64,000 bases of DNA. Source: Pseudomonadota bacterium. Lineage in GTDB: Bacteria > Pseudomonadota > Gammaproteobacteria > Burkholderiales > UBA9220. The stretch covers positions 1-64,000 of the forward strand of contig JAJZVC010000002.1 in the NCBI GenBank assembly GCA_021845865.1. The letters run 5' to 3'. Shown here piece by piece: positions 1 to 64,000 of this stretch; positions within the stretch are counted from its first letter, which is position 1; the number at the start of each line of letters is the position of its first letter. The notes under the pieces are model-generated. The model searched no databases. It was given only the letters and a program-made list of their open reading frames with translations, and had not been told where the DNA came from. The position numbers were made by a program, and so were the translations under genes.

Positions 1-299
1 CAGACCTCGACCTGGCGCATCTGCGTCGACAGCAGGTTGCCCAGTGCGATCTTGGCCGGCAGCAGGTGGACGTGGTGATACCAGTCCTGCTCGAACTGAC
101 GAACGACATTTCCCGCAAAGCCAACCACGATCTCGGCGACCGGCAGATTGTTGGTCATCGCCCCCGCATTCGGCGGGTTGCTGGCCACAGATCCCGGATA
201 AGGCAACGTCAAGGGTGCTGGCAGGAACTTGTAGGCCGCGCCATAGGCGGGATCAGACGGCAACCCGGAGGGCAGGATGGCTCCAGCGTAGGTCGTCAT
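1..299 (-). CDS. Phage tail-region protein, 5-prime part only
   Basis: Only the first 99 residues are visible; the gene runs off the left edge. It starts MTTYAGAILPSGLPSDPAYG and is open to base 1. The start codon overlaps the stop of the preceding minus-strand gene by an ATGA junction, so it is translationally linked to the distal-tail gene block. Position after the tape measure gene and two small tail proteins suggests a distal tail, baseplate-hub or fibre protein. I recognise no family in the visible portion. Confidence 0.7.
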   Translation of the reverse strand, partial: MTTYAGAILPSGLPSDPAYGAAYKFLPAPLTLPYPGSVASNPPNAGAMTNNLPVAEIVVGFAGNVVRQFEQDWYHHVHLLPAKIALGNLLSTQMRQVEV

Positions 300-1054
300 T
301 TCAGAAATCCGTAGCCGCCGTAGCTCATACTGAAGACCATCCAGTCGCTGCCGCCCAGCGTGACGATGTCCTTGTTCACGTACTGCCCGTTCATGCGCAA
401 CAAGCGCACGCCGGGCGCAAAACCCATCATCGAGTAAAAGTAGCTGGGAGTTGGGCGGCCGACTTCGACCGTCGCGGGATACAGCGGCGTGACGCCGTTG
501 AAGGCAATAGGCGAATAGCTGTCGAGTTGGCGCGTGGTCGCGTTGTAGAAGGCCCGCACCGCGTCCGTGCCGGAGGTGCCGACCTTCCACTTGTTCGTAT
601 TGCCGTCGATGTCGGCTCGCACATAGGTGCTGTAGGTGTCCGACAGGAAAGCCCCGCCAGTGAACGTGCAGGCCTTGGTGATCGCGCCGAAGATGAGCGG
701 CCCGTAAGTGGTGCTGGCCGTCTGCACGATGCAGTAACACCAGCCGTCGCCACCAAAGAGGAAATACTCGGCGCTGCCCGACATCTGCGACACGGAGAAC
801 GAACCCGAGGCGACGGTCTGCGAACTGTAGGCCAGACCACTGTTGAAACTGGTCGAGCCGTACCAGGCGACGTAGCTCGCGTAGGAATGCAGGTTAACGA
901 ACTGGCCACTGGCGGCGTGCTGCAGATGCAGACGGTAGTAACCCGCGTCCGCCTGATACATCAGTTGCGTGTAACCACAGACCCCGGTGGCGAAGAGCCG
1001 AATCTTGTCGAGAAGATCGTTCGGCGAGGTGGTGATGCCGGATTGAAATGCCAT
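296..1054 (-). CDS. Phage distal-tail protein, paralogue of next gene upstream
   Basis: A 252-aa protein of unknown function with no signal peptide or membrane segment. It is rich in Tyr, Gly, Ser and Thr, as expected of an extended beta-structured virion protein. It opens MAFQSGITTS...DLLDKIRLFAT, which parallels MAFTSGTAT...DLLNRLKQFVT in the gene just upstream (1063-1869), so the two look like a tandem duplication that has diverged strongly. Its place downstream of the tape measure gene suggests a distal tail or adhesion role. The stop overlaps the start of the gene that leaves the window. Confidence 0.75.
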   Translation of the reverse strand: MAFQSGITTSPNDLLDKIRLFATGVCGYTQLMYQADAGYYRLHLQHAASGQFVNLHSYASYVAWYGSTSFNSGLAYSSQTVASGSFSVSQMSGSAEYFLFGGDGWCYCIVQTASTTYGPLIFGAITKACTFTGGAFLSDTYSTYVRADIDGNTNKWKVGTSGTDAVRAFYNATTRQLDSYSPIAFNGVTPLYPATVEVGRPTPSYFYSMMGFAPGVRLLRMNGQYVNKDIVTLGGSDWMVFSMSYGGYGFLK

Positions 1055-1062
1055 CGCTTACC

Positions 1063-1869
1063 TCACGCGAGCTTCAAGGCCCAGTAGTCGCTGTAGCCGG
1101 TGCGGAACACGTCCTGCACCACCAGATGATCGACGCCGCCGACGCTGATGATGTTCTCGACGGCATTGGCGTAGCCGGGAACGCAGTAGCAGCCTTCCAT
1201 TTCGCCCAAGCCGGCCAGGATGAAGGGCAGCAGCGGGTAGGAGCCATCGGGACATTCGCGGGTGTTGCTGCCCCAACTATTCGGCCACATTGCCGACACC
1301 CCGGTCCAAACGCCGGTCGGCGCGTAGTACGCACCCGAGTAGCCCTGCGACTTGGGCAGGTGGTTGCGGTAGGTGTAGGAATTGCTCCAACGCGTCGAAC
1401 TGTTGTATGTGCCGCCGACCAGGAGCGGATACGGGTACTGGCCCGGCGTGGCATAGGGGAGAAACAGACCAAGGTGCAGCATTTCGTAATAGGTGCCGGT
1501 CTTGGCCACCATGACGATGCGACGCCCGTTGGCCACGATCCAGTAGGGCATGGCCGATGCCATGAGCAGCGCGTAGAACGTCCCGCTTGGGTTGTACTGG
1601 CCATCGAAGGTCTGCGCCGGATTCCAGCCGACGAAGCCGCGCAGTTTCCAGTTGCCGTAATCCGCGCCAGCCTCAGACAGGATGCCGACGTTGATCTGCT
1701 CGGTGCCAGCCAGCCCAGGCCCCTGCAGCACCAGTTCTGCCGGCGGTCCCGGCACCCAGCGCAACACCGACCAGCGCTCGTTGGCTGGCAGCATGTCCTG
1801 GGTGACGAACTGCTTGAGCCGGTTCAGCAGATCGAGATAATCGGTGGCGGTGCCACTGGTAAAAGCCAT
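1063..1869 (-). CDS. Phage distal-tail protein, paralogue of next gene downstream
   Basis: A 268-aa protein starting MAFTSGTATDYLDLLNRLKQ. It starts 4 bases after the tape measure stop codon and lies 8 bases before the paralogous 252-aa gene. The sequence is rich in Trp, Tyr, Gly and Pro and has no predicted membrane helix. In long-tailed phages the genes after the tape measure encode the distal tail and hub. The pair could form a hetero-oligomeric ring or tip, but that is inference; I recognise no named family. Confidence 0.75.
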   Translation of the reverse strand: MAFTSGTATDYLDLLNRLKQFVTQDMLPANERWSVLRWVPGPPAELVLQGPGLAGTEQINVGILSEAGADYGNWKLRGFVGWNPAQTFDGQYNPSGTFYALLMASAMPYWIVANGRRIVMVAKTGTYYEMLHLGLFLPYATPGQYPYPLLVGGTYNSSTRWSNSYTYRNHLPKSQGYSGAYYAPTGVWTGVSAMWPNSWGSNTRECPDGSYPLLPFILAGLGEMEGCYCVPGYANAVENIISVGGVDHLVVQDVFRTGYSDYWALKLA

Positions 1870-1872
1870 GGC

Positions 1873-4461
1873 TTACCTCAGTAATTCGCGCACGGCCGAA
1901 CCGTTGCGCGAGAGCACGTTGAGAATGGTTTTTTCACCGGCGGCGGAATTCAGGTAGTCGGCCGCCATGCCGGGATCGATGACGTTGACGATGCGCACGG
2001 ATTGCGACGGCGCAGTGGCCGGCACGGAAGCGACATCTGGCACCAGGCCACCGTCGGCGAAGGCCAGACGCGGCCCCAACCAGCGGGGTGCAGCCAAACC
2101 ACCGTTCAAGGCGTGCAGGAATTCGACGCCGACTCGGCGCACTGCCTCCGCACGCAGGACGTATTCCCCGGCGGACAGTCGTGCCGGAATGGAATCGCTG
2201 GTGGTCGTACCCGGCCCGGTGACGTAACCACCAGACGCAAAACCGGCCCACTGGAATAGTCCAGAGATCAGGCCACCCAAGCCGCCACCGCCGCCCTTGC
2301 TCATCCCGCCGAACAATTCTTCGGCGATCTTCTGCGCAGCGATGCGGTTGATGGCCGAAATGACCGAACGGGCAAAGTCAGCAAAGGCATCCTTGGCCGA
2401 TTTCGCCCCCGAACCGATCTGCTCGAACATCGTGGCGAAGGCGTTCTCCACATCACCGTTGATACGAGTGGCGACATCGTCGGCCTCGGTCTTCAGGCCG
2501 GCGACCTCCACCTTAAGCCGGGCCACCCGATTGATGGCTTCTTCCGACCCGGTGGACGCGGCCAGTTCCTGCATCTTCGGAATCAGACCGTCCACTTCGG
2601 CGGCGGTCTGCTGGTGCAGTTCGAGCACGCTGCGCCGCATCTGCGTCTCGGTGAGCATCCCGGCATCCTTCTGCACCTGCAGTTCGCGCTCGCGAATGGC
2701 CATGCGCTCCGTGACGACGCCGTACTGGCGCTCGAGTCTGGCGAGTTCCGCCAGGTCCGCCTCGACATTGATCAATTGTCCGACATCGGCCGCGCCGGTG
2801 GTGTCCCCTATGCGCTGGAGTTTCTCGATGAGCGGCTGGTATTCGCGCTCCAGCCGGGCGCGGGTCACATCGCTCCCGGTGCCGCCCCGAACTTCTGCCA
2901 GGCGGTCGCGCACGCGGGCGAGTTCATCGGCCAGTTCCTTTTCTGCCTTGGCGGCGGCGTGGGCATTGGCGACCTCGACTTCGCCGCGCTTCATATTGAG
3001 GACGGTGATCTCGCCTTCGAGTTTCTTGACCTCGGCTTTGGCCCGTAGTCGCTGCGCCTCATCCTTCCCGCCGACCGCAATGGCCGATTGCGCGGTCAAC
3101 TCCTGCTGTTTAGCCGCCAACTCCTGATCGATGGCCTGCTGCTCGATCTGCGTCTTGCGGCCGTAGTAGTCGCGGATCGACACCAGACGGTCATCGAGCG
3201 AGCGATCCAGGGCCGTCTTCTGCAGATCGAGTCCTTCCTTGAGGACTTTGAATTCCGATTCGGCCTGCGTCTTGACCAGCGCCAGCTGTGCGCCGGTCGT
3301 GTCCTTCTCGGCACCACCGGCCGATTTCTTCTCGCACTTGCCATTGACCCATTGCCCGCCCGACACCACGCAGGCGATGCGCTGCATGTCCTCGGTCGGC
3401 TTGCCGGTCGGCGTCTTCTCTTCGGGGCGCTTGGGACTGGTCAGGTCGTCCAGTCGCTTCTTCGCCCCCGCCAGTTCCTGTTCCCATTGGGCGAGGTTCT
3501 TGCGCAGCGTCGCCATCGCGCCATCGTTGAACTTGACGTCAAAGGGCATGAACGGCACCGGAGCCTTGCCGGTGTCGACCTTCTTGCGCGTCGAATCGAC
3601 CAGTTCCTGAATCCGTGCGACCTCGTCACGAGCGCGCTTGATCTCTGTGCCGTTGAAGACCAGATTACCGACCCCGCCCAAGCCAACCCACAACGCCTTC
3701 AACGTTCCGGCCTCGTTGGCCGCCTCGCGCATGGCATTGGTGATGTTCGTCAGTTCCGGCAGGAAGTCGCGGGCCAGCGCAATGCCGAGCGAGGAGGAGG
3801 ATGCCTTGAGCGCCGTGAGGTTGTCGTTAAAGGCTTCTGCCGAGCGGGCCGTCTCGGTGGTGAGCTTGAGGCCAAGCCGCTCGGCCTCGGTCGTTAGTTG
3901 GTTGATGCCGGCCGCACCCTGATTCAGGAACGGGATCATGTCCATGCCGCTTTTGCCGAACAGCTTCACGGCCAGCGCTGTCTTGACCGCGCCATCCTCC
4001 AGATTGGCGAAGACATCGGCCACCTGTAGCAGCACGGCTTCGGTGGACTTCATGCTGCCATCGGCATTCCTGACAGAAATCCCCAGGGCCTCGAAGACCT
4101 GCGCCCCGTCGCCGATGCCGGTGTTGGCCTCGGTGATGTTCTGGGACAGCCCCTTGATCCCCTTCTGCAGAGTCTCCAGGCTGACATCGGACAATTGCGC
4201 GGCGAAGCGCAAGGTCGACAGCGCCTCGACCGAGATACCGATTTTTTGCGAGAGCTTGTTCAGCTGATCCGCTGAATCGATGGCGCTCTTGATCATCGTG
4301 GCGAACCCGGCCACCGAGAGCGACATACCGAGTCCAGCAAGCAGTCCCTTGACCCGGCTCGATTCATCGCCGAGCTTGGCCAGGTTGCCGCGAATCGAGT
4401 CGAAGGCCGAGCGGGTCTGGTCGACGGCAGTAATCAGCAGTTGGGCGCGATCCTGAGTCAC
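1873..4461 (-). CDS. Tail tape measure protein
   Basis: An 862-aa protein with the hallmarks of a phage tape measure: an N-terminal segment opening MTQDRAQLLITAVDQTRSAF, a long central region of charged coiled coil (about residues 270-640, rich in Glu, Lys, Arg and Ala), and a Gly-rich stretch near residue 730 followed by FASGGYVTGPGT, the motif typical of tape measure C-termini. It sets tail length and is ejected with the DNA. GTG is used as start. It follows the tail chaperone pair and one intervening gene, the usual order. A small Cys pair (CVVSGGQWVNGKC, near residue 365) interrupts the coiled coil. Confidence 0.9.
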   Translation of the reverse strand: MTQDRAQLLITAVDQTRSAFDSIRGNLAKLGDESSRVKGLLAGLGMSLSVAGFATMIKSAIDSADQLNKLSQKIGISVEALSTLRFAAQLSDVSLETLQKGIKGLSQNITEANTGIGDGAQVFEALGISVRNADGSMKSTEAVLLQVADVFANLEDGAVKTALAVKLFGKSGMDMIPFLNQGAAGINQLTTEAERLGLKLTTETARSAEAFNDNLTALKASSSSLGIALARDFLPELTNITNAMREAANEAGTLKALWVGLGGVGNLVFNGTEIKRARDEVARIQELVDSTRKKVDTGKAPVPFMPFDVKFNDGAMATLRKNLAQWEQELAGAKKRLDDLTSPKRPEEKTPTGKPTEDMQRIACVVSGGQWVNGKCEKKSAGGAEKDTTGAQLALVKTQAESEFKVLKEGLDLQKTALDRSLDDRLVSIRDYYGRKTQIEQQAIDQELAAKQQELTAQSAIAVGGKDEAQRLRAKAEVKKLEGEITVLNMKRGEVEVANAHAAAKAEKELADELARVRDRLAEVRGGTGSDVTRARLEREYQPLIEKLQRIGDTTGAADVGQLINVEADLAELARLERQYGVVTERMAIRERELQVQKDAGMLTETQMRRSVLELHQQTAAEVDGLIPKMQELAASTGSEEAINRVARLKVEVAGLKTEADDVATRINGDVENAFATMFEQIGSGAKSAKDAFADFARSVISAINRIAAQKIAEELFGGMSKGGGGGLGGLISGLFQWAGFASGGYVTGPGTTTSDSIPARLSAGEYVLRAEAVRRVGVEFLHALNGGLAAPRWLGPRLAFADGGLVPDVASVPATAPSQSVRIVNVIDPGMAADYLNSAAGEKTILNVLSRNGSAVRELLR

Positions 4462-4477
4462 GACGGATTCATCTCTC

Positions 4478-5128
4478 TCAAATCTTGGTCAATTGCTTCT
4501 CGATGGCTCGGGCCAGGACGGGCATCTGGCCGCGTACCGTCCCTTCCAGATCGAAGCGGCGTTTCATGGATACAGCCGGTACCAGCACGGCAATGGGAAT
4601 CTCTGTGCCGCGCTTGATCGACTTCGCGCCGGTGCGGCTCCGTTCCGCGCGCTTGAACCGGGTCAGTGCCGAGGCGTTCTCGCGCAGGTTCTCGGCCATC
4701 AGGATGGACTGACCGTTTTTGCGGATGAAATAGGCGTTGCCCGAACGAATCAGCGTATCGATGACCCGCTTAAAGGCACGGCGACCGATGCGACGCCCTT
4801 CCTCGGTCAACGGAATTAGCATCCGGCCCGACACGGTGCCGCCCCGAACGTGGATGCCCAACCAAGGAATCTTCGAGCCGATGAGCAGCGCCGGCAGTTT
4901 GTCCGGGTTGCGGTCATAGACCTTGGCCCGCAGCGATCTCACGAAGGCCGGTTTTCTGACAGTGAAATCGGCATTCATCCTGCTGCGAACGGCATCGGCA
5001 ACAGTCTTGCCGCCAGATTGCATCCCGGTCGCGACCGCCTTGTGGATGGCGGCCTGCTTCTGCCGGCTCCAGGCATCGAAGCGGGATTTGTCGAGCAGGC
5101 CGGAGGCGGTCAGGGAGAGTTTCAGCAC
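4478..5128 (-). CDS. Phage tail-module protein, DUF6441-like
   Basis: A 216-aa basic protein starting with GTG inside the last codons of the frameshifted chaperone frame (7-base overlap), so translation is coupled. It is rich in Arg and Lys, has no signal peptide, and contains the segment VRGGTVSGRMLIPLTEEGRR. From memory it resembles the DUF6441 family, found in siphovirus tail modules next to the tape measure gene; this was not verified. Possible roles are tail completion or tape measure chaperoning. The position between chaperones and tape measure is unusual, since these are normally adjacent. Confidence 0.65.
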   Translation of the reverse strand: MLKLSLTASGLLDKSRFDAWSRQKQAAIHKAVATGMQSGGKTVADAVRSRMNADFTVRKPAFVRSLRAKVYDRNPDKLPALLIGSKIPWLGIHVRGGTVSGRMLIPLTEEGRRIGRRAFKRVIDTLIRSGNAYFIRKNGQSILMAENLRENASALTRFKRAERSRTGAKSIKRGTEIPIAVLVPAVSMKRRFDLEGTVRGQMPVLARAIEKQLTKI

Positions 5129-5705
5129 GACAACACCTTCATCATTCGGCGCAACGCCTCACTGCTGCCCTGGCTGCCAGTCGCGGTCACCGACAGGAGA
5201 TTCGCCAATTGCCGCGACTCCTGGCGGTCGATGGCGGCCAGAAAGGCTTCGGTTTGCGCCAGCGTGTAGTTGAGAATGTCGGCGTAGGCGTGCCCCGCGC
5301 CGATCAAGCGTTGGAGGGCATGGCTCCAGACGTCTGGTGTTCGAGGGTCTGGCCGATTCGCGCCGCTGCCTGCGTCACGCTCGGCAACAGGCGCCGGATA
5401 AAAAAATCGGCATTCACCTCGAACACCGCTTCGGCGAGGCTCACGGCCTCGTCGAGATCGAGCCCAGCCACCCAGTCGGCCGGGCGGCGCGTCGCAATGG
5501 CGATAGCGGCGATCACAGCCTCGCCGTGCTCGGCCAGAAGTGCCAGCCAATCAGGTGACGCTGATAGACTCGCTGCGATGGGCTGTACAGCCCGAGCGAA
5601 TGCCGGCACCTCGCCCACCTTGAGCGGCGTGAGTTCGATGTGCTCGCCAGCGATCTCGACGAACGCCGGCACCGGCGGCAGTGCCGCGAACGTGTCCTTG
5701 CTCAT
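5122..5705 (-). CDS. Tail assembly chaperone GT fusion made by -1 frameshift
   Basis: This is the long product of the tail chaperone pair. Ribosomes reading the short frame from 5705 meet T TTT TTT at 5406-5400. Slipping back one base joins codon 102 to a second frame that continues TAT CCG GCG (YPAPVAERD) and ends at 5122, giving about 194 aa. The second frame has no good start of its own before the slip, and its C-terminal part (QRLIGAGHAYADILNYTL) reads as ordinary protein. This is the lambda G/GT arrangement, where GT recruits the tape measure and tail tube during assembly. Confidence 0.8.
5304..5705 (-). CDS. Tail assembly chaperone G (short product)
   Basis: A 133-aa protein from the unshifted frame, lying directly after the tail tube gene with a one-base stop-start overlap (TGATG). 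It starts MSKDTFAALPPV and is predicted helical and acidic overall, like gpG-type chaperones. It wraps the tape measure with the GT fusion and is absent from the mature virion (family knowledge). The slippery run lies at codons 100-102, leaving 31 residues of G-specific tail. A GTG three bases upstream could also serve as start. Confidence 0.8.
   Translation of the reverse strand: MSKDTFAALPPVPAFVEIAGEHIELTPLKVGEVPAFARAVQPIAASLSASPDWLALLAEHGEAVIAAIAIATRRPADWVAGLDLDEAVSLAEAVFEVNADFFIRRLLPSVTQAAARIGQTLEHQTSGAMPSNA
5400..5406 (-). promoter_or_regulatory. Slippery heptamer T TTT TTT for -1 frameshift
   Basis: The minus strand reads GAT TTT TTT ATC in the chaperone frame, so seven consecutive T sit exactly as X XXY YYZ. 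This allows both tRNAs to re-pair after a one-base slip. The -1 frame stays open for 92 codons downstream. Confidence 0.85.
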
Positions 5706-6439
5706 CACAGCAGCACGATCCGACCGAATTGGCCGAGCGCGCCAGCAGCCGGCTTGGTGAGATCGGCCAGCACCTGCCCGGATAACTCGAACTTCATGAG
5801 TTCGGTGCCGATCACAGACAAATCTTTCGCCGGATTGATGGCCACCCGATAGAGGTCGATCACGACTTCCTTGTTGGCGTCGGCCGTGTTCAGACCCTCG
5901 AAGCGAACCCAGCGCTCGGGCAAGGGCTGCGTGAACATCGCGGTGACGTTGGCCGCACCGTAGCTGTAGCTGGCCGTGATGGCACCGGTCACGCCGGTGA
6001 TGTCGGTGAACTGGATGGAACCGTGCTTGGCATTGACCGTGTATTTGCCCGCTGCCACGGTCGTGGCTCCGGCCTTGATCACCACGGTGGAGACGTTCTG
6101 CTTGCCGAGCAAATAGAGTTTCCCGAGTTCCGCTGCTGCGATGACCGGCTCGTCGGTCACTGTGCCGGTGGTGACCGCCGTGGTGGATCCGTAGAGGGAG
6201 AGTTCCAGGTTTGTCTGGATCAGTTCTTCCAGCGTGCAGGCAAACTCGCCTTTCTTGGTCTTGATGAGTTGCAGATCGGTCAGCCGCTGGCCGGATTGGG
6301 ACTCCTGGTGTTCCAGGGTGTCCACCGAAAGCGACACTTTGAGGTCGGGGACGTTGCCGACGAAAGTGAGCCCCTGCGGATTGCCGTTGCTGTCACGCGC
6401 GCCGATGAAGACGCGACCTTGTCCGGAAAAATAGGCCAT
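5705..6439 (-). CDS. Major tail tube protein
   Basis: A 244-aa protein starting MAYFSGQGRVFIGARDSNG, with repeating beta-strand-like segments such as VPDLKVSLSVDTLEHQESQS and an immunoglobulin-like central part. This is the pattern of siphovirus major tail proteins that polymerise into the tail tube. It lies between a tail terminator gene upstream and the chaperone pair downstream, the expected order. No signal peptide or membrane segment. The start has an AGGAGTAAG-type ribosome site a few bases upstream. Confidence 0.85.
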   Translation of the reverse strand: MAYFSGQGRVFIGARDSNGNPQGLTFVGNVPDLKVSLSVDTLEHQESQSGQRLTDLQLIKTKKGEFACTLEELIQTNLELSLYGSTTAVTTGTVTDEPVIAAAELGKLYLLGKQNVSTVVIKAGATTVAAGKYTVNAKHGSIQFTDITGVTGAITASYSYGAANVTAMFTQPLPERWVRFEGLNTADANKEVVIDLYRVAINPAKDLSVIGTELMKFELSGQVLADLTKPAAGALGQFGRIVLL

Positions 6440-6442
6440 TGC

Positions 6443-6625
6443 TTACTCCTGAGTTGGGTTGGATTGCTTGGAGGGTTTCGCCGAAGGTGTGGAATCTGGC
6501 GTTGCAGTGCGCGCGCTGCCGATTTCGCACAGCCACTGGGCGCTGTCTTCGGCCAGGTCGATGACCTCGCCGGGGTTGCGCGCAATGCCGGCGTGTTCGT
6601 GGGGTTTCAGAAGTTCGACTTGCAT
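6443..6625 (-). CDS. Small phage tail-module protein, DUF7210-like
   Basis: A 60-aa protein starting MQVELLKPHEHAGIARNPGE, with a compact first half (LLKPHEHAG, GEVIDLAEDSAQWLCEIGSA) and a low-complexity Ser/Thr/Pro/Lys tail. Small proteins of this pattern (L+PH.HAG...GD.I.L....A.WL...G.A) are common in phage head-tail modules; I associate it from memory with DUF7210. It sits 4 bases before the tail tube gene and 4 bases after the terminator gene. The role is unknown, possibly an accessory to tube or terminator assembly. Confidence 0.65.
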   Translation of the reverse strand: MQVELLKPHEHAGIARNPGEVIDLAEDSAQWLCEIGSARTATPDSTPSAKPSKQSNPTQE

Positions 6626-6629
6626 GGAT

Positions 6630-7073
6630 TCATCCTTGGATTGAGAGATCGGCGGCGAGCGTTCGGTAGATGATCTGGTAGCGAGATGGAATGGCGGCTG
6701 CCGTGGCATCGGCATCCTCCACATCCCACTCGCAGTCCAATTCGCGGATGCCGAGACACAGGCCACCGAGATTGACGTCGGTCAGCAGCGCCAAGTGGGC
6801 AGCCACCAGCAACCGGTCGGCGATCACCTCTGGCGCGTCGTTGCCCGTTTCGCGCGCCAGCGCCACCACACGCACGACCAGCTCTCGCTCGACGCGGTCG
6901 TTGGGGCGCTGGGCAATGGTGTCCGACTCGGGGAACACCAGCAGCGCCGGAGACTGCTCGCGGGTGAGGCCGGTCGGCGGCGAGCGACGTACCTGCGCCC
7001 CGACTGTGGCGGCGACGGGCGTGAGTAATCCCGTCACCGCTTGCAGAATCTGCTCACGGACCGAGTTAGGCAT
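6630..7073 (-). CDS. Tail terminator protein (gpU-like)
   Basis: A 147-aa protein starting MPNSVREQILQAVTGLLTPV. It has the alternating helix-strand pattern of phage tail terminators: an N-terminal helix, the strand ALLVFPESD, ELVVRVVALARE, a helix EVIADRLLVAAHLALL, and the end QIIYRTLAADLS. Such proteins cap the tail tube and join it to the head. It lies between the head-tail joiner gene (7 bases upstream) and the small protein plus tail tube gene, which is the canonical place. Confidence 0.75.
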   Translation of the reverse strand: MPNSVREQILQAVTGLLTPVAATVGAQVRRSPPTGLTREQSPALLVFPESDTIAQRPNDRVERELVVRVVALARETGNDAPEVIADRLLVAAHLALLTDVNLGGLCLGIRELDCEWDVEDADATAAAIPSRYQIIYRTLAADLSIQG

Positions 7074-7080
7074 GGCCGGC

Positions 7081-7365
7081 CTACAGTCGAGTGAGCGAGG
7101 CGCGGGCCTCGGTGCCGTCGCCCATCGCGGTCACTTCTCGGACCCGATAGGTCTGGCCCGCGATTTCCAGGGTGTTGCCGGCAGCCAGCAGCGGCAGCCG
7201 ACTGACCGGATAACGGATGGTGTAGTTGCGGGAGACACCCAGACCATCGAGCACGTCCTCATCGGGTGCACGGAAATCAACCATGACCTCCGTGCTCCCG
7301 ACGATTGCCCGCGTCAGCAGGTTTGAGCGTGCCGCCGCGTCGTAGATGTCCTCGACGAAGGCCAT
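7081..7365 (-). CDS. Head-tail joining protein (gpFII-like)
   Basis: A 94-aa protein whose ATG overlaps the stop codon of the major capsid gene (ATGA). The ending TLEIAGQTYRVREVTAMGDGTEARASLTRL is characteristic of the FII/head-closure type: a small beta barrel that receives the tail. The length is close to lambda FII (117 aa) and similar short versions. The open frame extends far upstream inside the capsid gene, but the overlap and length support this start. Confidence 0.75.
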   Translation of the reverse strand: MAFVEDIYDAAARSNLLTRAIVGSTEVMVDFRAPDEDVLDGLGVSRNYTIRYPVSRLPLLAAGNTLEIAGQTYRVREVTAMGDGTEARASLTRL

Positions 7366-8369
7366 CAGGACGCCAGCACCTTCACCAGCACGGCTGGGCG
7401 ATGACACATCGGCAGCGGGTTGGACTGGGTGTGGATGTCGGTGCCGCGCTCGAACTTTCGTGGCTCCTGCTTCGCGTACAGCGGCTGGCCCAGAGTGTTC
7501 GCCGTCTCGTTGAAGTCGGCTGGCGCGAAGTAGGTAGCGAACGTATCCACCGTGCCCTGCGGAAAGGCGTGCCCCTCGCCGGCAGCGATGAAGCGATGCA
7601 CGTTGTCGTCGCCGTCGCTGGCTTCGCCGGAGTATTCCTCGAAGGTGATGCCGGCAAAGGTGAAGCCCGTGCGCAGATCGGAACGCAGGGCTAGGCCATC
7701 CTGCCAACGGTCGTAGGCGGCCTTGACGTTGTCGTGAGCGGTCAGCGCGTCGAAGAACTCCTCGGAGACCAGGCAGTGCACCCCGTTCATCCGCTCGCCC
7801 TTGAGATTCTTCTCGAGGTAGCGCTTGAGATCGAGGCACTTCTTCTTCACGTCCGTGGCAGCGTTACTCAACTGGAAGTTGACCACCTTGGGCGTGATGT
7901 CGAACAGGTCGAACAGGTTGTAGAGCTCCGAGCCGTCGGCATCGAGGATGATGCCCTTGAGCGCGCCGATGCGCAGGTGCTCCAGGGTGATGGAGTGCTT
8001 GTTGCGCATCGTCTGCAGGTGCTCGGCCATCACGGAGGCCACCGTCGACAGTTCGGTTTCCGAACCGAAGGCGCGGATGCCTTGGACTTCCTCGGGCAGC
8101 ACCACGTCGTCGTGGGGGATGTGGGGGATGGCGAACGAGCGCAGCTTGCGCTTGCCGCGCTTGCCGACGGTACCGGGCGAGCCAACAGGCATGGTCGGTA
8201 GCAGGGTCAGGATGCCGTTCTTCTCCTCCACCACCACGGAACGGAAGCGCACCGGCTTGGCCGGGAACAACCCCATGCTTTCCATGAGGCCGTAGTTGTT
8301 GGGCAGGATGTTGATGGCGGCAGTCAGTGCTGACATCGAGAACGACGGATTGTCGAAGGGGTTGTTCAT
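7365..8369 (-). CDS. Major capsid protein (lambda gpE family)
   Basis: A 334-aa protein starting MNNPFDNPSFSMSALTAAIN, matching the lambda gpE/HK97-fold major capsid group. Diagnostic segments are the N-terminal NPF..., LTAAINILPNNYG, HSITLEHLRIGALKGIILDADG, and the late segment KFERGTDIHTQSNPLPMCHRPAVLV. Length is close to gpE (341 aa). It follows the decoration protein gene by 2 bases, giving the lambda order protease, D, E, FII. It forms the icosahedral shell. Confidence 0.95.
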   Translation of the reverse strand: MNNPFDNPSFSMSALTAAINILPNNYGLMESMGLFPAKPVRFRSVVVEEKNGILTLLPTMPVGSPGTVGKRGKRKLRSFAIPHIPHDDVVLPEEVQGIRAFGSETELSTVASVMAEHLQTMRNKHSITLEHLRIGALKGIILDADGSELYNLFDLFDITPKVVNFQLSNAATDVKKKCLDLKRYLEKNLKGERMNGVHCLVSEEFFDALTAHDNVKAAYDRWQDGLALRSDLRTGFTFAGITFEEYSGEASDGDDNVHRFIAAGEGHAFPQGTVDTFATYFAPADFNETANTLGQPLYAKQEPRKFERGTDIHTQSNPLPMCHRPAVLVKVLAS

Positions 8370-8371
8370 GG

Positions 8372-8749
8372 TCAGACTCCTTTGCGGATAAGGACGCCGA
8401 GGCTCTTCAGCTGCAGGACGGCGGCCTGCTTCTCGGCGACGGTGATGGCGGCGGGCCAGGTCAAGGCGTGGTCGGCGACGATGGCGTGACGCGCCACCAT
8501 CAGCCCGTCCTCGCGGTCGATGAGTGCCGCGTCACACGGCTGCATCAGGACGCCAGCGGCGTACTGGCTGCCATCGGTGGCGCTCGGGTCGATTTGTTTC
8601 ACCTTGCCGGTGGTGGTCACGATGCCGACCACTGCGCCCAAGGGCAGCGTCTGGCCGGAGGCGACCGTCACCTGGTCGCGGGAAAACAGGTTCGGCGCTT
8701 CGTACTTCAAGAGGTCGCCGAGATTGAGTCCTTCGGTGATGGCGGGCAT
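8372..8749 (-). CDS. Head decoration protein (gpD family)
   Basis: A 125-aa protein starting MPAITEGLNLGDLLKYEAPN. It shows the gpD-type beta domain: SRDQVTVASGQTLPLGAVVGIVT, a middle QYAAGVLMQPCDAAL and an end with AVLQLKSLGVLIRKGV. Decoration trimers stabilise the expanded capsid. The chosen ATG lies just after the stop of the protease gene; an in-frame upstream ATG seven codons earlier lies within that gene and is less likely. The position between protease and capsid genes is exactly as in lambda. Confidence 0.9.
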   Translation of the reverse strand: MPAITEGLNLGDLLKYEAPNLFSRDQVTVASGQTLPLGAVVGIVTTTGKVKQIDPSATDGSQYAAGVLMQPCDAALIDREDGLMVARHAIVADHALTWPAAITVAEKQAAVLQLKSLGVLIRKGV

Positions 8750-8750
8750 A

Positions 8751-9971
8751 TCAGTTCTCCTTGCCGGCACGGGCGCGAGCGGCCATCACCAGCGGGTTGT
8801 CGTTGAGGGATTGGGGATTCGGCTTGGCGGCATCCGGCGCGATGTGGCTCGTGATTTCCGGGCTGTCGGCACGGGCGGTGAGCAACTGACCGCGTACCGT
8901 GGCCGGCGAGGTGCGCGCCGCGAGATAGCCGGAAATGCGCTCGGGGCAGCCGGCCAACGCGCAGAGCTCGGCGACCTCCTGAGCGTCGTCGATGGTCATT
9001 TCCGGGGTGGACGTCGGAGGATCAGTGCGATCAGGATCAGCACCAGTCCCATTACCAGCAGGGGTTGCGGGTTCATTCATGGATGTCTCCAGTCTGAGTT
9101 GCGAAGAAATGCCCTGCGTGGCCGTCAGAGCCGGCAACACAAGACGTTGGGAAAGCGAATCGGTGAGTTCGAGCAGCACGTCATCGAAGGTGCCGACGGC
9201 ATCGGCCAGGCCGGCAGCGACCGCGTCGGCTCCAAAATAGATGCCGGCTTCGGTGGCCCGGACTGCATCCGTCGCGAGACTCCGGTGGCTGGCGACGGTG
9301 TCGACGAACAGGTCATAGACGCGCCCGACCTCGGCCTTGAGGAAGGCGTGCGCTTCGTCGGAAATCGGCTCGTGTGGGTTAAGGTCGTTCTTGCGCGCCC
9401 CGGCAAAGACGGTGGTGTAGCGAACGCCGTCCTTCGCATCCTTCACCGACTGGTCGGCGTGCATCGCGATGACGCCGATGGAGCCCACGCCGCCGGTGCG
9501 CGTGACGATGAAGCGACTCGCCGCCGAGCCGATGGCATAGGCCGCCGAGAAGGCCATGTCGTTGGCCAGTGCCCAGACAGGCTTGACCTTGGTCGCGGCG
9601 CGCACCCGGTCGGCCAGGTCGAAAACGCCACCCGACTCGCCACCTGCGCTATCGATGTCGAGCAGGATCGCCGCCACGTTCGGATCGGCCACCACCGCAT
9701 CCAGCATCGTGGCGAGCCCCTGGTAGCTGGCCAACCCGGACTCGGCTTCCAAACCGACCGTGCGGCGCACGAGCGTTCCGTAGACCGGCAGCACGGCGAT
9801 GCCGGTGGCACCCATGGGCTGGGAACGATCCGGAATGGCGTTGCTCGGCACGGCGGCCTGTGGCAGGCCGATGCGCGGGCCCAGCACGGCGAGGATCACC
9901 TCGAGCTTGGGACGATGGATCATCAGCGGCGCGCCGAAGAGGCGTGCCGCCATATGTGGCAGCAAGTTCAT
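8751..9971 (-). CDS. S49-family prohead protease with C-terminal scaffold region
   Basis: A 406-aa protein of the SppA/ClpP-like S49 family used by lambda-type phages (gpC) for head maturation. Visible marks are VAAILLDIDSAGGESGG (core strand and oxyanion Gly-Gly), KPVWALANDMAFSAAYAIGSAA with the nucleophile Ser in the AFSAAYA motif, and GGVGSIGVIAMHAD. The last 120 residues are acidic and low complexity and probably act as scaffold, like lambda Nu3. It lies between the portal and decoration genes. Confidence 0.9.
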   Translation of the reverse strand: MNLLPHMAARLFGAPLMIHRPKLEVILAVLGPRIGLPQAAVPSNAIPDRSQPMGATGIAVLPVYGTLVRRTVGLEAESGLASYQGLATMLDAVVADPNVAAILLDIDSAGGESGGVFDLADRVRAATKVKPVWALANDMAFSAAYAIGSAASRFIVTRTGGVGSIGVIAMHADQSVKDAKDGVRYTTVFAGARKNDLNPHEPISDEAHAFLKAEVGRVYDLFVDTVASHRSLATDAVRATEAGIYFGADAVAAGLADAVGTFDDVLLELTDSLSQRLVLPALTATQGISSQLRLETSMNEPATPAGNGTGADPDRTDPPTSTPEMTIDDAQEVAELCALAGCPERISGYLAARTSPATVRGQLLTARADSPEITSHIAPDAAKPNPQSLNDNPLVMAARARAGKEN

Positions 9972-9980
9972 GGGAATCTT

Positions 9981-11468
9981 TCAGGCAGGGGGCGTTGCGG
10001 TATCGCCAAGGGCGGCGTTGGGCTCGGCGCTGCCGCCGTCCTTGGACGTGCGGCGAGGGTCGGAGTCGAAAATCAAACCCAGTTCATCCGCCCGTGCGTT
10101 GTCGGCGGCGATCTCCCGGTCGACGTCCTCGGCATCCATGCCGAAGGCCGAAATGGCTTCTGAACGGGACATCAGGCCCGCACGAATCGCGAGCAGCATT
10201 GCTTTGAATTCCTTCTCGGGATCGACCCACTGCCAGCCCTGTGCAATCCATTTGCAGGCGGCGTACTCGCGGCGACGGCGCGTAAATCCCGGCGCAGCGA
10301 TGGCTCCCGATAGGACTGCCTGATCAAGCCAGGCATTCCACACCGGGCGGCACATTTGGTGAACCAGCACGCCGTGCTGAATGGCTTCCATCCGGCGGCG
10401 AAATTCCAGCAGACCGGCACGGATCGACGAGTAATTCACTCCGGACAGGTCGCCAGTTAGTTGTTCGTAGGTGACGCCGATGGCGGAAGCCACCGCGCGG
10501 AATTGCGTGCGCAGAAACTCACCATAGGAGCCGCCAACATCGGCAGGGTCGGAGAATTTCACGTCCTCGCCCGGCTCTAGAATCTGCAAGGTGCCCGGCT
10601 CCAGACCCGCGAGCGCCACGCCGTCGGCATCCGACAGGCCTTCACCCATCAGGTTGTCCTCGGGGGCAAGGCGGGTGATGAAGCCGGCGAACATCGCGGC
10701 GGTTTTCTTGCGCACCAGTTCGGCGTCGTCGTACTGGTCGAGCTCGTTCAGCTTCACGAGCGCACGGGCCAGCCACGGCTCGCCACGAATCTGGCCGGGC
10801 CGCAGCACACGGTAGAGATGCATGATCTCGGCCGCCGGCACCCGCACCGTATCCTGCCCACCCTGTCCCGACATCGGTGAGAGCCGACCGTCCTCCGGGT
10901 GAGATCGATAGAGGTGGTAGGCCACGCGCCGCCCCATCGTGTCGAACTCAATGCCGGAGCGCACCACGTTGCCCGATGGCAGTTCGGTGTTGAGTGTCAG
11001 CGGCAAGTGCTCGGCTTCAAGCAACTGCAATTGAAGCGGCACGGCCAGCCTGTCCTCGGGACGGCGGGGGCGCAGCCGGATGAAGCACTCGCCGCCCTCG
11101 CACATCGCACGCGCGGCGAGGGACTGCAAACCATAGAAATCGGTCTGGCCGGTGGCGTCGGCTTCTTCCGTCCAGTCGCGCCAGAGTGCCTGGACGGCGA
11201 CGCGGAAGGTTTCATCTTGCGCCATCGACTGCGGCTTGATGCCGGTGCCGACCGCATTGGCGACGAATGCCTCGATGCCGGCGTTGGCCCAAGCGTTCCG
11301 GCGTACCAGATCCCGGGATTTCACGCGCAGTTCGTTGGAAGTAGCGAGCATTGCAGCCACTGCACCGGGATTGCCGGGCATCCACGCGAGCGCGCGACGA
11401 CCGCGCCCGGCCGCCTCGTGCACCGTAGCCCCGCCGAATAGGGTGCGAATTCGGGTCATCCAGCTCAT
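9981..11468 (-). CDS. Portal protein (lambda gpB family)
   Basis: A 495-aa lambda-type portal protein. Recognisable segments are LRVKSRDLVRRNAWANAGIEAFVANAVGTGIKP near the N-terminus, PAAEIMHLYRVLRPGQIRGEPWLA, LEPGTLQILEPGEDVKFSDPADVGGSYGEF and AIGVTYEQLTGDLSGVNYSSIRAG. The dodecameric portal forms the DNA channel and docks the terminase. Its ATG overlaps the stop of the gpW-like gene. Length is close to lambda gpB (533 aa). Confidence 0.95.
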   Translation of the reverse strand: MSWMTRIRTLFGGATVHEAAGRGRRALAWMPGNPGAVAAMLATSNELRVKSRDLVRRNAWANAGIEAFVANAVGTGIKPQSMAQDETFRVAVQALWRDWTEEADATGQTDFYGLQSLAARAMCEGGECFIRLRPRRPEDRLAVPLQLQLLEAEHLPLTLNTELPSGNVVRSGIEFDTMGRRVAYHLYRSHPEDGRLSPMSGQGGQDTVRVPAAEIMHLYRVLRPGQIRGEPWLARALVKLNELDQYDDAELVRKKTAAMFAGFITRLAPEDNLMGEGLSDADGVALAGLEPGTLQILEPGEDVKFSDPADVGGSYGEFLRTQFRAVASAIGVTYEQLTGDLSGVNYSSIRAGLLEFRRRMEAIQHGVLVHQMCRPVWNAWLDQAVLSGAIAAPGFTRRRREYAACKWIAQGWQWVDPEKEFKAMLLAIRAGLMSRSEAISAFGMDAEDVDREIAADNARADELGLIFDSDPRRTSKDGGSAEPNAALGDTATPPA

Positions 11469-11698
11469 CAGAACCCCTTCCCGGTGGTCACCCGAATCTG
11501 GCGCGGCGCGCGCGGATACAGGCCGGTAGCCACGGCATCCTTGTGCATCGCGGCTTCAACCTCGGCGATGGCCTGCTTCAGTTCCTCGACGGTGCGGTAC
11601 TCGACGGTCTTGTCGCCGAAGGTCACGCGCTTCTCGCCCTTGGCCAGCGCATCGCGCAGGGCCTGCAACTGCACTTCGGTGTAGGTCGGCGTGCTCAT
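11468..11698 (-). CDS. Head-tail joining protein (gpW family)
   Basis: A 76-aa protein with the gpW pattern: a start MSTPTYTEVQLQALRDALAKG, the beta hairpin KRVTFGDKTVEYRTVEELKQAI and a basic tail. gpW binds the portal and completes the connector. Both ends overlap neighbours by ATGA junctions: the fibre-like gene upstream and the portal gene downstream. This gives tight translational coupling. In lambda W also sits directly between terminase and portal genes. Confidence 0.9.
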   Translation of the reverse strand: MSTPTYTEVQLQALRDALAKGEKRVTFGDKTVEYRTVEELKQAIAEVEAAMHKDAVATGLYPRAPRQIRVTTGKGF

Positions 11699-12087
11699 CG
11701 ATAGACCACCAGGCTGATCTCGGGCGTGTCGGCCAGCGACGCTGCCGAGCTGGTGCAGACCAGTTCGAGGTAATCGGCGGTCTTGCCATCAGTGGTGCCA
11801 CGGGCCGCCGCGAAACGGATGGTTCCCGTCGCGGTGTTGCTCCTGCCCGTGGCGACCCAGCAGTACTTGGCATCGAGAAACGGCGTCTCGAAGTCGATGC
11901 GGTAACGACCTGTCCCCAAGCGGGTCACCGAGGCCACGTTGTAGGCGGCGCGAAGCTGGATCGCCCCGCCGACGTAGCCGAAATTCACCCAGGCGCGGGC
12001 GAGTCCCGGATGGTCGGGACGGATCAGTCCCTTGATCTCGGTGCCGATGCGGGTGGCGAGCGCCGACAGTTGGGCGGCGAGGCTCAT
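11695..12087 (-). CDS. Small virion protein with tail-fibre-type C-terminal domain
   Basis: A 130-aa protein. The N-terminal 25 residues (MSLAAQLSALATRIGTEIKG) look like an oligomerising helix. The rest (ARAWVNFGYVGG, LRAAYNVASVTRLGTGRYRIDF, DAKYCWVATGR) carries the repeated AWVNF...SYNVSSVTR.GTGRY pattern seen at the ends of many tail fibres. It overlaps the gpW gene by an ATGA junction. A fibre-end domain encoded inside the head-connector module is unexpected. It may be a head or neck fibre, or a displaced receptor-binding subunit. Confidence 0.7.
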   Translation of the reverse strand: MSLAAQLSALATRIGTEIKGLIRPDHPGLARAWVNFGYVGGAIQLRAAYNVASVTRLGTGRYRIDFETPFLDAKYCWVATGRSNTATGTIRFAAARGTTDGKTADYLELVCTSSAASLADTPEISLVVYR

Positions 12088-12090
12088 CCC

Positions 12091-12582
12091 TTACACCAGT
12101 GCCGCGTTGAAGATCGCCACGAAGTCGGTGTTGGGGTCGCCGATGTCGGTGGCGGCCACCGCGCCGATGTTGCTGCGCGCTTGCGTCTGCTCGGGGACGG
12201 TCAGGGTCTGCGCGGCATCAAAGCGCACCCGCTTGTCGATGGCGGCGGTGAGCGCCGCGATGCCGGTCTGGTCGTTCTGCAACGCCTGCTGGAGTTCCAG
12301 CAGGGTGTCGAAGGCTGGGTCGGCACCGCCCAGGATGTCAGCCTTGAGGGCATCGAGCACCGAGACGATCTTCGACGAGGAGTAGGTACTGGTCGTGGCG
12401 ACCGTCAAATCGTCGATGGCCACCGCCGTCAGGATGGCGGCCTTGAGTTCGTTGATGGCCGCGACCAGGCTCGACTTGTCGGTGGTGGTCAGCGCCGTCA
12501 GCGTGCCGGTGCGTCCCTTGACGGTGTTGAATTCCTCGGCGACGCGCAGGACGAAGCTGTTGAGTTGGGTTTGCAGACTCAT
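12091..12582 (-). CDS. Small virion protein with fibre or whisker-like sequence
   Basis: A 163-aa protein starting MSLQTQLNSFVLRVAEEFNT, sharing the MSLxxQL amphipathic start with the next gene. It contains TDKSSLVAAINELKAAI, a motif common in trimeric tail-fibre and neck proteins, then mostly helical Ala/Asp/Leu-rich sequence, ending AVAATDIGDPNTDFVAIFNAALV. It lies 24 bases after the terminase large subunit stop and 3 bases before its partner. A joint head- or neck-fibre role for the two genes is inference; no catalytic motif is visible. Confidence 0.65.
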   Translation of the reverse strand: MSLQTQLNSFVLRVAEEFNTVKGRTGTLTALTTTDKSSLVAAINELKAAILTAVAIDDLTVATTSTYSSSKIVSVLDALKADILGGADPAFDTLLELQQALQNDQTGIAALTAAIDKRVRFDAAQTLTVPEQTQARSNIGAVAATDIGDPNTDFVAIFNAALV

Positions 12583-12606
12583 GGTGGGGTTCTCCAGTGG
12601 TGGTAA

Positions 12607-14571
12607 TCAACTGAACCAGCGGCTGCGAATCACGCGCCGGCCCGTTCTCGGGGTTCCAGAAACAGCGAGGCCACCGCGTTGGGTGGCCTCACTGAGTTGT
12701 TCGATTTGCGGATCGGGATCGCCGGGCGGCGAGAGTCCGATCTGTCGTTCCAGTTCACGCCAGTGCCGTTCCTCGAAGCGGTCGAGGCCGGCAGCACTCG
12801 CCGCCGCGCGGGCATACACGTAGCAGTCCAGGGCTTCGTTGCGCTCGCGCATCTTCTGCCACTCGCGGATGGCGAAGCCGTTGCGGTCGCGCCGCGTGAT
12901 CAGCTGCTCGGCGCACAACTGCTGCACGAATTCGGCATCAACTTTGGGCAGATGCACGAAGCCGGTGGGGTAACGCAGGGTGACGCCGTCCTCCAGCACA
13001 TCTGCCGCCTTGCGCAGGTTGTTGTAGAACTCCAGCTTGGCGATGCCGACCGCGACCGAGAACACCTTGATGCCGCGCCGCAGCTTCTTGCCACCCTGCG
13101 AAAGATCGACCGCCGTCGGCGTGCCGACCAGGGCCGCGCCCTTTGGCACACCCTTGACCGCCATCACGCGGGGATCGCGTACCAGCCGCACGAAGGTGTA
13201 AGCCTCCTGCGTGGCGAAACCCGTATCCAGGGCGAACCGTGCGAGCGGCAACTGCGCGCCAGACTCGTGCGACCACGTTTCGGCGATCAGCTCTCCGAGC
13301 CGCTTCCACACCGCGTCGCGGGCGGTATCGCCCATCAGTACGCGGTGCTCGACGAGCCAGGATTCCTTGCCGCGCCCGAATGCCCAGATCGAGGCCTCGA
13401 TGCGATCCTTCTGCACGTCGGCCCCGCCGACCAGCAGCAGACCACTGGCCGGGATGCGGCCGATGGGATAGTCCTCGCGCCGCTCGATGAGCCGCTGCCA
13501 GTCGGGTGCTTCGCCTTCCTCGACCCAGGTCTCGCCGAGTTCAGTGTTCTTGAAGGTCTTGATGGCGGCTGCCGAACCCGATTCCTTGTTCACTGCGCTC
13601 TCCCATGCAGCGGCAATCTCTCGCCAGCTGCGCCATCCCACCGGGCTGTAGAGCGACGACAGATGGAACCCGGCCGTCTTGGCTCCGTTTTCCGGTACCA
13701 GTGCCCGCCACTCGCCGTGCTCCAGCATCCAGGTCTTGTGCTGCTCCGGAATCGGCGCGTCGCACGCCTCGCACACGTAGGCCGCCGTCTCCGGTTGCCC
13801 CTTCTCCCAGCGCAGCTGCTCGAAGCGCAGCCACTGCCGATGTGAGCAATGCGGGCACGGCAGGAAATAGCGCCGCTGATCACTCGCTTCGTACTCCCGC
13901 TCGATGCTGCTGGCACCCGCGATGGTCGGCGTCGAGACGATGAAAATCTTGCGCCGGGCGAAGGTGCGGGTGCGCGCCTCAGCAAGCGAGATCGCATCGC
14001 CCTCGCCATCGACGTCGGACGGGTAACCATCGACCTCGTCCAGGAACAGGTAGCGCACCGGCATCGAGCGTAGGCCGACCGCGCTGTTCGCGCCCGTCAT
14101 CACCAACACGCCGCCGCGAAACTCCTTCGCCAGGATCGTGTTGCCGGCATCGCGACTGCGGGCCGGCGCAATCAGTTCGGCCAGCACCGGCGATTCTTCG
14201 ATCAGCGGGTCGATCCGCTGCTTGGAATTGCGCTTCGCCATTTCCACCGTGGGCGACACGGCCATCATCGGCCCGGGCGCGTGATGGATCACGTACCCAA
14301 TCCAGTTGTTGCCCATCTCGGTCGCGCCCAGCTGCGCCGCCTTCATGAACACGATCCGCTCGACCGCCGACATCGGTGACAGGCAATCCATGATCGCCTT
14401 CAGGTACGGTGTGCGGCTTGTGCGCCAGCGGCCCGGCTCGGCGGACGCCTTGCTGGAGAGCATCCGGTGGCGATCCGACCACTCGGACACAGTCAGCAGC
14501 GGATCGGGCGTCAGTCCTTCGCGCCAGGCGCGTTCGATGTCGATCCCGCCTTCGTAATCCGCATCCAGCAT
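12607..14571 (-). CDS. Terminase large subunit (lambda gpA family)
   Basis: A 654-aa DNA-packaging motor and nuclease. It starts MLDADYEGGIDIERAWREGL. The N-terminal ATPase has FMKAAQLGATEMGNN as the adapted Walker A segment and VRYLFLDEVDGYPSDVDGEG as Walker B. CPHCSHRQWLRFEQLRW with CEACDAPI gives the zinc-type Cys set of gpA proteins. The C-terminal nuclease region has GGADVQKDRIEASIWAFGRG. Length matches gpA (641 aa). The ATG overlaps the stop of the small subunit gene. It cuts at cos sites in lambda relatives. Confidence 0.95.
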   Translation of the reverse strand: MLDADYEGGIDIERAWREGLTPDPLLTVSEWSDRHRMLSSKASAEPGRWRTSRTPYLKAIMDCLSPMSAVERIVFMKAAQLGATEMGNNWIGYVIHHAPGPMMAVSPTVEMAKRNSKQRIDPLIEESPVLAELIAPARSRDAGNTILAKEFRGGVLVMTGANSAVGLRSMPVRYLFLDEVDGYPSDVDGEGDAISLAEARTRTFARRKIFIVSTPTIAGASSIEREYEASDQRRYFLPCPHCSHRQWLRFEQLRWEKGQPETAAYVCEACDAPIPEQHKTWMLEHGEWRALVPENGAKTAGFHLSSLYSPVGWRSWREIAAAWESAVNKESGSAAAIKTFKNTELGETWVEEGEAPDWQRLIERREDYPIGRIPASGLLLVGGADVQKDRIEASIWAFGRGKESWLVEHRVLMGDTARDAVWKRLGELIAETWSHESGAQLPLARFALDTGFATQEAYTFVRLVRDPRVMAVKGVPKGAALVGTPTAVDLSQGGKKLRRGIKVFSVAVGIAKLEFYNNLRKAADVLEDGVTLRYPTGFVHLPKVDAEFVQQLCAEQLITRRDRNGFAIREWQKMRERNEALDCYVYARAAASAAGLDRFEERHWRELERQIGLSPPGDPDPQIEQLSEATQRGGLAVSGTPRTGRRVIRSRWFS

Positions 14572-15101
14572 CAATCCACCCGGGGGCGAACGTCGCCCAA
14601 TTCCTGCAAGTGTTCCCGCACGGCGGTCTCCAGTGCGACGTGCAGCGTGTGAGCATCGACGCCGAGCTTCGATGCCATCTGCCCAGAAATGCGTGCCGGC
14701 CAGTTGAGCCAGGCATCGCGCTCAGAACGCGCCAGCTTGAAGACGTGGGCGATGGCCTGTGGCCGGTCGACCAGTTCGCCCTTGAGGCGGGCGAGGCGCA
14801 CTTTGTTGGTCTGCGCCTTGACGACCTCATTGACGGTGCGTGCCTGCAGCAGCGACGTACCACCGGCATTCAATGCCGGAGCAACCGGATCGCTGGCAGG
14901 TTCCTTGACCGCGACCGTTTCAGCCCGGCGCTTGGTGCCTTCCTTGGGCGTGTCGGAATTTTTCGCCCACTCCCGGTCGGCCTTGTCCGGGTCGACGCTG
15001 CCATCGGCCTCGGGCGTGATCCGCCCGGCACGAATGGCCTTGTGAACAGCGGTGTCCGACACACCTCGGTGCCGGGCGTAGGCGCGAATCGACAGTCCCA
15101 T
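14571..15101 (-). CDS. Terminase small subunit (Nu1-like)
   Basis: A 176-aa DNA-recognition subunit. It starts MGLSIRAYARHRGVSDTAVH, a winged-helix/HTH like lambda Nu1, followed by KAIRAGRITPEADGSVDPDKADREWA (the typical wing), a linker rich in Ala, Thr and Lys, then a helical C-terminal part for binding the large subunit. The start is chosen at 15,101 because a GGAG lies just upstream; an ATG at 15,110 and a TTG at 15,113 are alternatives. It is the first gene of the late operon. Confidence 0.88.
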   Translation of the reverse strand: MGLSIRAYARHRGVSDTAVHKAIRAGRITPEADGSVDPDKADREWAKNSDTPKEGTKRRAETVAVKEPASDPVAPALNAGGTSLLQARTVNEVVKAQTNKVRLARLKGELVDRPQAIAHVFKLARSERDAWLNWPARISGQMASKLGVDAHTLHVALETAVREHLQELGDVRPRVD

Positions 15102-15142
15102 GATCTCCATCAAGCATTGGTGCGGCCCCCGATCAGATTCAG

Positions 15143-15172
15143 CTTGGCTTCTCTCTGGAACAGCGCGTTCAT
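15143..15172 (+). repeat. Conserved upstream element, copy 1
   Basis: Form CTTGGCTTC-N6-GAACAGCGCGTTCAT, with N6 TCTCTG. The first base lies 65 bases upstream of the start codon of the 63-aa gene at 15,208. Confidence 0.85.
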
Positions 15173-15207
15173 GCCATCACCATCAACGACGCCACAAGGA
15201 GACGCAC

Positions 15208-15399
15208 ATGAGCAAGCAAGCCACCCAGGTCACCCAAGCCCTCGAAACCCTGCTCCAGCAGATCGCGCTGGACCACCTGTTCATCGAAACCCTGGAAACC
15301 CGCAACAGCGACCGGATGGACTTCCACGAGGTCAGCGTCTGGGGCGTCAAGAGCGCCCTGATTGCGGCCTACGAGGCGGGCCGGCAGGCCGCGAAGTAG
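15208..15399 (+). CDS. Small DUF6900-like phage protein
   Basis: A 63-aa protein starting MSKQATQVTQALETLLQQIA and ending AYEAGRQAAK. The pattern LE..IAxDHLFIETLETRNSDRMDFHEVSVWGVKSALxAAYEAGR matches, from memory, the DUF6900 family common on mobile elements; no function is known. A clear AAGGAG lies upstream. It is the first of four small plus-strand genes that run against both flanking operons, each with its own copy of a conserved upstream element, so they are probably separately controlled accessory genes. Confidence 0.8.
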   Translation: MSKQATQVTQALETLLQQIALDHLFIETLETRNSDRMDFHEVSVWGVKSALIAAYEAGRQAAK

Positions 15400-15422
15400 G
15401 GCTGAAACAGAAGCGGAAAGCG

Positions 15423-15452
15423 CTTGGCTTCACTCTCGATCAGCGCGTTCAT
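15423..15452 (+). repeat. Conserved upstream element, copy 2
   Basis: CTTGGCTTC, N6 ACTCTC, then GATCAGCGCGTTCAT. The first base lies 64 bases upstream of the start codon at 15,487. The only departure from copies 1, 3 and 4 in the right block is one base (GATC for GAAC). Confidence 0.85.
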
Positions 15453-15486
15453 GACCACACCATCAACCACCACGAAGGAGCATCAA

Positions 15487-16035
15487 ATGACCACCATCCA
15501 ACTGACCCCGGCCCAGCACGCCATCCTCGCCTACGCCATCGAACACACTGGCGGCAAGATCGAGTGGTTCCCTGACAACATCAAGGGCGGTGCCCGCATC
15601 AAGGTGCTGGAGGGCCTGTTCAACAAAGCCCTGATCACCCGCGACAGCACCGACTGGTTCGTCGCCGCCGAGGGCTACGACGCCCTGGGGCGCGCCCGGC
15701 CGACGCCGGCCACCCTTCACCCCGACCCCGAGGTCGAGGCCGCCGTGTCTGCCGCAGAGGCCAACTGGGCGCAAGAAAAACAGGATGCGGCCAAGCAACT
15801 GCTCAAGGTCGGCGTCGAGGGCAAGCCCCGCACCCGCGAGAACAGCAAGCAGGCCACGGTGATCCGGATGCTGCAGCGCCCGGAGGGAGCCACCATCAAC
15901 CAGATCTGCGCGACCACCGGCTGGCAGGCGCACACGGTGCGCGGCACCTTTGCCGGCGCGTTCAAGAAGAAACTCGGGCTCACCATCACCTCGGAGAAGC
16001 CCGATGGCGGCGAGCGCATCTACCGCGTCAGTTGA
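15487..16035 (+). CDS. DUF3489-domain protein
   Basis: A 182-aa protein starting MTTIQLTPAQHAILAYAIEH. The first 75 residues form one domain (LTxAQxxIL...A.E...G.I.WFP...KGGA). The C-terminal 70 residues (RENSKQATVIRMLQRPEGATINQICATTGWQAHTVRGTFAGAFKKKLGL) are the DUF3489 pattern, a winged-helix-like fold. It is probably DNA-binding, but the target is unknown. A GAAGGAG lies before the ATG. Such genes are frequent on phage and integrative elements of Proteobacteria. Confidence 0.85.
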   Translation: MTTIQLTPAQHAILAYAIEHTGGKIEWFPDNIKGGARIKVLEGLFNKALITRDSTDWFVAAEGYDALGRARPTPATLHPDPEVEAAVSAAEANWAQEKQDAAKQLLKVGVEGKPRTRENSKQATVIRMLQRPEGATINQICATTGWQAHTVRGTFAGAFKKKLGLTITSEKPDGGERIYRVS

Positions 16036-16043
16036 TTTCGAGA

Positions 16044-16072
16044 CGGGGTGGCGGCATATCCACGCCACCCCG
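16044..16072 (+). repeat. 10-bp perfect hairpin between two accessory genes
   Basis: Arms CGGGGTGGCG and CGCCACCCCG with a 9-base loop, 9 bases after the DUF3489 gene stop and 19 bases before copy 3 of the upstream element. There is no T tract after it, so it is not a classical intrinsic terminator. It could protect a 3-prime end or act with Rho. Confidence 0.7.
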
Positions 16073-16090
16073 AAGCGATCTCCTAAATAG

Positions 16091-16120
16091 CTTGGCTTCC
16101 CGATTGAACAGCGCGTTCAT
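16091..16120 (+). repeat. Conserved upstream element, copy 3
   Basis: CTTGGCTTC, N6 CCGATT, GAACAGCGCGTTCAT. The first base lies 64 bases upstream of the ATG at 16,155. Confidence 0.85.
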
Positions 16121-16154
16121 ACGACTGTCATCAACACAACCAGGAGCAACTGCC

Positions 16155-16487
16155 ATGACCACCGAAATTAGCAACCACGCCAACCCTCTCCGTGTCCGCT
16201 TCACTCGCAAACCCGTCGACCTGCAGGAGGTGCTGGCGGCCACGCCCTACGACGAACGTCCAGAGCCGGTGATCATCAGCGAATCCCGCGAATTGACTCC
16301 GGCCGAGTACGATGCTTTTACCAGCACGCTGCTGCAAGATCGCGACTGGCTGGCCGGCAAAGGCGGGTACCCTGACCAGACCACTCGGCATGTCGTCGAA
16401 GTCAAGGCCGAGAATCGCAAGACCCTGTACGTCGACCCCTCGGGCAGCGCCTACGGGCGTTACGTCGGCATTGCCATCGAGGGTTGA
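16155..16487 (+). CDS. Hypothetical accessory protein
   Basis: A 110-aa soluble protein starting MTTEISNHANPLRVRFTRKP. I recognise no family. The second half (TTRHVVEVKAENRKTLYVDPSGSAYGRYVG) reads as a small beta-rich domain. Codon use and GC resemble the neighbouring accessory genes. It carries its own upstream element and a CAGGAGCAA ribosome site. Conservation of the leader with three neighbours suggests coordinated expression. Confidence 0.75.
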   Translation: MTTEISNHANPLRVRFTRKPVDLQEVLAATPYDERPEPVIISESRELTPAEYDAFTSTLLQDRDWLAGKGGYPDQTTRHVVEVKAENRKTLYVDPSGSAYGRYVGIAIEG

Positions 16488-16504
16488 AAATGATGCAGAA
16501 GGCA

Positions 16505-16534
16505 CTTGGCTTCTCAATCGAACAGCGCGTTCAT
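16505..16534 (+). repeat. Conserved upstream element, copy 4
   Basis: CTTGGCTTC, N6 TCAATC, GAACAGCGCGTTCAT. The first base lies 66 bases upstream of the ATG at 16,571 (63 from the ATG at 16,568). Confidence 0.85.
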
Positions 16535-16570
16535 ACGGGTGTCGCAACGATCAACCCGAAGGAGACAATG

Positions 16571-16939
16571 ATGACCACCACCAAGCAAATTCCCGCCACC
16601 CAAAACGAAGCCTGGGGCTTTTGGGGCACCATGAACAACGATGCCCAAGCCGCCTGGCCCACCGCGATGACCGCGATCTCGGACGCCACCTGCCAGCCCC
16701 TCGAATCGGTCAGGGCCTTCCTCGACAGCCGCCACGGGCGGCACTTTGCGGACGATGTCCTGAACGAGATGATCCGGGGCCACGCCATCAAGCAAGCGGT
16801 CGACGCGGCGGTTACCCGCTGGATGGGCTGGACGATTGGCCGCCAAACCAGCAAGGAGTACGGCATCCCACGCGGCATGCCTTACCTGACGGGCTTTGTG
16901 ATTCACTGCGAGATCATCGACGAAGAACTCGCCGCCTGA
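16571..16939 (+). CDS. Hypothetical accessory protein conserved on mobile elements
   Basis: A 122-aa protein starting MTTTKQIPATQNEAWGFWGT. The pattern WGFWGTM....AAWP.A..AI..ATCQPLESVRAFLDSRHGRHFADDVLNEM and GIPRGMPYLTG is, as I recall, a conserved hypothetical family of prophages and integrative elements, with no known function. ATG 16,571 is preferred over 16,568 for ribosome-site spacing (GAAGGAG). Its last 37 bases overlap the end of the convergent methyltransferase gene, so antisense pairing of the two mRNAs is possible. Confidence 0.78.
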   Translation: MTTTKQIPATQNEAWGFWGTMNNDAQAAWPTAMTAISDATCQPLESVRAFLDSRHGRHFADDVLNEMIRGHAIKQAVDAAVTRWMGWTIGRQTSKEYGIPRGMPYLTGFVIHCEIIDEELAA

Positions 16940-18171
16940 TCGAAGGCGACGCCATCCCCAAACCGGGTGGCTTCACCGCCGCTGAAATCCTGCCAGCGGC
17001 GCACGATCACATCCACGTACTTCGCGTCGAGCTCAATGAGCCGCGCCCGCCGCCCCGATTTCTCGGCGGCAATCAGCGTGCTGCCGGATCCACCGAACGG
17101 GTCGAGCACCACGTCACCCGGACGACTCGAATTCCGAATCGCCCGCTCCACCAGTTCCACCGGCTTCATCGTCGGGTGCAGATCGTTCTTCTGCGGCTTC
17201 TTGATGTTCCATACGTCGCCCTGGTCGCGGTCGCCGCACCAGTGGCGCTCGCCGCCTTCCGGCCAGCCATAGAGGATGGGCTCGTACTGGCGCTGGTAGT
17301 CGGCGCGCCCCAGGGTGAAGGTGTTCTTGGCCCAGATGATGAACGTCGACCAGTGGCCGCCGCCAGCCCGGAAAGCGGATTGCAGCGTATCCAGTTCGCT
17401 GGAGGACATCGCCACGTAGACGCCGCCACGACAATGGGCCAGCGTCGGCGTCAGTGCCGCCAGCAGGAAATCGTAGAAACCCTCGCCAAGATTGTCGTTG
17501 AGGATCGCGCGGTTCTTGCCGCGCATCTTGTCCTTGGCGCTGTTGGCATAGTTCACGTTGTAGGGCGGGTCGGTGAACACCATGTCGGCCAATTCGTCGC
17601 CCAGCACCGTGGCGTAGGCATCGGCATCGGTTGCATCGCCGCAGAGCACACGGTGCTCGCCGCAGACCCAGACATCGCCCGGGTGGGACACCGGCGTCTC
17701 CGGCACTTCGGGGGCGGCGTCCTCGTCGGTCTGCCCCTCGGTGTTCGTCTCGCCGCCGGCGAGCAGATCAGCCAAGGCATCGGCGTCGAAGCCGGTCAGG
17801 GTCAGATCGAAGTCATCGTCCTGTAGCGCCGCCAGTTCCACCTGCAGCATCGCCTCATCCCAGCCCGCGTTCTCGGCGATGCGGTTGTCCGCGATCACCA
17901 GCGCCCGGCGCTGGGTTGGGGTCAGATGGTCAAGCACCACCACCGGCACCAGTTCGATGCCGAGCTTCCGGGCGGCGGCCAGACGTCCGTGCCCAGCGAC
18001 AATCACGCCGTCGCTGCCAGCGAGGATCGGATTGGTGAATCCGAACTCCGCAATCGATGCCGCGATCTGCGCCACCTGCGAATCGGTATGGGTACGCGCG
18101 TTCCGGGCATAGGGCACGAGCCTTGCGGTCGGCCACTGCTCGATCTTGTCGGCAAGCCAGGAGATGCTCAT
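16903..18171 (-). CDS. ParB-domain DNA methyltransferase, DPPY type
   Basis: A 422-aa two-domain protein. Residues 10-110 are a ParB/sulfiredoxin-like domain (YARNARTHTDSQVAQIAASI, GxIVAGHGRLAAARKLG). A linker rich in acidic residues follows. The methyltransferase has TDPPYNVNY (motif IV, residues 200-207) and later DPFGGSGSTLIAAEKSG (motif I and AdoMet site), so motif order is of the beta class acting on adenine N6 or cytosine N4. It probably modifies phage DNA against host restriction. It overlaps by 4 bases the second ParB-methyltransferase upstream. Confidence 0.9.
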   Translation of the reverse strand: MSISWLADKIEQWPTARLVPYARNARTHTDSQVAQIAASIAEFGFTNPILAGSDGVIVAGHGRLAAARKLGIELVPVVVLDHLTPTQRRALVIADNRIAENAGWDEAMLQVELAALQDDDFDLTLTGFDADALADLLAGGETNTEGQTDEDAAPEVPETPVSHPGDVWVCGEHRVLCGDATDADAYATVLGDELADMVFTDPPYNVNYANSAKDKMRGKNRAILNDNLGEGFYDFLLAALTPTLAHCRGGVYVAMSSSELDTLQSAFRAGGGHWSTFIIWAKNTFTLGRADYQRQYEPILYGWPEGGERHWCGDRDQGDVWNIKKPQKNDLHPTMKPVELVERAIRNSSRPGDVVLDPFGGSGSTLIAAEKSGRRARLIELDAKYVDVIVRRWQDFSGGEATRFGDGVAFDQAASSSSMISQ

Positions 18172-19574
18172 GCTTGTGCTCCCAATCGTTCGGCGGCAAC
18201 CTCCTCGAAGGTCTGTCCGGTGGCCACCAGGGTCACCGGCACGTCTGGGAAGTTCTGCTGGAAGCGCTTGACCGTCACGTCGACGTACTCGGGGGCGATC
18301 TCCGTCGCCCGGGTCACTCGCCCGGTACGCTGGGCGGCGAGGATGGTCGTGCCCGAACCGCAGAACGGCTCGAACACAATCTCGCCCTCGTCGGTGTAGG
18401 ACTCCAACACGAACTGGGGCAGTGCCACCGGGAACACGGCTGGGTGATCGATGTCCTGCCCGATCTTGCCCTTGTGCCGCATGATGCGAACCACTGAGTC
18501 AGGGATGCGAAAGTCTTGAGTGACCGTGCCCACGTGGTTCCACGCAGTCTTGCTGCCATCCTTGTTGCGCATACCACCGGCGCTCGTGCCATCCCCGCGC
18601 AGATGGGTGTCGCGCCCGGCATAGATGCAGGGCACGATCTTGTTGGGGCGGCGCGCCTCGCTGTCCTTCCGGTTGAAGTGAAAAACGAATTCGAAGGCCG
18701 GCGCGAGCCGGCCATTCCAATCTCCGGGCAATCCCGGCCCCTGATCCCAGACGTACCAGGCGAAGCGCCGCCAGCCTTGAGTACGCATCCAGTCGAGCCA
18801 GGCGTCCCAGTACGGGATGACTTCCTGCTCGCGGTGGATCAGCCCGAGATTGACCAGCACCTGGCCGCTCGAGGCCATCGGCAGCTGGGCGAATACGCCG
18901 CGCATCAGGGCATCCCAATCAATGATGGTGTTCGTGTAGTCACGCTGGTTGCTGTAGGGCGGTGAGGTGAAGCAGAGCGCCGCCAGCTCGCCAGCCATCA
19001 GGGCCGCGACCACCTCGGCATCGGCTGCGTCGCCGCAAATGACACGATGCGCGCCCAGCTGCCAGACATCGCCGTTCCGCGAGACGGGCGTCGCCGGAGC
19101 GTCCGGGACATCGTCCGCCGCATCAGGCTCATCGCTCTCCTGCTCGTCGCCGGCCTCGTCACCAACCGCGACATCGGTGGCGAGCAGTTCCTCGATCTCG
19201 GCATCGTCGAACCCGGTGAGCGCGAGGTCGTACCCGGCCTCGGACAGCTCGGCCAGTTCCAGCGCCAGCATCGCGTCGTCCCACCCGGCATCGAGCGCCA
19301 GGCGGTTGTCGGAAATCACATAGGCCCGCTTCTGGGTGGGCGACAGGTGAGCCAGTTCGATGACCGGCACTTCGGTCAGATCCAATTTGCGCGCGGCCGC
19401 CAGCCGACCGTGGCCGGCGATGATGCCGTTCTCGCCGTCCACCAGGATCGGATTCGTCCAGCCGTACTCGACGATGCTGGCGGCGATCTTGGCCACCTGC
19501 TCGTCGGTGTGCGTCCTCGGATTCCGGGCGTAGGGGATCAGCGTCTCGACCTTGCGGTACTCGACGTTGAGCAT
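18168..19574 (-). CDS. ParB-domain DNA methyltransferase, SPPY type
   Basis: A 468-aa paralogue of the downstream gene with the same layout: ParB-like domain (YARNPRTHTDEQVAKIAASI, GIIAGHGRLAAARKLD), acidic linker (residues 134-160), and a methyltransferase with TSPPYSNQRDYT (motif IV, residue 203 on) and FEPFCGSGTTILAAQRTG (motif I). SPPY is typical of cytosine-N4 enzymes, so the pair may modify two different bases or sites. The start MLNVEYRKVETLIPYARN is chosen by alignment with the paralogue. Confidence 0.9.
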   Translation of the reverse strand: MLNVEYRKVETLIPYARNPRTHTDEQVAKIAASIVEYGWTNPILVDGENGIIAGHGRLAAARKLDLTEVPVIELAHLSPTQKRAYVISDNRLALDAGWDDAMLALELAELSEAGYDLALTGFDDAEIEELLATDVAVGDEAGDEQESDEPDAADDVPDAPATPVSRNGDVWQLGAHRVICGDAADAEVVAALMAGELAALCFTSPPYSNQRDYTNTIIDWDALMRGVFAQLPMASSGQVLVNLGLIHREQEVIPYWDAWLDWMRTQGWRRFAWYVWDQGPGLPGDWNGRLAPAFEFVFHFNRKDSEARRPNKIVPCIYAGRDTHLRGDGTSAGGMRNKDGSKTAWNHVGTVTQDFRIPDSVVRIMRHKGKIGQDIDHPAVFPVALPQFVLESYTDEGEIVFEPFCGSGTTILAAQRTGRVTRATEIAPEYVDVTVKRFQQNFPDVPVTLVATGQTFEEVAAERLGAQA

Positions 19575-19664
19575 GTTCAGTTCAGGTTTCCCAAAAAGGT
19601 GCGGCCCGGACGGGTGAAAGGAGGAAAGCCCCGTCACGGGCCGCGAGGGTCGCTGCTGCGGTAG

Positions 19665-19693
19665 AAACTAAAAGGCCCGCGCTGTGGCGGGCC
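19665..19693 (-). terminator. Intrinsic terminator of the early operon
   Basis: On the minus strand, arms GGCCCGC and GCGGGCC with a 6-base loop are followed by TTTTAGTTTCT. It lies downstream of the early operon (last gene ends at 19,961) and 91 bases upstream of the second ParB-methyltransferase, so it separates the two units. Confidence 0.75.
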
Positions 19694-19706
19694 GGTCGGA
19701 CTGGGG

Positions 19707-19742
19707 TGCAAACCTGCAAACCCTGCAAACCTCGGTTTGCAG
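19707..19742. repeat. TGCAAACC iteron cluster with palindrome
   Basis: TGCAAACC occurs directly at 19,707, 19,715 and 19,724, and inverted (GGTTTGCA) at 19,734. The last direct copy and the inverted copy form a 9-bp perfect palindrome with a 2-base centre (19,723-19,742). This looks like a protein-binding array, either an operator for the methyltransferase genes downstream on the minus strand or a replication-type iteron set. Confidence 0.7.
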
Positions 19743-19960
19743 TTTGACGCTAGCGAAATGCCGCGCTCGCGCCCCCCGCATGGGATTTTGGAAAGGAAGG
19801 ACCCCTCTTGATTCGTGAGACCTTCACTGCCCGCACCGCTGTCCAGAAGATAGCTGAAATACTACCCCTGATCGGCCACCTTTGTTGCAGGGGGAAAAGT
19901 CGCGTTCTGCAACCGATGGCAGCACATGACAGCCCATGCACAACCAATCGCGCTGAAAGA
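19743..19960. other. Intergenic DNA with no supported gene
   Basis: Between the repeat cluster and the early operon stop I see no convincing gene. A 65-codon minus-strand frame is low in plausibility: it has no ribosome site and an erratic composition. A G/C-run followed by ATGGGATTTTGG and GGAAGGACCCC is notable but unassigned. Confidence 0.5.
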
Positions 19961-20350
19961 CTATCCCGCGACAGTGCGACCGTTCAGTTGATCCGCCACC
20001 GTCTGCAATGCCCGTTGCCAGCGCCGCCACGCCGTCGTCCGGTCGCAACCGAAGCGACGACAGATGTCCTTCCACTCGCGCTGCTTGGCACGCATCCAGA
20101 TCAGGTGGCGTTGCTCCTCCTCAAGCCATTGCACCCAGCGCATCGTCTCCAGCATCCGGTCGATGGCCTCGGGGGTTGGTGGCAGTGGTCGGTAGTGGTA
20201 GTCCCTGTCTGCGAACCCTTCCCACTCCTTGCGCACGAAGGCAGGCCAAACGCTGAAGTAACCCTGCACCCTGACCGGAGGCAGTCGCCGCCCCGTTTCG
20301 GTTGCCTCGGCAAATCGAGACGCCACGTCATCCATCGTCCATTCAGCCAT
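19961..20350 (-). CDS. DUF6362-like phage protein
   Basis: A 129-aa protein starting MAEWTMDDVASRFAEATETG. It contains RRLPPVRVQGYFSVWPAFVR, then WLEEEQRHLIWMRAKQREWKDICRRFGCDRTTAWRRWQRAL, which reads as a helix-turn-helix (WKDICRRFGCDRTTAWRRW). From memory it fits DUF6362. It is a candidate DNA-binding protein at the end of the early operon. The in-frame upstream region overlaps the previous gene; the ATG at 20,350 is preferred and gives an 8-base overlap with it. Confidence 0.8.
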   Translation of the reverse strand: MAEWTMDDVASRFAEATETGRRLPPVRVQGYFSVWPAFVRKEWEGFADRDYHYRPLPPTPEAIDRMLETMRWVQWLEEEQRHLIWMRAKQREWKDICRRFGCDRTTAWRRWQRALQTVADQLNGRTVAG

Positions 20351-20546
20351 GACGTTTCCCTCCGTACAGACGTTCCCCAATGCGTCGCACAATCTCCCGC
20401 TCGACGAAATCGAGCCTGGCATCCTGCTCGGACACCACGAGGATGTGCTGGTCGCGCCAGCCGGTTTGCTTGATCGTTTCCAGGTCGGTGGTCTGCGGTT
20501 GCAGGCGACCGAGAGGGCAGCGGTATTGCTGTGCCGGGATCTTCAC
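20343..20546 (-). CDS. Small hypothetical early protein
   Basis: A 67-aa protein with GTG start directly after a strong AGGAGGTGTGAC ribosome site. It begins MKIPAQQYRCPLGRLQPQTT and includes TIKQTGWRDQHILVVSEQDARLDFVEREIVRRIGERLYGG. The C-terminal helix is amphipathic. Both ends abut or overlap neighbours: 1 base after the RuvC-like gene stop and an 8-base overlap with the next gene. No family is recognised; similar small proteins occur in early operons of related prophages. Confidence 0.7.
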   Translation of the reverse strand: MKIPAQQYRCPLGRLQPQTTDLETIKQTGWRDQHILVVSEQDARLDFVEREIVRRIGERLYGGKRHG

Positions 20547-20547
20547 G

Positions 20548-21012
20548 TCACACCTCCTGCGTCTCAATGGCCCAGTGCAGCAATGCCAGGGCATCGGCTT
20601 CGTTGTCGTCGCTCGGGCTGTGACCACGCGATTGGACGGACGCGATCATCTCGTCCTTACCGGCATTACCTTTGCCGGTTGCGTGTTTCTTGATCGTGCC
20701 GACCGGGACCCCCTGATAGGGGATGTTCTGGTGCTCGCACCAGGCGGTGAGGTGGCCCATGAAACCGCCGTAAGCGTGTGCGGCATCCACGCCCGCGTGT
20801 CGCCGAACCTCTTCGAAGTACACCGCGTTGATGGAATGGCAGGCCGACAGCAGTTCGTTGAGCCAGCGCTTGAATCGCAGGAAGCGCATTCCGCCGCCCT
20901 CGAATCGCTGCGGCTTGAAACATTCCGTGCCGCTGATGATGCTGCCATCCAAGTGGTGCAGCGCCCACCCGGTTTTCGTGCCCAGATCGAGGGCCAATAT
21001 CGTCGTGTTCAT
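20548..21012 (-). CDS. RuvC-like Holliday junction resolvase
   Basis: A 154-aa RNase H-fold nuclease. The first acidic residue is Asp9 in ILALDLGTKTGWAL, the second acidic position is in AVYFEEVRRHAG, and the last pair is in SPSDDNEADALALLHW near the C-terminus, the RuvC catalytic order. KKHATGKGNAGKDEMI is the conserved basic segment of phage RuvC proteins. It resolves branched DNA before packaging. It lies after the primase gene, separated by 141 bases that contain a long inverted repeat. Confidence 0.88.
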   Translation of the reverse strand: MNTTILALDLGTKTGWALHHLDGSIISGTECFKPQRFEGGGMRFLRFKRWLNELLSACHSINAVYFEEVRRHAGVDAAHAYGGFMGHLTAWCEHQNIPYQGVPVGTIKKHATGKGNAGKDEMIASVQSRGHSPSDDNEADALALLHWAIETQEV

Positions 21013-21036
21013 GTGTTCAGTCCTTTTTCGCTCTCG

Positions 21037-21134
21037 GTCTGACGCATCTGACACGGAATGTCGAAACTCTCCATGAGGCGCACGCACGCGCACACGCGTA
21101 GGAGTTACGACGAACTGCGTCAGCTGCGTCAGAC
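21037..21134. repeat. Long inverted repeat between primase and resolvase genes
   Basis: Arms at 21,037-21,052 (GTCTGACGCATCTGAC) and 21,119-21,134 (GTCAGCTGCGTCAGAC) pair at 15 of 16 positions around a 66-base centre. The right arm itself contains CTGCGTCAG twice in tandem. It may be an origin-type structure, regulator site or RNA fold. Confidence 0.7.
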
Positions 21135-21153
21135 GGCGTGGTTTTCATAGGGG

Positions 21154-23436
21154 TCAGTTGTCTGCGTAGGGGGTGTAGGCGGGCGCGGGTGGGTTCTTGA
21201 GGCCGATCCCCTGAAATCCCCGCACCCCTACGCTGTTGCGCCATTTCTCAATTCCGCGCGTGATGAGCAGATCGGAAAACCGCCGCTGCGCACCGATGAA
21301 TTCGCCCGCCGCTTCGGCCCACTGCTTCCAGTCGTTGAATAGTTCGGCGGTCAGCGACTTGGCGTTGGGTTCACGCACGCAACGCTCCTCCAGCCAACGT
21401 CCCAGCGCATCCTCGGCCTCGAAATACTCCTCGGTCGCGTCGACCACCTGCTGTGGTGGATCGAGCCGCCCAAGGCGCTGCCAGTTCAGACAACCCTGCA
21501 CAGCCCAGGCCAGAATGCCGTCACGCTCTGCCAGCAATTTCTGCTGGAGGTGCTTGTCGCGGCGCTCGGGCGGCACGGTGATCGTGAACGGGATCAGGTG
21601 CAGTCGCCGTTTCATCGCTTCGTCGATGTTGCGGATGGCAGGCTTGTGGTTGCCTGCCACGAACAACTTGAACTGCGGGAAGAACTCGAAGAAGTCCTGG
21701 CGCATGAATCGTGCGGAAATCTTGTCGCCCCCGGTCAGATTCTTGACTTTGGATTCGGCCCAGCGTCGCCCCTGTTCGGTTTCGATGGCCGCCACGAAGC
21801 GTGCGCCGCGTAACCCAGCCATATCGGTCGGATGCCGGTCGGTGCGCGTCTCCATGAAGGTATCCATCGGCGCATTGGTCGCGTAGTCACCGAGGATCGT
21901 GGCCAGCGTGTTCACGAATACCGACTTGCCATTCGCGCCCGTCCCGTACAGGAAGAACAAGGCGTGCTCCCGGGTAGAGCCGGTGAGCGCGTAGCCAACC
22001 ACTCGTTGCAGATAGGCCTGCAGCTCCTTGTCGCCGCCTGTCACCTCATCGAGGAACTGCCGCCAGGTCGGACAATCGCCCCCGGGTGTGGCGGTGGTGA
22101 TCTTGGTGATGCGGTCGGCGCGTTCGTGCGGGCGCTGCCTGCCTGTCTTGAGGTCGACCACGCCGCCCAGGGTGTTGAGCAGCCAAGGATCGGCATCCCA
22201 CTCGTCGCTGGTGGCAGCGTGCCTGCGATCCGCCCGTGCCAGCCGTTCCACGCCGCCGACCGTGCCGGAACTGGCGAGCTTGGCAGCCACCTTGGGGTTC
22301 TCGGCGCGCACGGCGGTATGCCGGCAAACACTGCGGATCAGGTCGGTGGCCGCCAGCGTGTCCTCGGTACGCCAGCGATTGCCGTCCCACACCAGCCAAC
22401 GACCCCAGGTCGCAACATAGCGCCAGTCGCGGTGGTAGCGCCGCGTGAACGCCAGGGCCAATGCGTCCTCCGTACCCCAGACCGATTCGTCGCTACTGAC
22501 CACGGGCTCGGCGGCCACGGTGACGTCGTGCATCTGTAGGCGCGGGCCATGAGCGAGAAAGGCCGCGACGTCAAAGCCTTCGGCGATGGCGTCTGCCGCA
22601 TCCCATCCCTCAGCCGCTTCCTCGGGCGGGTACAGGATGTGGCAGGTCTTTGCGCCTGCCGACAGAATGGCCTGCGCTGCCTGCGTCGCGTACTCCCAGC
22701 CCGGCTTGTCGCGGTCAGGCCAGATCAGCACGGACTTGCCGGCCAGGGGCGACCAGTCGGTTTTCTCCACCGGGGCATTCGCGCCATGCATCGCGGTGGT
22801 GGTCACGATGCCCGCATCGATGAGTGCCTGCGCGCATTTTTCGCCTTCGACCAGCACCACTTGCGCGGCATTTGTCATCCCCGGCTGGTTGAAAAGCGGG
22901 CGTGGCTCGGGTGGAGCCATCTTGCGCCGCTTGGCATCCCATGGGCGGAACTCCTTCTTGCGACCGGGTGGGTCGTAGCGGTAAACGACCGCGATCAGCT
23001 TACCCGTGACGTCGAAGTAGTCCCACTTGGCAGTGGCCGGGCCAAGGTCGTCAACCGGAGCTTCCTTCTTGGCGCGGCGCAGAGGCACCGACCGAGAACG
23101 ACCGAGCAGATCGGCAGCCTCGTCGAGCACCCGGAGAAAGTCGGTGTGGACGTTGGCTCCGAGATAGGAAGCGATCAATGCGAAGATGTCGCCGCCATCG
23201 CCTGTGGCACGATCCGTCCAGAGTCCTGTCTTCTCGCCGTCGAGCACCACCTCGAGACTGTCGCCGGGACTGCCCAGCACGTCGCCGATCAGGAATTTGC
23301 CCTTGCGCTTCTTGCCTGCCGGGAACATCGTGGTCAGCACCGATTCCAGACGAGCGAGTAACTCGGCGCGCAGTTCCTCTCGTTCGGCGTCGCGATTGTT
23401 TTCGGTGGGTTGCGGGGTGTCGTTGAAGTCAAGCAT
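21154..23436 (-). CDS. P4-type primase-helicase (D5-like)
   Basis: A 760-aa replication protein. The N-terminal half carries a primase/Toprim-like region: WTDRATGDGGDIFALIASYLG, VVLVEGEKCAQALIDAG (residues 193-209) and LIWPDRDKPG (237-246). The C-terminal half is a D5/SF3-type helicase with Walker A GTGANGKS (498-505), then FVAAIETEQGRRWAESKVKNLTGGDKISARFMRQDFFEF and LFVAGNHKP. It would prime and unwind phage DNA. It overlaps the small HTH-like gene upstream by 8 bases. Confidence 0.93.
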   Translation of the reverse strand: MLDFNDTPQPTENNRDAEREELRAELLARLESVLTTMFPAGKKRKGKFLIGDVLGSPGDSLEVVLDGEKTGLWTDRATGDGGDIFALIASYLGANVHTDFLRVLDEAADLLGRSRSVPLRRAKKEAPVDDLGPATAKWDYFDVTGKLIAVVYRYDPPGRKKEFRPWDAKRRKMAPPEPRPLFNQPGMTNAAQVVLVEGEKCAQALIDAGIVTTTAMHGANAPVEKTDWSPLAGKSVLIWPDRDKPGWEYATQAAQAILSAGAKTCHILYPPEEAAEGWDAADAIAEGFDVAAFLAHGPRLQMHDVTVAAEPVVSSDESVWGTEDALALAFTRRYHRDWRYVATWGRWLVWDGNRWRTEDTLAATDLIRSVCRHTAVRAENPKVAAKLASSGTVGGVERLARADRRHAATSDEWDADPWLLNTLGGVVDLKTGRQRPHERADRITKITTATPGGDCPTWRQFLDEVTGGDKELQAYLQRVVGYALTGSTREHALFFLYGTGANGKSVFVNTLATILGDYATNAPMDTFMETRTDRHPTDMAGLRGARFVAAIETEQGRRWAESKVKNLTGGDKISARFMRQDFFEFFPQFKLFVAGNHKPAIRNIDEAMKRRLHLIPFTITVPPERRDKHLQQKLLAERDGILAWAVQGCLNWQRLGRLDPPQQVVDATEEYFEAEDALGRWLEERCVREPNAKSLTAELFNDWKQWAEAAGEFIGAQRRFSDLLITRGIEKWRNSVGVRGFQGIGLKNPPAPAYTPYADN

Positions 23437-23644
23437 CCGCAGTGCCTCCCTGCGTCGTCGCCCATGTGGAGAGTTCCGATATCCGAAAGCGCACCATCTG
23501 GCCGACCCGATAGTGCGGGATACGCTTCGAAGCACGGCTGCTGGGCTTGGTGAAGAAATGCAGCGGCAGAGCCAATGTGTGTGCGGCGTGCTGCGCGCCG
23601 ACCATCGGCTCCACTACCGGCGGTTGTAAATAGAAATGCCTCAT
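23429..23644 (-). CDS. Small DNA-binding-like protein
   Basis: A 71-aa protein starting MRHFYLQPPVVEPMVGAQHA. The C-terminal part (KRIPHYRVGQMVRFRISELSTWAT) matches the second half of AlpA/excisionase-type HTH domains (IPxxRVGxxVRFRxxDLxxWL), while the first half lacks the usual HTH helix. It is probably a divergent regulator or primase accessory. It overlaps the nuclease gene upstream by 4 bases and the primase gene downstream by 8 bases. Confidence 0.7.
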   Translation of the reverse strand: MRHFYLQPPVVEPMVGAQHAAHTLALPLHFFTKPSSRASKRIPHYRVGQMVRFRISELSTWATTQGGTADA

Positions 23645-24378
23645 GGGGTTGTCCTCCAGCAGCGGTCTTGCCATGCGCACATCCGGCATTCGAAGTGGGT
23701 CGGGTCAATGAAGGCGCGCGGCAGGAGTTCTCCCGCCTCGGTTGCCGTGATGACCTTCACTGCCCGATCCGACATGCGCTGGGCCAGGGCTGCATCAAAG
23801 GGCACGGCCTCGGTGTAGATTTCCATCGTGTCGGCGTTGAGCGCCGTGAAGATCGCCGGGTGCTCGTGCAATTCGAGATAGGCTTGATAGATCGCCATTT
23901 GCGCGGCATAGACGGGCTTGACCACGGCAAGGCGGTTCTTCTCCAGATCGCGCCAGGACTTGTTGCCCAGACACTTGTTCTCCCAGAGCGCGGGATAGGC
24001 GAAGCCCTCCGGGCCGCCGACGATGACGCCGTCGATGTGGCCCTGCAGGCGGTCGTCAGCCACCGAGAAACCGAACTGCTCGCCGTCGGGCTTGCGGGTG
24101 CGCAGGTCGAACCCCGCGTCCCGCAGCCACGCGACCATGCAGTCCTCCATGACGTGACCACGCTCGAAGATGCGCAGCATCCGCCCAGGGATATCACGCC
24201 CGTGGTCGTTGGGAGCCTTTGCGTACTCGAACTGCAGTGCGCGCTCGCAGGCCACGCCAAGACGCGAGGCCCCGAGGTACTGGCGTTCCGTCTGGCGGGC
24301 GCGAGCCTGCTGCATCCCGGCGTCGACCAGGGCGGTGATCTGGCCGGAGATGCTCGATGAGGAGTTGAAGTCGATCAT
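23641..24378 (-). CDS. PD-(D/E)XK nuclease of RecB/Cas4 type
   Basis: A 245-aa nuclease. Marks are LGASRLGVACERALQFEYAK at the N-terminus (Cys-containing RecB motif), HIDGVIVGG (active-site Asp), ALWENKCLGNKSWRDLEK (the E-x-K pair), VYAAQMAIYQAYLEL (QxxxY motif) and a late Cys set HFECRMCAWQDRCW, suggesting an Fe-S cluster as in Cas4/AddB-type nucleases. It probably processes DNA ends for recombination with the RecA-like ATPase and binding protein of the same operon. The start is MIDFNSSSS. Confidence 0.88.
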   Translation of the reverse strand: MIDFNSSSSISGQITALVDAGMQQARARQTERQYLGASRLGVACERALQFEYAKAPNDHGRDIPGRMLRIFERGHVMEDCMVAWLRDAGFDLRTRKPDGEQFGFSVADDRLQGHIDGVIVGGPEGFAYPALWENKCLGNKSWRDLEKNRLAVVKPVYAAQMAIYQAYLELHEHPAIFTALNADTMEIYTEAVPFDAALAQRMSDRAVKVITATEAGELLPRAFIDPTHFECRMCAWQDRCWRTTP

Positions 24379-24851
24379 GGCTTCGTCTCCCAAGGCAGGT
24401 CGTCCTCTAGGTCGGAGAAGGGGCTGGCCATCGGATCGGGCATCGGCGGCAAGCCCCGTACGGGCGGGAACTTGCTCTGCTCGTGGTGCGCGACCATCGC
24501 GTCCGACCAGCAGGTGACGATGGCGTCGATCACCTGCAGCGCCTCAGATTCGGAGTAGTCGCCGAGCGGCTTGGCAAAGCCGATCTCGCCCGCCGCCTCG
24601 CCGAAGGCCTTGAGGCACTGCTTCATCGCGGCAAGCTCGATATCAGACGGATCGATCATGGCGACCCCCTTGATATCGATTCGGCCTTCCTTGGCGCGCA
24701 GCCAGTTGCCGTAGAGCAGGTGGAAGGTGTCCTGGCAGCGGCGCGAGCAGAACACCCAGTCGATGGGGTAGCGCTGCGGGTCGGCTGTCTTGAATCGACC
24801 GTCCGAGTGCCCGTAGCCGCGTGCTTGACGTTTGCAGACCCAACATTTCAC
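24375..24851 (-). CDS. DUF6511-like zinc-finger protein
   Basis: A 158-aa protein starting MKCWVCKRQARGYGHSDGRF. The first Cys pair (CWVC) and a second (FCSRRCQD) form a small zinc-binding module, followed by TFHLLYGNW and a helical segment. I associate it from memory with DUF6511, found in early regions of related prophages. An internal ATG follows an in-frame ribosome-like site, so a shorter product is possible. It overlaps both neighbours by 4 bases. Confidence 0.8.
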   Translation of the reverse strand: MKCWVCKRQARGYGHSDGRFKTADPQRYPIDWVFCSRRCQDTFHLLYGNWLRAKEGRIDIKGVAMIDPSDIELAAMKQCLKAFGEAAGEIGFAKPLGDYSESEALQVIDAIVTCWSDAMVAHHEQSKFPPVRGLPPMPDPMASPFSDLEDDLPWETKP

Positions 24852-25705
24852 GCCTCCCCCTCGAACTCATCGAGCAGCAGGCCCAATTGCAGGGCAGCGC
24901 CAGCGAAGGCGGCCTCACAGCGGCGCTTGAAGTCAGGGTAGCTCATCGAACTGCGCGCGATGGCCGTGACCGCGTGAATCTGCGATTCCAGATGCGCGAG
25001 TCCTTGGTCGGACAACCACTGGTGGTGCTTCTGCGAGATACCCTTGCGGTTGCGGATCTCGCCCAGCAGATCCTCCGGCAACACCGGGCCGTACACCCAG
25101 CGCAGCGTGATCTGGCCGATGACGTGCGGCGGATTCTGCTCGTGCCCCTGATATCGCCAGTTGAAGAGGCGGTACAAAGCCCGGTAATAGTCGGGATGGA
25201 AGCGCCGCTCCCACGATGAGCAGGATTGCCGCAGCAGCTTGGAGATCAGTTCCTGCAGCGCGTCGGGTGCGCGGTGGTACTGGAACCCGGTCGCCTCGTC
25301 GATCAGCGCGGTTTCGCCGGTGACCGCCAGAGCCGACAGAATCTTGCGGCAGTTGGGGATGAGGTGCTGGCGCTTGGGATGCAGCTGTCCGAGCAATGCG
25401 GCATCGATGACGCCGAGTGCCACATCACCCACAATTCCCGCCGGAAAGAATGTCCCGGTCTGCCCCGAGGGTAGGCGTACCTTTGCGTACCCTTTTTTCT
25501 CGAACGCTGACAATGACTTAGCGGCAAATTCGCGGATCAAAGCGCCAATCTGCGTACCAGGGCTTTTTTCCCGCAGACCCAGAGCACGAGCCAGTTGGCG
25601 CTGGACGTAGCCGCGTTCGCCGTTGGTGAGCACAACAGCTTCGCAGTCGAGATCACCGAAATGCACGACGCCGTAGTGGCTGGCGGTGAGGACGGATGTG
25701 TTCAT
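24848..25705 (-). CDS. P63C-domain protein
   Basis: A 285-aa protein starting MNTSVLTASHYGVVHFGDLD. It contains GERGYVQRQLARALGLREKSPGTQIGALIREF near the N-terminus and a C-terminal P63C domain (SSWERRFHPDYYRALYRLFNW, PPHVIGQITLRWVYGPVLPEDLLGEIRNR, HLESQIHAVTAIARSS). P63C proteins are common in phages and plasmids; the function is uncertain, with a link to DNA recognition suggested. The start is ATG 25,705, using a GAGGAG six bases ahead, rather than the ATG two codons earlier that overlaps that site. Confidence 0.88.
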   Translation of the reverse strand: MNTSVLTASHYGVVHFGDLDCEAVVLTNGERGYVQRQLARALGLREKSPGTQIGALIREFAAKSLSAFEKKGYAKVRLPSGQTGTFFPAGIVGDVALGVIDAALLGQLHPKRQHLIPNCRKILSALAVTGETALIDEATGFQYHRAPDALQELISKLLRQSCSSWERRFHPDYYRALYRLFNWRYQGHEQNPPHVIGQITLRWVYGPVLPEDLLGEIRNRKGISQKHHQWLSDQGLAHLESQIHAVTAIARSSMSYPDFKRRCEAAFAGAALQLGLLLDEFEGEA

Positions 25706-25715
25706 GGCCATCTCC

Positions 25716-26342
25716 TCACTGTGCCCAGGACGGTTTGCCCGTCACGGGTGCGTGTTGTTGGGACGGTGCCGAGTAAGCAGGAGCCGCCTGCGCCGAAGCA
25801 CCGGAAGTACCACCATTGGTGGTTTTGGGCGGCACCCCCATCAACTTGGCGTAATCGGGGTGGTCGGGTTCGACCGCGACCTTGACCACGTTGCGGTCTT
25901 GGCCATTGCTGTCCTTCTCGATGTCCACGCGGGCCAGGAACTCCAGGCCATCCAGTTCGTGGAAGCCCTGGATGCGGCGCGCGGCGGTGGCCTGCGGGCT
26001 GTTGTCCTGCGGATGAACGTTGCGGGCACTGTTGAGCGCGGCGCGGATAAAACTGCGCCCCATCTGTCCCCAGGTCGGCCCCTTGCGGGAGTAGAGGCCG
26101 ATGTTCGACCACAGCTTGCGCTTGGCGTACTCGCCGCCGGTGATAACGAACTCGGCGGCGAGATAGACCGCTCCAGTGTCGAAGGACTCGGTGGCGTAGC
26201 CGCCCGTCCAGCCCTGACTCGCATCGTCATGGCCGCCCGGCTTGAAGGTCATGCGCATCGGAGCGATGACCCCTTTGGGGATCAGATCGAAGCCGGACTG
26301 TTGGGGATCAGCATCTTGAAAATCAAAATAGTTGGACGACAT
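25716..26342 (-). CDS. Probable phage single-stranded DNA-binding partner protein
   Basis: A 208-aa protein starting MSSNYFDFQDADPQQSGFDL. It has an OB-fold-like core (GVIAPMRMTFKPGG, YLAAEFVITGGEYAKRKLWSNIGLYS, LEFLARVDIEKDSNGQDRNVVKVAVEP) and a disordered tail rich in Ala, Pro, Gln and Ser. Such a fold and tail, with the RecA-like ATPase gene five bases upstream, suggest a DUF669-like ssDNA-binding protein. This is inference from pattern and context; it is not a classical SSB by sequence. Confidence 0.7.
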   Translation of the reverse strand: MSSNYFDFQDADPQQSGFDLIPKGVIAPMRMTFKPGGHDDASQGWTGGYATESFDTGAVYLAAEFVITGGEYAKRKLWSNIGLYSRKGPTWGQMGRSFIRAALNSARNVHPQDNSPQATAARRIQGFHELDGLEFLARVDIEKDSNGQDRNVVKVAVEPDHPDYAKLMGVPPKTTNGGTSGASAQAAPAYSAPSQQHAPVTGKPSWAQ

Positions 26343-26347
26343 GGCAA

Positions 26348-27181
26348 TTACTCCTTGGATTCGGTGGTGTTCGGGGTCGCGGACGTGGCCGATGCGCACT
26401 TCGCGATCAGCGCGCCGAGATGCGGCGGTTCCAGCAGGTCGAGACGACCGCTGCGGTCTTTGGCCGGGAAGCCGTAGGGATTGACGGTGTGCGTGACGAA
26501 GGCGCGGTAGGCGCTGCCGTCCTCGGCCTTAATCTCGGCCAGCGTCACGACCTCGTCGACGATGCCGGGCAGTTCGAGACTGGTCTTGCTGCCCTCGATC
26601 TGCGGCACGAACACCTTGCGGTTGTAGTCGTCGAGCCGTTCGTCGAGGATGGCGACGAACACGACGTTCTTGCCGCGCGCGTGTTGCAGGTGGGTCAAGG
26701 CGCTGACCATCTCCTGACCGAGCAGGCCGTAAGCACCGCGCATGTCGGGCTTGCCAGTTCGGTCGCTGACCGCACCCGGTTGCGTCTTGCACCACGCGAA
26801 GCATTGGCGCGAGAGCTGTGTGATCGAGTCGAGGAAGAAGGTCTGGTAGCGGTCGAGCTGCGCGGGATCGCCGAACTTCTCGACGACGTGGTCGTAGTGC
26901 GCCTGCGAGAACGCGGCCTCCGGCGGCAGCGACTTGTCGGGGCCGGCGAGGAACACGAAGAAGTCGCGCGACTCCGGCCACGAGGCCGGGCGAATGGTGT
27001 CGCCGGGCCAGTCGGCTACGGCCAGGTCGCCCGCCTCGATGTCGAGGAACAGCGTGGTGGCCGGGTCGAGATCTTTAAGCCGGGTGGTCTTGCCGATGCC
27101 GGACTTACCGAGCATCAGGAGCTTCACGCCTTTGCGTTCTGCCATCCGCTCGATGGCGGATACGATGGGGAGCTTTTTCAT
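26348..27181 (-). CDS. RecA-like ATPase (Sak4/AAA_24 type)
   Basis: A 277-aa P-loop ATPase. Walker A is LMLGKSGIGKTT (residues 22-33), Walker B is FFLDSITQLS, and NVVFVAILDERLDD follows. The pattern matches AAA_24/Sak4 single-strand annealing or RecA-like proteins that work with a phage SSB; a functional pair with the downstream gene is likely. It would promote recombination and repair of phage DNA. It overlaps the gene upstream by 4 bases (ATGA). Confidence 0.88.
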   Translation of the reverse strand: MKKLPIVSAIERMAERKGVKLLMLGKSGIGKTTRLKDLDPATTLFLDIEAGDLAVADWPGDTIRPASWPESRDFFVFLAGPDKSLPPEAAFSQAHYDHVVEKFGDPAQLDRYQTFFLDSITQLSRQCFAWCKTQPGAVSDRTGKPDMRGAYGLLGQEMVSALTHLQHARGKNVVFVAILDERLDDYNRKVFVPQIEGSKTSLELPGIVDEVVTLAEIKAEDGSAYRAFVTHTVNPYGFPAKDRSGRLDLLEPPHLGALIAKCASATSATPNTTESKE

Positions 27182-27660
27182 GCCGCCTCCCCGTCGATGG
27201 TCAGAGTGATGGTCGGCTTGCCTTCCTCGACGGTGCGCGCGGCGGCGAACTGCTGTTGCAGCGTCTGTGGCCAGTTCGTGTACCGGGACTCGGACACAGA
27301 CAACTTGACGTCGAGGTAGTCCTCGACCTTGTCGCCAGAGGCCACGATGCGCTCGGCAATCTCCTTCAGAATCGTCTGGTTCCAGTTGACCTTCTTTGGC
27401 AACTCGAACTTGACGTGTAACGGGCCGTCGCTGATGTGGGCGGTACCAAAATCGCGGCCAGATTCCCGCAGTGCGACGCGGGCCAGCTCGCCGAAACGCT
27501 GCGCCTTGGCGGCATCCAGCTTGGTACGCAGTTGTTTGAGGTAGACGATGGCCTCGTCGACGTGGCCCTCAGACTCCACAAGGTCACGAATCGGCAAAGA
27601 CACCAGTTGGGCGACCGTCATGCTGGCGAGGTCTGCTGGATAGTGGGTAAGGTCTTTCAT
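27178..27660 (-). CDS. Hypothetical early protein
   Basis: A 160-aa protein starting MKDLTHYPADLASMTVAQLV. The first half is helical (SEGHVDEAIVYLKQLRTKLDAAKAQRFG). The second half (PLHVKFELPKKVNWNQTILKEIAERIVASG) is a recognisable conserved phage segment without assigned function. It ends just inside the ATPase gene. The start is chosen at 27,660 because the upstream ATG lies inside the ribosome site; the same GAGGAGATGGCCATG context precedes the P63C gene. Confidence 0.75.
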   Translation of the reverse strand: MKDLTHYPADLASMTVAQLVSLPIRDLVESEGHVDEAIVYLKQLRTKLDAAKAQRFGELARVALRESGRDFGTAHISDGPLHVKFELPKKVNWNQTILKEIAERIVASGDKVEDYLDVKLSVSESRYTNWPQTLQQQFAAARTVEEGKPTITLTIDGEAA

Positions 27661-27670
27661 GGCCATCTCC

Positions 27671-27982
27671 TCAACCCGGTACACGTTCGGAGGTCGAGAC
27701 GTAGAGGTGGCGTTTCTCGTAATCGAGCACGCCGTTCTCGCCGTCCAAGGGATAGGCCACCTTCTTCGAGAACTTATTGAAGACTGGGCCCCGGCCAAGA
27801 CCGCGCCAGCGCGTGAGCGTCTTGGGGGACATGCCCCAGCGGCTGGCCAGCTCGACTTCGCTCAGGAAGCGGCGCTCGGACAGCGCCGGAGACTGGGGGG
27901 ACGGCGTCGAGTTGAACCCGACGCCGGAATTGAGGCTCGGTTTGCCACCGAAGCCAGGGGACATTGCCATTGAATAGGCCAT
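27671..27982 (-). CDS. HTH DNA-binding protein (AlpA/MerR-like)
   Basis: A 103-aa protein, first gene of the early operon. After a disordered Gly/Ser/Pro-rich N-terminal 35 residues, RRFLSEVELASRWGMSPKTLTRWRGLGRGPVFNKFSKKVAYPLDGENGVLDYE is a typical excisionase/AlpA HTH and wing. Such proteins act as excisionases or early activators. Four in-frame ATG codons occur near the start; 27,982 fits the AAAGGAG site best. Its own leader (27,983-28,141) carries the tandem palindromes, so autoregulation is plausible. Confidence 0.78.
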   Translation of the reverse strand: MAYSMAMSPGFGGKPSLNSGVGFNSTPSPQSPALSERRFLSEVELASRWGMSPKTLTRWRGLGRGPVFNKFSKKVAYPLDGENGVLDYEKRHLYVSTSERVPG

Positions 27983-28024
27983 TGCCATGCTCCTTTCCCG
28001 TTCAGGGATTGGGGCGCGAGCGGT

Positions 28025-28078
28025 GGCCAGTCCTGTACTGGCCGTTGATGCCGTTTCACGCCTTCATCGGGGAAGGCG
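28025..28078. repeat. Two hairpins in the early operon leader
   Basis: GGCCAGT-CCTGT-ACTGGCC (28,025-28,043) and CGCCTTC-ATCGGG-GAAGGCG (28,059-28,078) are perfect 7-bp stems between the tandem palindromes and the first early gene. In the mRNA they would fold upstream of the ribosome site. Confidence 0.6.
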
Positions 28079-28115
28079 CTACATCCGGCGTAGCAACAGC
28101 TACATTTGGCGTAGC
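28078..28115. promoter_or_regulatory. Tandem palindromic operator
   Basis: Two 17-bp copies, GCTACATCCGGCGTAGC at 28,078-28,094 and GCTACATTTGGCGTAGC at 28,099-28,115, differ at two central bases. Each is a dyad (GCTAC...GTAGC). Their centres are 21 bp apart, two helical turns, so bound dimers would face the same side. They sit just upstream of the early operon and 26 bases after an HTH gene. Confidence 0.75.
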
Positions 28116-28141
28116 GGAAAACTTTTTTTCTCGGCCCTCCG

Positions 28142-28618
28142 CTAGCCGAGTGACGCGATCAACCGGCGTTGCTCATCCCAGTCGAAGGGCACCTTGGCCC
28201 GCAGAATGGCCTCCAGCGACACAGCCCGAGGAAGTGTTCCGTTGTAGGCGGCCTGGACGATGTCCGGGGCGAGAAGCGCCAGCCGCAGCATTTCGTTGAT
28301 CGTGGCGCGGTGGATGCCCTCGCGCTCGGCGATTTCCATCGTTGTGGCCACCGCCCCGGTATCGAGCAGTTGCTGCCAGTAGATGCCGCGCCCCATTGCC
28401 TTGAGCAGGGGCTGATCCTGCTCGGGGGTGAGTACGGGCGACGCCGTGACGGCAACCGGCTGGCTGACTCCGTCCGGGGCGACGATCACCTTCTTGATGC
28501 CCCGCTTCTTGAAGTGGAAAGGCACAAAGGTGGTGATCCGCACGCCGCCGCTTTCCAGTGGATGGCGGCGCTCGTGGGGCAACCCGTCGCCGATCAGCTT
28601 TTTGGATGAGCGATTCAC
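28142..28618 (-). CDS. HTH protein of the recombinase module
   Basis: A 158-aa protein with GTG start overlapping the recombinase stop (GTGA). The middle is a helix-turn-helix: TTMEIAEREGIHRATINEMLRLALLAPDIVQAAYNG. The N-terminal part (ITTFVPFHFKKRGIKKVIV) is a conserved feature of proteins found directly after serine recombinases with DUF2924 in prophages. It may regulate the recombinase or bind the palindromes 26 bases downstream. No catalytic residues are seen. Confidence 0.8.
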   Translation of the reverse strand: MNRSSKKLIGDGLPHERRHPLESGGVRITTFVPFHFKKRGIKKVIVAPDGVSQPVAVTASPVLTPEQDQPLLKAMGRGIYWQQLLDTGAVATTMEIAEREGIHRATINEMLRLALLAPDIVQAAYNGTLPRAVSLEAILRAKVPFDWDEQRRLIASLG

Positions 28619-29982
28619 GACGCCACCTCGATTTCCAACAGCTCTCCACCGATGGTGTCCGGACTCAGTTCCCCTGCCAGTTCTCGCCATCCTGATTCGC
28701 GCCAGACAATGTCAACGCCGTCGGAGAGCAACTGGACCCGCTCAATCAGCAGATTAACCAGGCGCACCTGCTCGGCAGGGAACAGTTGCCGCCAGACGTC
28801 GCCGAGGCGGCGCATGGCCAACACGGTGGTCGGTTCGTCGATCTCCGGGTATTTGTCGCAGACGGTATTCCAGACCCCTTGGATGCTCTCCGGTGACTGG
28901 AGCGCGCCCACCAGCAGGTTCACCACCACTTCCTCGATCTGGTCGGCCGGAATCATCCCGGTAGCGCTGCTGCGGTAGCCGTACCGCCTGTCCGCCTTCG
29001 GGATGTAGTAGCGGTATTTCTTGCCCGAGGGTTTCTTGCTGTAGGTGATGTGGTACTTGCCGCCGTCAGGCCCGTACATCAACCCGCGCAGCAAGGCATC
29101 GGTTTTGTGGCGGGTCTGGGTCTTGCCCATCCGCTCGTGCGCATCCTCGGCCAGGATGGCCTGCACCCGATCCCACAATTGCCTGCTGATGATCGGCTCG
29201 TGCTGGCCCGCGAAAACTGTACCCTTGTGGCAGATCTCTCCGACGTAGATCGGATTGCGCAGCAGCTTGGAGATGTACTTCTTGTCCATCGGCGTTCCGT
29301 TACGCACGCCGCCGTTCTTCAAACGGTTGGGCTTGGTGGTGATGCCTTCGAGGGAGATTTCCCGGACGATGTCGGTGATAGATCGCAGCTCGGTGAATCG
29401 CGTAAAAATGCGCCTGATGATCTCGGCGTCCTTGTCCTCGATGATGAGCTTGCGGTCTTTGACCTCGTAGCCCAGAGGCGTGTAGCCGCCCATCCACAGG
29501 CCCTTGCGCTTGCTGGCCGCAATCTTGTCGCGGATGCGCTCGCCCGTGACCTCGCGCTCAAACTGGGCGAAGGACAGCAGGATGTTGAGCATCAGCCGCC
29601 CCATCGAGGTGGTGGTATTGAACTGCTGCGTGACCGAAACGAACGACACCTTGTGCCGCTCGAAAACTTCGATCAGCCTGGAGAAGTCGGTCAGGCTGCG
29701 CGTCAGGCGGTCGATCTTGTAGACCACCACGATATCGATCTGGTCGGCGGCGATGTCGGCCATCAGGCGCTTCAAGGCCGGGCGCTCCATGTTGCCGCCG
29801 GAGTAGCCGCCGTCGTCGTAGTCGTCGCCCACCGGCATCCAGCCCTCAGCGCGCTGGCTCACGATGTAGGCTTGGCCCGCCTCGCGCTGGGCATCGAGGG
29901 AATTGAAGGACTGGTCCAGACGCTCGTCCGTGGAAACGCGTGTGTAGACGGCGCAGCGCTTTTTGGTCACGACGGCGTTCAT
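28615..29982 (-). CDS. Serine recombinase (phage integrase)
   Basis: A 455-aa serine recombinase. The catalytic domain starts AVYTRVSTDER with Ser17 as nucleophile, then DDGGYSGGNMERPALKRLM, IDIVVVYKIDRLTRSLTDF and NILLSFAQFEREVTGERIRDKI. The recombinase domain (PLGYEVKDRKL...YISKLLRNPIYVGEI) follows, with a C-terminal extension that lacks an obvious Cys4 zinc ribbon. It likely integrates and excises this element. The start ATG overlaps the DUF2924 gene stop. The length is at the short end for large serine integrases. Confidence 0.93.
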   Translation of the reverse strand: MNAVVTKKRCAVYTRVSTDERLDQSFNSLDAQREAGQAYIVSQRAEGWMPVGDDYDDGGYSGGNMERPALKRLMADIAADQIDIVVVYKIDRLTRSLTDFSRLIEVFERHKVSFVSVTQQFNTTTSMGRLMLNILLSFAQFEREVTGERIRDKIAASKRKGLWMGGYTPLGYEVKDRKLIIEDKDAEIIRRIFTRFTELRSITDIVREISLEGITTKPNRLKNGGVRNGTPMDKKYISKLLRNPIYVGEICHKGTVFAGQHEPIISRQLWDRVQAILAEDAHERMGKTQTRHKTDALLRGLMYGPDGGKYHITYSKKPSGKKYRYYIPKADRRYGYRSSATGMIPADQIEEVVVNLLVGALQSPESIQGVWNTVCDKYPEIDEPTTVLAMRRLGDVWRQLFPAEQVRLVNLLIERVQLLSDGVDIVWRESGWRELAGELSPDTIGGELLEIEVAS

Positions 29983-30440
29983 TTCGCACCTCGCTTCGAT
30001 TTGCCCTTGATGATTCCGAAGAACAGAGGCCCAGACCATTGGGTGCCGGTGATGTGGCGGGCTACGGCAGACAGGCTCTTGTAACGGCGGCCCTCGTACT
30101 CGAAGGTGCCATCAGCCTGCGCCGTGACGCGGTGCTCGCGGCTGTCGAACTCCCGTACCAGCACCGTGCCGGGCACGACCTGGACCTCGACGCCACGCTG
30201 CGTTTTGATGTTGGATTGGGCTTCGCCGATCCGCGCCATCTGGGTCTGCACGACCAGCTTCGTGCTCAGTGCTTCCTCCTGAATCTTGTAGGCGACGCGG
30301 CCTTCGACGTAGGCGCGGTTGTTGTGTGGTGGGCGGCGCGGAAAATACTTGTCCCAAAGCGCCCACAGATCGTTCATGGCCAGCCTGGGCAGATTGGCAA
30401 TTTGCGCTGCCAGGGACGGGCCGGTTATCGGTATATTCAT
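29979..30440 (-). CDS. DUF2924 protein
   Basis: A 153-aa basic protein starting MNIPITGPSLAAQIANLPRL. The pattern LWALWDKYFPRRPPHNNRAYVEGRVAYKIQEEA and GTVLVREFDSREHRVTAQADGTFEYEGRRYKSLSAVARHITGTQWSGPLFFGI is DUF2924, nearly always next to serine recombinases in prophages; probably a DNA-binding recombination accessory. ATG 30,440 is used; it overlaps the stop of the small upstream gene by ATGA. Confidence 0.92.
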   Translation of the reverse strand: MNIPITGPSLAAQIANLPRLAMNDLWALWDKYFPRRPPHNNRAYVEGRVAYKIQEEALSTKLVVQTQMARIGEAQSNIKTQRGVEVQVVPGTVLVREFDSREHRVTAQADGTFEYEGRRYKSLSAVARHITGTQWSGPLFFGIIKGKSKRGAK

Positions 30441-30625
30441 TTGCAAACTCCTTCTGTAGAGGGGTTTGTATGAACGCGCTCGGGTGGCGAGAAGCCAAGT
30501 GGAATATCGCTGTCTCGTGGCCGGCTGGAGTGCAGGCGGGCAATGGCGGCGGCGATAATTTCTGCGGCCTCACGCGCCCGCTGGCGGGGAGACATCAATT
30601 CGGGAAGAGTTCGTTCGACGGTCAT
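30437..30625 (-). CDS. Small protein opening the recombinase module
   Basis: A 62-aa protein starting MTVERTLPELMSPRQRAREA. It has a helix RAREAAEIIAAAIARLHSSR followed by a short variable tail. Its stop overlaps the DUF2924 start (ATGA), which supports it as a real gene; similar small helical proteins precede DUF2924 in related prophages as I recall. The 3-prime part contains copy 5 of the conserved upstream element. Confidence 0.7.
   Translation of the reverse strand: MTVERTLPELMSPRQRAREAAEIIAAAIARLHSSRPRDSDIPLGFSPPERVHTNPSTEGVCK
30470..30499 (-). repeat. Conserved upstream element, copy 5 (minus strand)
   Basis: On the minus strand CTTGGCTTC, N6 TCGCCA, CCCGAGCGCGTTCAT. The outer 9 and inner 11 bases match the four plus-strand copies exactly with the same spacing. 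The first base lies 59 bases upstream of the DUF2924 start codon, inside the 3-prime end of the preceding small gene. Confidence 0.8.
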
Positions 30626-30713
30626 TTCGGCATCCAGTAAAGTAATCAGACCGTCACGAAGAATATGCGCGCAAGGCGGTCGGAGTATCCCGTTTGGGAG
30701 CGCATCAGCAGGG

Positions 30714-31247
30714 GTGAGCGAGATTACGAATAAATTCTTGATGGCATTTCTGGTCGCCCTCGCGGCGAGCAGTGCAGGTGCCGAAACAATCACGGGCAAG
30801 GTGGTCGGCGTGTCCGATGGCGACACGATCACCGTGCTGGACGCCGAAAGGACTCAGTACAAGATCCGGGTGGCTGGGATTGACGCGCCAGAAAAGGCGC
30901 AGGCCTTCGGTCAGCGTTCCAAAGAGTCAATGTCTGCCCTGGTGTTCGGCAAAGACGTCGATGTGGTGACGAGCAAACGCGACCGCTACGGACGGCACAT
31001 CGGCAAGGTGATGGTCGCGGAGCCGTCTTGCAGCGCGCGCAACTGCCCCAAGACTCTGGACGCGGGGCTGGCCCAGCTCACCGTCGGCATGGCGTGGTGG
31101 TACCGCCAGTACGCCCGTGAGCAGTCCGCTGAGGATGCCGGGGCCTACGAATTTTCCGAGCAAGAGGCTCGGAGCCGTAGCGTCGGGTTGTGGCGCGATC
31201 CAAACCCAATTCCGCCGTGGGACTGGCGACACACATCCCGCCGTTAG
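30714..31247 (+). CDS. Secreted thermonuclease (SNase family)
   Basis: A 177-aa nuclease with an N-terminal signal peptide (KFLMAFLVALAASSAGA, cleavage expected after Ala-Gly-Ala). The SNase core shows VVGVSDGDTITVLD, YKIRVAGIDAPEKAQAFGQ, KRDRYGRHIGKVMV and a late ARSRSVGLW, which are the metal-binding Asp, catalytic Arg and Glu regions. It is likely periplasmic or extracellular. GTG 30,714 gives a positively charged n-region and is preferred; ATG 30,741 is an alternative. It is divergent from the recombinase module. Confidence 0.9.
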   Translation: MSEITNKFLMAFLVALAASSAGAETITGKVVGVSDGDTITVLDAERTQYKIRVAGIDAPEKAQAFGQRSKESMSALVFGKDVDVVTSKRDRYGRHIGKVMVAEPSCSARNCPKTLDAGLAQLTVGMAWWYRQYAREQSAEDAGAYEFSEQEARSRSVGLWRDPNPIPPWDWRHTSRR

Positions 31248-31282
31248 TCAGGCTAGAGAATATTCGTGCGTGGTCGCCTCCA

Positions 31283-31311
31283 TTGACCTGATGTTCATCA
31301 GGTCATATATT
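31283..31311 (+). promoter_or_regulatory. Sigma70 promoter with operator palindrome in its spacer
   Basis: The -35 TTGACC (31,283-31,288), 17-bp spacer and -10 TATATT (31,306-31,311) form a near-consensus promoter. A perfect 10-bp inverted repeat with 2-base centre (TGACCTGATG / CATCAGGTCA, 31,284-31,305) fills the spacer and part of the -35, so a dimer bound there would block RNA polymerase. Confidence 0.85.
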
Positions 31312-31336
31312 TACGCAATCGGCGAGGAGCAATGCC

Positions 31337-31570
31337 ATGAGCAAGCAAAAGACCGAAGGCATTACGGAGCCGCAGGCAAGAACGTTGAGAGCGATCTGCC
31401 AAATCCTCGATAGCACGGGCCTGCCGCCCACCGTCAAGGAACTGGCCGAGGCGCTAGGAATCAGCCACGCCAGCGCTCACGAACAGATCGCGCAGTTGGT
31501 ACGCAAGGGGTATTTGAGGAAAGAAGAAAAAAAGGCACGGAGCATCGTCGTCGTCAAACGCATTGATTGA
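31337..31570 (+). CDS. LexA-type winged-helix regulator without protease domain
   Basis: A 77-aa protein consisting of a LexA-like DNA-binding domain only: EPQARTLRAICQILDSTGLPPTVKELAEALGISHASAHEQIAQLVRKGYLRKEEKKARSIVV. No Ser-Lys autopeptidase part follows, so RecA-stimulated self-cleavage is not expected. It has a GAGGAG site. The palindrome in its promoter is the likely autoregulatory operator. The candidate defence cassette starts 39 bases downstream in the same direction with no terminator between, so it is probably co-regulated. Confidence 0.85.
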   Translation: MSKQKTEGITEPQARTLRAICQILDSTGLPPTVKELAEALGISHASAHEQIAQLVRKGYLRKEEKKARSIVVVKRID

Positions 31571-31609
31571 TGGCGGGGAGGCTTAACACGAGGTAAAGGG
31601 GGGCTCTGC

Positions 31610-32398
31610 ATGGGGCATGTCCGGCTTGGATTGCTGCCGAGGTCAAAAGCGTGGAAGGAGGTCGTCGGCCTGATTGCTGCGGGTGCTGACGTGCCGCAAG
31701 TGGCCAATGCCACCATTTCTGCTGCCGAAAGCGCCTTCACTTATGTGATGAACGACCTTGGATACACCGAGGCGGTTTGGCTCATGACCCAATTGGCCAT
31801 CTCTGCCAAGAAGACTGACATCCTTGCCCACCTGAATTCTGTGGGAATCTCATTACCCACGGACGCCACACTGCCTGATGTAACGACCGCCATCTCCGAG
31901 GCCCTTGACCGAGCAACGGACGCGTCTGGAAAGCGTTCAGACCTTGGTGTGCTGGCCTCCAGAGCCTTGAACGGGGCCGTCATTGATGCACTATCTCCCA
32001 AGCTGCATTCACTGTTTCCGTCCGACCCGGACACGATGCGCGCGGCGCTCTCGACGCTGGGCAAGCAGAAGGAGTTCGGAGAGTTTTCGCGGGGATTCTT
32101 TGCCCGGCTGGCCAACGAGAGCCTTCAGTACTTCCTGAGCAAGACACTGAATACCCATCTCGGCGAAGGCATGCGTTTTGCGACGATGAATCAAAAGGCC
32201 CAGTTTGATACAGCCTTGCAGACGCATACCCGGGAGGCGTCGCTGATCGTCGAGAAATTCTCGGCTGAATGGTTTTCCAAGAACCGCTTCGAGGATGGCG
32301 GTGACATTTCAAGAAAGAAATCTGACGGATTCGCTGGCTACGCGCTGAAGAAGATGAAAGATGAACTGAAAGCAGGAGCGCGCAGCGATGCAAGATAA
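31610..32398 (+). CDS. QatB-like partner of a QueC-like enzyme (candidate defence)
   Basis: A 262-aa protein starting MGHVRLGLLPRSKAWKEVVG. No catalytic motif is seen. It is mostly helical, with a C-terminal part (FARLANESLQYFLSKTLNTHLGEGMRFA and SLIVEKFSAEWFSKNRF) that recalls QatB-type proteins; this is from memory. Met-Gly at the N-terminus would leave Gly exposed after Met removal, which matters because QueC-like defence enzymes are reported to modify N-terminal Gly of partner proteins. It overlaps the QueC-like gene by 11 bases. Lower GC than host genes. Confidence 0.65.
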   Translation: MGHVRLGLLPRSKAWKEVVGLIAAGADVPQVANATISAAESAFTYVMNDLGYTEAVWLMTQLAISAKKTDILAHLNSVGISLPTDATLPDVTTAISEALDRATDASGKRSDLGVLASRALNGAVIDALSPKLHSLFPSDPDTMRAALSTLGKQKEFGEFSRGFFARLANESLQYFLSKTLNTHLGEGMRFATMNQKAQFDTALQTHTREASLIVEKFSAEWFSKNRFEDGGDISRKKSDGFAGYALKKMKDELKAGARSDAR

Positions 32399-34502
32399 GC
32401 GATACATCATTTGCGGCAACGCTTCGGCCAATGGCATCAGCGAAGACCCCAAGCGCGACTTGCGACTACGACTTTCTGGCAAGGACGGCCACGGAAACAT
32501 CACGCTGCGCATCGAGGACATCCACAGCAAGATGTTCCGCAATGTCCCGACGCAATTCCACGATCTGCTGGAACTTGCCACCTACGTCTACAGTGCCGAC
32601 CAAGCGATCAAGCGCGGTGCGGACGACGTCGACAGCTTTGGCGATGGCTGGCGGCGAGACATGCACTTCGTTGTACCGGTGCGAAATCTGGATTTCTGGC
32701 GAAAACCCGAAGTCCTCGACACACTACGGTCGACCTTGGGCTTTTTGTCCGATGACAATTACCAGTTCGATTTCGTCCCACTGGACCAGGATCACACGAT
32801 CCAGGAGTACCTCGAATTCAACGATGCCCAGCAGATGTTCGGCCTTCCCGAACAAGTGGTGATGTTTTCTGGTGGCTTGGATTCATTGGCTGGCGCGATT
32901 GAAGAAGTCCTGACACAGAAACGTCGGGTGGTGCTGGTTACGCACAAGTCGACGCCGAAACTCAACAACCGGCATCGCAACATGGAAACGCTGCTGGCGG
33001 CGAAGGCTGGGGACAATGCGCCTCACCATATCGGCGTCCGAGTTCACAAGACCAAGGGGCTAAATCACGAGTACACCCAGCGGAGCCGATCCTTCCTGTA
33101 CATGTCGATTGGTGCAACCATTGCCAAGATGCTCGGACTCAAGAGCGTGCGCTTCTATGAAAACGGAGTCATCAGTCTGAATCTTCCGGTGTGCGCGCAG
33201 GTCGCCGGTGGCCGGGCAACGCGCACAACGCACCCCAGGGTTATGAAAGGCTTTCAGGACATCATCTCTTTGGTAGCCGGTGAGCCGTTCACCATCGAGA
33301 ACCCGTTCATCTGGAAAACCAAGGCCGATGTCGTTGAGGTCATCACCAAGGCGGGATGTGCCGATCTGATCGCTCATTCGATGACGTGCACGCACACTTG
33401 GGAGATGACGAACGAGCACACCCATTGCGGCGGTTGCTCGCAGTGCATCGACCGACGCTTCGCTGTCGTCGCCGCAAAGGCTGATCAGTACGATCCGGCT
33501 GCCCATTACAAAATCGACGTCTTCACCCAAAGCCGCGACAAGGGTGACGACAAGATCATGGCAGCCGCCTATCTTGAGCGTGCCAACCAAGTGAAGTCGC
33601 TGACCGACGTTTCGCAGTTTCTTGCCAGCTATGCCGAGGTCAATCGAGTTTTTCGATACCTTGATGGCAGCACTGCCCAATCAGCCCAGCGCGTTTTTGA
33701 CCTCTACAAGCGACACGCTGCTGAGGTCACTGGAGCGCTTGATGAGTTGCTCCTGCGTAATCGCGCCGCGATTCGAGAGCGATCCCTCCCCGGCGACTGC
33801 TTGCTGCGAACAGTCTATGAGTCGGGTTCGGTGATCTCGGTGCCCGCCGTTGCATCGGCTGAAAAGCGACCGGACAACATTTTCCGGAAACGCGGTGGTG
33901 TTTGGGAGGCGAGTTTCCTCGGGCGCAATGTGATCTTGCTTCAGGGCGTGGACAAGGGGGCTGAATATATCAACCTGTTGCTGGCCTACCCGGAACGAGA
34001 GACCTCGGTTTTTGAGATCGTGTGCGGCTGCGCACTTGGCGCAGTTGGGCCGGCGACCAATACCGGGCTGGAGCACGACGACATTGAAGAAGGATTCCAA
34101 GTCACTTCAGGGGCTCCGCTGGGTGACGCTGGTGTTGTAGCCGACCGGACAGCCGTCAATCAATATCGCGGGAGATACCAGGAGCTAGTCACGGAGAAGG
34201 CCGAGGCGGAAGAAGAAGGTGACCACGAGCGTCTCGAGGAAATTCTGATCGAAATGGCTCAACTCGCCGCTGCCCTCACTGGTGCCGTTGGAAAAGGCGG
34301 CAAGCTCAGAAAGGTTGCGGACAAGCGGAAAAACGTCCGTGACGCGTTCCGCAATGCAGTCAACCGCGCGATCACATACATCGGCAAGTACGACAAGGCA
34401 TTGGCCGAGCACCTGAAGGACTCGATCAAGCACGGCAACGAGGCGGTCTACCGGCCCGAAATTGCTGTCGCGTGGGCGGTTCGGCCTGTCACGAACGAAT
34501 AG
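32388..34502 (+). CDS. QueC-like PP-loop protein with C-terminal winged-helix/coiled-coil domain
   Basis: A 704-aa protein. Residues 1-155 are an N-terminal domain. Residues 156-375 are a QueC-type PP-loop ATPase: VVMFSGGLDS (161-166 is SGGLDS), ENGVISLNLP (258-267), ENPFIWKTKADVV (304-316) and a zinc set Cys334, Cys347, Cys350, Cys353 (CGGCSQC). Housekeeping QueC is only about 230 aa. Residues 497-704 form a separate domain (IFRKRGGVWEASF, KGAEYINLLLAYPERE, then a coiled coil YRGRYQEL...GDHERLEE). QatC and Cap9 are the nearest known concepts; this is probably a defence enzyme, not queuosine synthesis. Confidence 0.85.
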   Translation: MQDKRYIICGNASANGISEDPKRDLRLRLSGKDGHGNITLRIEDIHSKMFRNVPTQFHDLLELATYVYSADQAIKRGADDVDSFGDGWRRDMHFVVPVRNLDFWRKPEVLDTLRSTLGFLSDDNYQFDFVPLDQDHTIQEYLEFNDAQQMFGLPEQVVMFSGGLDSLAGAIEEVLTQKRRVVLVTHKSTPKLNNRHRNMETLLAAKAGDNAPHHIGVRVHKTKGLNHEYTQRSRSFLYMSIGATIAKMLGLKSVRFYENGVISLNLPVCAQVAGGRATRTTHPRVMKGFQDIISLVAGEPFTIENPFIWKTKADVVEVITKAGCADLIAHSMTCTHTWEMTNEHTHCGGCSQCIDRRFAVVAAKADQYDPAAHYKIDVFTQSRDKGDDKIMAAAYLERANQVKSLTDVSQFLASYAEVNRVFRYLDGSTAQSAQRVFDLYKRHAAEVTGALDELLLRNRAAIRERSLPGDCLLRTVYESGSVISVPAVASAEKRPDNIFRKRGGVWEASFLGRNVILLQGVDKGAEYINLLLAYPERETSVFEIVCGCALGAVGPATNTGLEHDDIEEGFQVTSGAPLGDAGVVADRTAVNQYRGRYQELVTEKAEAEEEGDHERLEEILIEMAQLAAALTGAVGKGGKLRKVADKRKNVRDAFRNAVNRAITYIGKYDKALAEHLKDSIKHGNEAVYRPEIAVAWAVRPVTNE

Positions 34503-34514
34503 CTAATTGGCGCT

Positions 34515-34994
34515 ATGACTCATCAAACCTTTTATCGAGCAGACAAACGCATATTCTGCGATGGCGATGTGGTGGTGTCGGCCGGAGAGTTTCTTGGGAA
34601 AAATCCAGATGGCTCCCTTGATGTGGAAAAAGTGTTTGAAGAAAAACGTCCGAAGAACCTCCCGCCGAGGGCAGATTGTCTTTATGTATTTTCGGCGATC
34701 AGCGATGCGAAGAAGCATTGGTCAAAAATGACTGGCGGGAAGCTGTATGAAGTCGCCGTAGCTGATGTGGACGTACTTCTCAGGGCTGATATGACCCTGG
34801 TTGATTTGGCATTCAGAAGTCGTGAAGTGCCTGGGGACGTCGAAGCGTGTGCTGATCGCTATTGGCGGGGCGAATGCAGTGAAAGGCCAGTCATAGAAGT
34901 GCTTGTACGAAACGCAACCGTACTGAGCGTGCTATCGAACGATGAGGCTGAGCGACGGGCATATTTTCGGAGTTGGGCAATAACCAGCACTTAA
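34515..34994 (+). CDS. DUF2441-like, possible ADP-ribosyltransferase-fold protein
   Basis: A 159-aa protein starting MTHQTFYRADKRIFCDGDVV. From memory it resembles DUF2441: FYRADKR near the N-terminus, PPRADCLYVFSAISDAKKHW in the middle, GGKLYEVAV after it, and YWRG later, a layout like ADP-ribosyltransferase folds (Arg/His, Tyr-x-x-Ser, Glu). It follows the QueC-like gene by 12 bases and is probably in the same operon. It could be the effector of the cassette. AT-richer than the host. No strong ribosome site. Confidence 0.6.
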   Translation: MTHQTFYRADKRIFCDGDVVVSAGEFLGKNPDGSLDVEKVFEEKRPKNLPPRADCLYVFSAISDAKKHWSKMTGGKLYEVAVADVDVLLRADMTLVDLAFRSREVPGDVEACADRYWRGECSERPVIEVLVRNATVLSVLSNDEAERRAYFRSWAITST

Positions 34995-35108
34995 CCGGGT
35001 TCAAAAGCACAGGCGATGCCTTCCGGTTTTGGACGAGTCGCCTCAATGTGAGCACGTTATCTAACGAACAAGGAGCCGGAAATCCCCGTCATTGCTGGAG
35101 GGCGCGCG

Positions 35109-35201
35109 GCGGCGTCCTTCGCAGAAACAGAGAATGGGCGGGAACAGAGAATGGAAAACCGCCAGAAACCGGGCTATCCGGGACAGCGGCGTCCTTCGCA
35201 G
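35109..35201. repeat. Direct repeats at the island-host border
   Basis: GCGGCGTCCTTCGCAG occurs at 35,109-35,124 and 35,186-35,201. AACAGAGAATGG occurs at 35,126-35,137 and 35,143-35,154. No gene is supported between 34,995 and 35,240. The repeats may be traces of recombination at the right end of the island. Confidence 0.6.
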
Positions 35202-35240
35202 CGTAGTCCGAACCCGCGCCAACACTGGGGGGAACGGGCG

Positions 35241-35272
35241 AAAAAAAACCAACCGAGAGCGGTTGGTTTTTT
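35241..35272 (-). terminator. Terminator of tRNA-Ala
   Basis: AACCAACC and GGTTGGTT arms with a 6-base loop, flanked by A and T tracts on both sides, lie just 3-prime of the tRNA gene. It could act in both directions, so it may also stop transcripts leaving the cargo genes. Confidence 0.88.
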
Positions 35273-35278
35273 AAATGA

Positions 35279-35354
<76 letters not shown>

Positions 35355-35367
35355 ATTTCGTGCCGCT

Positions 35368-35396
35368 ATTATAGCTGGCGCGGCAAAAAATGGTAA
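35368..35396 (-). promoter_or_regulatory. Promoter of tRNA-Ala
   Basis: On the minus strand TTACCA, a 17-base spacer and TATAAT, with the -10 ending 13 bases before the mature tRNA 5-prime end. It lies between the tRNA and the lgt stop codon. Confidence 0.85.
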
Positions 35397-35400
35397 CGCC

Positions 35401-36195
35401 CTAGGGGCGGCGAGGCTGAGTCTGGTGATGGGACCAGAGCCAGAGGAAGACGCCGGCGGCTATCATGGGCAGGGAGAGCCACTGGCCCATGCTGAGGTTG
35501 AGGGCCAGGAGGCCGAGGAAGTCGTCTGGCTCCCGGGTGAATTCCACCAGGAAGCGCACCAGGCCGTAACCCAGGAGGAACAGAGCGGAAACCGCGCCGG
35601 CGGGACGGCGGCGGGAAGAATACAGCCACAGGACGGTAAACAGCAGCAGCCCCTCGAGGGCGAATTCGTACAGCTGGGAGGGATGGCGCACGGTCATGTC
35701 GTACTGGGGAAAGACCATGCCCCAGGGCACGTCGGTGGGGCGGCCCCAGAGCTCGCCGTTGATGAAGTTGCCGATGCGGCCGGCGCCCAGGCCGAGGGGG
35801 ACGAGGGGGGCGATGAAGTCGGTGATGGCCAGCCAAGCCTTGTGGTGGAGGCGGGAATAGAGGGCCATGGCCAGAATCACGCCGAGGAAGCCGCCGTGGA
35901 AGGACATGCCCCCCTGCCAGACGGCGAAAATCTCGAAGGGGTGGGCGAGGTAGTAGCCGAACTTGTAGAACAGCACGTAGCCCAGCCGTCCGCCCAGCAC
36001 CACTCCCAGCACGCCGTAGAACAGAACATCGTCCAGGTCCTTGGGGGTCCAGCCCGATTCCGGCTGCCTGCGCATGCGCAGGCGGCCCAGCACCAGCACT
36101 AGGGTAAACGCCAGCAGGTACATCAGGCCGTACCAGCGGATGGCGAGGGGTCCGATTTGCAGGGCCACGGGGTCGAATTGCGGGTGGATCAGCAT
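35401..36195 (-). CDS. lgt: Prolipoprotein diacylglyceryl transferase
   Basis: A 264-aa inner-membrane enzyme that moves diacylglycerol from phosphatidylglycerol to the lipobox Cys of prolipoproteins. It starts [20 protein letters not shown]. The signature [21 protein letters not shown] (Lgt motif), [12 protein letters not shown] with the essential His, [16 protein letters not shown] and about seven hydrophobic segments are present. Length is normal. It is divergent from ilvD with a 66-base gap that holds a TTATAC -10-like box for ilvD. Confidence 0.95.
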
Positions 36196-36261
36196 TGGGG
36201 GCCGTTCGGTGTTTGGGTTAAAATCGCGCATTATACACTTCAGCCGTTGCAGAGGATTTCC

Positions 36262-38115
36262 ATGCCCGCCTACCGTTCCCGCACTTCCACCCATGGCCGC
36301 AACATGGCCGGCGCCCGCTCCCTGTGGCGCGCCACCGGCATGCAAGAAAGCGATTTCGGCAAGCCCATCATCGCCATCGCCAACTCCTTCACCCAGTTCG
36401 TTCCAGGCCATGTCCACCTGAAGGACATGGGCCAGCTGGTGGCGCGGGAAATCGAGAAAGCCGGCGGAGTGGCCAAGGAGTTCAACACCATCGCCATCGA
36501 CGACGGCATCGCCATGGGCCATGGCGGCATGCTTTACAGCCTGCCGTCCCGGGACCTGATCGCCGACAGCGTGGAATACATGGTCAATGCCCACTGCGCC
36601 GACGCCTTGGTGTGCATCTCCAACTGCGACAAGATCACCCCGGGGATGTTGATGGCGGCCCTGCGCCTCAACATCCCCACCGTTTTCGTTTCCGGCGGTC
36701 CCATGGAGGCGGGCAAGGTGAACTGGGAAGGCAAGGAATACCATCTGGATTTGGTGGACGCCATGGTGGTGGCCGCCGACAGCAAGGTGAGCGACGCTCA
36801 GGTGGAGGCCTTCGAGCGCTCCGCCTGCCCCACCTGCGGCTCCTGTTCCGGCATGTTCACCGCCAACTCCATGAACTGCCTCACCGAGGCCCTGGGCCTG
36901 TCCCTGCCGGGCAATGGCTCCCTGGTGGCGACCCACGCCGACCGCAAGCGCCTCTTCGTCGAGGCGGGCCACCTCATTGTCGCCATGGCCCGGGCTTGGT
37001 ACGAGCGCGACGACGCCTCGGTGCTGCCCCGCACCATCGCCAGCTTCGAGGCCTTCGAGAACGCCATGGCCCTGGACATCGCCATGGGCGGCTCCACCAA
37101 CACCGTCCTCCACCTCCTGGCCGCAGCCCAGGAAGCGGGGGTCAACTTCACCATGGCGGACATCGACCGCCTGTCCCGCAAGGTGCCCCACCTGAGCAAG
37201 GTGGCGCCGAGCATCCAGACCTATCACCTGGAGGACGTGCACCGGGCCGGCGGCATCATGGCCATTCTCGGCGAGCTGGACCGGGCGGGCCTTCTCCACC
37301 GGGACTTGCCCACGGTCCACAGCAAGACCCTGGGTTATGCCCTGGAGCAGTGGGACGTGCGCCGTACCGCCGACGAAAAGGTGAAAACCTTTTTCCGCGC
37401 CGCGCCGGGGGGCGTGCCCACCACCGAGGCATTCAGCCAGGATCGCCGCTTCCCCGAATTGGATATGGACCGGGAAGGGGGCTGCATCCGCGACAAGGCC
37501 CACGCCTACAGCCAGGACGGCGGCCTCGCGGTGCTCTACGGCAACATTGCCCTGGAGGGCTGCATCGTCAAAACCGCCGGCGTGGACGAGAGCATTCTGA
37601 AATTCACCGGCCGGGCCCGGGTATTCGAGAGCCAGGAGGATGCCGTGGAGGCCATTCTGGCGGATAAGATCGTCGCCGGCGACGTGGTGGTGATCCGCTA
37701 CGAAGGCCCCCGTGGCGGGCCCGGCATGCAGGAAATGCTCTATCCCACCAGCTATCTCAAGTCCAAGGGGCTGGGCAAGGCCTGCGCCCTGCTCACCGAC
37801 GGGCGTTTCTCCGGCGGCACCTCGGGCCTGTCCATTGGCCACGTTTCCCCGGAGGCGGCCGAGGGCGGCGCCATCGCCCTGGTGGAAGAGGGGGACGCCA
37901 TCGAGATCGACATTCCCAACCGCAGCATCAACCTGAAGGTGGCGGCGGAGGAGCTTTCCCGCCGTTGGGGGGTGATGGAGAACAAGGGCAAGGACGCCTG
38001 GAAACCGGCCAGCCGCCAGCGGCAGGTTTCCGCCGCCCTGCGCGCCTATGCCGCCATGACCACCTCGGCGGCGAAAGGGGCGGTGCGGGACGTTTCCCTG
38101 GTGGAAAAGAAGTAA
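36262..38115 (+). CDS. ilvD: Dihydroxy-acid dehydratase
   Basis: A 617-aa enzyme of branched-chain amino acid synthesis that dehydrates 2,3-dihydroxy acids to 2-keto acids. It starts [20 protein letters not shown]. Fe-S ligands and signatures are visible: [46 protein letters not shown] and [21 protein letters not shown]. Length matches the E. coli enzyme (616 aa), i.e. the 4Fe-4S form. A terminator follows. Confidence 0.97.
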
Positions 38116-38131
38116 GGTTTTCGCCCAAGGC

Positions 38132-38156
38132 AAAGGGCCGGCTCGTCCGGCCTTTT
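38132..38156 (+). terminator. ilvD terminator
   Basis: GGCCGG-CTCGT-CCGGCC stem, with A residues before and TTTTGTT after, 17 bases after the ilvD stop. Confidence 0.85.
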
Positions 38157-38238
38157 GTTGGCCCAAATACCCGACAATATCGTTCGACAATGGCCGAGGT
38201 CGTGCTAGAGTAGAGCCAAGTCTTTTGGATGTCCGCTC

Positions 38239-40281
38239 ATGCCCAATCATCTCGCCGCCGAAACCAGCCCCTATCTGCTGCAACACGCCGATAACCCCGT
38301 GGACTGGCATCCCTGGGGAGAGGAGGCGCTCGCCCTTGCGCGCCGGCTGGATAAGCCCATCCTGCTGTCCATCGGCTATTCCACCTGCCACTGGTGCCAT
38401 GTCATGGCCCGGGAAAGTTTCGAGGACGGCGACATCGCCGCCCTGCTCAACGAGCATTTCGTCAACATCAAGGTGGACCGGGAGGAACGCCCCGACCTGG
38501 ACCAGATCTACCAGTCCGCCCACCAGCTGCTGACCCGGAGGCCGGGTGGGTGGCCCCTGAACATGTTCCTGACCCCGGAGCAGGTGCCATATTTTGGCGG
38601 CACCTATTTCCCCAAGGATGGCCGGGGGCAGATGATGGGGTTCCGCGAGCTGATTCCGCTGCTGGCCGGGCATTATCGGGAAAAGGGTCGGCAGATGGGG
38701 GAGTTGGGCGCTTCGCTCAGGGAGGCGATGGAGATTCCATCGGCCCCCGCCGCGACGGCGAAGCTGACGGCTCGGCCGCTGGAAGCGGCTTATGGGTCCT
38801 TGGCGGGCAGTTTCGACGAAGTGCACGGCGGCTTTGGCGGCGCCCCCAAGTTTCCCCGGCCCATGGAGCTGGATTTCCTGCTGCGCCGCTGGGCCGCCAG
38901 GGGAGACGAAAGCGCCCTGTCCATGGCAACCCGCACCCTGACCGCCATGGCGGAGGGGGGGCTTTACGATCAGCTGGGCGGAGGCTTTTTCCGCTACAGC
39001 GTGGACGAGCGCTGGGCGATTCCCCATTTCGAGAAGATGCTTTACGACAATGGCCTGCTGTTGGCGGTCTACGCCGATGCCTGGGCGGTGGCGGGCAAGC
39101 CCCTGTTCCACCAGGTCGTGGAAGAAACCTGCGCCTGGCTGCTGCGGGAAATGCGCTCTCCCGAGGGCGGCTTCTATTCCGCTCTGGATGCGGACTCCGA
39201 GCACGAAGAGGGCAAGTTTTACGCCTGGGGACGGGAGGAGGCCAGGGGGCTGATGACGCCGGAGGAATGGCGGGTGGCCGAGGCCTGCCTGGGCTTCGAC
39301 CGGACGCCCAACTTCGAGGGTGCGGCATGGCACCCGGCCCAGGTTCGCTCGGTGGAGGAAGTGGCGCGGGCTGTCGGCATGTCGGGGGAACAGGCTGCCC
39401 GGTGCCTGCAGTCGGCCAAGGCCAAGCTGTTTGCCGCTCGCGAGCCGCGGGTACGGCCGGGGCGCGACGAAAAAGTGCTGACCGCCTGGAATGCCCTGGC
39501 CATCAAAGGACTGGCCAGGGCGGGACGGGTGTTCGGCAGGGCAGAATGGATCGAGGCGGCTGCCCTGGCGGCGGATTTCCTGAGGGAAGGGCTCTGGCGG
39601 GACGGTCGCCTGCTGGCGGTTTACACGGGTGGCAAGGCCCGCCATCCGGCCTATCTGGACGATTACGCCTATTTTCTCGACGCCTTGCTGGAACTGCTGC
39701 AGACAGAATTCCGCCCGGCGTGGCTGGCCCTTGCCCAGGAATTGGCGGACGCCTTGCTGCGGCGTTTCGAAGACGGGGCGGGGGGCGGCTTCTATTTCAC
39801 CGCCCACGACCATGAAGTCCTGCTGGCCCGTCTCAAGCCGGCCTTCGACAATGCCCTGCCGGCGGGCAACGGGGTGGCGCTGCAGGCGCTGCAACGGCTA
39901 GGCCATGTGCTGGGAGAGAGCCGTTACCTGGAGGCGGTGGAGAGGGGTGTGCGAGGCTTCGCCGGGGAAATCGACCGCCATCCGGCGGGCTGCTTGGCCC
40001 TGCTGGCGGCGCTGGACGAATGGCTGGAGGCCCCGCGCGTCGCCGTGCTGCGGGGGCCGGCGGATGGCGTGGCCGCCTGGGCGGCCAATCTGGGACGGGA
40101 TTATCTCCCCCGTTGCCTGGCGCTTCCCTTGCCCAATGGAACGGCGGGCCTTCCCACCGCGCTGGCCCATCCGGAACCCGCCGTTGTCAACGCCTGGGTT
40201 TGCGAAAGCGTTAAATGTTTACCCGTGATTGAGGACTTGTCGTTTTTGCGGCAGGTTTGCAAAGGCGGCAAAGTTGTATAA
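38239..40281 (+). CDS. YyaL/SPATA20-type thioredoxin-domain protein
   Basis: A 680-aa cytosolic protein. The N-terminal thioredoxin-like domain (DUF255) shows [22 protein letters not shown], then STCHWCHVM with Cys50 and Cys53 and [19 protein letters not shown]. The remaining 500 residues form an alpha/alpha-barrel of glycosidase type ([55 protein letters not shown]). Family members are widespread; the exact function is unknown, possibly redox or sugar related. Length is normal. Confidence 0.93.
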
Positions 40282-40337
40282 CATTGCCCGTTGAGTGGGG
40301 ATTCAATCGTTTAAACGAATATCGAAAGGAGCAATCA

Positions 40338-40649
40338 ATGAAAGCTGTACTTATGGGTACCGTTGCCGCCGCCGCGCTGCTGATCGCCGGCCAAGCCGCC
40401 GCCGCTGACGAAACCGCCCTGGCCACCTCCAAGGGCTGCCTGGCTTGCCACAGCATCGACAAGAAAGTCGTCGGTCCCTCTTACAAGGACGTAGCCAAGA
40501 AATACAAGGGCGACAAGGGCGCCGAGGCCAAGCTGGTGGAAAAGGTGATGAAGGGTGGTTCCGGCGTTTGGGGCTCCACCCCGATGCCCCCCAACAACGT
40601 CACCAAGGAAGAAGCCACCAAGCTGGTGAAATGGGTTCTCTCCCATTAA
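40338..40649 (+). CDS. Small periplasmic cytochrome c (c551/c552 type)
   Basis: A 103-aa precursor with a signal peptide (cleavage about residue 23, GQAAAA-DET). The haem motif is CLACH (Cys34, Cys37, His38), and the distal Met ligand is in STPMPPNN near residue 82. It is a class I electron carrier of the periplasm, able to feed terminal oxidases or denitrification enzymes. A GAAAGGAG ribosome site precedes it. A close paralogue follows at 40,727 after a terminator. A TATAAC box about 56 bases upstream could be its -10. Confidence 0.95.
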   Translation: MKAVLMGTVAAAALLIAGQAAAADETALATSKGCLACHSIDKKVVGPSYKDVAKKYKGDKGAEAKLVEKVMKGGSGVWGSTPMPPNNVTKEEATKLVKWVLSH

Positions 40650-40672
40650 TCGACCTGATTTGATGTACACTG

Positions 40673-40700
40673 AAAGCCAGCCTTCGGGCTGGCTTTTTTG
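40673..40700 (+). terminator. Terminator between the two cytochrome genes
   Basis: AAAGCCAGCC-TTCG-GGCTGGCTTT with a T tract and a stable UUCG tetraloop. It separates the two cytochrome transcription units. Confidence 0.93.
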
Positions 40701-40726
40701 TTTTCTGATCAAAGAGGAGAGGGAAC

Positions 40727-41038
40727 ATGAAGAAAATGCTGATCGGCGCAGCGGGCGCGATGGTGCTGTTGAGTTCCGCCCCGGTTTTCGCCAACGGTGA
40801 AGCCTTGGCCAAAGCCAATAATTGTATGGGCTGCCACGCCGTGGACAAGAAAATGGTCGGGCCGTCCTACAAGGATGTCGCCGCGAAGTACAAGGGCCAA
40901 GGCGATGCCGAAGCCAAGCTGGTGGATAAGGTGAAGAAAGGCGGCACGGGGGTCTGGGGTTCCACGCCGATGCCGCCCAACCCCGCGGTCAAGGACGATG
41001 ACCTGAAGACCATCGTGAAGTGGATATTGTCCCTCTAA
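40727..41038 (+). CDS. Small periplasmic cytochrome c, paralogue
   Basis: A 103-aa precursor of the same type as the gene before it. Signal peptide ends near residue 22 (APVFA-NGE), haem motif CMGCH (Cys33, Cys36, His37), and axial Met in STPMPPNP. AGGAGAGGGA precedes the ATG. The two proteins agree over most of their length (VGPSYKDVA.KYKG, GSTPMPPN), so this is a tandem duplication. A terminator on each side indicates independent expression. The two may serve different partners. Confidence 0.95.
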   Translation: MKKMLIGAAGAMVLLSSAPVFANGEALAKANNCMGCHAVDKKMVGPSYKDVAAKYKGQGDAEAKLVDKVKKGGTGVWGSTPMPPNPAVKDDDLKTIVKWILSL

Positions 41039-41053
41039 TCGCCTGGGGGTAGC

Positions 41054-41080
41054 AAAAAAGCCGGCTTAGCCGGCTTTTTT
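41054..41080 (+). terminator. Terminator of the second cytochrome gene
   Basis: AGCCGGC-TTA-GCCGGCT stem flanked by A and T tracts, 15 bases after the stop codon. Confidence 0.9.
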
Positions 41081-41112
41081 ATTGCGGGAAAGAAGGAGCT
41101 TGGGCTGCGGCG

Positions 41113-41138
41113 AAAAAAATGCCCCGGATTCCGGGGCA
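41113..41138 (-). terminator. Terminator of the NarL-type regulator gene
   Basis: On the minus strand TGCCCCGG-AAT-CCGGGGCA followed by seven T. It lies about 97 bases after the regulator stop codon (41,235). Confidence 0.8.
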
Positions 41139-41234
41139 CTGAGTGAACAGAAACAAGCATCACACTTGTGAGGCCATTCTAGCCAGAAAAGGTTCGACCG
41201 CCTAGTCTTTTTTTACTACCGAGAGTAGTGCGTA

Positions 41235-41873
41235 TCAACCAAGGTCGTGCTTTTTCACCAAGCCCTGTTCCAGGGCCAGGGTGGCGACCTGGACCCGGTT
41301 GTCCAGGCCCAGCTTGTCGAGAATGCTGCGCAGGTGGTTGCGCACGGTGTTTTCCGACAGGCCGAGGGCATTGCCGATGGCCCGGTTGGACAGCCCCCGG
41401 GCGACGAAGGTGACGATTTCCAGCTCCCGCGCCGACAGTTTGTCGAAGGCCCCGTGGAGCCGTTCACCGCTGGCCAGCTTCTGCATCACATGGGCGGGAA
41501 AGAGGCTGTTGCCCTGGTGGACGGTGTGGATGGCGCGCAGGATATGCTCTGGCTCGCTGGTCTTGAGCACGTAGCCGTCCACCCCCTGGGTGATGGCATC
41601 GCGAATCTCGTGGTCTTCTTCAGCGATGGTCAGCATGACGACGCGAATGCCGTGGCTCTTGAGCTGGGGAACCAGGGTCAGGCCGTCGGTTTCCTTCAGG
41701 GTCCGGTCGAGGAGGGCGATATCGGCCCGGCCGCCCTGCTCCAGCCACGCCAGGAGGGCGTCGGCATCGGCGAATTCGCCCGCGATGACGATTTCCCTAT
41801 TGCCTTCCAGCAGGTGGGTCAGCCCCTTGCGGAACAGGGGATGGTCGTCGACGAGGATCAGGGAGATGGCCAT
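41235..41873 (-). CDS. NarL/FixJ-family response regulator
   Basis: A 212-aa two-component regulator. The receiver domain has the acidic pair VDDHPLF, the phosphoacceptor Asp56 in DIALLDRTL, Thr in VVMLTIAEED and Lys in VLKTSEPEHI. The LuxR-type HTH is KLSARELEIVTFVARGLSNRAIGNALGLSENTVRNHLRSILDKL. No sensor kinase gene is adjacent. The NarL-like makeup and nearby cytochromes hint at respiratory control, but the target is not shown. It lies 4 bases from the dsbA stop, probably in the same operon. Confidence 0.93.
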   Translation of the reverse strand: MAISLILVDDHPLFRKGLTHLLEGNREIVIAGEFADADALLAWLEQGGRADIALLDRTLKETDGLTLVPQLKSHGIRVVMLTIAEEDHEIRDAITQGVDGYVLKTSEPEHILRAIHTVHQGNSLFPAHVMQKLASGERLHGAFDKLSARELEIVTFVARGLSNRAIGNALGLSENTVRNHLRSILDKLGLDNRVQVATLALEQGLVKKHDLG

Positions 41874-41877
41874 GGGA

Positions 41878-42522
41878 TCACTTCTTGCCGCTGCGCTCCT
41901 TGCGCGCCTTGTCCACCAGGTAGTCGATGGTGGTGAAGAGCGCGCGGTAGCTGCCGTTCATGGCGGCGGAGGTGATGTATTTGCCGTCGACGACGAATGC
42001 GGGCACGCCGTTGATGCCGTATTCGGAAGTCATTTCCTTGGCCTGTTGGGCCTTGGCCTGGGTGGAGAAGGCGCGGTAGGCGGCGATGAATTTGCTCCGG
42101 TCCACGCCTTGGGCGGCCATCCAGTCGAAAATGGCGCTTTCGTCGGACAGCAGGTTGCGCTGGTTCTGCTTGTGGATGGCATCGAACAGCTTGTTATGGA
42201 GTTTTTCGGTCAGGCCCAAGGCTTCGAGGGCGTAGAAGGTTTTGGTCATGGGGAGCCAGGCATCCTGAAAAATGCCAGGGGTGCGCACGAACTCGGCATC
42301 CTTGGACTTGTGCTTCAGCCACTCGTGGAGCGGCGCCTCCATATCGTGGCAATGGGGGCAGCCGTAATAGAAGAACTCGCGCACCTCAATGTTCTTTCCC
42401 GTTTCCACCGGTTGAGCCAGGGGCAGCGGAGCGTATTGCTGCCACATCTGGGGCTCGGCTCGCGCAGCGGACAGGCCGAGGGCGAGGAAAGCGAAAACGA
42501 AGCCGAGGAAAAAGCGTTTCAC
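41878..42522 (-). CDS. dsbA: Thiol:disulfide interchange protein DsbA
   Basis: A 214-aa periplasmic oxidant of protein thiols. Signal peptide residues 1-22 (FLGFVFAFLALGLSAARA), active-site CPHC at 55-58 in FFYYGCPHCHDME, and the cis-Pro loop in GINGVPAFVVDGKY. GTG start after AAGGAG. It follows the SPOR-domain gene in the order argS, SPOR, dsbA, which is typical of Betaproteobacteria. Its normal partner DsbB is not in the window. Confidence 0.95.
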   Translation of the reverse strand: MKRFFLGFVFAFLALGLSAARAEPQMWQQYAPLPLAQPVETGKNIEVREFFYYGCPHCHDMEAPLHEWLKHKSKDAEFVRTPGIFQDAWLPMTKTFYALEALGLTEKLHNKLFDAIHKQNQRNLLSDESAIFDWMAAQGVDRSKFIAAYRAFSTQAKAQQAKEMTSEYGINGVPAFVVDGKYITSAAMNGSYRALFTTIDYLVDKARKERSGKK

Positions 42523-42544
42523 GGGCTGCTCCTTAATAGGGTTG

Positions 42545-43147
42545 TCAGTTGTCCTTGATTTTCACCAGCGTCGTTTGCACGTTGTTCTGGGTCAAGGTGT
42601 TGCGAATGCGGTTGAGGTCGTCCACGTTGGTGAAGGGGCCGACCCGCACCCGGTGCCAGACCCCCTTGTCCGGAATCGTGGTGGTCTGGATGCTGGCCTC
42701 GATGCCGATCAGGGCCAGTTTGGCCTTCAGGTTGTCGGCGTCGGTTTCGGAGGGAAAGGAGCCCACCTGCAGGTAATAGTTTTCCTTGCCCTGGTCCGCC
42801 GCCGGTTTTTGGGCCGCCTGCTTGAATTCCTGGTCGGTGACGGGTTCTTCCTTGCCCGGCAGGATGTTGTAGAAATCGAAGCGCGGCTTGTTGGGCGTCT
42901 TGGTCAGTCCGTCGTCCAGGGCCGTGGGGGCGCTGTCCGCCTTGCTGCCGCCGGAGGCCTTCGCCTCCTGGGCATCCGCCGGTTTGTCCCGTTCGCTGAA
43001 GGGATTGGGGCCGCGGGTCACCACCAGGGCCACGCCGAGGGACACCGCCAGGCCGATGAAGAGGCCGATGATAATGCCGATCAGCATCGGGTTGCCGCTT
43101 TTCTTCTTCGCGGGCGGGCGGGAGGATGGTTTGTAGTCTCGGCTCAT
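42545..43147 (-). CDS. FtsN-like SPOR-domain protein
   Basis: A 200-aa bitopic membrane protein. A short basic cytoplasmic part (SRDYKPSSRPPAKKKSGNP), one membrane helix (MLIGIIIGLFIGLAVSLGVA), a linker rich in Lys, Asp and Ala, and a C-terminal SPOR domain (YYLQVGSFPSETDADNLKAKLALIG, WHRVRVGPFTNVDDLNRIRNTL) that binds denuded peptidoglycan at the septum. The layout is that of FtsN, placed next to argS as in many Proteobacteria. It likely acts in cell division. Confidence 0.9.
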   Translation of the reverse strand: MSRDYKPSSRPPAKKKSGNPMLIGIIIGLFIGLAVSLGVALVVTRGPNPFSERDKPADAQEAKASGGSKADSAPTALDDGLTKTPNKPRFDFYNILPGKEEPVTDQEFKQAAQKPAADQGKENYYLQVGSFPSETDADNLKAKLALIGIEASIQTTTIPDKGVWHRVRVGPFTNVDDLNRIRNTLTQNNVQTTLVKIKDN

Positions 43148-43159
43148 GGCGCGGGGTCC

Positions 43160-44881
43160 TTACATTTTTTCCGGGCTGGATACGCCCAGCAGGGCCAGGC
43201 CGTTGCGGATGACCTGGCGCACGGCCTGGGCCAGGGCAAGGCGGGCCAGCTTGACGTCCTCTTCCGGCACCAGGAAGCGCTCGGCGTTGTAGAAGCTGTG
43301 GAAATCCGCTGCCAGGTCGCGCAGGTAGTAGGCGATGTGGTGGGGGGCGAAATCCTTCGCTGCCACCTCGACGATTTCCGGGTACTCGGACAGCTTCTGC
43401 AGCAGGGTCATTTCGTAGTCGTTGCCCAGGGGCAGCAGGTCGGCGCCCGCCAGGGCCTGCGGGTCGCCCCCCCACTGCTCCATCACGCTGCAGGTGCGGG
43501 CGTGGGCGTACTGGATGTAGTACACCGGGTTGTCGTTGCTCTGGGACTTGGCCAGGTCAAGGTCGAAGTCCAGGTGCTGGTCGCTCTTGCGCAGAACGTA
43601 GAAGAAGCGGCAGGCGTCGTTGCCCACTTCGCCGCGCAGTTCCCGCAGGGTGACGAACTCGCCGGAGCGGGTGGACATGGAAACCTTTTCACCGCCGCGG
43701 TAGAGCACGGCGAACTGCACCAGGGCGATGGTGAGGCGCTCGGCATCCAGCCCCAGGGCCTGCAGGGCGCCCTTCACCCGGGCGATGTAGCCGTGGTGGT
43801 CGGCGCCCCAGACGTTGATGACCTGTTCGAAGCCGCGCTCGAACTTGTTCAGGTGGTAGGCGATGTCGGAAGCGAAATAGGTGTAGATGCCGTTTTCCCG
43901 CTGCACCACCCGGTCCTTCTCGTCGCCGAAGGCGGTGGAACGGAACCATTTGGCGCCGTCTTGGAGATAGATGTGGCCCCGCTCTTCCAGGGTCTGCACC
44001 ACCCGTTCCACCATGCCGCTGTCGTAGAGGGATTTCTCCGAGAACCAATGGTCGAAGGCGACGCCGAATTCCATCAGGTCGTTGCGGCAGTCGCCCAGCT
44101 GCTCGGTGAGGGCGATGTTGTGCAGGTAGTCGTAATCGTCCCCGAGCAGATGCTTTGCCTCGGCGATCAGCTTGTCCAGGTGGGCCTCGATGTCTTCATC
44201 CTCGCCGGGAGCATGCTGGAGCACCGGCGTGGGCTGGCGCACGTAGCGGATGCCGTGGGAATTCAGCACTTCCTTCGCCATGTCGCGGACGTAGCCCCCT
44301 TGGTAGCCGTTTTTCGGGAAGGGGAGGGGAATGCCGTTCTGCTCCAGGTAGCGCAGCCAGGTGGAGAGGGCGAGGATGTCCATTTGCCGCCCGGCGTCGT
44401 TGACGTAGTACTCGCGGGAGATGTCGTAGCCCGCCGCCGCCAGAACGTTGGCCAGGCTGGCGCCGAAGGCAGCCCCGCGCCCGTGGCCCACGTGGAGGGG
44501 GCCGGTGGGGTTGGCGGAGACGAACTCGAGCTGGATTTTCCTGCCCTGGCCGGCACGGCCGCGGCCGTAGGCCTCGCCCTGCTTGAGGATATCGGCCACC
44601 ACCTGGCGCTTGGCGGCGGGGGTGAGAAAGATATTGATGAAGCCCGGTCCGGCGATTTCGGTCTTAGCGACGAAGGCGGAGGCTGGCAGGGAGTCGAGCA
44701 GCTTGGCGGCGACTTCCCGCGGATTGCGCTTCAGGGCCTTGGCCGCCTGCATCGCCACGTTGCAGGCGAAGTCGCCGTGGTCGGCGTGTTTGGGGCGGGA
44801 GATTTCAACCGGGGTGGAAGCCAGTTCCGGTGCGACGATTTCCAGCGCTTCCCGGAAAAGTTGGGTCAAGTGTTGTTTCAC
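43160..44881 (-). CDS. argS: Arginyl-tRNA synthetase
   Basis: A 573-aa class I synthetase. The HIGH-type motif is in VSANPTGPLHVGHGRG, the KMSKS position is replaced by VSMSTRSGEFV as usual for ArgRS, and the C-terminal anticodon-binding domain shows IQYAHARTCSVM and LAQAVRQVIRNGLALLGV. The N-terminal extra domain starts MKQHLTQLFREAL. GTG start. Length agrees with bacterial ArgRS (about 577 aa). Confidence 0.97.
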   Translation of the reverse strand: MKQHLTQLFREALEIVAPELASTPVEISRPKHADHGDFACNVAMQAAKALKRNPREVAAKLLDSLPASAFVAKTEIAGPGFINIFLTPAAKRQVVADILKQGEAYGRGRAGQGRKIQLEFVSANPTGPLHVGHGRGAAFGASLANVLAAAGYDISREYYVNDAGRQMDILALSTWLRYLEQNGIPLPFPKNGYQGGYVRDMAKEVLNSHGIRYVRQPTPVLQHAPGEDEDIEAHLDKLIAEAKHLLGDDYDYLHNIALTEQLGDCRNDLMEFGVAFDHWFSEKSLYDSGMVERVVQTLEERGHIYLQDGAKWFRSTAFGDEKDRVVQRENGIYTYFASDIAYHLNKFERGFEQVINVWGADHHGYIARVKGALQALGLDAERLTIALVQFAVLYRGGEKVSMSTRSGEFVTLRELRGEVGNDACRFFYVLRKSDQHLDFDLDLAKSQSNDNPVYYIQYAHARTCSVMEQWGGDPQALAGADLLPLGNDYEMTLLQKLSEYPEIVEVAAKDFAPHHIAYYLRDLAADFHSFYNAERFLVPEEDVKLARLALAQAVRQVIRNGLALLGVSSPEKM

Positions 44882-44990
44882 GAAACGACTCGGGCAAAAG
44901 CTTAATTTTATCCGTTTCCCGGGACGGGCGCATTATCGCTGGCGTACTTGGGCTGGAATAAAATATCGCCTTTCTTCATCCGACCTTCCT

Positions 44991-45344
44991 ATGGGCAGCC
45001 AAAATTCACGCATTGCCGACCGTCGGCCCCTCGATACCCGGATCAAGGTCATTCCCCCCAGCGGGCCGGGGTTTGATGCGGAAATCGACGACGTTTCCAC
45101 CGGCGGCTTGGCGATTTTGTTCGCCGAACCGCTGAATCGGGACAGTATTTGCCACGTCTATTTCCTGCTCCCCTTGGACGATGGCCTGACTCTGGTCCAA
45201 GCCCGCTGCCGGGTGGCCGAGAGCCGGCCGACGGAGATGGGGGGGCGCTACCGCATCGGCCTCCAGTTCGTGGACTTCGTCAGCGACGAGACCGCCGCCC
45301 TGCGGGCCATCGCCCAGTATACCGCGGCGCCCGACCGCGGCTAG
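44991..45344 (+). CDS. PilZ-domain protein
   Basis: A 117-aa cytosolic protein starting MGSQNSRIADRRPLDTRIKV. The c-di-GMP signature RxxxR is represented by ADRRPLDTR, and the D/NxSxxG motif by DVSTGGLAI. The rest is the beta-barrel (ARCRVAESRPTEMGGRYRIGLQFVDF). It probably binds c-di-GMP and influences motility or pili. It is convergent with priA with a 4-base overlap of stops. Confidence 0.9.
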   Translation: MGSQNSRIADRRPLDTRIKVIPPSGPGFDAEIDDVSTGGLAILFAEPLNRDSICHVYFLLPLDDGLTLVQARCRVAESRPTEMGGRYRIGLQFVDFVSDETAALRAIAQYTAAPDRG

Positions 45345-47548
45345 AACTCCAGCGGGTCCACGTCCAGGGACCAGCGCACCTTCTGCTGCTTGTCCCCGCG
45401 CAGGACCGCCATCCAGCGGGCGAGAAAGGCCTGCAGGGGTTTGCGGGCATCGGCCTGCACCAGCAGATGGGCCCGCTCCTTGCCCGCCAGCCGGGCCATC
45501 TGGGCCGGCACCGGGTCGTAGATTTCCACCGGGTAGTCCAGGCGTTTTGCCGCATTCATGGCTTGCTGCAGGAAATCCAGGGCGCTGGCGAGGGAAGGGG
45601 CTTCCGCCCGCAGCAGGGCCTGATGGCAGAAGGGGGGAAAGCGGGCCACGCGGCGCTCGTCCAGCAGGGCAGCGGCGAAGGCGGCATAGTTGTGGCGCTG
45701 GATGGCGGCGTAAAGGGGGTGCTCGGGGAAGCCGGTCTGAATCAGCACCTCGCCGCCGGCCCCCGCCCGTCCCGCCCGTCCCGCCACCTGCATCAGTTGG
45801 GAAAAGAGCCGCTCCGAGGCGCGGAAGTCCGAACTGTAGAGGGCGCCGTCGGCGTCGAGAATGCCCACCAGGGTGAGCAGGGGGAAATCGTGGCCCTTGG
45901 CCAGCATCTGGGTGCCCACCAGGATGTCCGTCTCGCCGCCGTGAACCTGGTCCAGCATGTCCCGGAGGGCGTGCTTGCGCCGGGTGCTGTCCCGGTCCAC
46001 CCGCAGGATGCGGGCCTCGGGAAAATGGGCGGTGAGGGTTTCCTCCACCCGCTGGGTGCCGTGGCCGACGGTGACCAGGTCGGCGTTGCCGCAGGCGGGG
46101 CAGGCGAGGGGAATGCGCTCCTCGTGGCCGCAGTGGTGGCAGCGCAGGATGCGCTCCCGCAGGTGGACCACCAGCCGGGTGGCGCAGCGGTGGCAGGGGG
46201 CCGCCCAGCCGCAGGCGGAACACAGCAGGACGGGGGCGAAACCCCGGCGGTTGATGAACACCAGGCTCTGCTCCCCTCGCTCCAGCCGGGCGGCGAGGGC
46301 CTTGAGAAGGGGAGGGGTGAAGCCGTGGTCCGGCTTGTGGTGGCGCGTGTCCACCAGGTGCACGGCGGGCAGGACGGCGTTTTCCGCCGCCCGCTCGGGC
46401 AGTTCCAGCAGGGTATAGCGGCCCGTTTGCGCGTTGTGCCAGCTTTCCAGGGAGGGAGTAGCCGAGCCCAGCACGATGGGGACGCCTCTTTGATTGGCGC
46501 GGACCACCGCCACGTCCCGGGCCGAGTAGCGCAGGCCGTCCTGCTGCTTATAGGAGCCATCGTGTTCCTCGTCCACCACGATCAGCCCCAGGCGGGGCAA
46601 GGGGGTGAAGACCGACAGCCGGGTGCCGAGAACGATGTCCGCTCGCCCCGCCTGGGCCAGCAGCCAGTGGTGGACCCGCTCGGTATCGTTGAGGCCGCTG
46701 TGGAGGCTGACCAGGGCCCGACCGGGAAAGCGCCGGCGGATGCGCTCCTCCAGCTGCGGGGTGAGGTTGATCTCCGGCACCAGCACCAGGGCTTGGCGCC
46801 CCGCCTCCAGGGCGTCGGCGATGAGGCGCAGGTAGACCTCGGTTTTGCCGCTGCCGGTGATGCCGTGCAGCAGCCACACCCGGTAGGCCGGGCCGGCGCC
46901 GCGGACGGCCTGCACCGCCGCCTGCTGGGCGGGGGAGAGGCTGGGAAGGGCGGGAGGCTCGCCGGCCGGCCGGGCAATATCCGGCAATTCCGTTTGCTCT
47001 TCCACCCAGCCCTGGTCGAGGAACTGTTTCAGCGCCAGGGGGGCGCTGGCGGCGAGGTCGGCGATTTCCTCCCGGTAGGCGGCGCTCTTCTCCCGCAGCA
47101 GGGCAAGGAGCTTTCTTTGTACCCCGGCACGGGACGGGAGCTGCGCCGGGTCCAGGGCCTGGCCGGCCAGGGTCAGCTGATAGCGCCGCCGCGACGGCAG
47201 ATTTTGCTCGCCGCTCTGGCGCAGGCGGGTGGGCAGGCTGTTGAGCGCCACTTCGCCCAGGGGATGGTGGTAGTAGTCGGCGCAAAAGCGCAGCAGCTTC
47301 AGGTCCGCCGCCGACAGGGGCGGCGTGTCGCGGAAGATGTGGGTGATGGCCTTGAGCTTGGCAGGAGGAAGGTCGCTGCGGTCGCTCAGCTCCACCAGCA
47401 CCCCCACCGCCTGGCGGCGGCCAAAGGGAACCCGCACGCGGCGGCCGATGTCCTCGGGCGTGGCATCGGGGGCCAGGTAGTCGAAGGCCTCGTCGAGGGG
47501 AACGTCGAGAACGACGCGGGCGATGGGGTAGGAATTCACGATGCCCAA
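45341..47548 (-). CDS. priA: Primosomal replication helicase PriA
   Basis: A 735-aa SF2 helicase that restarts stalled forks. Order: N-terminal DNA-binding domain (MGIVNSYPIARVVLDVPLDE), Walker A GITGSGKTEVYL, DEEHDGSYKQQ box, zinc-binding Cys array (LLCSACGWAAPCHRCATR, CHHCGHEERIPLACPACGN), helicase C motif (ILVGTQMLAKGHDFP, QVAGRAGRA) and C-terminal domain. Length agrees with E. coli PriA (732 aa). It is downstream of the restriction-modification pair with an 18-base gap. Confidence 0.97.
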   Translation of the reverse strand: MGIVNSYPIARVVLDVPLDEAFDYLAPDATPEDIGRRVRVPFGRRQAVGVLVELSDRSDLPPAKLKAITHIFRDTPPLSAADLKLLRFCADYYHHPLGEVALNSLPTRLRQSGEQNLPSRRRYQLTLAGQALDPAQLPSRAGVQRKLLALLREKSAAYREEIADLAASAPLALKQFLDQGWVEEQTELPDIARPAGEPPALPSLSPAQQAAVQAVRGAGPAYRVWLLHGITGSGKTEVYLRLIADALEAGRQALVLVPEINLTPQLEERIRRRFPGRALVSLHSGLNDTERVHHWLLAQAGRADIVLGTRLSVFTPLPRLGLIVVDEEHDGSYKQQDGLRYSARDVAVVRANQRGVPIVLGSATPSLESWHNAQTGRYTLLELPERAAENAVLPAVHLVDTRHHKPDHGFTPPLLKALAARLERGEQSLVFINRRGFAPVLLCSACGWAAPCHRCATRLVVHLRERILRCHHCGHEERIPLACPACGNADLVTVGHGTQRVEETLTAHFPEARILRVDRDSTRRKHALRDMLDQVHGGETDILVGTQMLAKGHDFPLLTLVGILDADGALYSSDFRASERLFSQLMQVAGRAGRAGAGGEVLIQTGFPEHPLYAAIQRHNYAAFAAALLDERRVARFPPFCHQALLRAEAPSLASALDFLQQAMNAAKRLDYPVEIYDPVPAQMARLAGKERAHLLVQADARKPLQAFLARWMAVLRGDKQQKVRWSLDVDPLEF

Positions 47549-47565
47549 GGAGAAGCTAGGGAATG

Positions 47566-49344
47566 TTAGTTAAACCGAGGGAATTGATGAACCCGGGCCT
47601 CAATCTGGGCGGCCCAATCGAGTTCTCCTTGCGCAAGCGTTTCTTTGGAAAAAATGGCTTCAAAGAACTGCTGGAGCAGGTGATGGCTAAAGCCGGGGTG
47701 TCGCAAGGTGGAGGCCATGAATGCTTCAAATAGTTCACGCCGCATCGGCACGATGCGGATGGGGCCTTTGTAAACTTGGCTCGCGAATCGAGCCTGGGTT
47801 ATCAAATGGGCAATTACCTCGTTGTTGATGGTTTCCGCAACGAATAGCCCAAAAACGGGACGATGATCCCCGTCGACATGTCGCTCGGCCTGAAGCTGGC
47901 CTACGTGCCGCGATATCGGTTCCCCCTCGGTTTCGTATTGCCGCTGCCCTTTCTGGAGCGTGACTTCCACGGCGAGCCAGAAAGAATCGTATTCCACCAA
48001 AATATCGGGTTGTTTCCCTCCTGCGGTAAACAGAGGATTCCCCTCGGCGTCCGCCACGTAGTTGCCTTGAACGTTCCGCGCATCGTTAATGAGCACCATT
48101 GCGCGCCACGTGTTCCACTCATACATGAGGGGCTTGTCCAACAACTCAGATTGTTTGCTGGCAATAGCCTGATAGGTGTTCTTGATGTCGGCAAGGCTTT
48201 CTTCGATATCTTGGCGAATGCCCTTCGCCTCATTCTTGATTTGAACATCGCGAAGGCTTTCCTCAAGGCGGCAAAGAACCCGTAGCTTTTCCGATTTCGA
48301 GGAGGCCAGGGCGTAGTCCTGGCGGTAAATTCCAGCTTGATGGGGGTCGTGTGCCGCCAAGGCGGCGACCAAGCGGGTTAAATCCTCGGCTTGCCGGGAA
48401 GGGTTATCCTTGCGGATTTCGGGGAGGGAGGGATTGCCAAGATACCGGGTTACATAGTCATCATAGGGAAGGGAGGCGTGCGCCGAAAGGCCTATTCCAT
48501 GTTGCTCCAGGAGAAATTTCGCGTCATCGGTGCTGGCGTTGATCAGGGTCAGGCGTTGTCCATGGGGGGTAAGCGTAAACAGGCCGGTCGAGCGCAAATA
48601 GCGGATCGTGGAATCCGCATAGTCCCGCAGGGTTTGGTATTTGGTTTTCAGGAAATCCGCGCCGCCTTCGCGAAGGTGGGTCCGCCCAAGGTCAATGTCT
48701 TGGCCATAGATCTGGGCAACCCAGTTGAGCGCGAAATCCCGCCGGAATTGCTTCCGTTTTTTTGCCTCACCGAGGGACCCTATGTGCCCACGGTAATCTT
48801 TAATGGTTTGTAGCCTTTCATCAAACTCTTCATGATTAATCAAGGTAGTGGCGAAAAGCGCCACCTCCTCCTTGCTCATGTTGTTCAAGGCCAGGAGAAG
48901 CTTGATCATCACGGTCAAGGGACGGACCGACATATCCTCAAACCCGCCGCTATCATGCAAGGGGGATTTGAATTGCACCTTGGCCAGCTGTCTTTGAAAG
49001 ATCAGGCCTTGTTCTGCCTCCTGGGCCGCTAAAAAGAGGTTGCCCATCGCCGTGAATTGAAGCGGACCCTGGCGCCCTTTTTTGGGGAAATGTATAAACC
49101 CCAGCAGTCTTGGCGCGCGAGTGGCCCGGTCGCGGGCGGAGAAGTCTGGGGCGCTTGCGGAGATATTGCCGTCAAACTCGGGATATTCTTGAAGAAGCTG
49201 GGCGAATGCCAGCTGCGTCTCTTTGTTCCAGGGTCTCCCCTCCAGTTGCTTGAGCAGCCGCAGTTCGCCTTGCAATTTATGGGGCGAACGCGGCGAGGTG
49301 GGGAAAAACCAAGCGCGGGATTTTGAGGTCTTGGCAGGGGCCAT
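47566..49344 (-). CDS. AlwI-family type II restriction endonuclease
   Basis: A 592-aa endonuclease. The nuclease site is PDILVEYDSFWLAVEVT with Asp447 and Glu460-x-Thr462, the PD-(D/E)XK variant with Thr instead of Lys seen in the AlwI family, followed by QRQYETEGEPISRHV. The N-terminal 400 residues are the DNA-recognition part (YPEFDGNISASAPDFSARDRATR, RPLTVMIKLLLALN). AlwI-type enzymes recognise short asymmetric sites and cut outside. The ATG shares one base with the methyltransferase stop. Lower GC than priA and hemE, so probably acquired. Confidence 0.88.
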   Translation of the reverse strand: MAPAKTSKSRAWFFPTSPRSPHKLQGELRLLKQLEGRPWNKETQLAFAQLLQEYPEFDGNISASAPDFSARDRATRAPRLLGFIHFPKKGRQGPLQFTAMGNLFLAAQEAEQGLIFQRQLAKVQFKSPLHDSGGFEDMSVRPLTVMIKLLLALNNMSKEEVALFATTLINHEEFDERLQTIKDYRGHIGSLGEAKKRKQFRRDFALNWVAQIYGQDIDLGRTHLREGGADFLKTKYQTLRDYADSTIRYLRSTGLFTLTPHGQRLTLINASTDDAKFLLEQHGIGLSAHASLPYDDYVTRYLGNPSLPEIRKDNPSRQAEDLTRLVAALAAHDPHQAGIYRQDYALASSKSEKLRVLCRLEESLRDVQIKNEAKGIRQDIEESLADIKNTYQAIASKQSELLDKPLMYEWNTWRAMVLINDARNVQGNYVADAEGNPLFTAGGKQPDILVEYDSFWLAVEVTLQKGQRQYETEGEPISRHVGQLQAERHVDGDHRPVFGLFVAETINNEVIAHLITQARFASQVYKGPIRIVPMRRELFEAFMASTLRHPGFSHHLLQQFFEAIFSKETLAQGELDWAAQIEARVHQFPRFN

Positions 49345-50216
49345 TACCAAAATGGTTTTTGTTCTTGGGCGTTGATGGCGGGCTTGGGCTGGTGAATGTC
49401 GATGCCGCGCTGAACGTAGGCATGAAGCCGCTCATGGCATAGATTGAGCGCCTTGCTGGAAATGTCGCAGCCAATGAAGCTCGCTCCTTGCCGTAGCGCG
49501 GCGATGGCCGCGCTTCCAGAACCCACAAAGGGGTCGCAGACCATAAATTCACTGTTCTGCGGCGGTTTGCTGGCCGCGATCATCATTTCAAACAATTCCA
49601 CCGGTTTTTGGGTTGGATAGGGCGCGCGATGCAATCGCTTGATTCGCCAAACATCGGGAATATCCCGTCGGGAAAGAGGGCGTTTGCCCTTGCTGGCGAA
49701 AAGGATGAGTTCGGTTTGACGGCGGAAATAATGTCCCATCCCAATGTTCATCTTGTCCCAGACCACGATGTTTTTCACGTTGAAAAAATTGCGTACCAGC
49801 GGTCCCAGGGACAGCATGGAAAAAGAATCAAACATGATGAACAAATGGCTGTTTGGGCGCATCACCCGCTTACAATGCGCCAGGAATTGCTTATAGTTTT
49901 CCTCGGTGTCGTGGAACTCGGAAAACCACTTTCCGTTTTCGCCCTTCTCGTCGTATTTGCCGACGATTCTTCCCTTGCCCAGCATCAAATGCTGGTTCAT
50001 GCCGGAGTAGGCTGGGTCAGTAACGATTAGGTCGATGCTCTCGTCAGGCTGCGCGGCGAGAAATTGAATTACGTCCTGACGGAGGATTGTGGCTCCGGGT
50101 ACCGAAACCTCATGCAGGGGCTTGGGGGACGGGGATTCCGGAAACCGCTCTTGGCCATAAAGGCCCGTGCTTTCGGCTTCGGTCGAGTTTTCTTGGAATG
50201 CCATGTCCAATCCCAT
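49344..50216 (-). CDS. DNA methyltransferase of the AlwI-type system
   Basis: A 290-aa AdoMet-dependent methyltransferase. Motif IV is TDPAYSGMN (DPAY at residues 67-70), and motif I near the C-terminus is CDPFVGSGSAAIAALRQG, so it has beta-class motif order; adenine N6 is likely. It protects host sites recognised by the endonuclease that follows. Start candidates are ATG 50,216 and ATG 50,204. A TATAGT box lies about 20 bases upstream of the start. Only one methyltransferase is present, although AlwI-type sites are asymmetric. Confidence 0.9.
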   Translation of the reverse strand: MGLDMAFQENSTEAESTGLYGQERFPESPSPKPLHEVSVPGATILRQDVIQFLAAQPDESIDLIVTDPAYSGMNQHLMLGKGRIVGKYDEKGENGKWFSEFHDTEENYKQFLAHCKRVMRPNSHLFIMFDSFSMLSLGPLVRNFFNVKNIVVWDKMNIGMGHYFRRQTELILFASKGKRPLSRRDIPDVWRIKRLHRAPYPTQKPVELFEMMIAASKPPQNSEFMVCDPFVGSGSAAIAALRQGASFIGCDISSKALNLCHERLHAYVQRGIDIHQPKPAINAQEQKPFW

Positions 50217-50293
50217 CACCCAAAAACAAAACTACTATACACAATCTTGACTGAAAGGGTATCCCCGCTGGGGGCACCCCTACTGAATCCATA

Positions 50294-51355
50294 TCAGTGG
50301 TATTGCCGGCTCAACTCGTGGACCGCCTCCACCAGGGCGGCGGCGTTTTCCGGCGGGGTGAACTGGGAGATGCCGTGGCCCAGGTTGAAGACGTGGCCGG
50401 AACCCTGGCCGTAGCTGGCCAGCACCTTTTCCGCTTCGCGCCGCACCGCCTCGGGGTTGGAGAGCAGCACCGCCGGGTCCAGGTTGCCCTGGAGAGCCAC
50501 CTTGTCGCCGACGCGGCGGCGAGCCTCGCCGAGGTCCACGGTCCAGTCCAGGCCGATGGCGTCGCAGCCGGTGGCGGCGATGGACTCCAGCCACAGGCCG
50601 CCGCCCTTGGTGAAGAGGATCACCGGCACCTTTTCGCCGTTGTGCTCCCGCTTCAGGCCGGCGACGATGCGCTCCATGTAGGACAGGGAGAATTCCCGGT
50701 AGGCGGCGTGGGACAGGGCGCCGCCCCAGGAGTCGAACACCATCACCGCCTGGGCGCCGGCCTCGATCTGGGCGTTGAGGTAAATGGTCACCGCCTGGGC
50801 GTTGATTTCCAGGATGCGGTGCAGCAGCTCGGGACGGCTGTAGGCCATGGTTTTCACCAGGGCGAAATCGCTGCTGGAACCGCCCTCCACCATGTAGCAG
50901 GCGAGGGTGAAGGGGCTGCCGGAGAAACCGATCAGGGGCACTTCGTTGTTGAGGGCCTTGCGAATCTGGCGCACGGCGTCCATGACGTAGCGCAGGTGGA
51001 CGTCGGGGTCGGGAACGGCGAGGTCGCGGATTTCCCATTCGTCCCGCAGGGGACGCTCGAATTTGGGGCCTTCGCCCTGGGAGAAGTACAGGCCCAGGCC
51101 CATGGCGTCGGGGATGGTGAGGATGTCGGAGAACAGGATCGCCGCGTCGAGGGGAAAGCGGGCCAGGGGCTGGAGCGTCACCTCGGTGGCCAGGTCCGGG
51201 CTCTTGCACAGGTTGAGAAAATTGCCTGCCCGGGCGCGGGTTTCGTTGTATTCCGGCAGGTAGCGGCCCGCCTGGCGCATCATCCAGATGGGGGTGTAGT
51301 CGGTGGGCTGGCGCAGCAGGGCGCGCAGGAAGGTGTCGTTTTTCAGTTTGCTCAT
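50294..51355 (-). CDS. hemE: Uroporphyrinogen decarboxylase
   Basis: A 353-aa haem-synthesis enzyme that converts uroporphyrinogen III to coproporphyrinogen III. The signatures [19 protein letters not shown] (with the catalytic Arg), [28 protein letters not shown] and [19 protein letters not shown] are all present. It starts [18 protein letters not shown]. Length matches E. coli HemE (354 aa). It lies downstream of gltD behind a terminator, so it has its own promoter or reads through. Confidence 0.97.
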
Positions 51356-51368
51356 GATTTCCCGCCGC

Positions 51369-51400
51369 AAAAAAACCGAGGCCAGCTTGCGCTGGCCCCG
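51369..51400 (-). terminator. gltBD terminator
   Basis: On the minus strand GGCCAGC-GCAA-GCTGGCC, with outer CCGG/CCTCGG extension, followed by seven T. It lies 12 bases after the gltD stop. Confidence 0.9.
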
Positions 51401-51411
51401 GATGTTAGGGA

Positions 51412-57281
<5,870 letters not shown>

Positions 57282-57368
57282 TGCCGACTCGAAAAACAAG
57301 TGAAAAGCGTTAAATTGTAGCCGGAAAGCAGCGAGGGGACAACGGTTTGCAGCAAAAGGCGGCGGGAC

Positions 57369-58502
57369 TCAGGCCAGTTCTTCCATCACGAACAGGCGGC
57401 GGTATTCGCGCATGGCGTAGCGGTCGGTCATGCCGGCGATGTAGTCGGCGATGGCGCGGGGCTGGTCCTGCTTCGCCTTTTCCTGGAACTGGGGCGGCAG
57501 CAGGGTGGGGTTGTCCATGAAGGCGGCGAACAGTTCCCGCACGATGCGGCGGGACTTGTTGCTCATGCGGTTGACCCGGTAGTGGCGGTAGAGATGCTGG
57601 CGCAGGAAGGACTTGAGCTCCTTCTGCTCCTGCTGGATGGCGGGGCTGAAGGCCATCAGGGCCGGGGCGGCGCGCACGTCGTCCAGGCTCCGGGGGGCGG
57701 CGTCGCGGAGGTTGGCGGCGCTCTGGGTGATGAGGTCCAGGACCAGGGTGCCGATCATGCGCCGCACGGTTTCATGGATTACACGGCGGCCGCTGAGGCC
57801 GGGATATGCGGCATAGACCTCGTGGAGGTGGCGGGCGAAAACGGGAACTTCCTCCAGTTGCTCCAGGGCGAGAAGTTCCGAGCGCAGGCCGTCGTCGATG
57901 TCGTGGTTGTTGTAGGCGATTTCGTCCGCCAGGTTGGCGAGCTGGGCTTCCAGGGAGGGGCGCTCGCCCTTGAGGAAGCGTTCCCCCACCTCCCCCAGCT
58001 CCCGGGCGTCCTGGGGCGAACAGTGCTTGAGGATGCCTTCCCGGGTTTCGAAGGTGAGGTTGAGGCCGTCGAACTCGGCGTAACTTTCCTCCAGCTTGTC
58101 CACCACCCGCAGGGATTGGAGGTTGTGCTCGAAGCCGCCGTAGTCCTTCATGCACTCGTTGAGGGCGTCCTGCCCGGCGTGGCCGAAGGGGGTGTGCCCC
58201 AGGTCGTGGGACAGGGCGATGGCTTCCACCAGGTCCGGGTTGAGACCCAGGTTGCGGGCCACCGTACGGCCGATCTGGGCCACTTCCAGGCTGTGGGTGA
58301 GACGGGTGCGGAACAGGTCGCCCTCGTGGTTGACGAAGACCTGGGTCTTGTATTCGAGGCGGCGGAAGGCGGTGGAGTGGATGATGCGGTCCCGGTCCCG
58401 CTGGAATTCACTGCGGCTGGTGGGGGGCGGCTCAGGGACGCGCCGTCCCTTGGAGTTGGCGTCCTGGACCGCGTAGGGGGCGAGATCAGCGGGGCAGGAC
58501 AT
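57369..58502 (-). CDS. dgt: dGTPase-like triphosphohydrolase
   Basis: A 377-aa HD-superfamily enzyme that hydrolyses dGTP or other dNTPs to nucleoside and tripolyphosphate. HD metal ligands are in [16 protein letters not shown] and [21 protein letters not shown], and the late Asp in [19 protein letters not shown]. It starts [20 protein letters not shown]. It overlaps the aroB end by 17 bases. The order aroK, aroB, dgt, gltB is a common betaproteobacterial cluster. Confidence 0.94.
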
Positions 58503-59574
58503 GGCCCTCGAGGGTTGCCGCCAGTTGCTCCGCCGGCACGTCGCCGCTGATGAAGGCCTCGCCGATGCGGCGCAGGAGAACGAAACGGATTTTCCCGCCC
58601 TCCACCTTCTTGTCGATTTCCATCGCCTTCAGGTAGGCCTCCACTCCCAGGTCCGGGGCGGCATCGGGCAGGCGGGCACGGCGCAGCAGGGCGCGGATGC
58701 GCTCCACGTCGGCGTCGCTCAGATGGCCCAGGCGCCGGGACAAATCGGCGGCCAGCACGGTGCCGCCGGCCACCGCTTCGCCGTGAAGCCAGACGCCATA
58801 GCCCATCCCCGCTTCGATGGCGTGACCGAAGGTGTGGCCGAGGTTGAGGTAGGCGCGGATGCCGCCTTCCTTTTCGTCGGCGGCCACGACGGCAGCCTTA
58901 TTCTCGCAGGAGCGGCGGATGGCGTAGGCCAGGGCCTCCGGGTCCCGGGCCAGGAGCCGGTCCATGTTCTCTTCCAGCCAGTCGAAGAAAGGCAGGTCGC
59001 CGATCAGGCCGTACTTGATTACTTCGGCCAGGCCGGCGGAGAGCTCACGGTCCGGCAGGGTGTTCAGGGTGGCGGTGTCGGCCAGCACCACGCGGGGCTG
59101 GTAGAAGGCGCCGATCATGTTCTTGCCCAGGGGGTGGTTGATGCCGGTTTTGCCGCCGACGGAGGAATCCACCTGGGACAGGAGGGTGGTGGGAACCTGG
59201 ATGAAGGGCACCCCCCGCTGGTAACAGGCGGCGGCGAAGCCGGTGAGGTCGCCGATGACCCCGCCGCCCAGGGCGACGAGGGTGGTCTTGCGCTCGGCGC
59301 GGCTTTCAAGCAGGGCGTCGAATATGCGGTTGAGGGTTTCCCAGTTCTTGAACTCCTCTCCGTCAGGGAGGATCACCGGAGTCACGGCCACGCCGTTGCG
59401 TTCCAGGCCGGTGGAAAATTTGTCCAGATAAAGCGGCGCCACCGTGGTGTTGGTGACGATGACCGCCTGCTTGATGGGCAGGTGCTCCAGGATAAGTTGG
59501 GGCTGTTCCAGCAGACCGGTGCCGATGTGAATCGGATAGCTGCGGTCGCCGAGGTCAACGGTCAAGGTTTGCAT
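58486..59574 (-). CDS. aroB: 3-dehydroquinate synthase
   Basis: A 362-aa enzyme, second step of the shikimate pathway. NAD-binding [20 protein letters not shown], substrate and zinc site [46 protein letters not shown] and [18 protein letters not shown] are all present. It starts [20 protein letters not shown]. It overlaps aroK by 20 bases, giving translational coupling. Length matches E. coli AroB (362 aa). Confidence 0.97.
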
Positions 59575-60106
59575 GGGCGGTGCTCGGTTCCTGAAGTTTC
59601 TTTTCCAACTGGCGTACCAGTTGGGGCACGCTTTGCTGGCCGGTGTCGACGATGATGTCGGCAATTTCCCGGTAGAGGGGGTCGCGCTGGGCGAACAGTT
59701 CTTCCAGCTTTTTTTGCGGGTCGGCGGTCTGCAACAAGGGCCGGTTCTTGTCGTGGCGCGTACGGGCCAGAAGGTCGGTGATTGTGGCCCGCAGGTAGAC
59801 CACCAAACCACGGGAATGCAGGTTGGCGCGGTTTTGCTCGTTCAATACGGCGCCGCCGCCGGTCGCCAGTACGATATTGCCGCGCTGGGTCAACTCTTCG
59901 ATCATGGCTTGTTCGCGAAGACGAAAGCCGCCTTCCCCTTCCAATTCGAAAATGGTGGGAATATTGACGCCTGTGCGGGATTCGATTTCATGATCGGAAT
60001 CGAGGAAATCCTTGTCCTGGGACTTGGCGAGTTGTCGCCCAATGGTCGTTTTGCCGGCGCCCATCAGCCCCACCAGAAATATGTTGCCGGTCTTGCTTCC
60101 TTTCAT
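59555..60106 (-). CDS. aroK: Shikimate kinase
   Basis: A 183-aa P-loop kinase that phosphorylates shikimate. Walker A is GLMGAGKTT (residues 13-21), the substrate Asp is in [29 protein letters not shown], the glycine loop is ATGGGAV, and the lid Arg is in RPLLQT. It lies downstream of pilQ behind a terminator. The pilus-aroK-aroB order is conserved across many Proteobacteria. Confidence 0.96.
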
Positions 60107-60123
60107 GATGGGGAATTGTAACG

Positions 60124-60152
60124 GAAAAAGCCGTGCTCAAGGAGCACGGCTT
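60124..60152 (-). terminator. pil operon terminator
   Basis: On the minus strand AGCCGTGCTC-CTT-GAGCACGGCT followed by TTTT. It lies 28 bases after the pilQ stop and just upstream of aroK. Confidence 0.9.
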
Positions 60153-60179
60153 TGACGGTGGTTACGCTAAATAAGGGTG

Positions 60180-62342
60180 TTATTGGATATTGAAGCCGTC
60201 CTTGACGATTTTCGGCGTGACGAAAATCAGCAGCTCGGTCTTGTTGTCCCAGGCGGTACGGTTCTTGAACAGGAAGCCCACCACCGGGATGTCTCCCAAC
60301 ACGGGCACCTTGGTCGTCGTATCGCGTTTGTCCTGGGTGTAGATGCCGCCGATGACGACCGTGCCCCCGTTCTCGACCAGAACCTGGGTGGCCACTTGCT
60401 TGGTATCGATGGAGGGACCCGCGGTGGTGGTGGTGCCGACGCTATCCTTGTTCACCTTGAGGTCCATGATGATGTTGTCGTCCGGGGTGATCTGAGGCTT
60501 GACCTTCAGGCTCAAGGTGGCCTTCTTGAAGGATACGCTGGTGGCGCCGCTGCTGGTCGCTTGCTGGTAGGGAATTTCCGTGCCTTGCTCAATGGTGGCT
60601 TCCACTTGATCGGCGGTAACCACTCGGGGATTGGAGATCACCTTGCCGCCGCCGTCGGCTTCCAGGGCCGACAGTTCCAGGTTGAGGAAGCGGCTGCTGT
60701 TGGCATGGAAAATCGACAGCGCGATGCTGCCGGGGTTGAAGCCGCCGATGCCGGTCGCGGGCATGTTGACGGAATAGGACTGGGTGATTTTGGGAATCGG
60801 CGTGGAAACCTGGCTGGTCAAATACGTGGTGGTATCCAGAGTGCCGCCCACGTTGGCCCGGATATTACTCTGGCCGCTGGTGGAGTCCGGGCGGCTGGAC
60901 ATGTCATTGACACCCAGGCGTGCGCCGATGTTCTTGGAAAAATCGTCCCGTGCCTCGACGATGCGCGCATCGATCAGCACCTGCCGGACAGCAACATCGA
61001 TCTGGTCAACCAAGCGCCGGATATCCTCCAGCTTGCTCGGCGTGTCCTGGACGAACAGGGAGTTGGTCCGGGCGTCCACCACCACGCTGCCGCGCTTGGA
61101 GAGGATTTTCTGGTTGGGGTCGCTGAGAATCTTCTGCACGTCCGCCGCTTTTTGATATTTCATCTGGAAGCGTTCGGTTTGCACCGGTTCCAATTCGGAT
61201 ATCTGCTGTTTGGATTCCAGGGCGAGCTTCTCCTTGGTGGCGAGTTCGTCCCGGGGGGCGATCCAGATCACGTTGCCGGAGCGGCGCATGTCCAGCCCCT
61301 TGCTTTGCAGAATGATGGCCAGGGCTTGGTCCCAGGGCACGTCCTTGAGGCGGAGCGTCAAACTGCCGCCGACGGAGTCGCTGGTGACGATGTTGAGCCC
61401 GGTGAAGTCAGCGATCACCTGCAGCACGGCCCGAACCTCCACGTTCTGGAAGTTGAGGGACAGCTTGTCGCCGGTATAGCCCTTGCCTTCGCCCAGGCCG
61501 GGTTTGCTCGCCTCTTCCACGCCCTTAACCTCGACGATGAATTGGCGATCGGTCTGATAGGCGGAGTACTCCCAGTTTCCCTTGGGGGTGATGACCATGC
61601 GCACGTTGCTGCCGTTGCGGCTGGTGTCGACGAACTGGACCGGGGTGCCGAAGTCCGTCACGTCCAGTTTGCGCTCCAGATTCCGCGGTAAGCCGGTATT
61701 GCTGATATCCACCACCAAATCCTTGCCGCGCTTGCGGATGTCGATGCCTACGGCGGTATCGGACAAATCGGTAATAATGCGGCCCTCGTTGTTGGCGCCA
61801 CGGCGGAAGTCGATATCCCGCACCGTATGGGGTTGGGCGGTAGGAGCCGCTTCGGCGAAACGGGTGGTGACGTTGGAAGTGGTTTTCACGCCCTCCGGAC
61901 TTTGCAGGGTTAGCAGGAGGGTTTTCCCTTCTACGCGGGTATCGTAAGTGGCGGGGCGATTAAGGTTGATGACCATGCGGGTGCGGGTGCCTGCCTGGAC
62001 CACATTGACGCTGCGCAGCACCCCTTCTTCGGCGCTAACGGTGTTTTTTCCCAGCTTGTTGGCGGTGTTGGGGAAATCCAGGGCGATGCGCGGGGGATTG
62101 TTGACGACGAAGCCGGCAGGAGGGGCCTGCAGTGCCTGTTTAAGGCCTATTTTGACGATCAGCTTCCCATCCGGAGCGGAAGTGTAATCCACGCTTTCGA
62201 TGGCGTTGTCCGACGTGGTTGAGGTGCTTGCGGTTTCTGAGGCGGCCGCCGAAACGCTGAGGGCAAGGGAGGCGGGAACAACGCACAGCAGCGCAGCGAA
62301 AACCCACGAAGGGGAAAGGATGGAATGGGCATGCGTTTTCAT
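60180..62342 (-). CDS. pilQ: Type IV pilus secretin PilQ
   Basis: A 720-aa outer-membrane secretin. Signal peptide (residues 5-34), two AMIN domains (VDYTSAPDGKLIVKIGL; VRDIDFRRGANNEGRIITDL), an STN/N0 domain (YTGDKLSLNFQNVEVRAVLQVIADFTGLNIVTSDSV), a secretin N1 domain, and the secretin core with GTEIPYQQATSSGATSVSFKKA and VENGGTVVIGGIYTQDK. Length is typical. Pili are extruded through the ring. It follows pilP by 9 bases. Confidence 0.96.
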   Translation of the reverse strand: MKTHAHSILSPSWVFAALLCVVPASLALSVSAAASETASTSTTSDNAIESVDYTSAPDGKLIVKIGLKQALQAPPAGFVVNNPPRIALDFPNTANKLGKNTVSAEEGVLRSVNVVQAGTRTRMVINLNRPATYDTRVEGKTLLLTLQSPEGVKTTSNVTTRFAEAAPTAQPHTVRDIDFRRGANNEGRIITDLSDTAVGIDIRKRGKDLVVDISNTGLPRNLERKLDVTDFGTPVQFVDTSRNGSNVRMVITPKGNWEYSAYQTDRQFIVEVKGVEEASKPGLGEGKGYTGDKLSLNFQNVEVRAVLQVIADFTGLNIVTSDSVGGSLTLRLKDVPWDQALAIILQSKGLDMRRSGNVIWIAPRDELATKEKLALESKQQISELEPVQTERFQMKYQKAADVQKILSDPNQKILSKRGSVVVDARTNSLFVQDTPSKLEDIRRLVDQIDVAVRQVLIDARIVEARDDFSKNIGARLGVNDMSSRPDSTSGQSNIRANVGGTLDTTTYLTSQVSTPIPKITQSYSVNMPATGIGGFNPGSIALSIFHANSSRFLNLELSALEADGGGKVISNPRVVTADQVEATIEQGTEIPYQQATSSGATSVSFKKATLSLKVKPQITPDDNIIMDLKVNKDSVGTTTTAGPSIDTKQVATQVLVENGGTVVIGGIYTQDKRDTTTKVPVLGDIPVVGFLFKNRTAWDNKTELLIFVTPKIVKDGFNIQ

Positions 62343-62351
62343 CGTTTGCTC

Positions 62352-62870
62352 CTACTGTTCCTGCAGTGTCATGCTGGTTTCCCGTTCGGTCCAGTTACCG
62401 CCAGCATCTTCCACGGTTTCTTTGAGGGTGATTTCTGTTTCGGTGATGGCCATGATCTTGCCGTAGTTCTGTCCCAGGTAGTTGCCTACCTTGACCCGGT
62501 AGATATTGTTGTCCGGCGTTTTGATCAGACCATAGAAAACCGGGGCTTTCTTATTGGGTTCCCTTTGTTCCAGGGAGCCCACCATTTTCAGGTTTTCCAA
62601 GGGGAAGTTTTCCAGCAGCTCGCGGGGGCGGTTTACGTCGGGCTGGAGTCCGCCGCCCTTGCCGGTAGGCTTGAGCTTCCGCGGTTTGAAGGGATCCGGA
62701 ATATCAAAAGCGTCGTAGGTGAAAGGCGTATAGGGCTTGACTTGCGGCAGCGGTTCCACCTTGCCCTTCATGTCCTTGCCGGCATCCTTGACGAACTGCC
62801 TCAGGTCGTCGTTCTGGTCGCCGCACGCGGCCAGTCCCAAGCAAAGAGATAAAAGCAGAAGCTTCTTCAC
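62352..62870 (-). CDS. pilP: Pilus assembly lipoprotein PilP
   Basis: A 172-aa lipoprotein with lipobox LAAC (Cys16). The conserved part is YTYDAFDIPDPF-like (FTYDAFDIPDPFKP), LENFPLENLKMVGSL, and IYRVKVGNYLGQNYGKIMAITETEITLKETVED, the PilP beta-domain. It links the inner-membrane PilNO complex to PilQ. GTG start overlaps the pilO stop (GTGA). Confidence 0.95.
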   Translation of the reverse strand: MKKLLLLSLCLGLAACGDQNDDLRQFVKDAGKDMKGKVEPLPQVKPYTPFTYDAFDIPDPFKPRKLKPTGKGGGLQPDVNRPRELLENFPLENLKMVGSLEQREPNKKAPVFYGLIKTPDNNIYRVKVGNYLGQNYGKIMAITETEITLKETVEDAGGNWTERETSMTLQEQ

Positions 62871-63526
62871 TTTTTCCCTCCCTTGGCCTTGGCCTGCTCC
62901 GCCTTCTTCCGGGCAGCGATTTCATCATCGCTCAAATAGCGGAAGGTTTTCGCCACGGCGGTCATGGTGAGGTTGCCGCCTTTTTCGGGGGTAATGCTGA
63001 TGTTGTTGAGGGTGACAATCCGCGGCAATTGCGCCACATCGCTGGCAAAGGCCCCAAAGTCGTGATAGCCGCCGGTTACCTGGATGGCGATGGGTTGCTC
63101 GGCGAAATTCTCGGTCAAGGTTTCGTTGCCGGGCTTAAACAGCACGAATTCAAGCCCGCGGCCGACCCCCGCCTGGTTGATATCGGTAATCAGGGCATCC
63201 ATTTCGGACTTGTTGGGCAATTGCCGCAACATGGCCCCGAAAGACTGGTTGATATCCTTGAGCTGCTGCTTGTAGGTATCGAGGTTGATGGCCTGTTGTT
63301 TCTTGTCCAGAAAAGTTTGACGCAGCTTTTCCTCTTCCGCCTGGGCGGCGTTGAGGGTATCCATCTGGTCGCTCCAGTCGAGGAAATAACCGAGGCCGAG
63401 GATGACGGAAAAAAGAAGGGCCAGTGCTACCGCCTTGGCGGCCATGGGCCAGCTGCCCGGATCGTTCGGGTCCAGCTGTTGGAAATCGAAGCCCTTGAGC
63501 TCGGCGATAATATCGTTCACATTCAT
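62867..63526 (-). CDS. pilO: Pilus assembly protein PilO
   Basis: A 219-aa bitopic inner-membrane protein: a short cytoplasmic segment, one membrane helix (AVALALLFSVILGLGYFLDW), a periplasmic coiled coil (LNAAQAEEEKLRQTFLDKKQQAINLDTYKQQLKD) and a ferredoxin-like domain (VTGGYHDFGAFASDVAQLPRIVTLNNISI). It dimerises with PilN. A Lys/Ala-rich tail follows. The ATG overlaps the pilN stop. Confidence 0.95.
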   Translation of the reverse strand: MNVNDIIAELKGFDFQQLDPNDPGSWPMAAKAVALALLFSVILGLGYFLDWSDQMDTLNAAQAEEEKLRQTFLDKKQQAINLDTYKQQLKDINQSFGAMLRQLPNKSEMDALITDINQAGVGRGLEFVLFKPGNETLTENFAEQPIAIQVTGGYHDFGAFASDVAQLPRIVTLNNISITPEKGGNLTMTAVAKTFRYLSDDEIAARKKAEQAKAKGGKK

Positions 63527-64000
63527 GGCTTAGCCCCCTTTTTGGGTTCGGCCGGGACTTCCGGTGCCGGGGGGACCAGTTTCATGGTCATGGCAAATTC
63601 ACTGGCACGCAGGTTATTGACGGTTGCCGCTTTAATCACCACAAGTTGCGGAGACTGCAGCCAGACGGACGATTCGATGTTGCGCATCAAGGTGGAAACC
63701 CGGGCGTTGGATTGAGCGTAACCGGAGATGCTGATGTCGTTCCCTTGCTGCTTGACGGAAGACAGGTAAACCCCCTCCGGCAGGATGCGCACCAGCTGGT
63801 CGAGCAGATGGACCTCGATGCTGCGGTTGCTTTGCAGGCCTTCGACAGCCTGTTTCCGTGCCAGCAACTCCCGAATTTGTTCCTTGAGTTTCTTGATCTC
63901 TTCGATCTGCTTGTCCAGCTTTGCCGTTTCGGCCTTGAGAAACTCGTTGCGCCCGTTTTGGGTGTCAATGCGAGAGCTGATGGCGGTATGCACCAGTAGC
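63523..64000 (-). CDS. pilN: Pilus assembly protein PilN, 3-prime part
   Basis: The last 159 residues of PilN; the N-terminal cytoplasmic motif and most of the membrane helix are beyond the right edge. Visible are a coiled coil (NEFLKAETAKLDKQIEEIKKLKEQIRELLARKQAVEGLQ), then LDQLVRILPEGVYLSSVKQQGNDISISGYAQSNARVSTLMRNIESS, the PilN periplasmic ferredoxin-like domain, and a Pro/Glu/Lys tail. The frame is open to base 64,000. Confidence 0.93.
   Translation of the reverse strand, partial: LLVHTAISSRIDTQNGRNEFLKAETAKLDKQIEEIKKLKEQIRELLARKQAVEGLQSNRSIEVHLLDQLVRILPEGVYLSSVKQQGNDISISGYAQSNARVSTLMRNIESSVWLQSPQLVVIKAATVNNLRASEFAMTMKLVPPAPEVPAEPKKGAKP

What the first reader, a model, noticed from the sequence alone, without database searches (positions are those of the whole stretch)
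33876..34499. QueC-like enzyme fused to a winged-helix plus coiled-coil domain
Residues 497-704 of the QueC-like protein (IFRKRGGVWEASF, KGAEYINLLLAYPERE, GDAGVVADRTAVNQYRGRYQEL, GDHERLEE, RNAVNRAITYI, LAEHLKDSIKHGNE) follow a pattern I know from the C-termini of many large ATPase and regulator proteins (KGLRYLARLL..PGRE, then a helical hairpin ending ...AL..HL...I.TG). Such a fusion to a nucleobase-synthase fold would be unusual and suggests recognition or regulation.
Basis: partly seen in the sequence, partly recalled or inferred. Interest (0 to 1): 0.72.

Follow-up and report, generated by a model that had tools for sequence, protein, structure and literature searches.

The report
Prophage QatBC pair with DNA-binding tail
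A prophage carries a two-protein module related to the bacterial Qat anti-phage system, whose enzyme has gained an exchangeable DNA-binding-like tail and whose operon has its own small repressor, which suggests that protein tagging and DNA recognition are coupled in a phage-borne immunity or control device.

Summary
Residues 497-704 of the QatC-like protein (ORF 32388-34502) form a separate domain. It matches the C-terminal domain of actinobacterial STAND/AAA-TPR ATPases over its whole length (hhalign 99.9%, E 8e-34). Its model has winged-helix topology with a coiled-coil hairpin inserted; the nearest solved folds (AfsR, PhoP, PhoB) are individually weak.

Solved QatC lacks this domain. It belongs to a distinct QatBC-like family (100+ loci): no qatA/qatD nearby, and an overlapping upstream partner beginning MGHxRLGxLPRTxxW with a QatB-like predicted fold. 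At least five C-terminal classes occur, including an OmpR-type winged helix (Pfam E 1e-10) and a DpnII-type nuclease.

The pair lies in a siphoprophage between serine integrase and tRNA-Ala, behind a previously unlisted LexA-DNA-binding-domain gene R. A perfect palindrome spans the sigma70-like R promoter; it occurs once in the host genome and once in each of 14 related phage contigs. In phages lacking QatBC, unrelated proteins in the same slot end in the same tails.

Best reading: an autorepressed, phage-borne QatBC-type N-terminal-modification complex tethered to DNA by its tail, for superinfection defence or, about as plausibly, lysogeny control. No function was tested. New variant of a known kind.

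The parts
33876..34499 (+). C-terminal domain of the QatC-like protein (residues 497-704): winged-helix-like fold (strands about 498-518, helices 522-533 and 541-552, 646-668) with inserted helical hairpin (about 587-633)
   Evidence: hhalign to actinobacterial C-terminal domain 99.9%, E 7.7e-34; AlphaFold topology; weak Foldseek hits to AfsR/PhoP/PhoB
32388..34502 (+). C gene: QatC-like protein, 704 aa; SGGLDS 161-166, ENG 258-260, TRTTHP 278-283, C334/C347/C350/C353
   Evidence: PADLOC QatC E 9.5e-54; PDB 9vlk QatC E 1.6e-28; alignment A1
31610..32398 (+). B gene: QatB-like partner, 262 aa, starts MGHVRLGLLPRSKAW, overlaps C by 11 nt
   Evidence: N-terminal motif conserved across relatives; Foldseek best probability to QatB 9y01_A, prob 0.80, TM 0.53 by target; hhalign to QatB 44%, E 2e-4
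31337..31570 (+). R gene: 77-aa LexA-type DNA-binding domain without peptidase domain, first gene of the R-B-C operon
   Evidence: Pfam LexA_DNA_bind E 2.4e-14; present upstream of B in nearly all window-type loci checked
31283..31311 (+). Putative promoter TTGACC-N17-TATATT of R-B-C
   Evidence: Sequence inspection, conserved in alignment
31284..31305 (.). Palindromic operator TGACCTGATG-TT-CATCAGGTCA
   Evidence: Single site in the 2.69-Mb genome and in each of 14 related phage contigs
30543..31247 (+). Staphylococcal-nuclease-like gene next to the operon (29 of about 100 loci)
   Evidence: Pfam SNase E 2.9e-18; neighbour clustering
29979..30440 (-). DUF2924 gene next to the integrase
   Evidence: Pfam E 1.4e-40; PHROG 11806
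28615..30039 (-). Large serine recombinase (phage integrase)
   Evidence: Pfam Resolvase/Recombinase; PHROG 95 integrase E 1.6e-109
34515..34994 (+). Small gene of unknown function after C
   Evidence: PHROG 5663 E 8.7e-12
35279..35354 (-). tRNA-Ala(CGC), probable prophage attachment side
   Evidence: ARAGORN; attachment role inferred
1..30039 (-). Siphoviral prophage body (tape measure, major tail, capsid, portal, terminase, primase, Sak4, Cas4-type exonuclease); cut by the contig start
   Evidence: PHROGs

Best explanation
The feature is a DNA-binding-type tail on the enzyme subunit of a stand-alone, prophage-borne QatBC-like pair. The QatC core binds B and, by analogy with QatBC and type IV CBASS Cap9, uses ATP to conjugate a small (possibly 7-deazaguanine-like) group to B's N-terminal Gly2 after Met removal. 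The C-terminal winged helix with coiled-coil insert tethers the complex to DNA, perhaps replacing the DNA-binding QatA that is missing here. Operon output is held down by R, a LexA-type DNA-binding domain acting on a private palindrome across the promoter. The most likely purpose is superinfection defence by the prophage, triggered when the tail meets foreign or replicating DNA; lysogeny control is nearly as likely. Shown by computation: homologies, operon, palindrome, prophage location, tail exchange. Inferred: the chemistry, DNA binding, R binding its palindrome, the trigger, and the defence outcome.
For: QatC core with its ATP loop, TRTTHP (the QatC-specific T278/T280) and zinc cysteines. 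B has a conserved MG-start motif with P10 and W15 and a QatB-like predicted fold. Published: QatBC alone protects against lambda-vir, and QatB Gly2 and the QatC active site are essential (PMC13279940). Tail: homology to STAND-ATPase C-termini, winged-helix topology, sister tails that are Pfam Trans_reg_C (E 1.1e-10 and 3.1e-9) or DpnII-MboI nuclease (E 8e-11). Exchange of tails on the core tree and between unrelated proteins in the same slot. Private R-operator, as in self-regulated defence operons. R-M-type neighbours in two loci: L156 Type ISP (E 1.4e-67), L126 N6-methylase (E 4e-4, just below cut-off). Prophage context. No qatA/qatD in 100 loci, positive controls found.
Against: No function was tested here. 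QatC chemistry itself is unsolved, and the CDG-recognising residues are replaced (PMC13279940). Foldseek matches of the tail to winged helices are not significant (best E 0.06), and hhalign between the window-type tail and the OmpR-type tails is weak (12.6%). B's tail before the first helix is only about 12 aa, not 30-90 as in QatB. The pair was found beside every close relative of the integrase that had enough flank, less typical of optional defence cargo. QueD (PF01242) was not found in the 91%-complete host genome.
Confidence: 0.5

Rival explanations
1. The pair is the phage's lysogeny or immunity control device. The tail binds operators of the prophage, and the QatC/B part is an interchangeable input domain whose N-terminal modification of B switches the regulator.
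For: Slot between integrase and sigma/replication genes in many phages. BC-less relatives fill the same slot with unrelated proteins ending in the same tails: L295 and L239, plus L236, L243, L255 and L264. Few cI-like HTH_3 in BC contigs: 2 of 23 over cut-off, against 7 of 21 BC-less contigs. BC accompanies all close integrase relatives with about 4 kb or more of flank. OmpR-type tails are classic transcription-factor domains.
Against: The only conserved operator found serves R-B-C itself and occurs once per phage and genome, and R rather than C is its obvious reader. HTH_3 counts are small and the contigs fragmentary. The region corresponding to the recognition helix is strongly conserved among window-type tails, unlike immunity specificity determinants. 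The Leptospira member carries a nuclease tail.
Confidence: 0.35
2. The tail is a protein-protein or oligomerisation module (coiled coil) shared with STAND ATPases, not a DNA binder.
For: Long coiled-coil hairpin; the fold match to winged helices is weak; winged helices in STAND proteins can be structural.
Against: Sister tails at the same position are Pfam Trans_reg_C and a restriction endonuclease, both DNA-acting domains.
Confidence: 0.12
3. An ordinary queuosine-pathway QueC with a long tail.
For: Pfam QueC hit at residues 285-359.
Against: QatC-specific signature replaces QueC motifs; the genome has its own QueC elsewhere (C47, E 1e-77); obligate B partner.
Confidence: 0.02

Closest known systems
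QatBC core of the QatABCD anti-phage system (PDB 9vlk, 9zee, 9y01)
   Same: QueC-like core with SGGxDS, TRTTHP, ENG and zinc cysteines; helical partner B encoded just upstream with N-terminal Met-Gly and conserved Pro/Trp
   Different: No qatA or qatD; B starts MGHxRLG rather than MGTS and has a short tail; C carries about 200 extra C-terminal residues; NCBIfam QatC cut-off not reached; prophage-borne with its own LexA-type repressor
Cap9/CdnD of type IV CBASS (N-terminal deazaguanylation)
   Same: QueC-family enzyme thought to act on the N-terminal glycine of a partner protein
   Different: B is not a CD-NTase; the deazaguanine-recognising Tyr/Asp are Thr/Thr here; no Cap10
C-terminal KGLRYLARLL domain of actinobacterial STAND/AAA-TPR ATPases
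   Same: Whole-length homology of the tail, including coiled coil and terminal HL...I.TG...Y.P
   Different: There it follows NTPase and TPR regions; here a QatC core
OmpR/PhoB/SARP winged-helix DNA-binding domains (Trans_reg_C)
   Same: Strand-helix order and N-terminal half; sister tails in five loci are of this type
   Different: Helical hairpin inserted; no significant sequence or fold match for the window tail itself

Membership tests
QatABCD system | qatA (KAP NTPase) and qatD (TatD nuclease) in the operon | tested here: not met
   phmmer with two QatA and two QatD against ORFs of 100 loci: none; positive controls found in 4 of 4 canonical loci
QatABCD system | QatC above the NCBIfam NF041925 cut-off | tested here: not met
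   210.3 bits, cut-off 280
QatABCD system | QatC active-site signature (SGGxDS, T278/T280 in TRTTHP, RxRxxxF/Y, ExG, zinc Cys, RR) | tested here: met
   Present in the window protein and in alignment A1, compared with PMC13279940 and PMC13329287
QatABCD system | QatB partner with essential N-terminal Met-Gly, Pro and Trp | tested here: met
   M1 and G2 invariant, H3, P10 and W15 nearly so in 32 sequences; starts were picked with this motif in mind
QatABCD system | QatB fold | tested here: inconclusive
   Foldseek prob 0.80, TM 0.53 by target, but E 0.89; hhalign 44%
QatABCD system | QatB N-terminal tail of 30-90 disordered residues | tested here: not met
   First predicted helix at residues 13-23
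QatABCD system | Phage defence in vivo | not testable with these tools
   Needs plaque assays
QueC (PF06508) canonical enzyme | Motifs YxQxHxxE, VPxRN and YPDC in the QueC domain | tested here: not met
   TRTTHP replaces the substrate motif (sequence; motif definition PMC13329287)
QueC (PF06508) superfamily | Pfam match above gathering score | tested here: met
   37.3 bits against 22
Actinobacterial KGLRYLARLL C-terminal domain | Homology over the whole domain | tested here: met
   hhalign 99.9%, E 7.7e-34, 182 columns; only four template sequences
OmpR/SARP winged helix | Significant sequence or fold match | tested here: inconclusive
   Top Foldseek hits are of this class, best E 0.06; hhalign to OmpR-type tails 12.6%
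Type IV CBASS | CD-NTase partner | tested here: not met
   B has no CD-NTase hit in Pfam, NCBIfam or PADLOC and an all-helical model

The most novel reading that the evidence does not exclude
Temperate phages use exchangeable winged-helix tails as a common chassis at one genomic slot, onto which a QatBC-type protein-conjugation enzyme is mounted. Covalent tagging of B's N-terminus by a DNA-tethered QatC would then directly switch phage immunity or lysogeny: a nucleobase-conjugation-controlled DNA-bound switch.
Probability: 0.3. Interest if true: 0.88.

Novelty: new variant of a known kind. Interest (0 to 1): 0.7.

Why it matters
What QatC does, how it is triggered and why it needs a C-terminal extension are open questions in the 2026 literature. 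This family is a natural two-gene QatBC without QatA or QatD, whose tails are recognisable DNA-acting domains (OmpR winged helix, DpnII-type nuclease, STAND-ATPase tail). That points directly at DNA as the thing sensed or acted on, and makes the trigger question testable by swapping or deleting tails. The same tails on unrelated proteins in the same phage slot reveal a general modular site in serine-integrase phages.

Tried and rejected
Domain libraries for the tail: only sub-threshold DUF7260/DUF7553/dodecin hits, rejected. Cutting out the coiled coil raised the hhalign match to OmpR-type tails only to 21% (control 8%): suggestive, not evidence. A B-to-QatB sequence search in the PDB found nothing. 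HTH_3 counts as proof of a missing repressor: small numbers and fragments, left as inconclusive. Footprinting upstream of B in loci without R gave no clear operator. An ImmA reading of L222/L223: the HELGH protein has no Pfam match, only a weak capP hit. Canonical QueD (PF01242) was not found in the host; not used, since the genome is 91% complete and the QatC substrate is unknown. Literature search found nothing on stand-alone QatBC with fused tails in the held library.

Full report
Observation. The ORF at 32388-34502 encodes 704 aa, and 33876-34499 is residues 497-704. Residues 55-397 are QatC-like: PADLOC QatC E 9.5e-54, NCBIfam QatC 210 bits, below its 280-bit cut-off, and solved QatC 9vlk E 1.6e-28, matching only residues 59-363 of the query in 465-466-aa chains. 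The last 208 residues match no Pfam, NCBIfam, PADLOC or PHROGs family above threshold. They are nevertheless conserved in 33 genome loci, and B, core and tail are under purifying selection (dN/dS 0.04-0.23).

The tail. tblastn against plasmid records finds Streptomyces, Nonomuraea and Embleya proteins. The Streptomyces AAA protein has NTPase and TPR regions, and the others are large proteins of similar look. A profile of 30 tails aligned with a profile of four actinobacterial C-termini over 182 columns at 99.9% probability, E 7.7e-34. The AlphaFold model (pLDDT 69, pTM 0.51) shows three strands, two helices, a helical hairpin, a long third helix and a final strand: winged-helix order with a coiled-coil insert. 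Foldseek's best solved matches include AfsR, PhoP, PhoB, BaeR, RpaA and CovR, but with E of 0.06 or worse, so the class is indicated, not proven.

The partner. The overlapping upstream ORF (31610-32398) begins MGHVRLGLLPRSKAW. In 32 sequences (relatives 29-77% identical to it), Met1 and Gly2 are invariant, and His3, Gly7, Leu9, Pro10 and Trp15 nearly so (starts were chosen with MG in mind; position counts). Its model (pLDDT 86) finds QatB 9y01_A with the highest probability (0.80) and TM-score (0.53 by target) of the listed hits, although its E-value is 0.89; hhalign to 18 QatB sequences gives 44%, E 2e-4. Published work shows that QatB Gly2, the QatC ATP site and T278/T280 are essential, that QatB and QatC alone can protect, and that the reaction is unresolved (PMC13279940; context PMC13329287; PMC11996544). 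The window protein keeps SGGLDS, TRTTHP, ENG, P(x)4TK and the zinc cysteines.

The family. A profile of the core found 150 relatives in IMG/VR, of which 80 were fetched. Nearly all whose upstream region is present have a B gene. QatA and QatD were absent around all 100 loci examined, with positive controls found. The clade is separated from canonical QatC with full support. Tail classes: window type (73 proteins), a GYRL-ending type (13), OmpR-type winged helix, Pfam Trans_reg_C E 1.1e-10 and 3.1e-9 in the two scanned (5), a fourth class (2), and singletons, among them a Leptospira noguchii plasmid protein with a DpnII-MboI nuclease tail (E 8e-11; its partner begins MGHERLGILPKTRSW). The tree needs several label changes, and starred branches force at least two for the window type, so tails have been replaced.

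Setting. The window's first 30 kb is a siphoviral prophage (tape measure, capsid, portal, terminase, primase) cut by the contig start. The pair lies between the serine integrase and tRNA-Ala(CGC). Every close relative of the integrase with about 4 kb or more of the relevant flank has the pair. In other phages the pair sits between integrase and a sigma70-region-2/replication block.

A missed gene and operator. Aligning the upstream DNA revealed R (31337-31570), a 77-aa LexA DNA-binding domain (Pfam E 2.4e-14) without a peptidase domain, present in nearly all window-type loci. Its promoter TTGACC-N17-TATATT is spanned by the perfect palindrome TGACCTGATGTTCATCAGGTCA. The palindrome arms are kept from Burkholderiales to Desulfosarcina. 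The site occurs once in the 2.69-Mb genome and once in each of 14 related contigs: a private autoregulatory site.

What replaces it. In BC-less relatives with the same neighbours, unrelated proteins in the slot end in the same tails: L295 in the window-type tail (E 7e-41), L239 in the tail of L134 (E 2e-34), L237 in an OmpR-type tail (E 1e-9). Further cases are L236, L255, L243 and L264. None of the slot proteins tested (L295, L239, L237, L244, L283, L222) is convincingly a known defence protein in PADLOC. This makes the tail the constant of the slot and QatBC one of several partners, which is the main argument for the lysogeny-control rival. The private operator, R-M-type neighbours in L126 and L156, the nuclease tail and the published role of QatBC favour defence. 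I put defence at 0.5 and control at 0.35.

Limits. Host linkage rests on one MAG contig; viral contigs are fragments; there is no bench evidence; the literature search covers open-licence PMC only.

Noticed in passing
window 31337-31570: Unlisted LexA-DNA-binding-domain gene with a perfect palindrome across its sigma70-like promoter, unique in the genome.
   Followed up: yes
L039 5207-7851: Leptospira noguchii plasmid QatBC-like pair whose QatC-like protein ends in a DpnII-MboI-type nuclease domain.
   Followed up: partly
L295 3032-5637, L239 3190-5398: Unnamed two-gene module in serine-integrase phages whose second protein carries the same winged-helix tails as the QatC-like proteins; no Pfam family above cut-off.
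   Followed up: partly
L222 3586-6938, L223 3324-6676: Close integrase relatives carry, in place of the pair, a HELGH metallopeptidase-like protein and two unknown proteins (weak capP hit).
   Followed up: partly
L126 1935-5201, L156 1344-4826: The pair sits directly downstream of an N6-methylase-like protein and, with one small gene between, of a Type ISP restriction enzyme.
   Followed up: partly
L052, L053, L054: A further divergent QatC-like group (462-465 aa) with SxGxDS but without TRTTHP, outside both canonical and MGH types.
   Followed up: no
L078 (G432 C317): An 1125-aa gammaproteobacterial protein also matches the window-type tail (E 7e-10).
   Followed up: no
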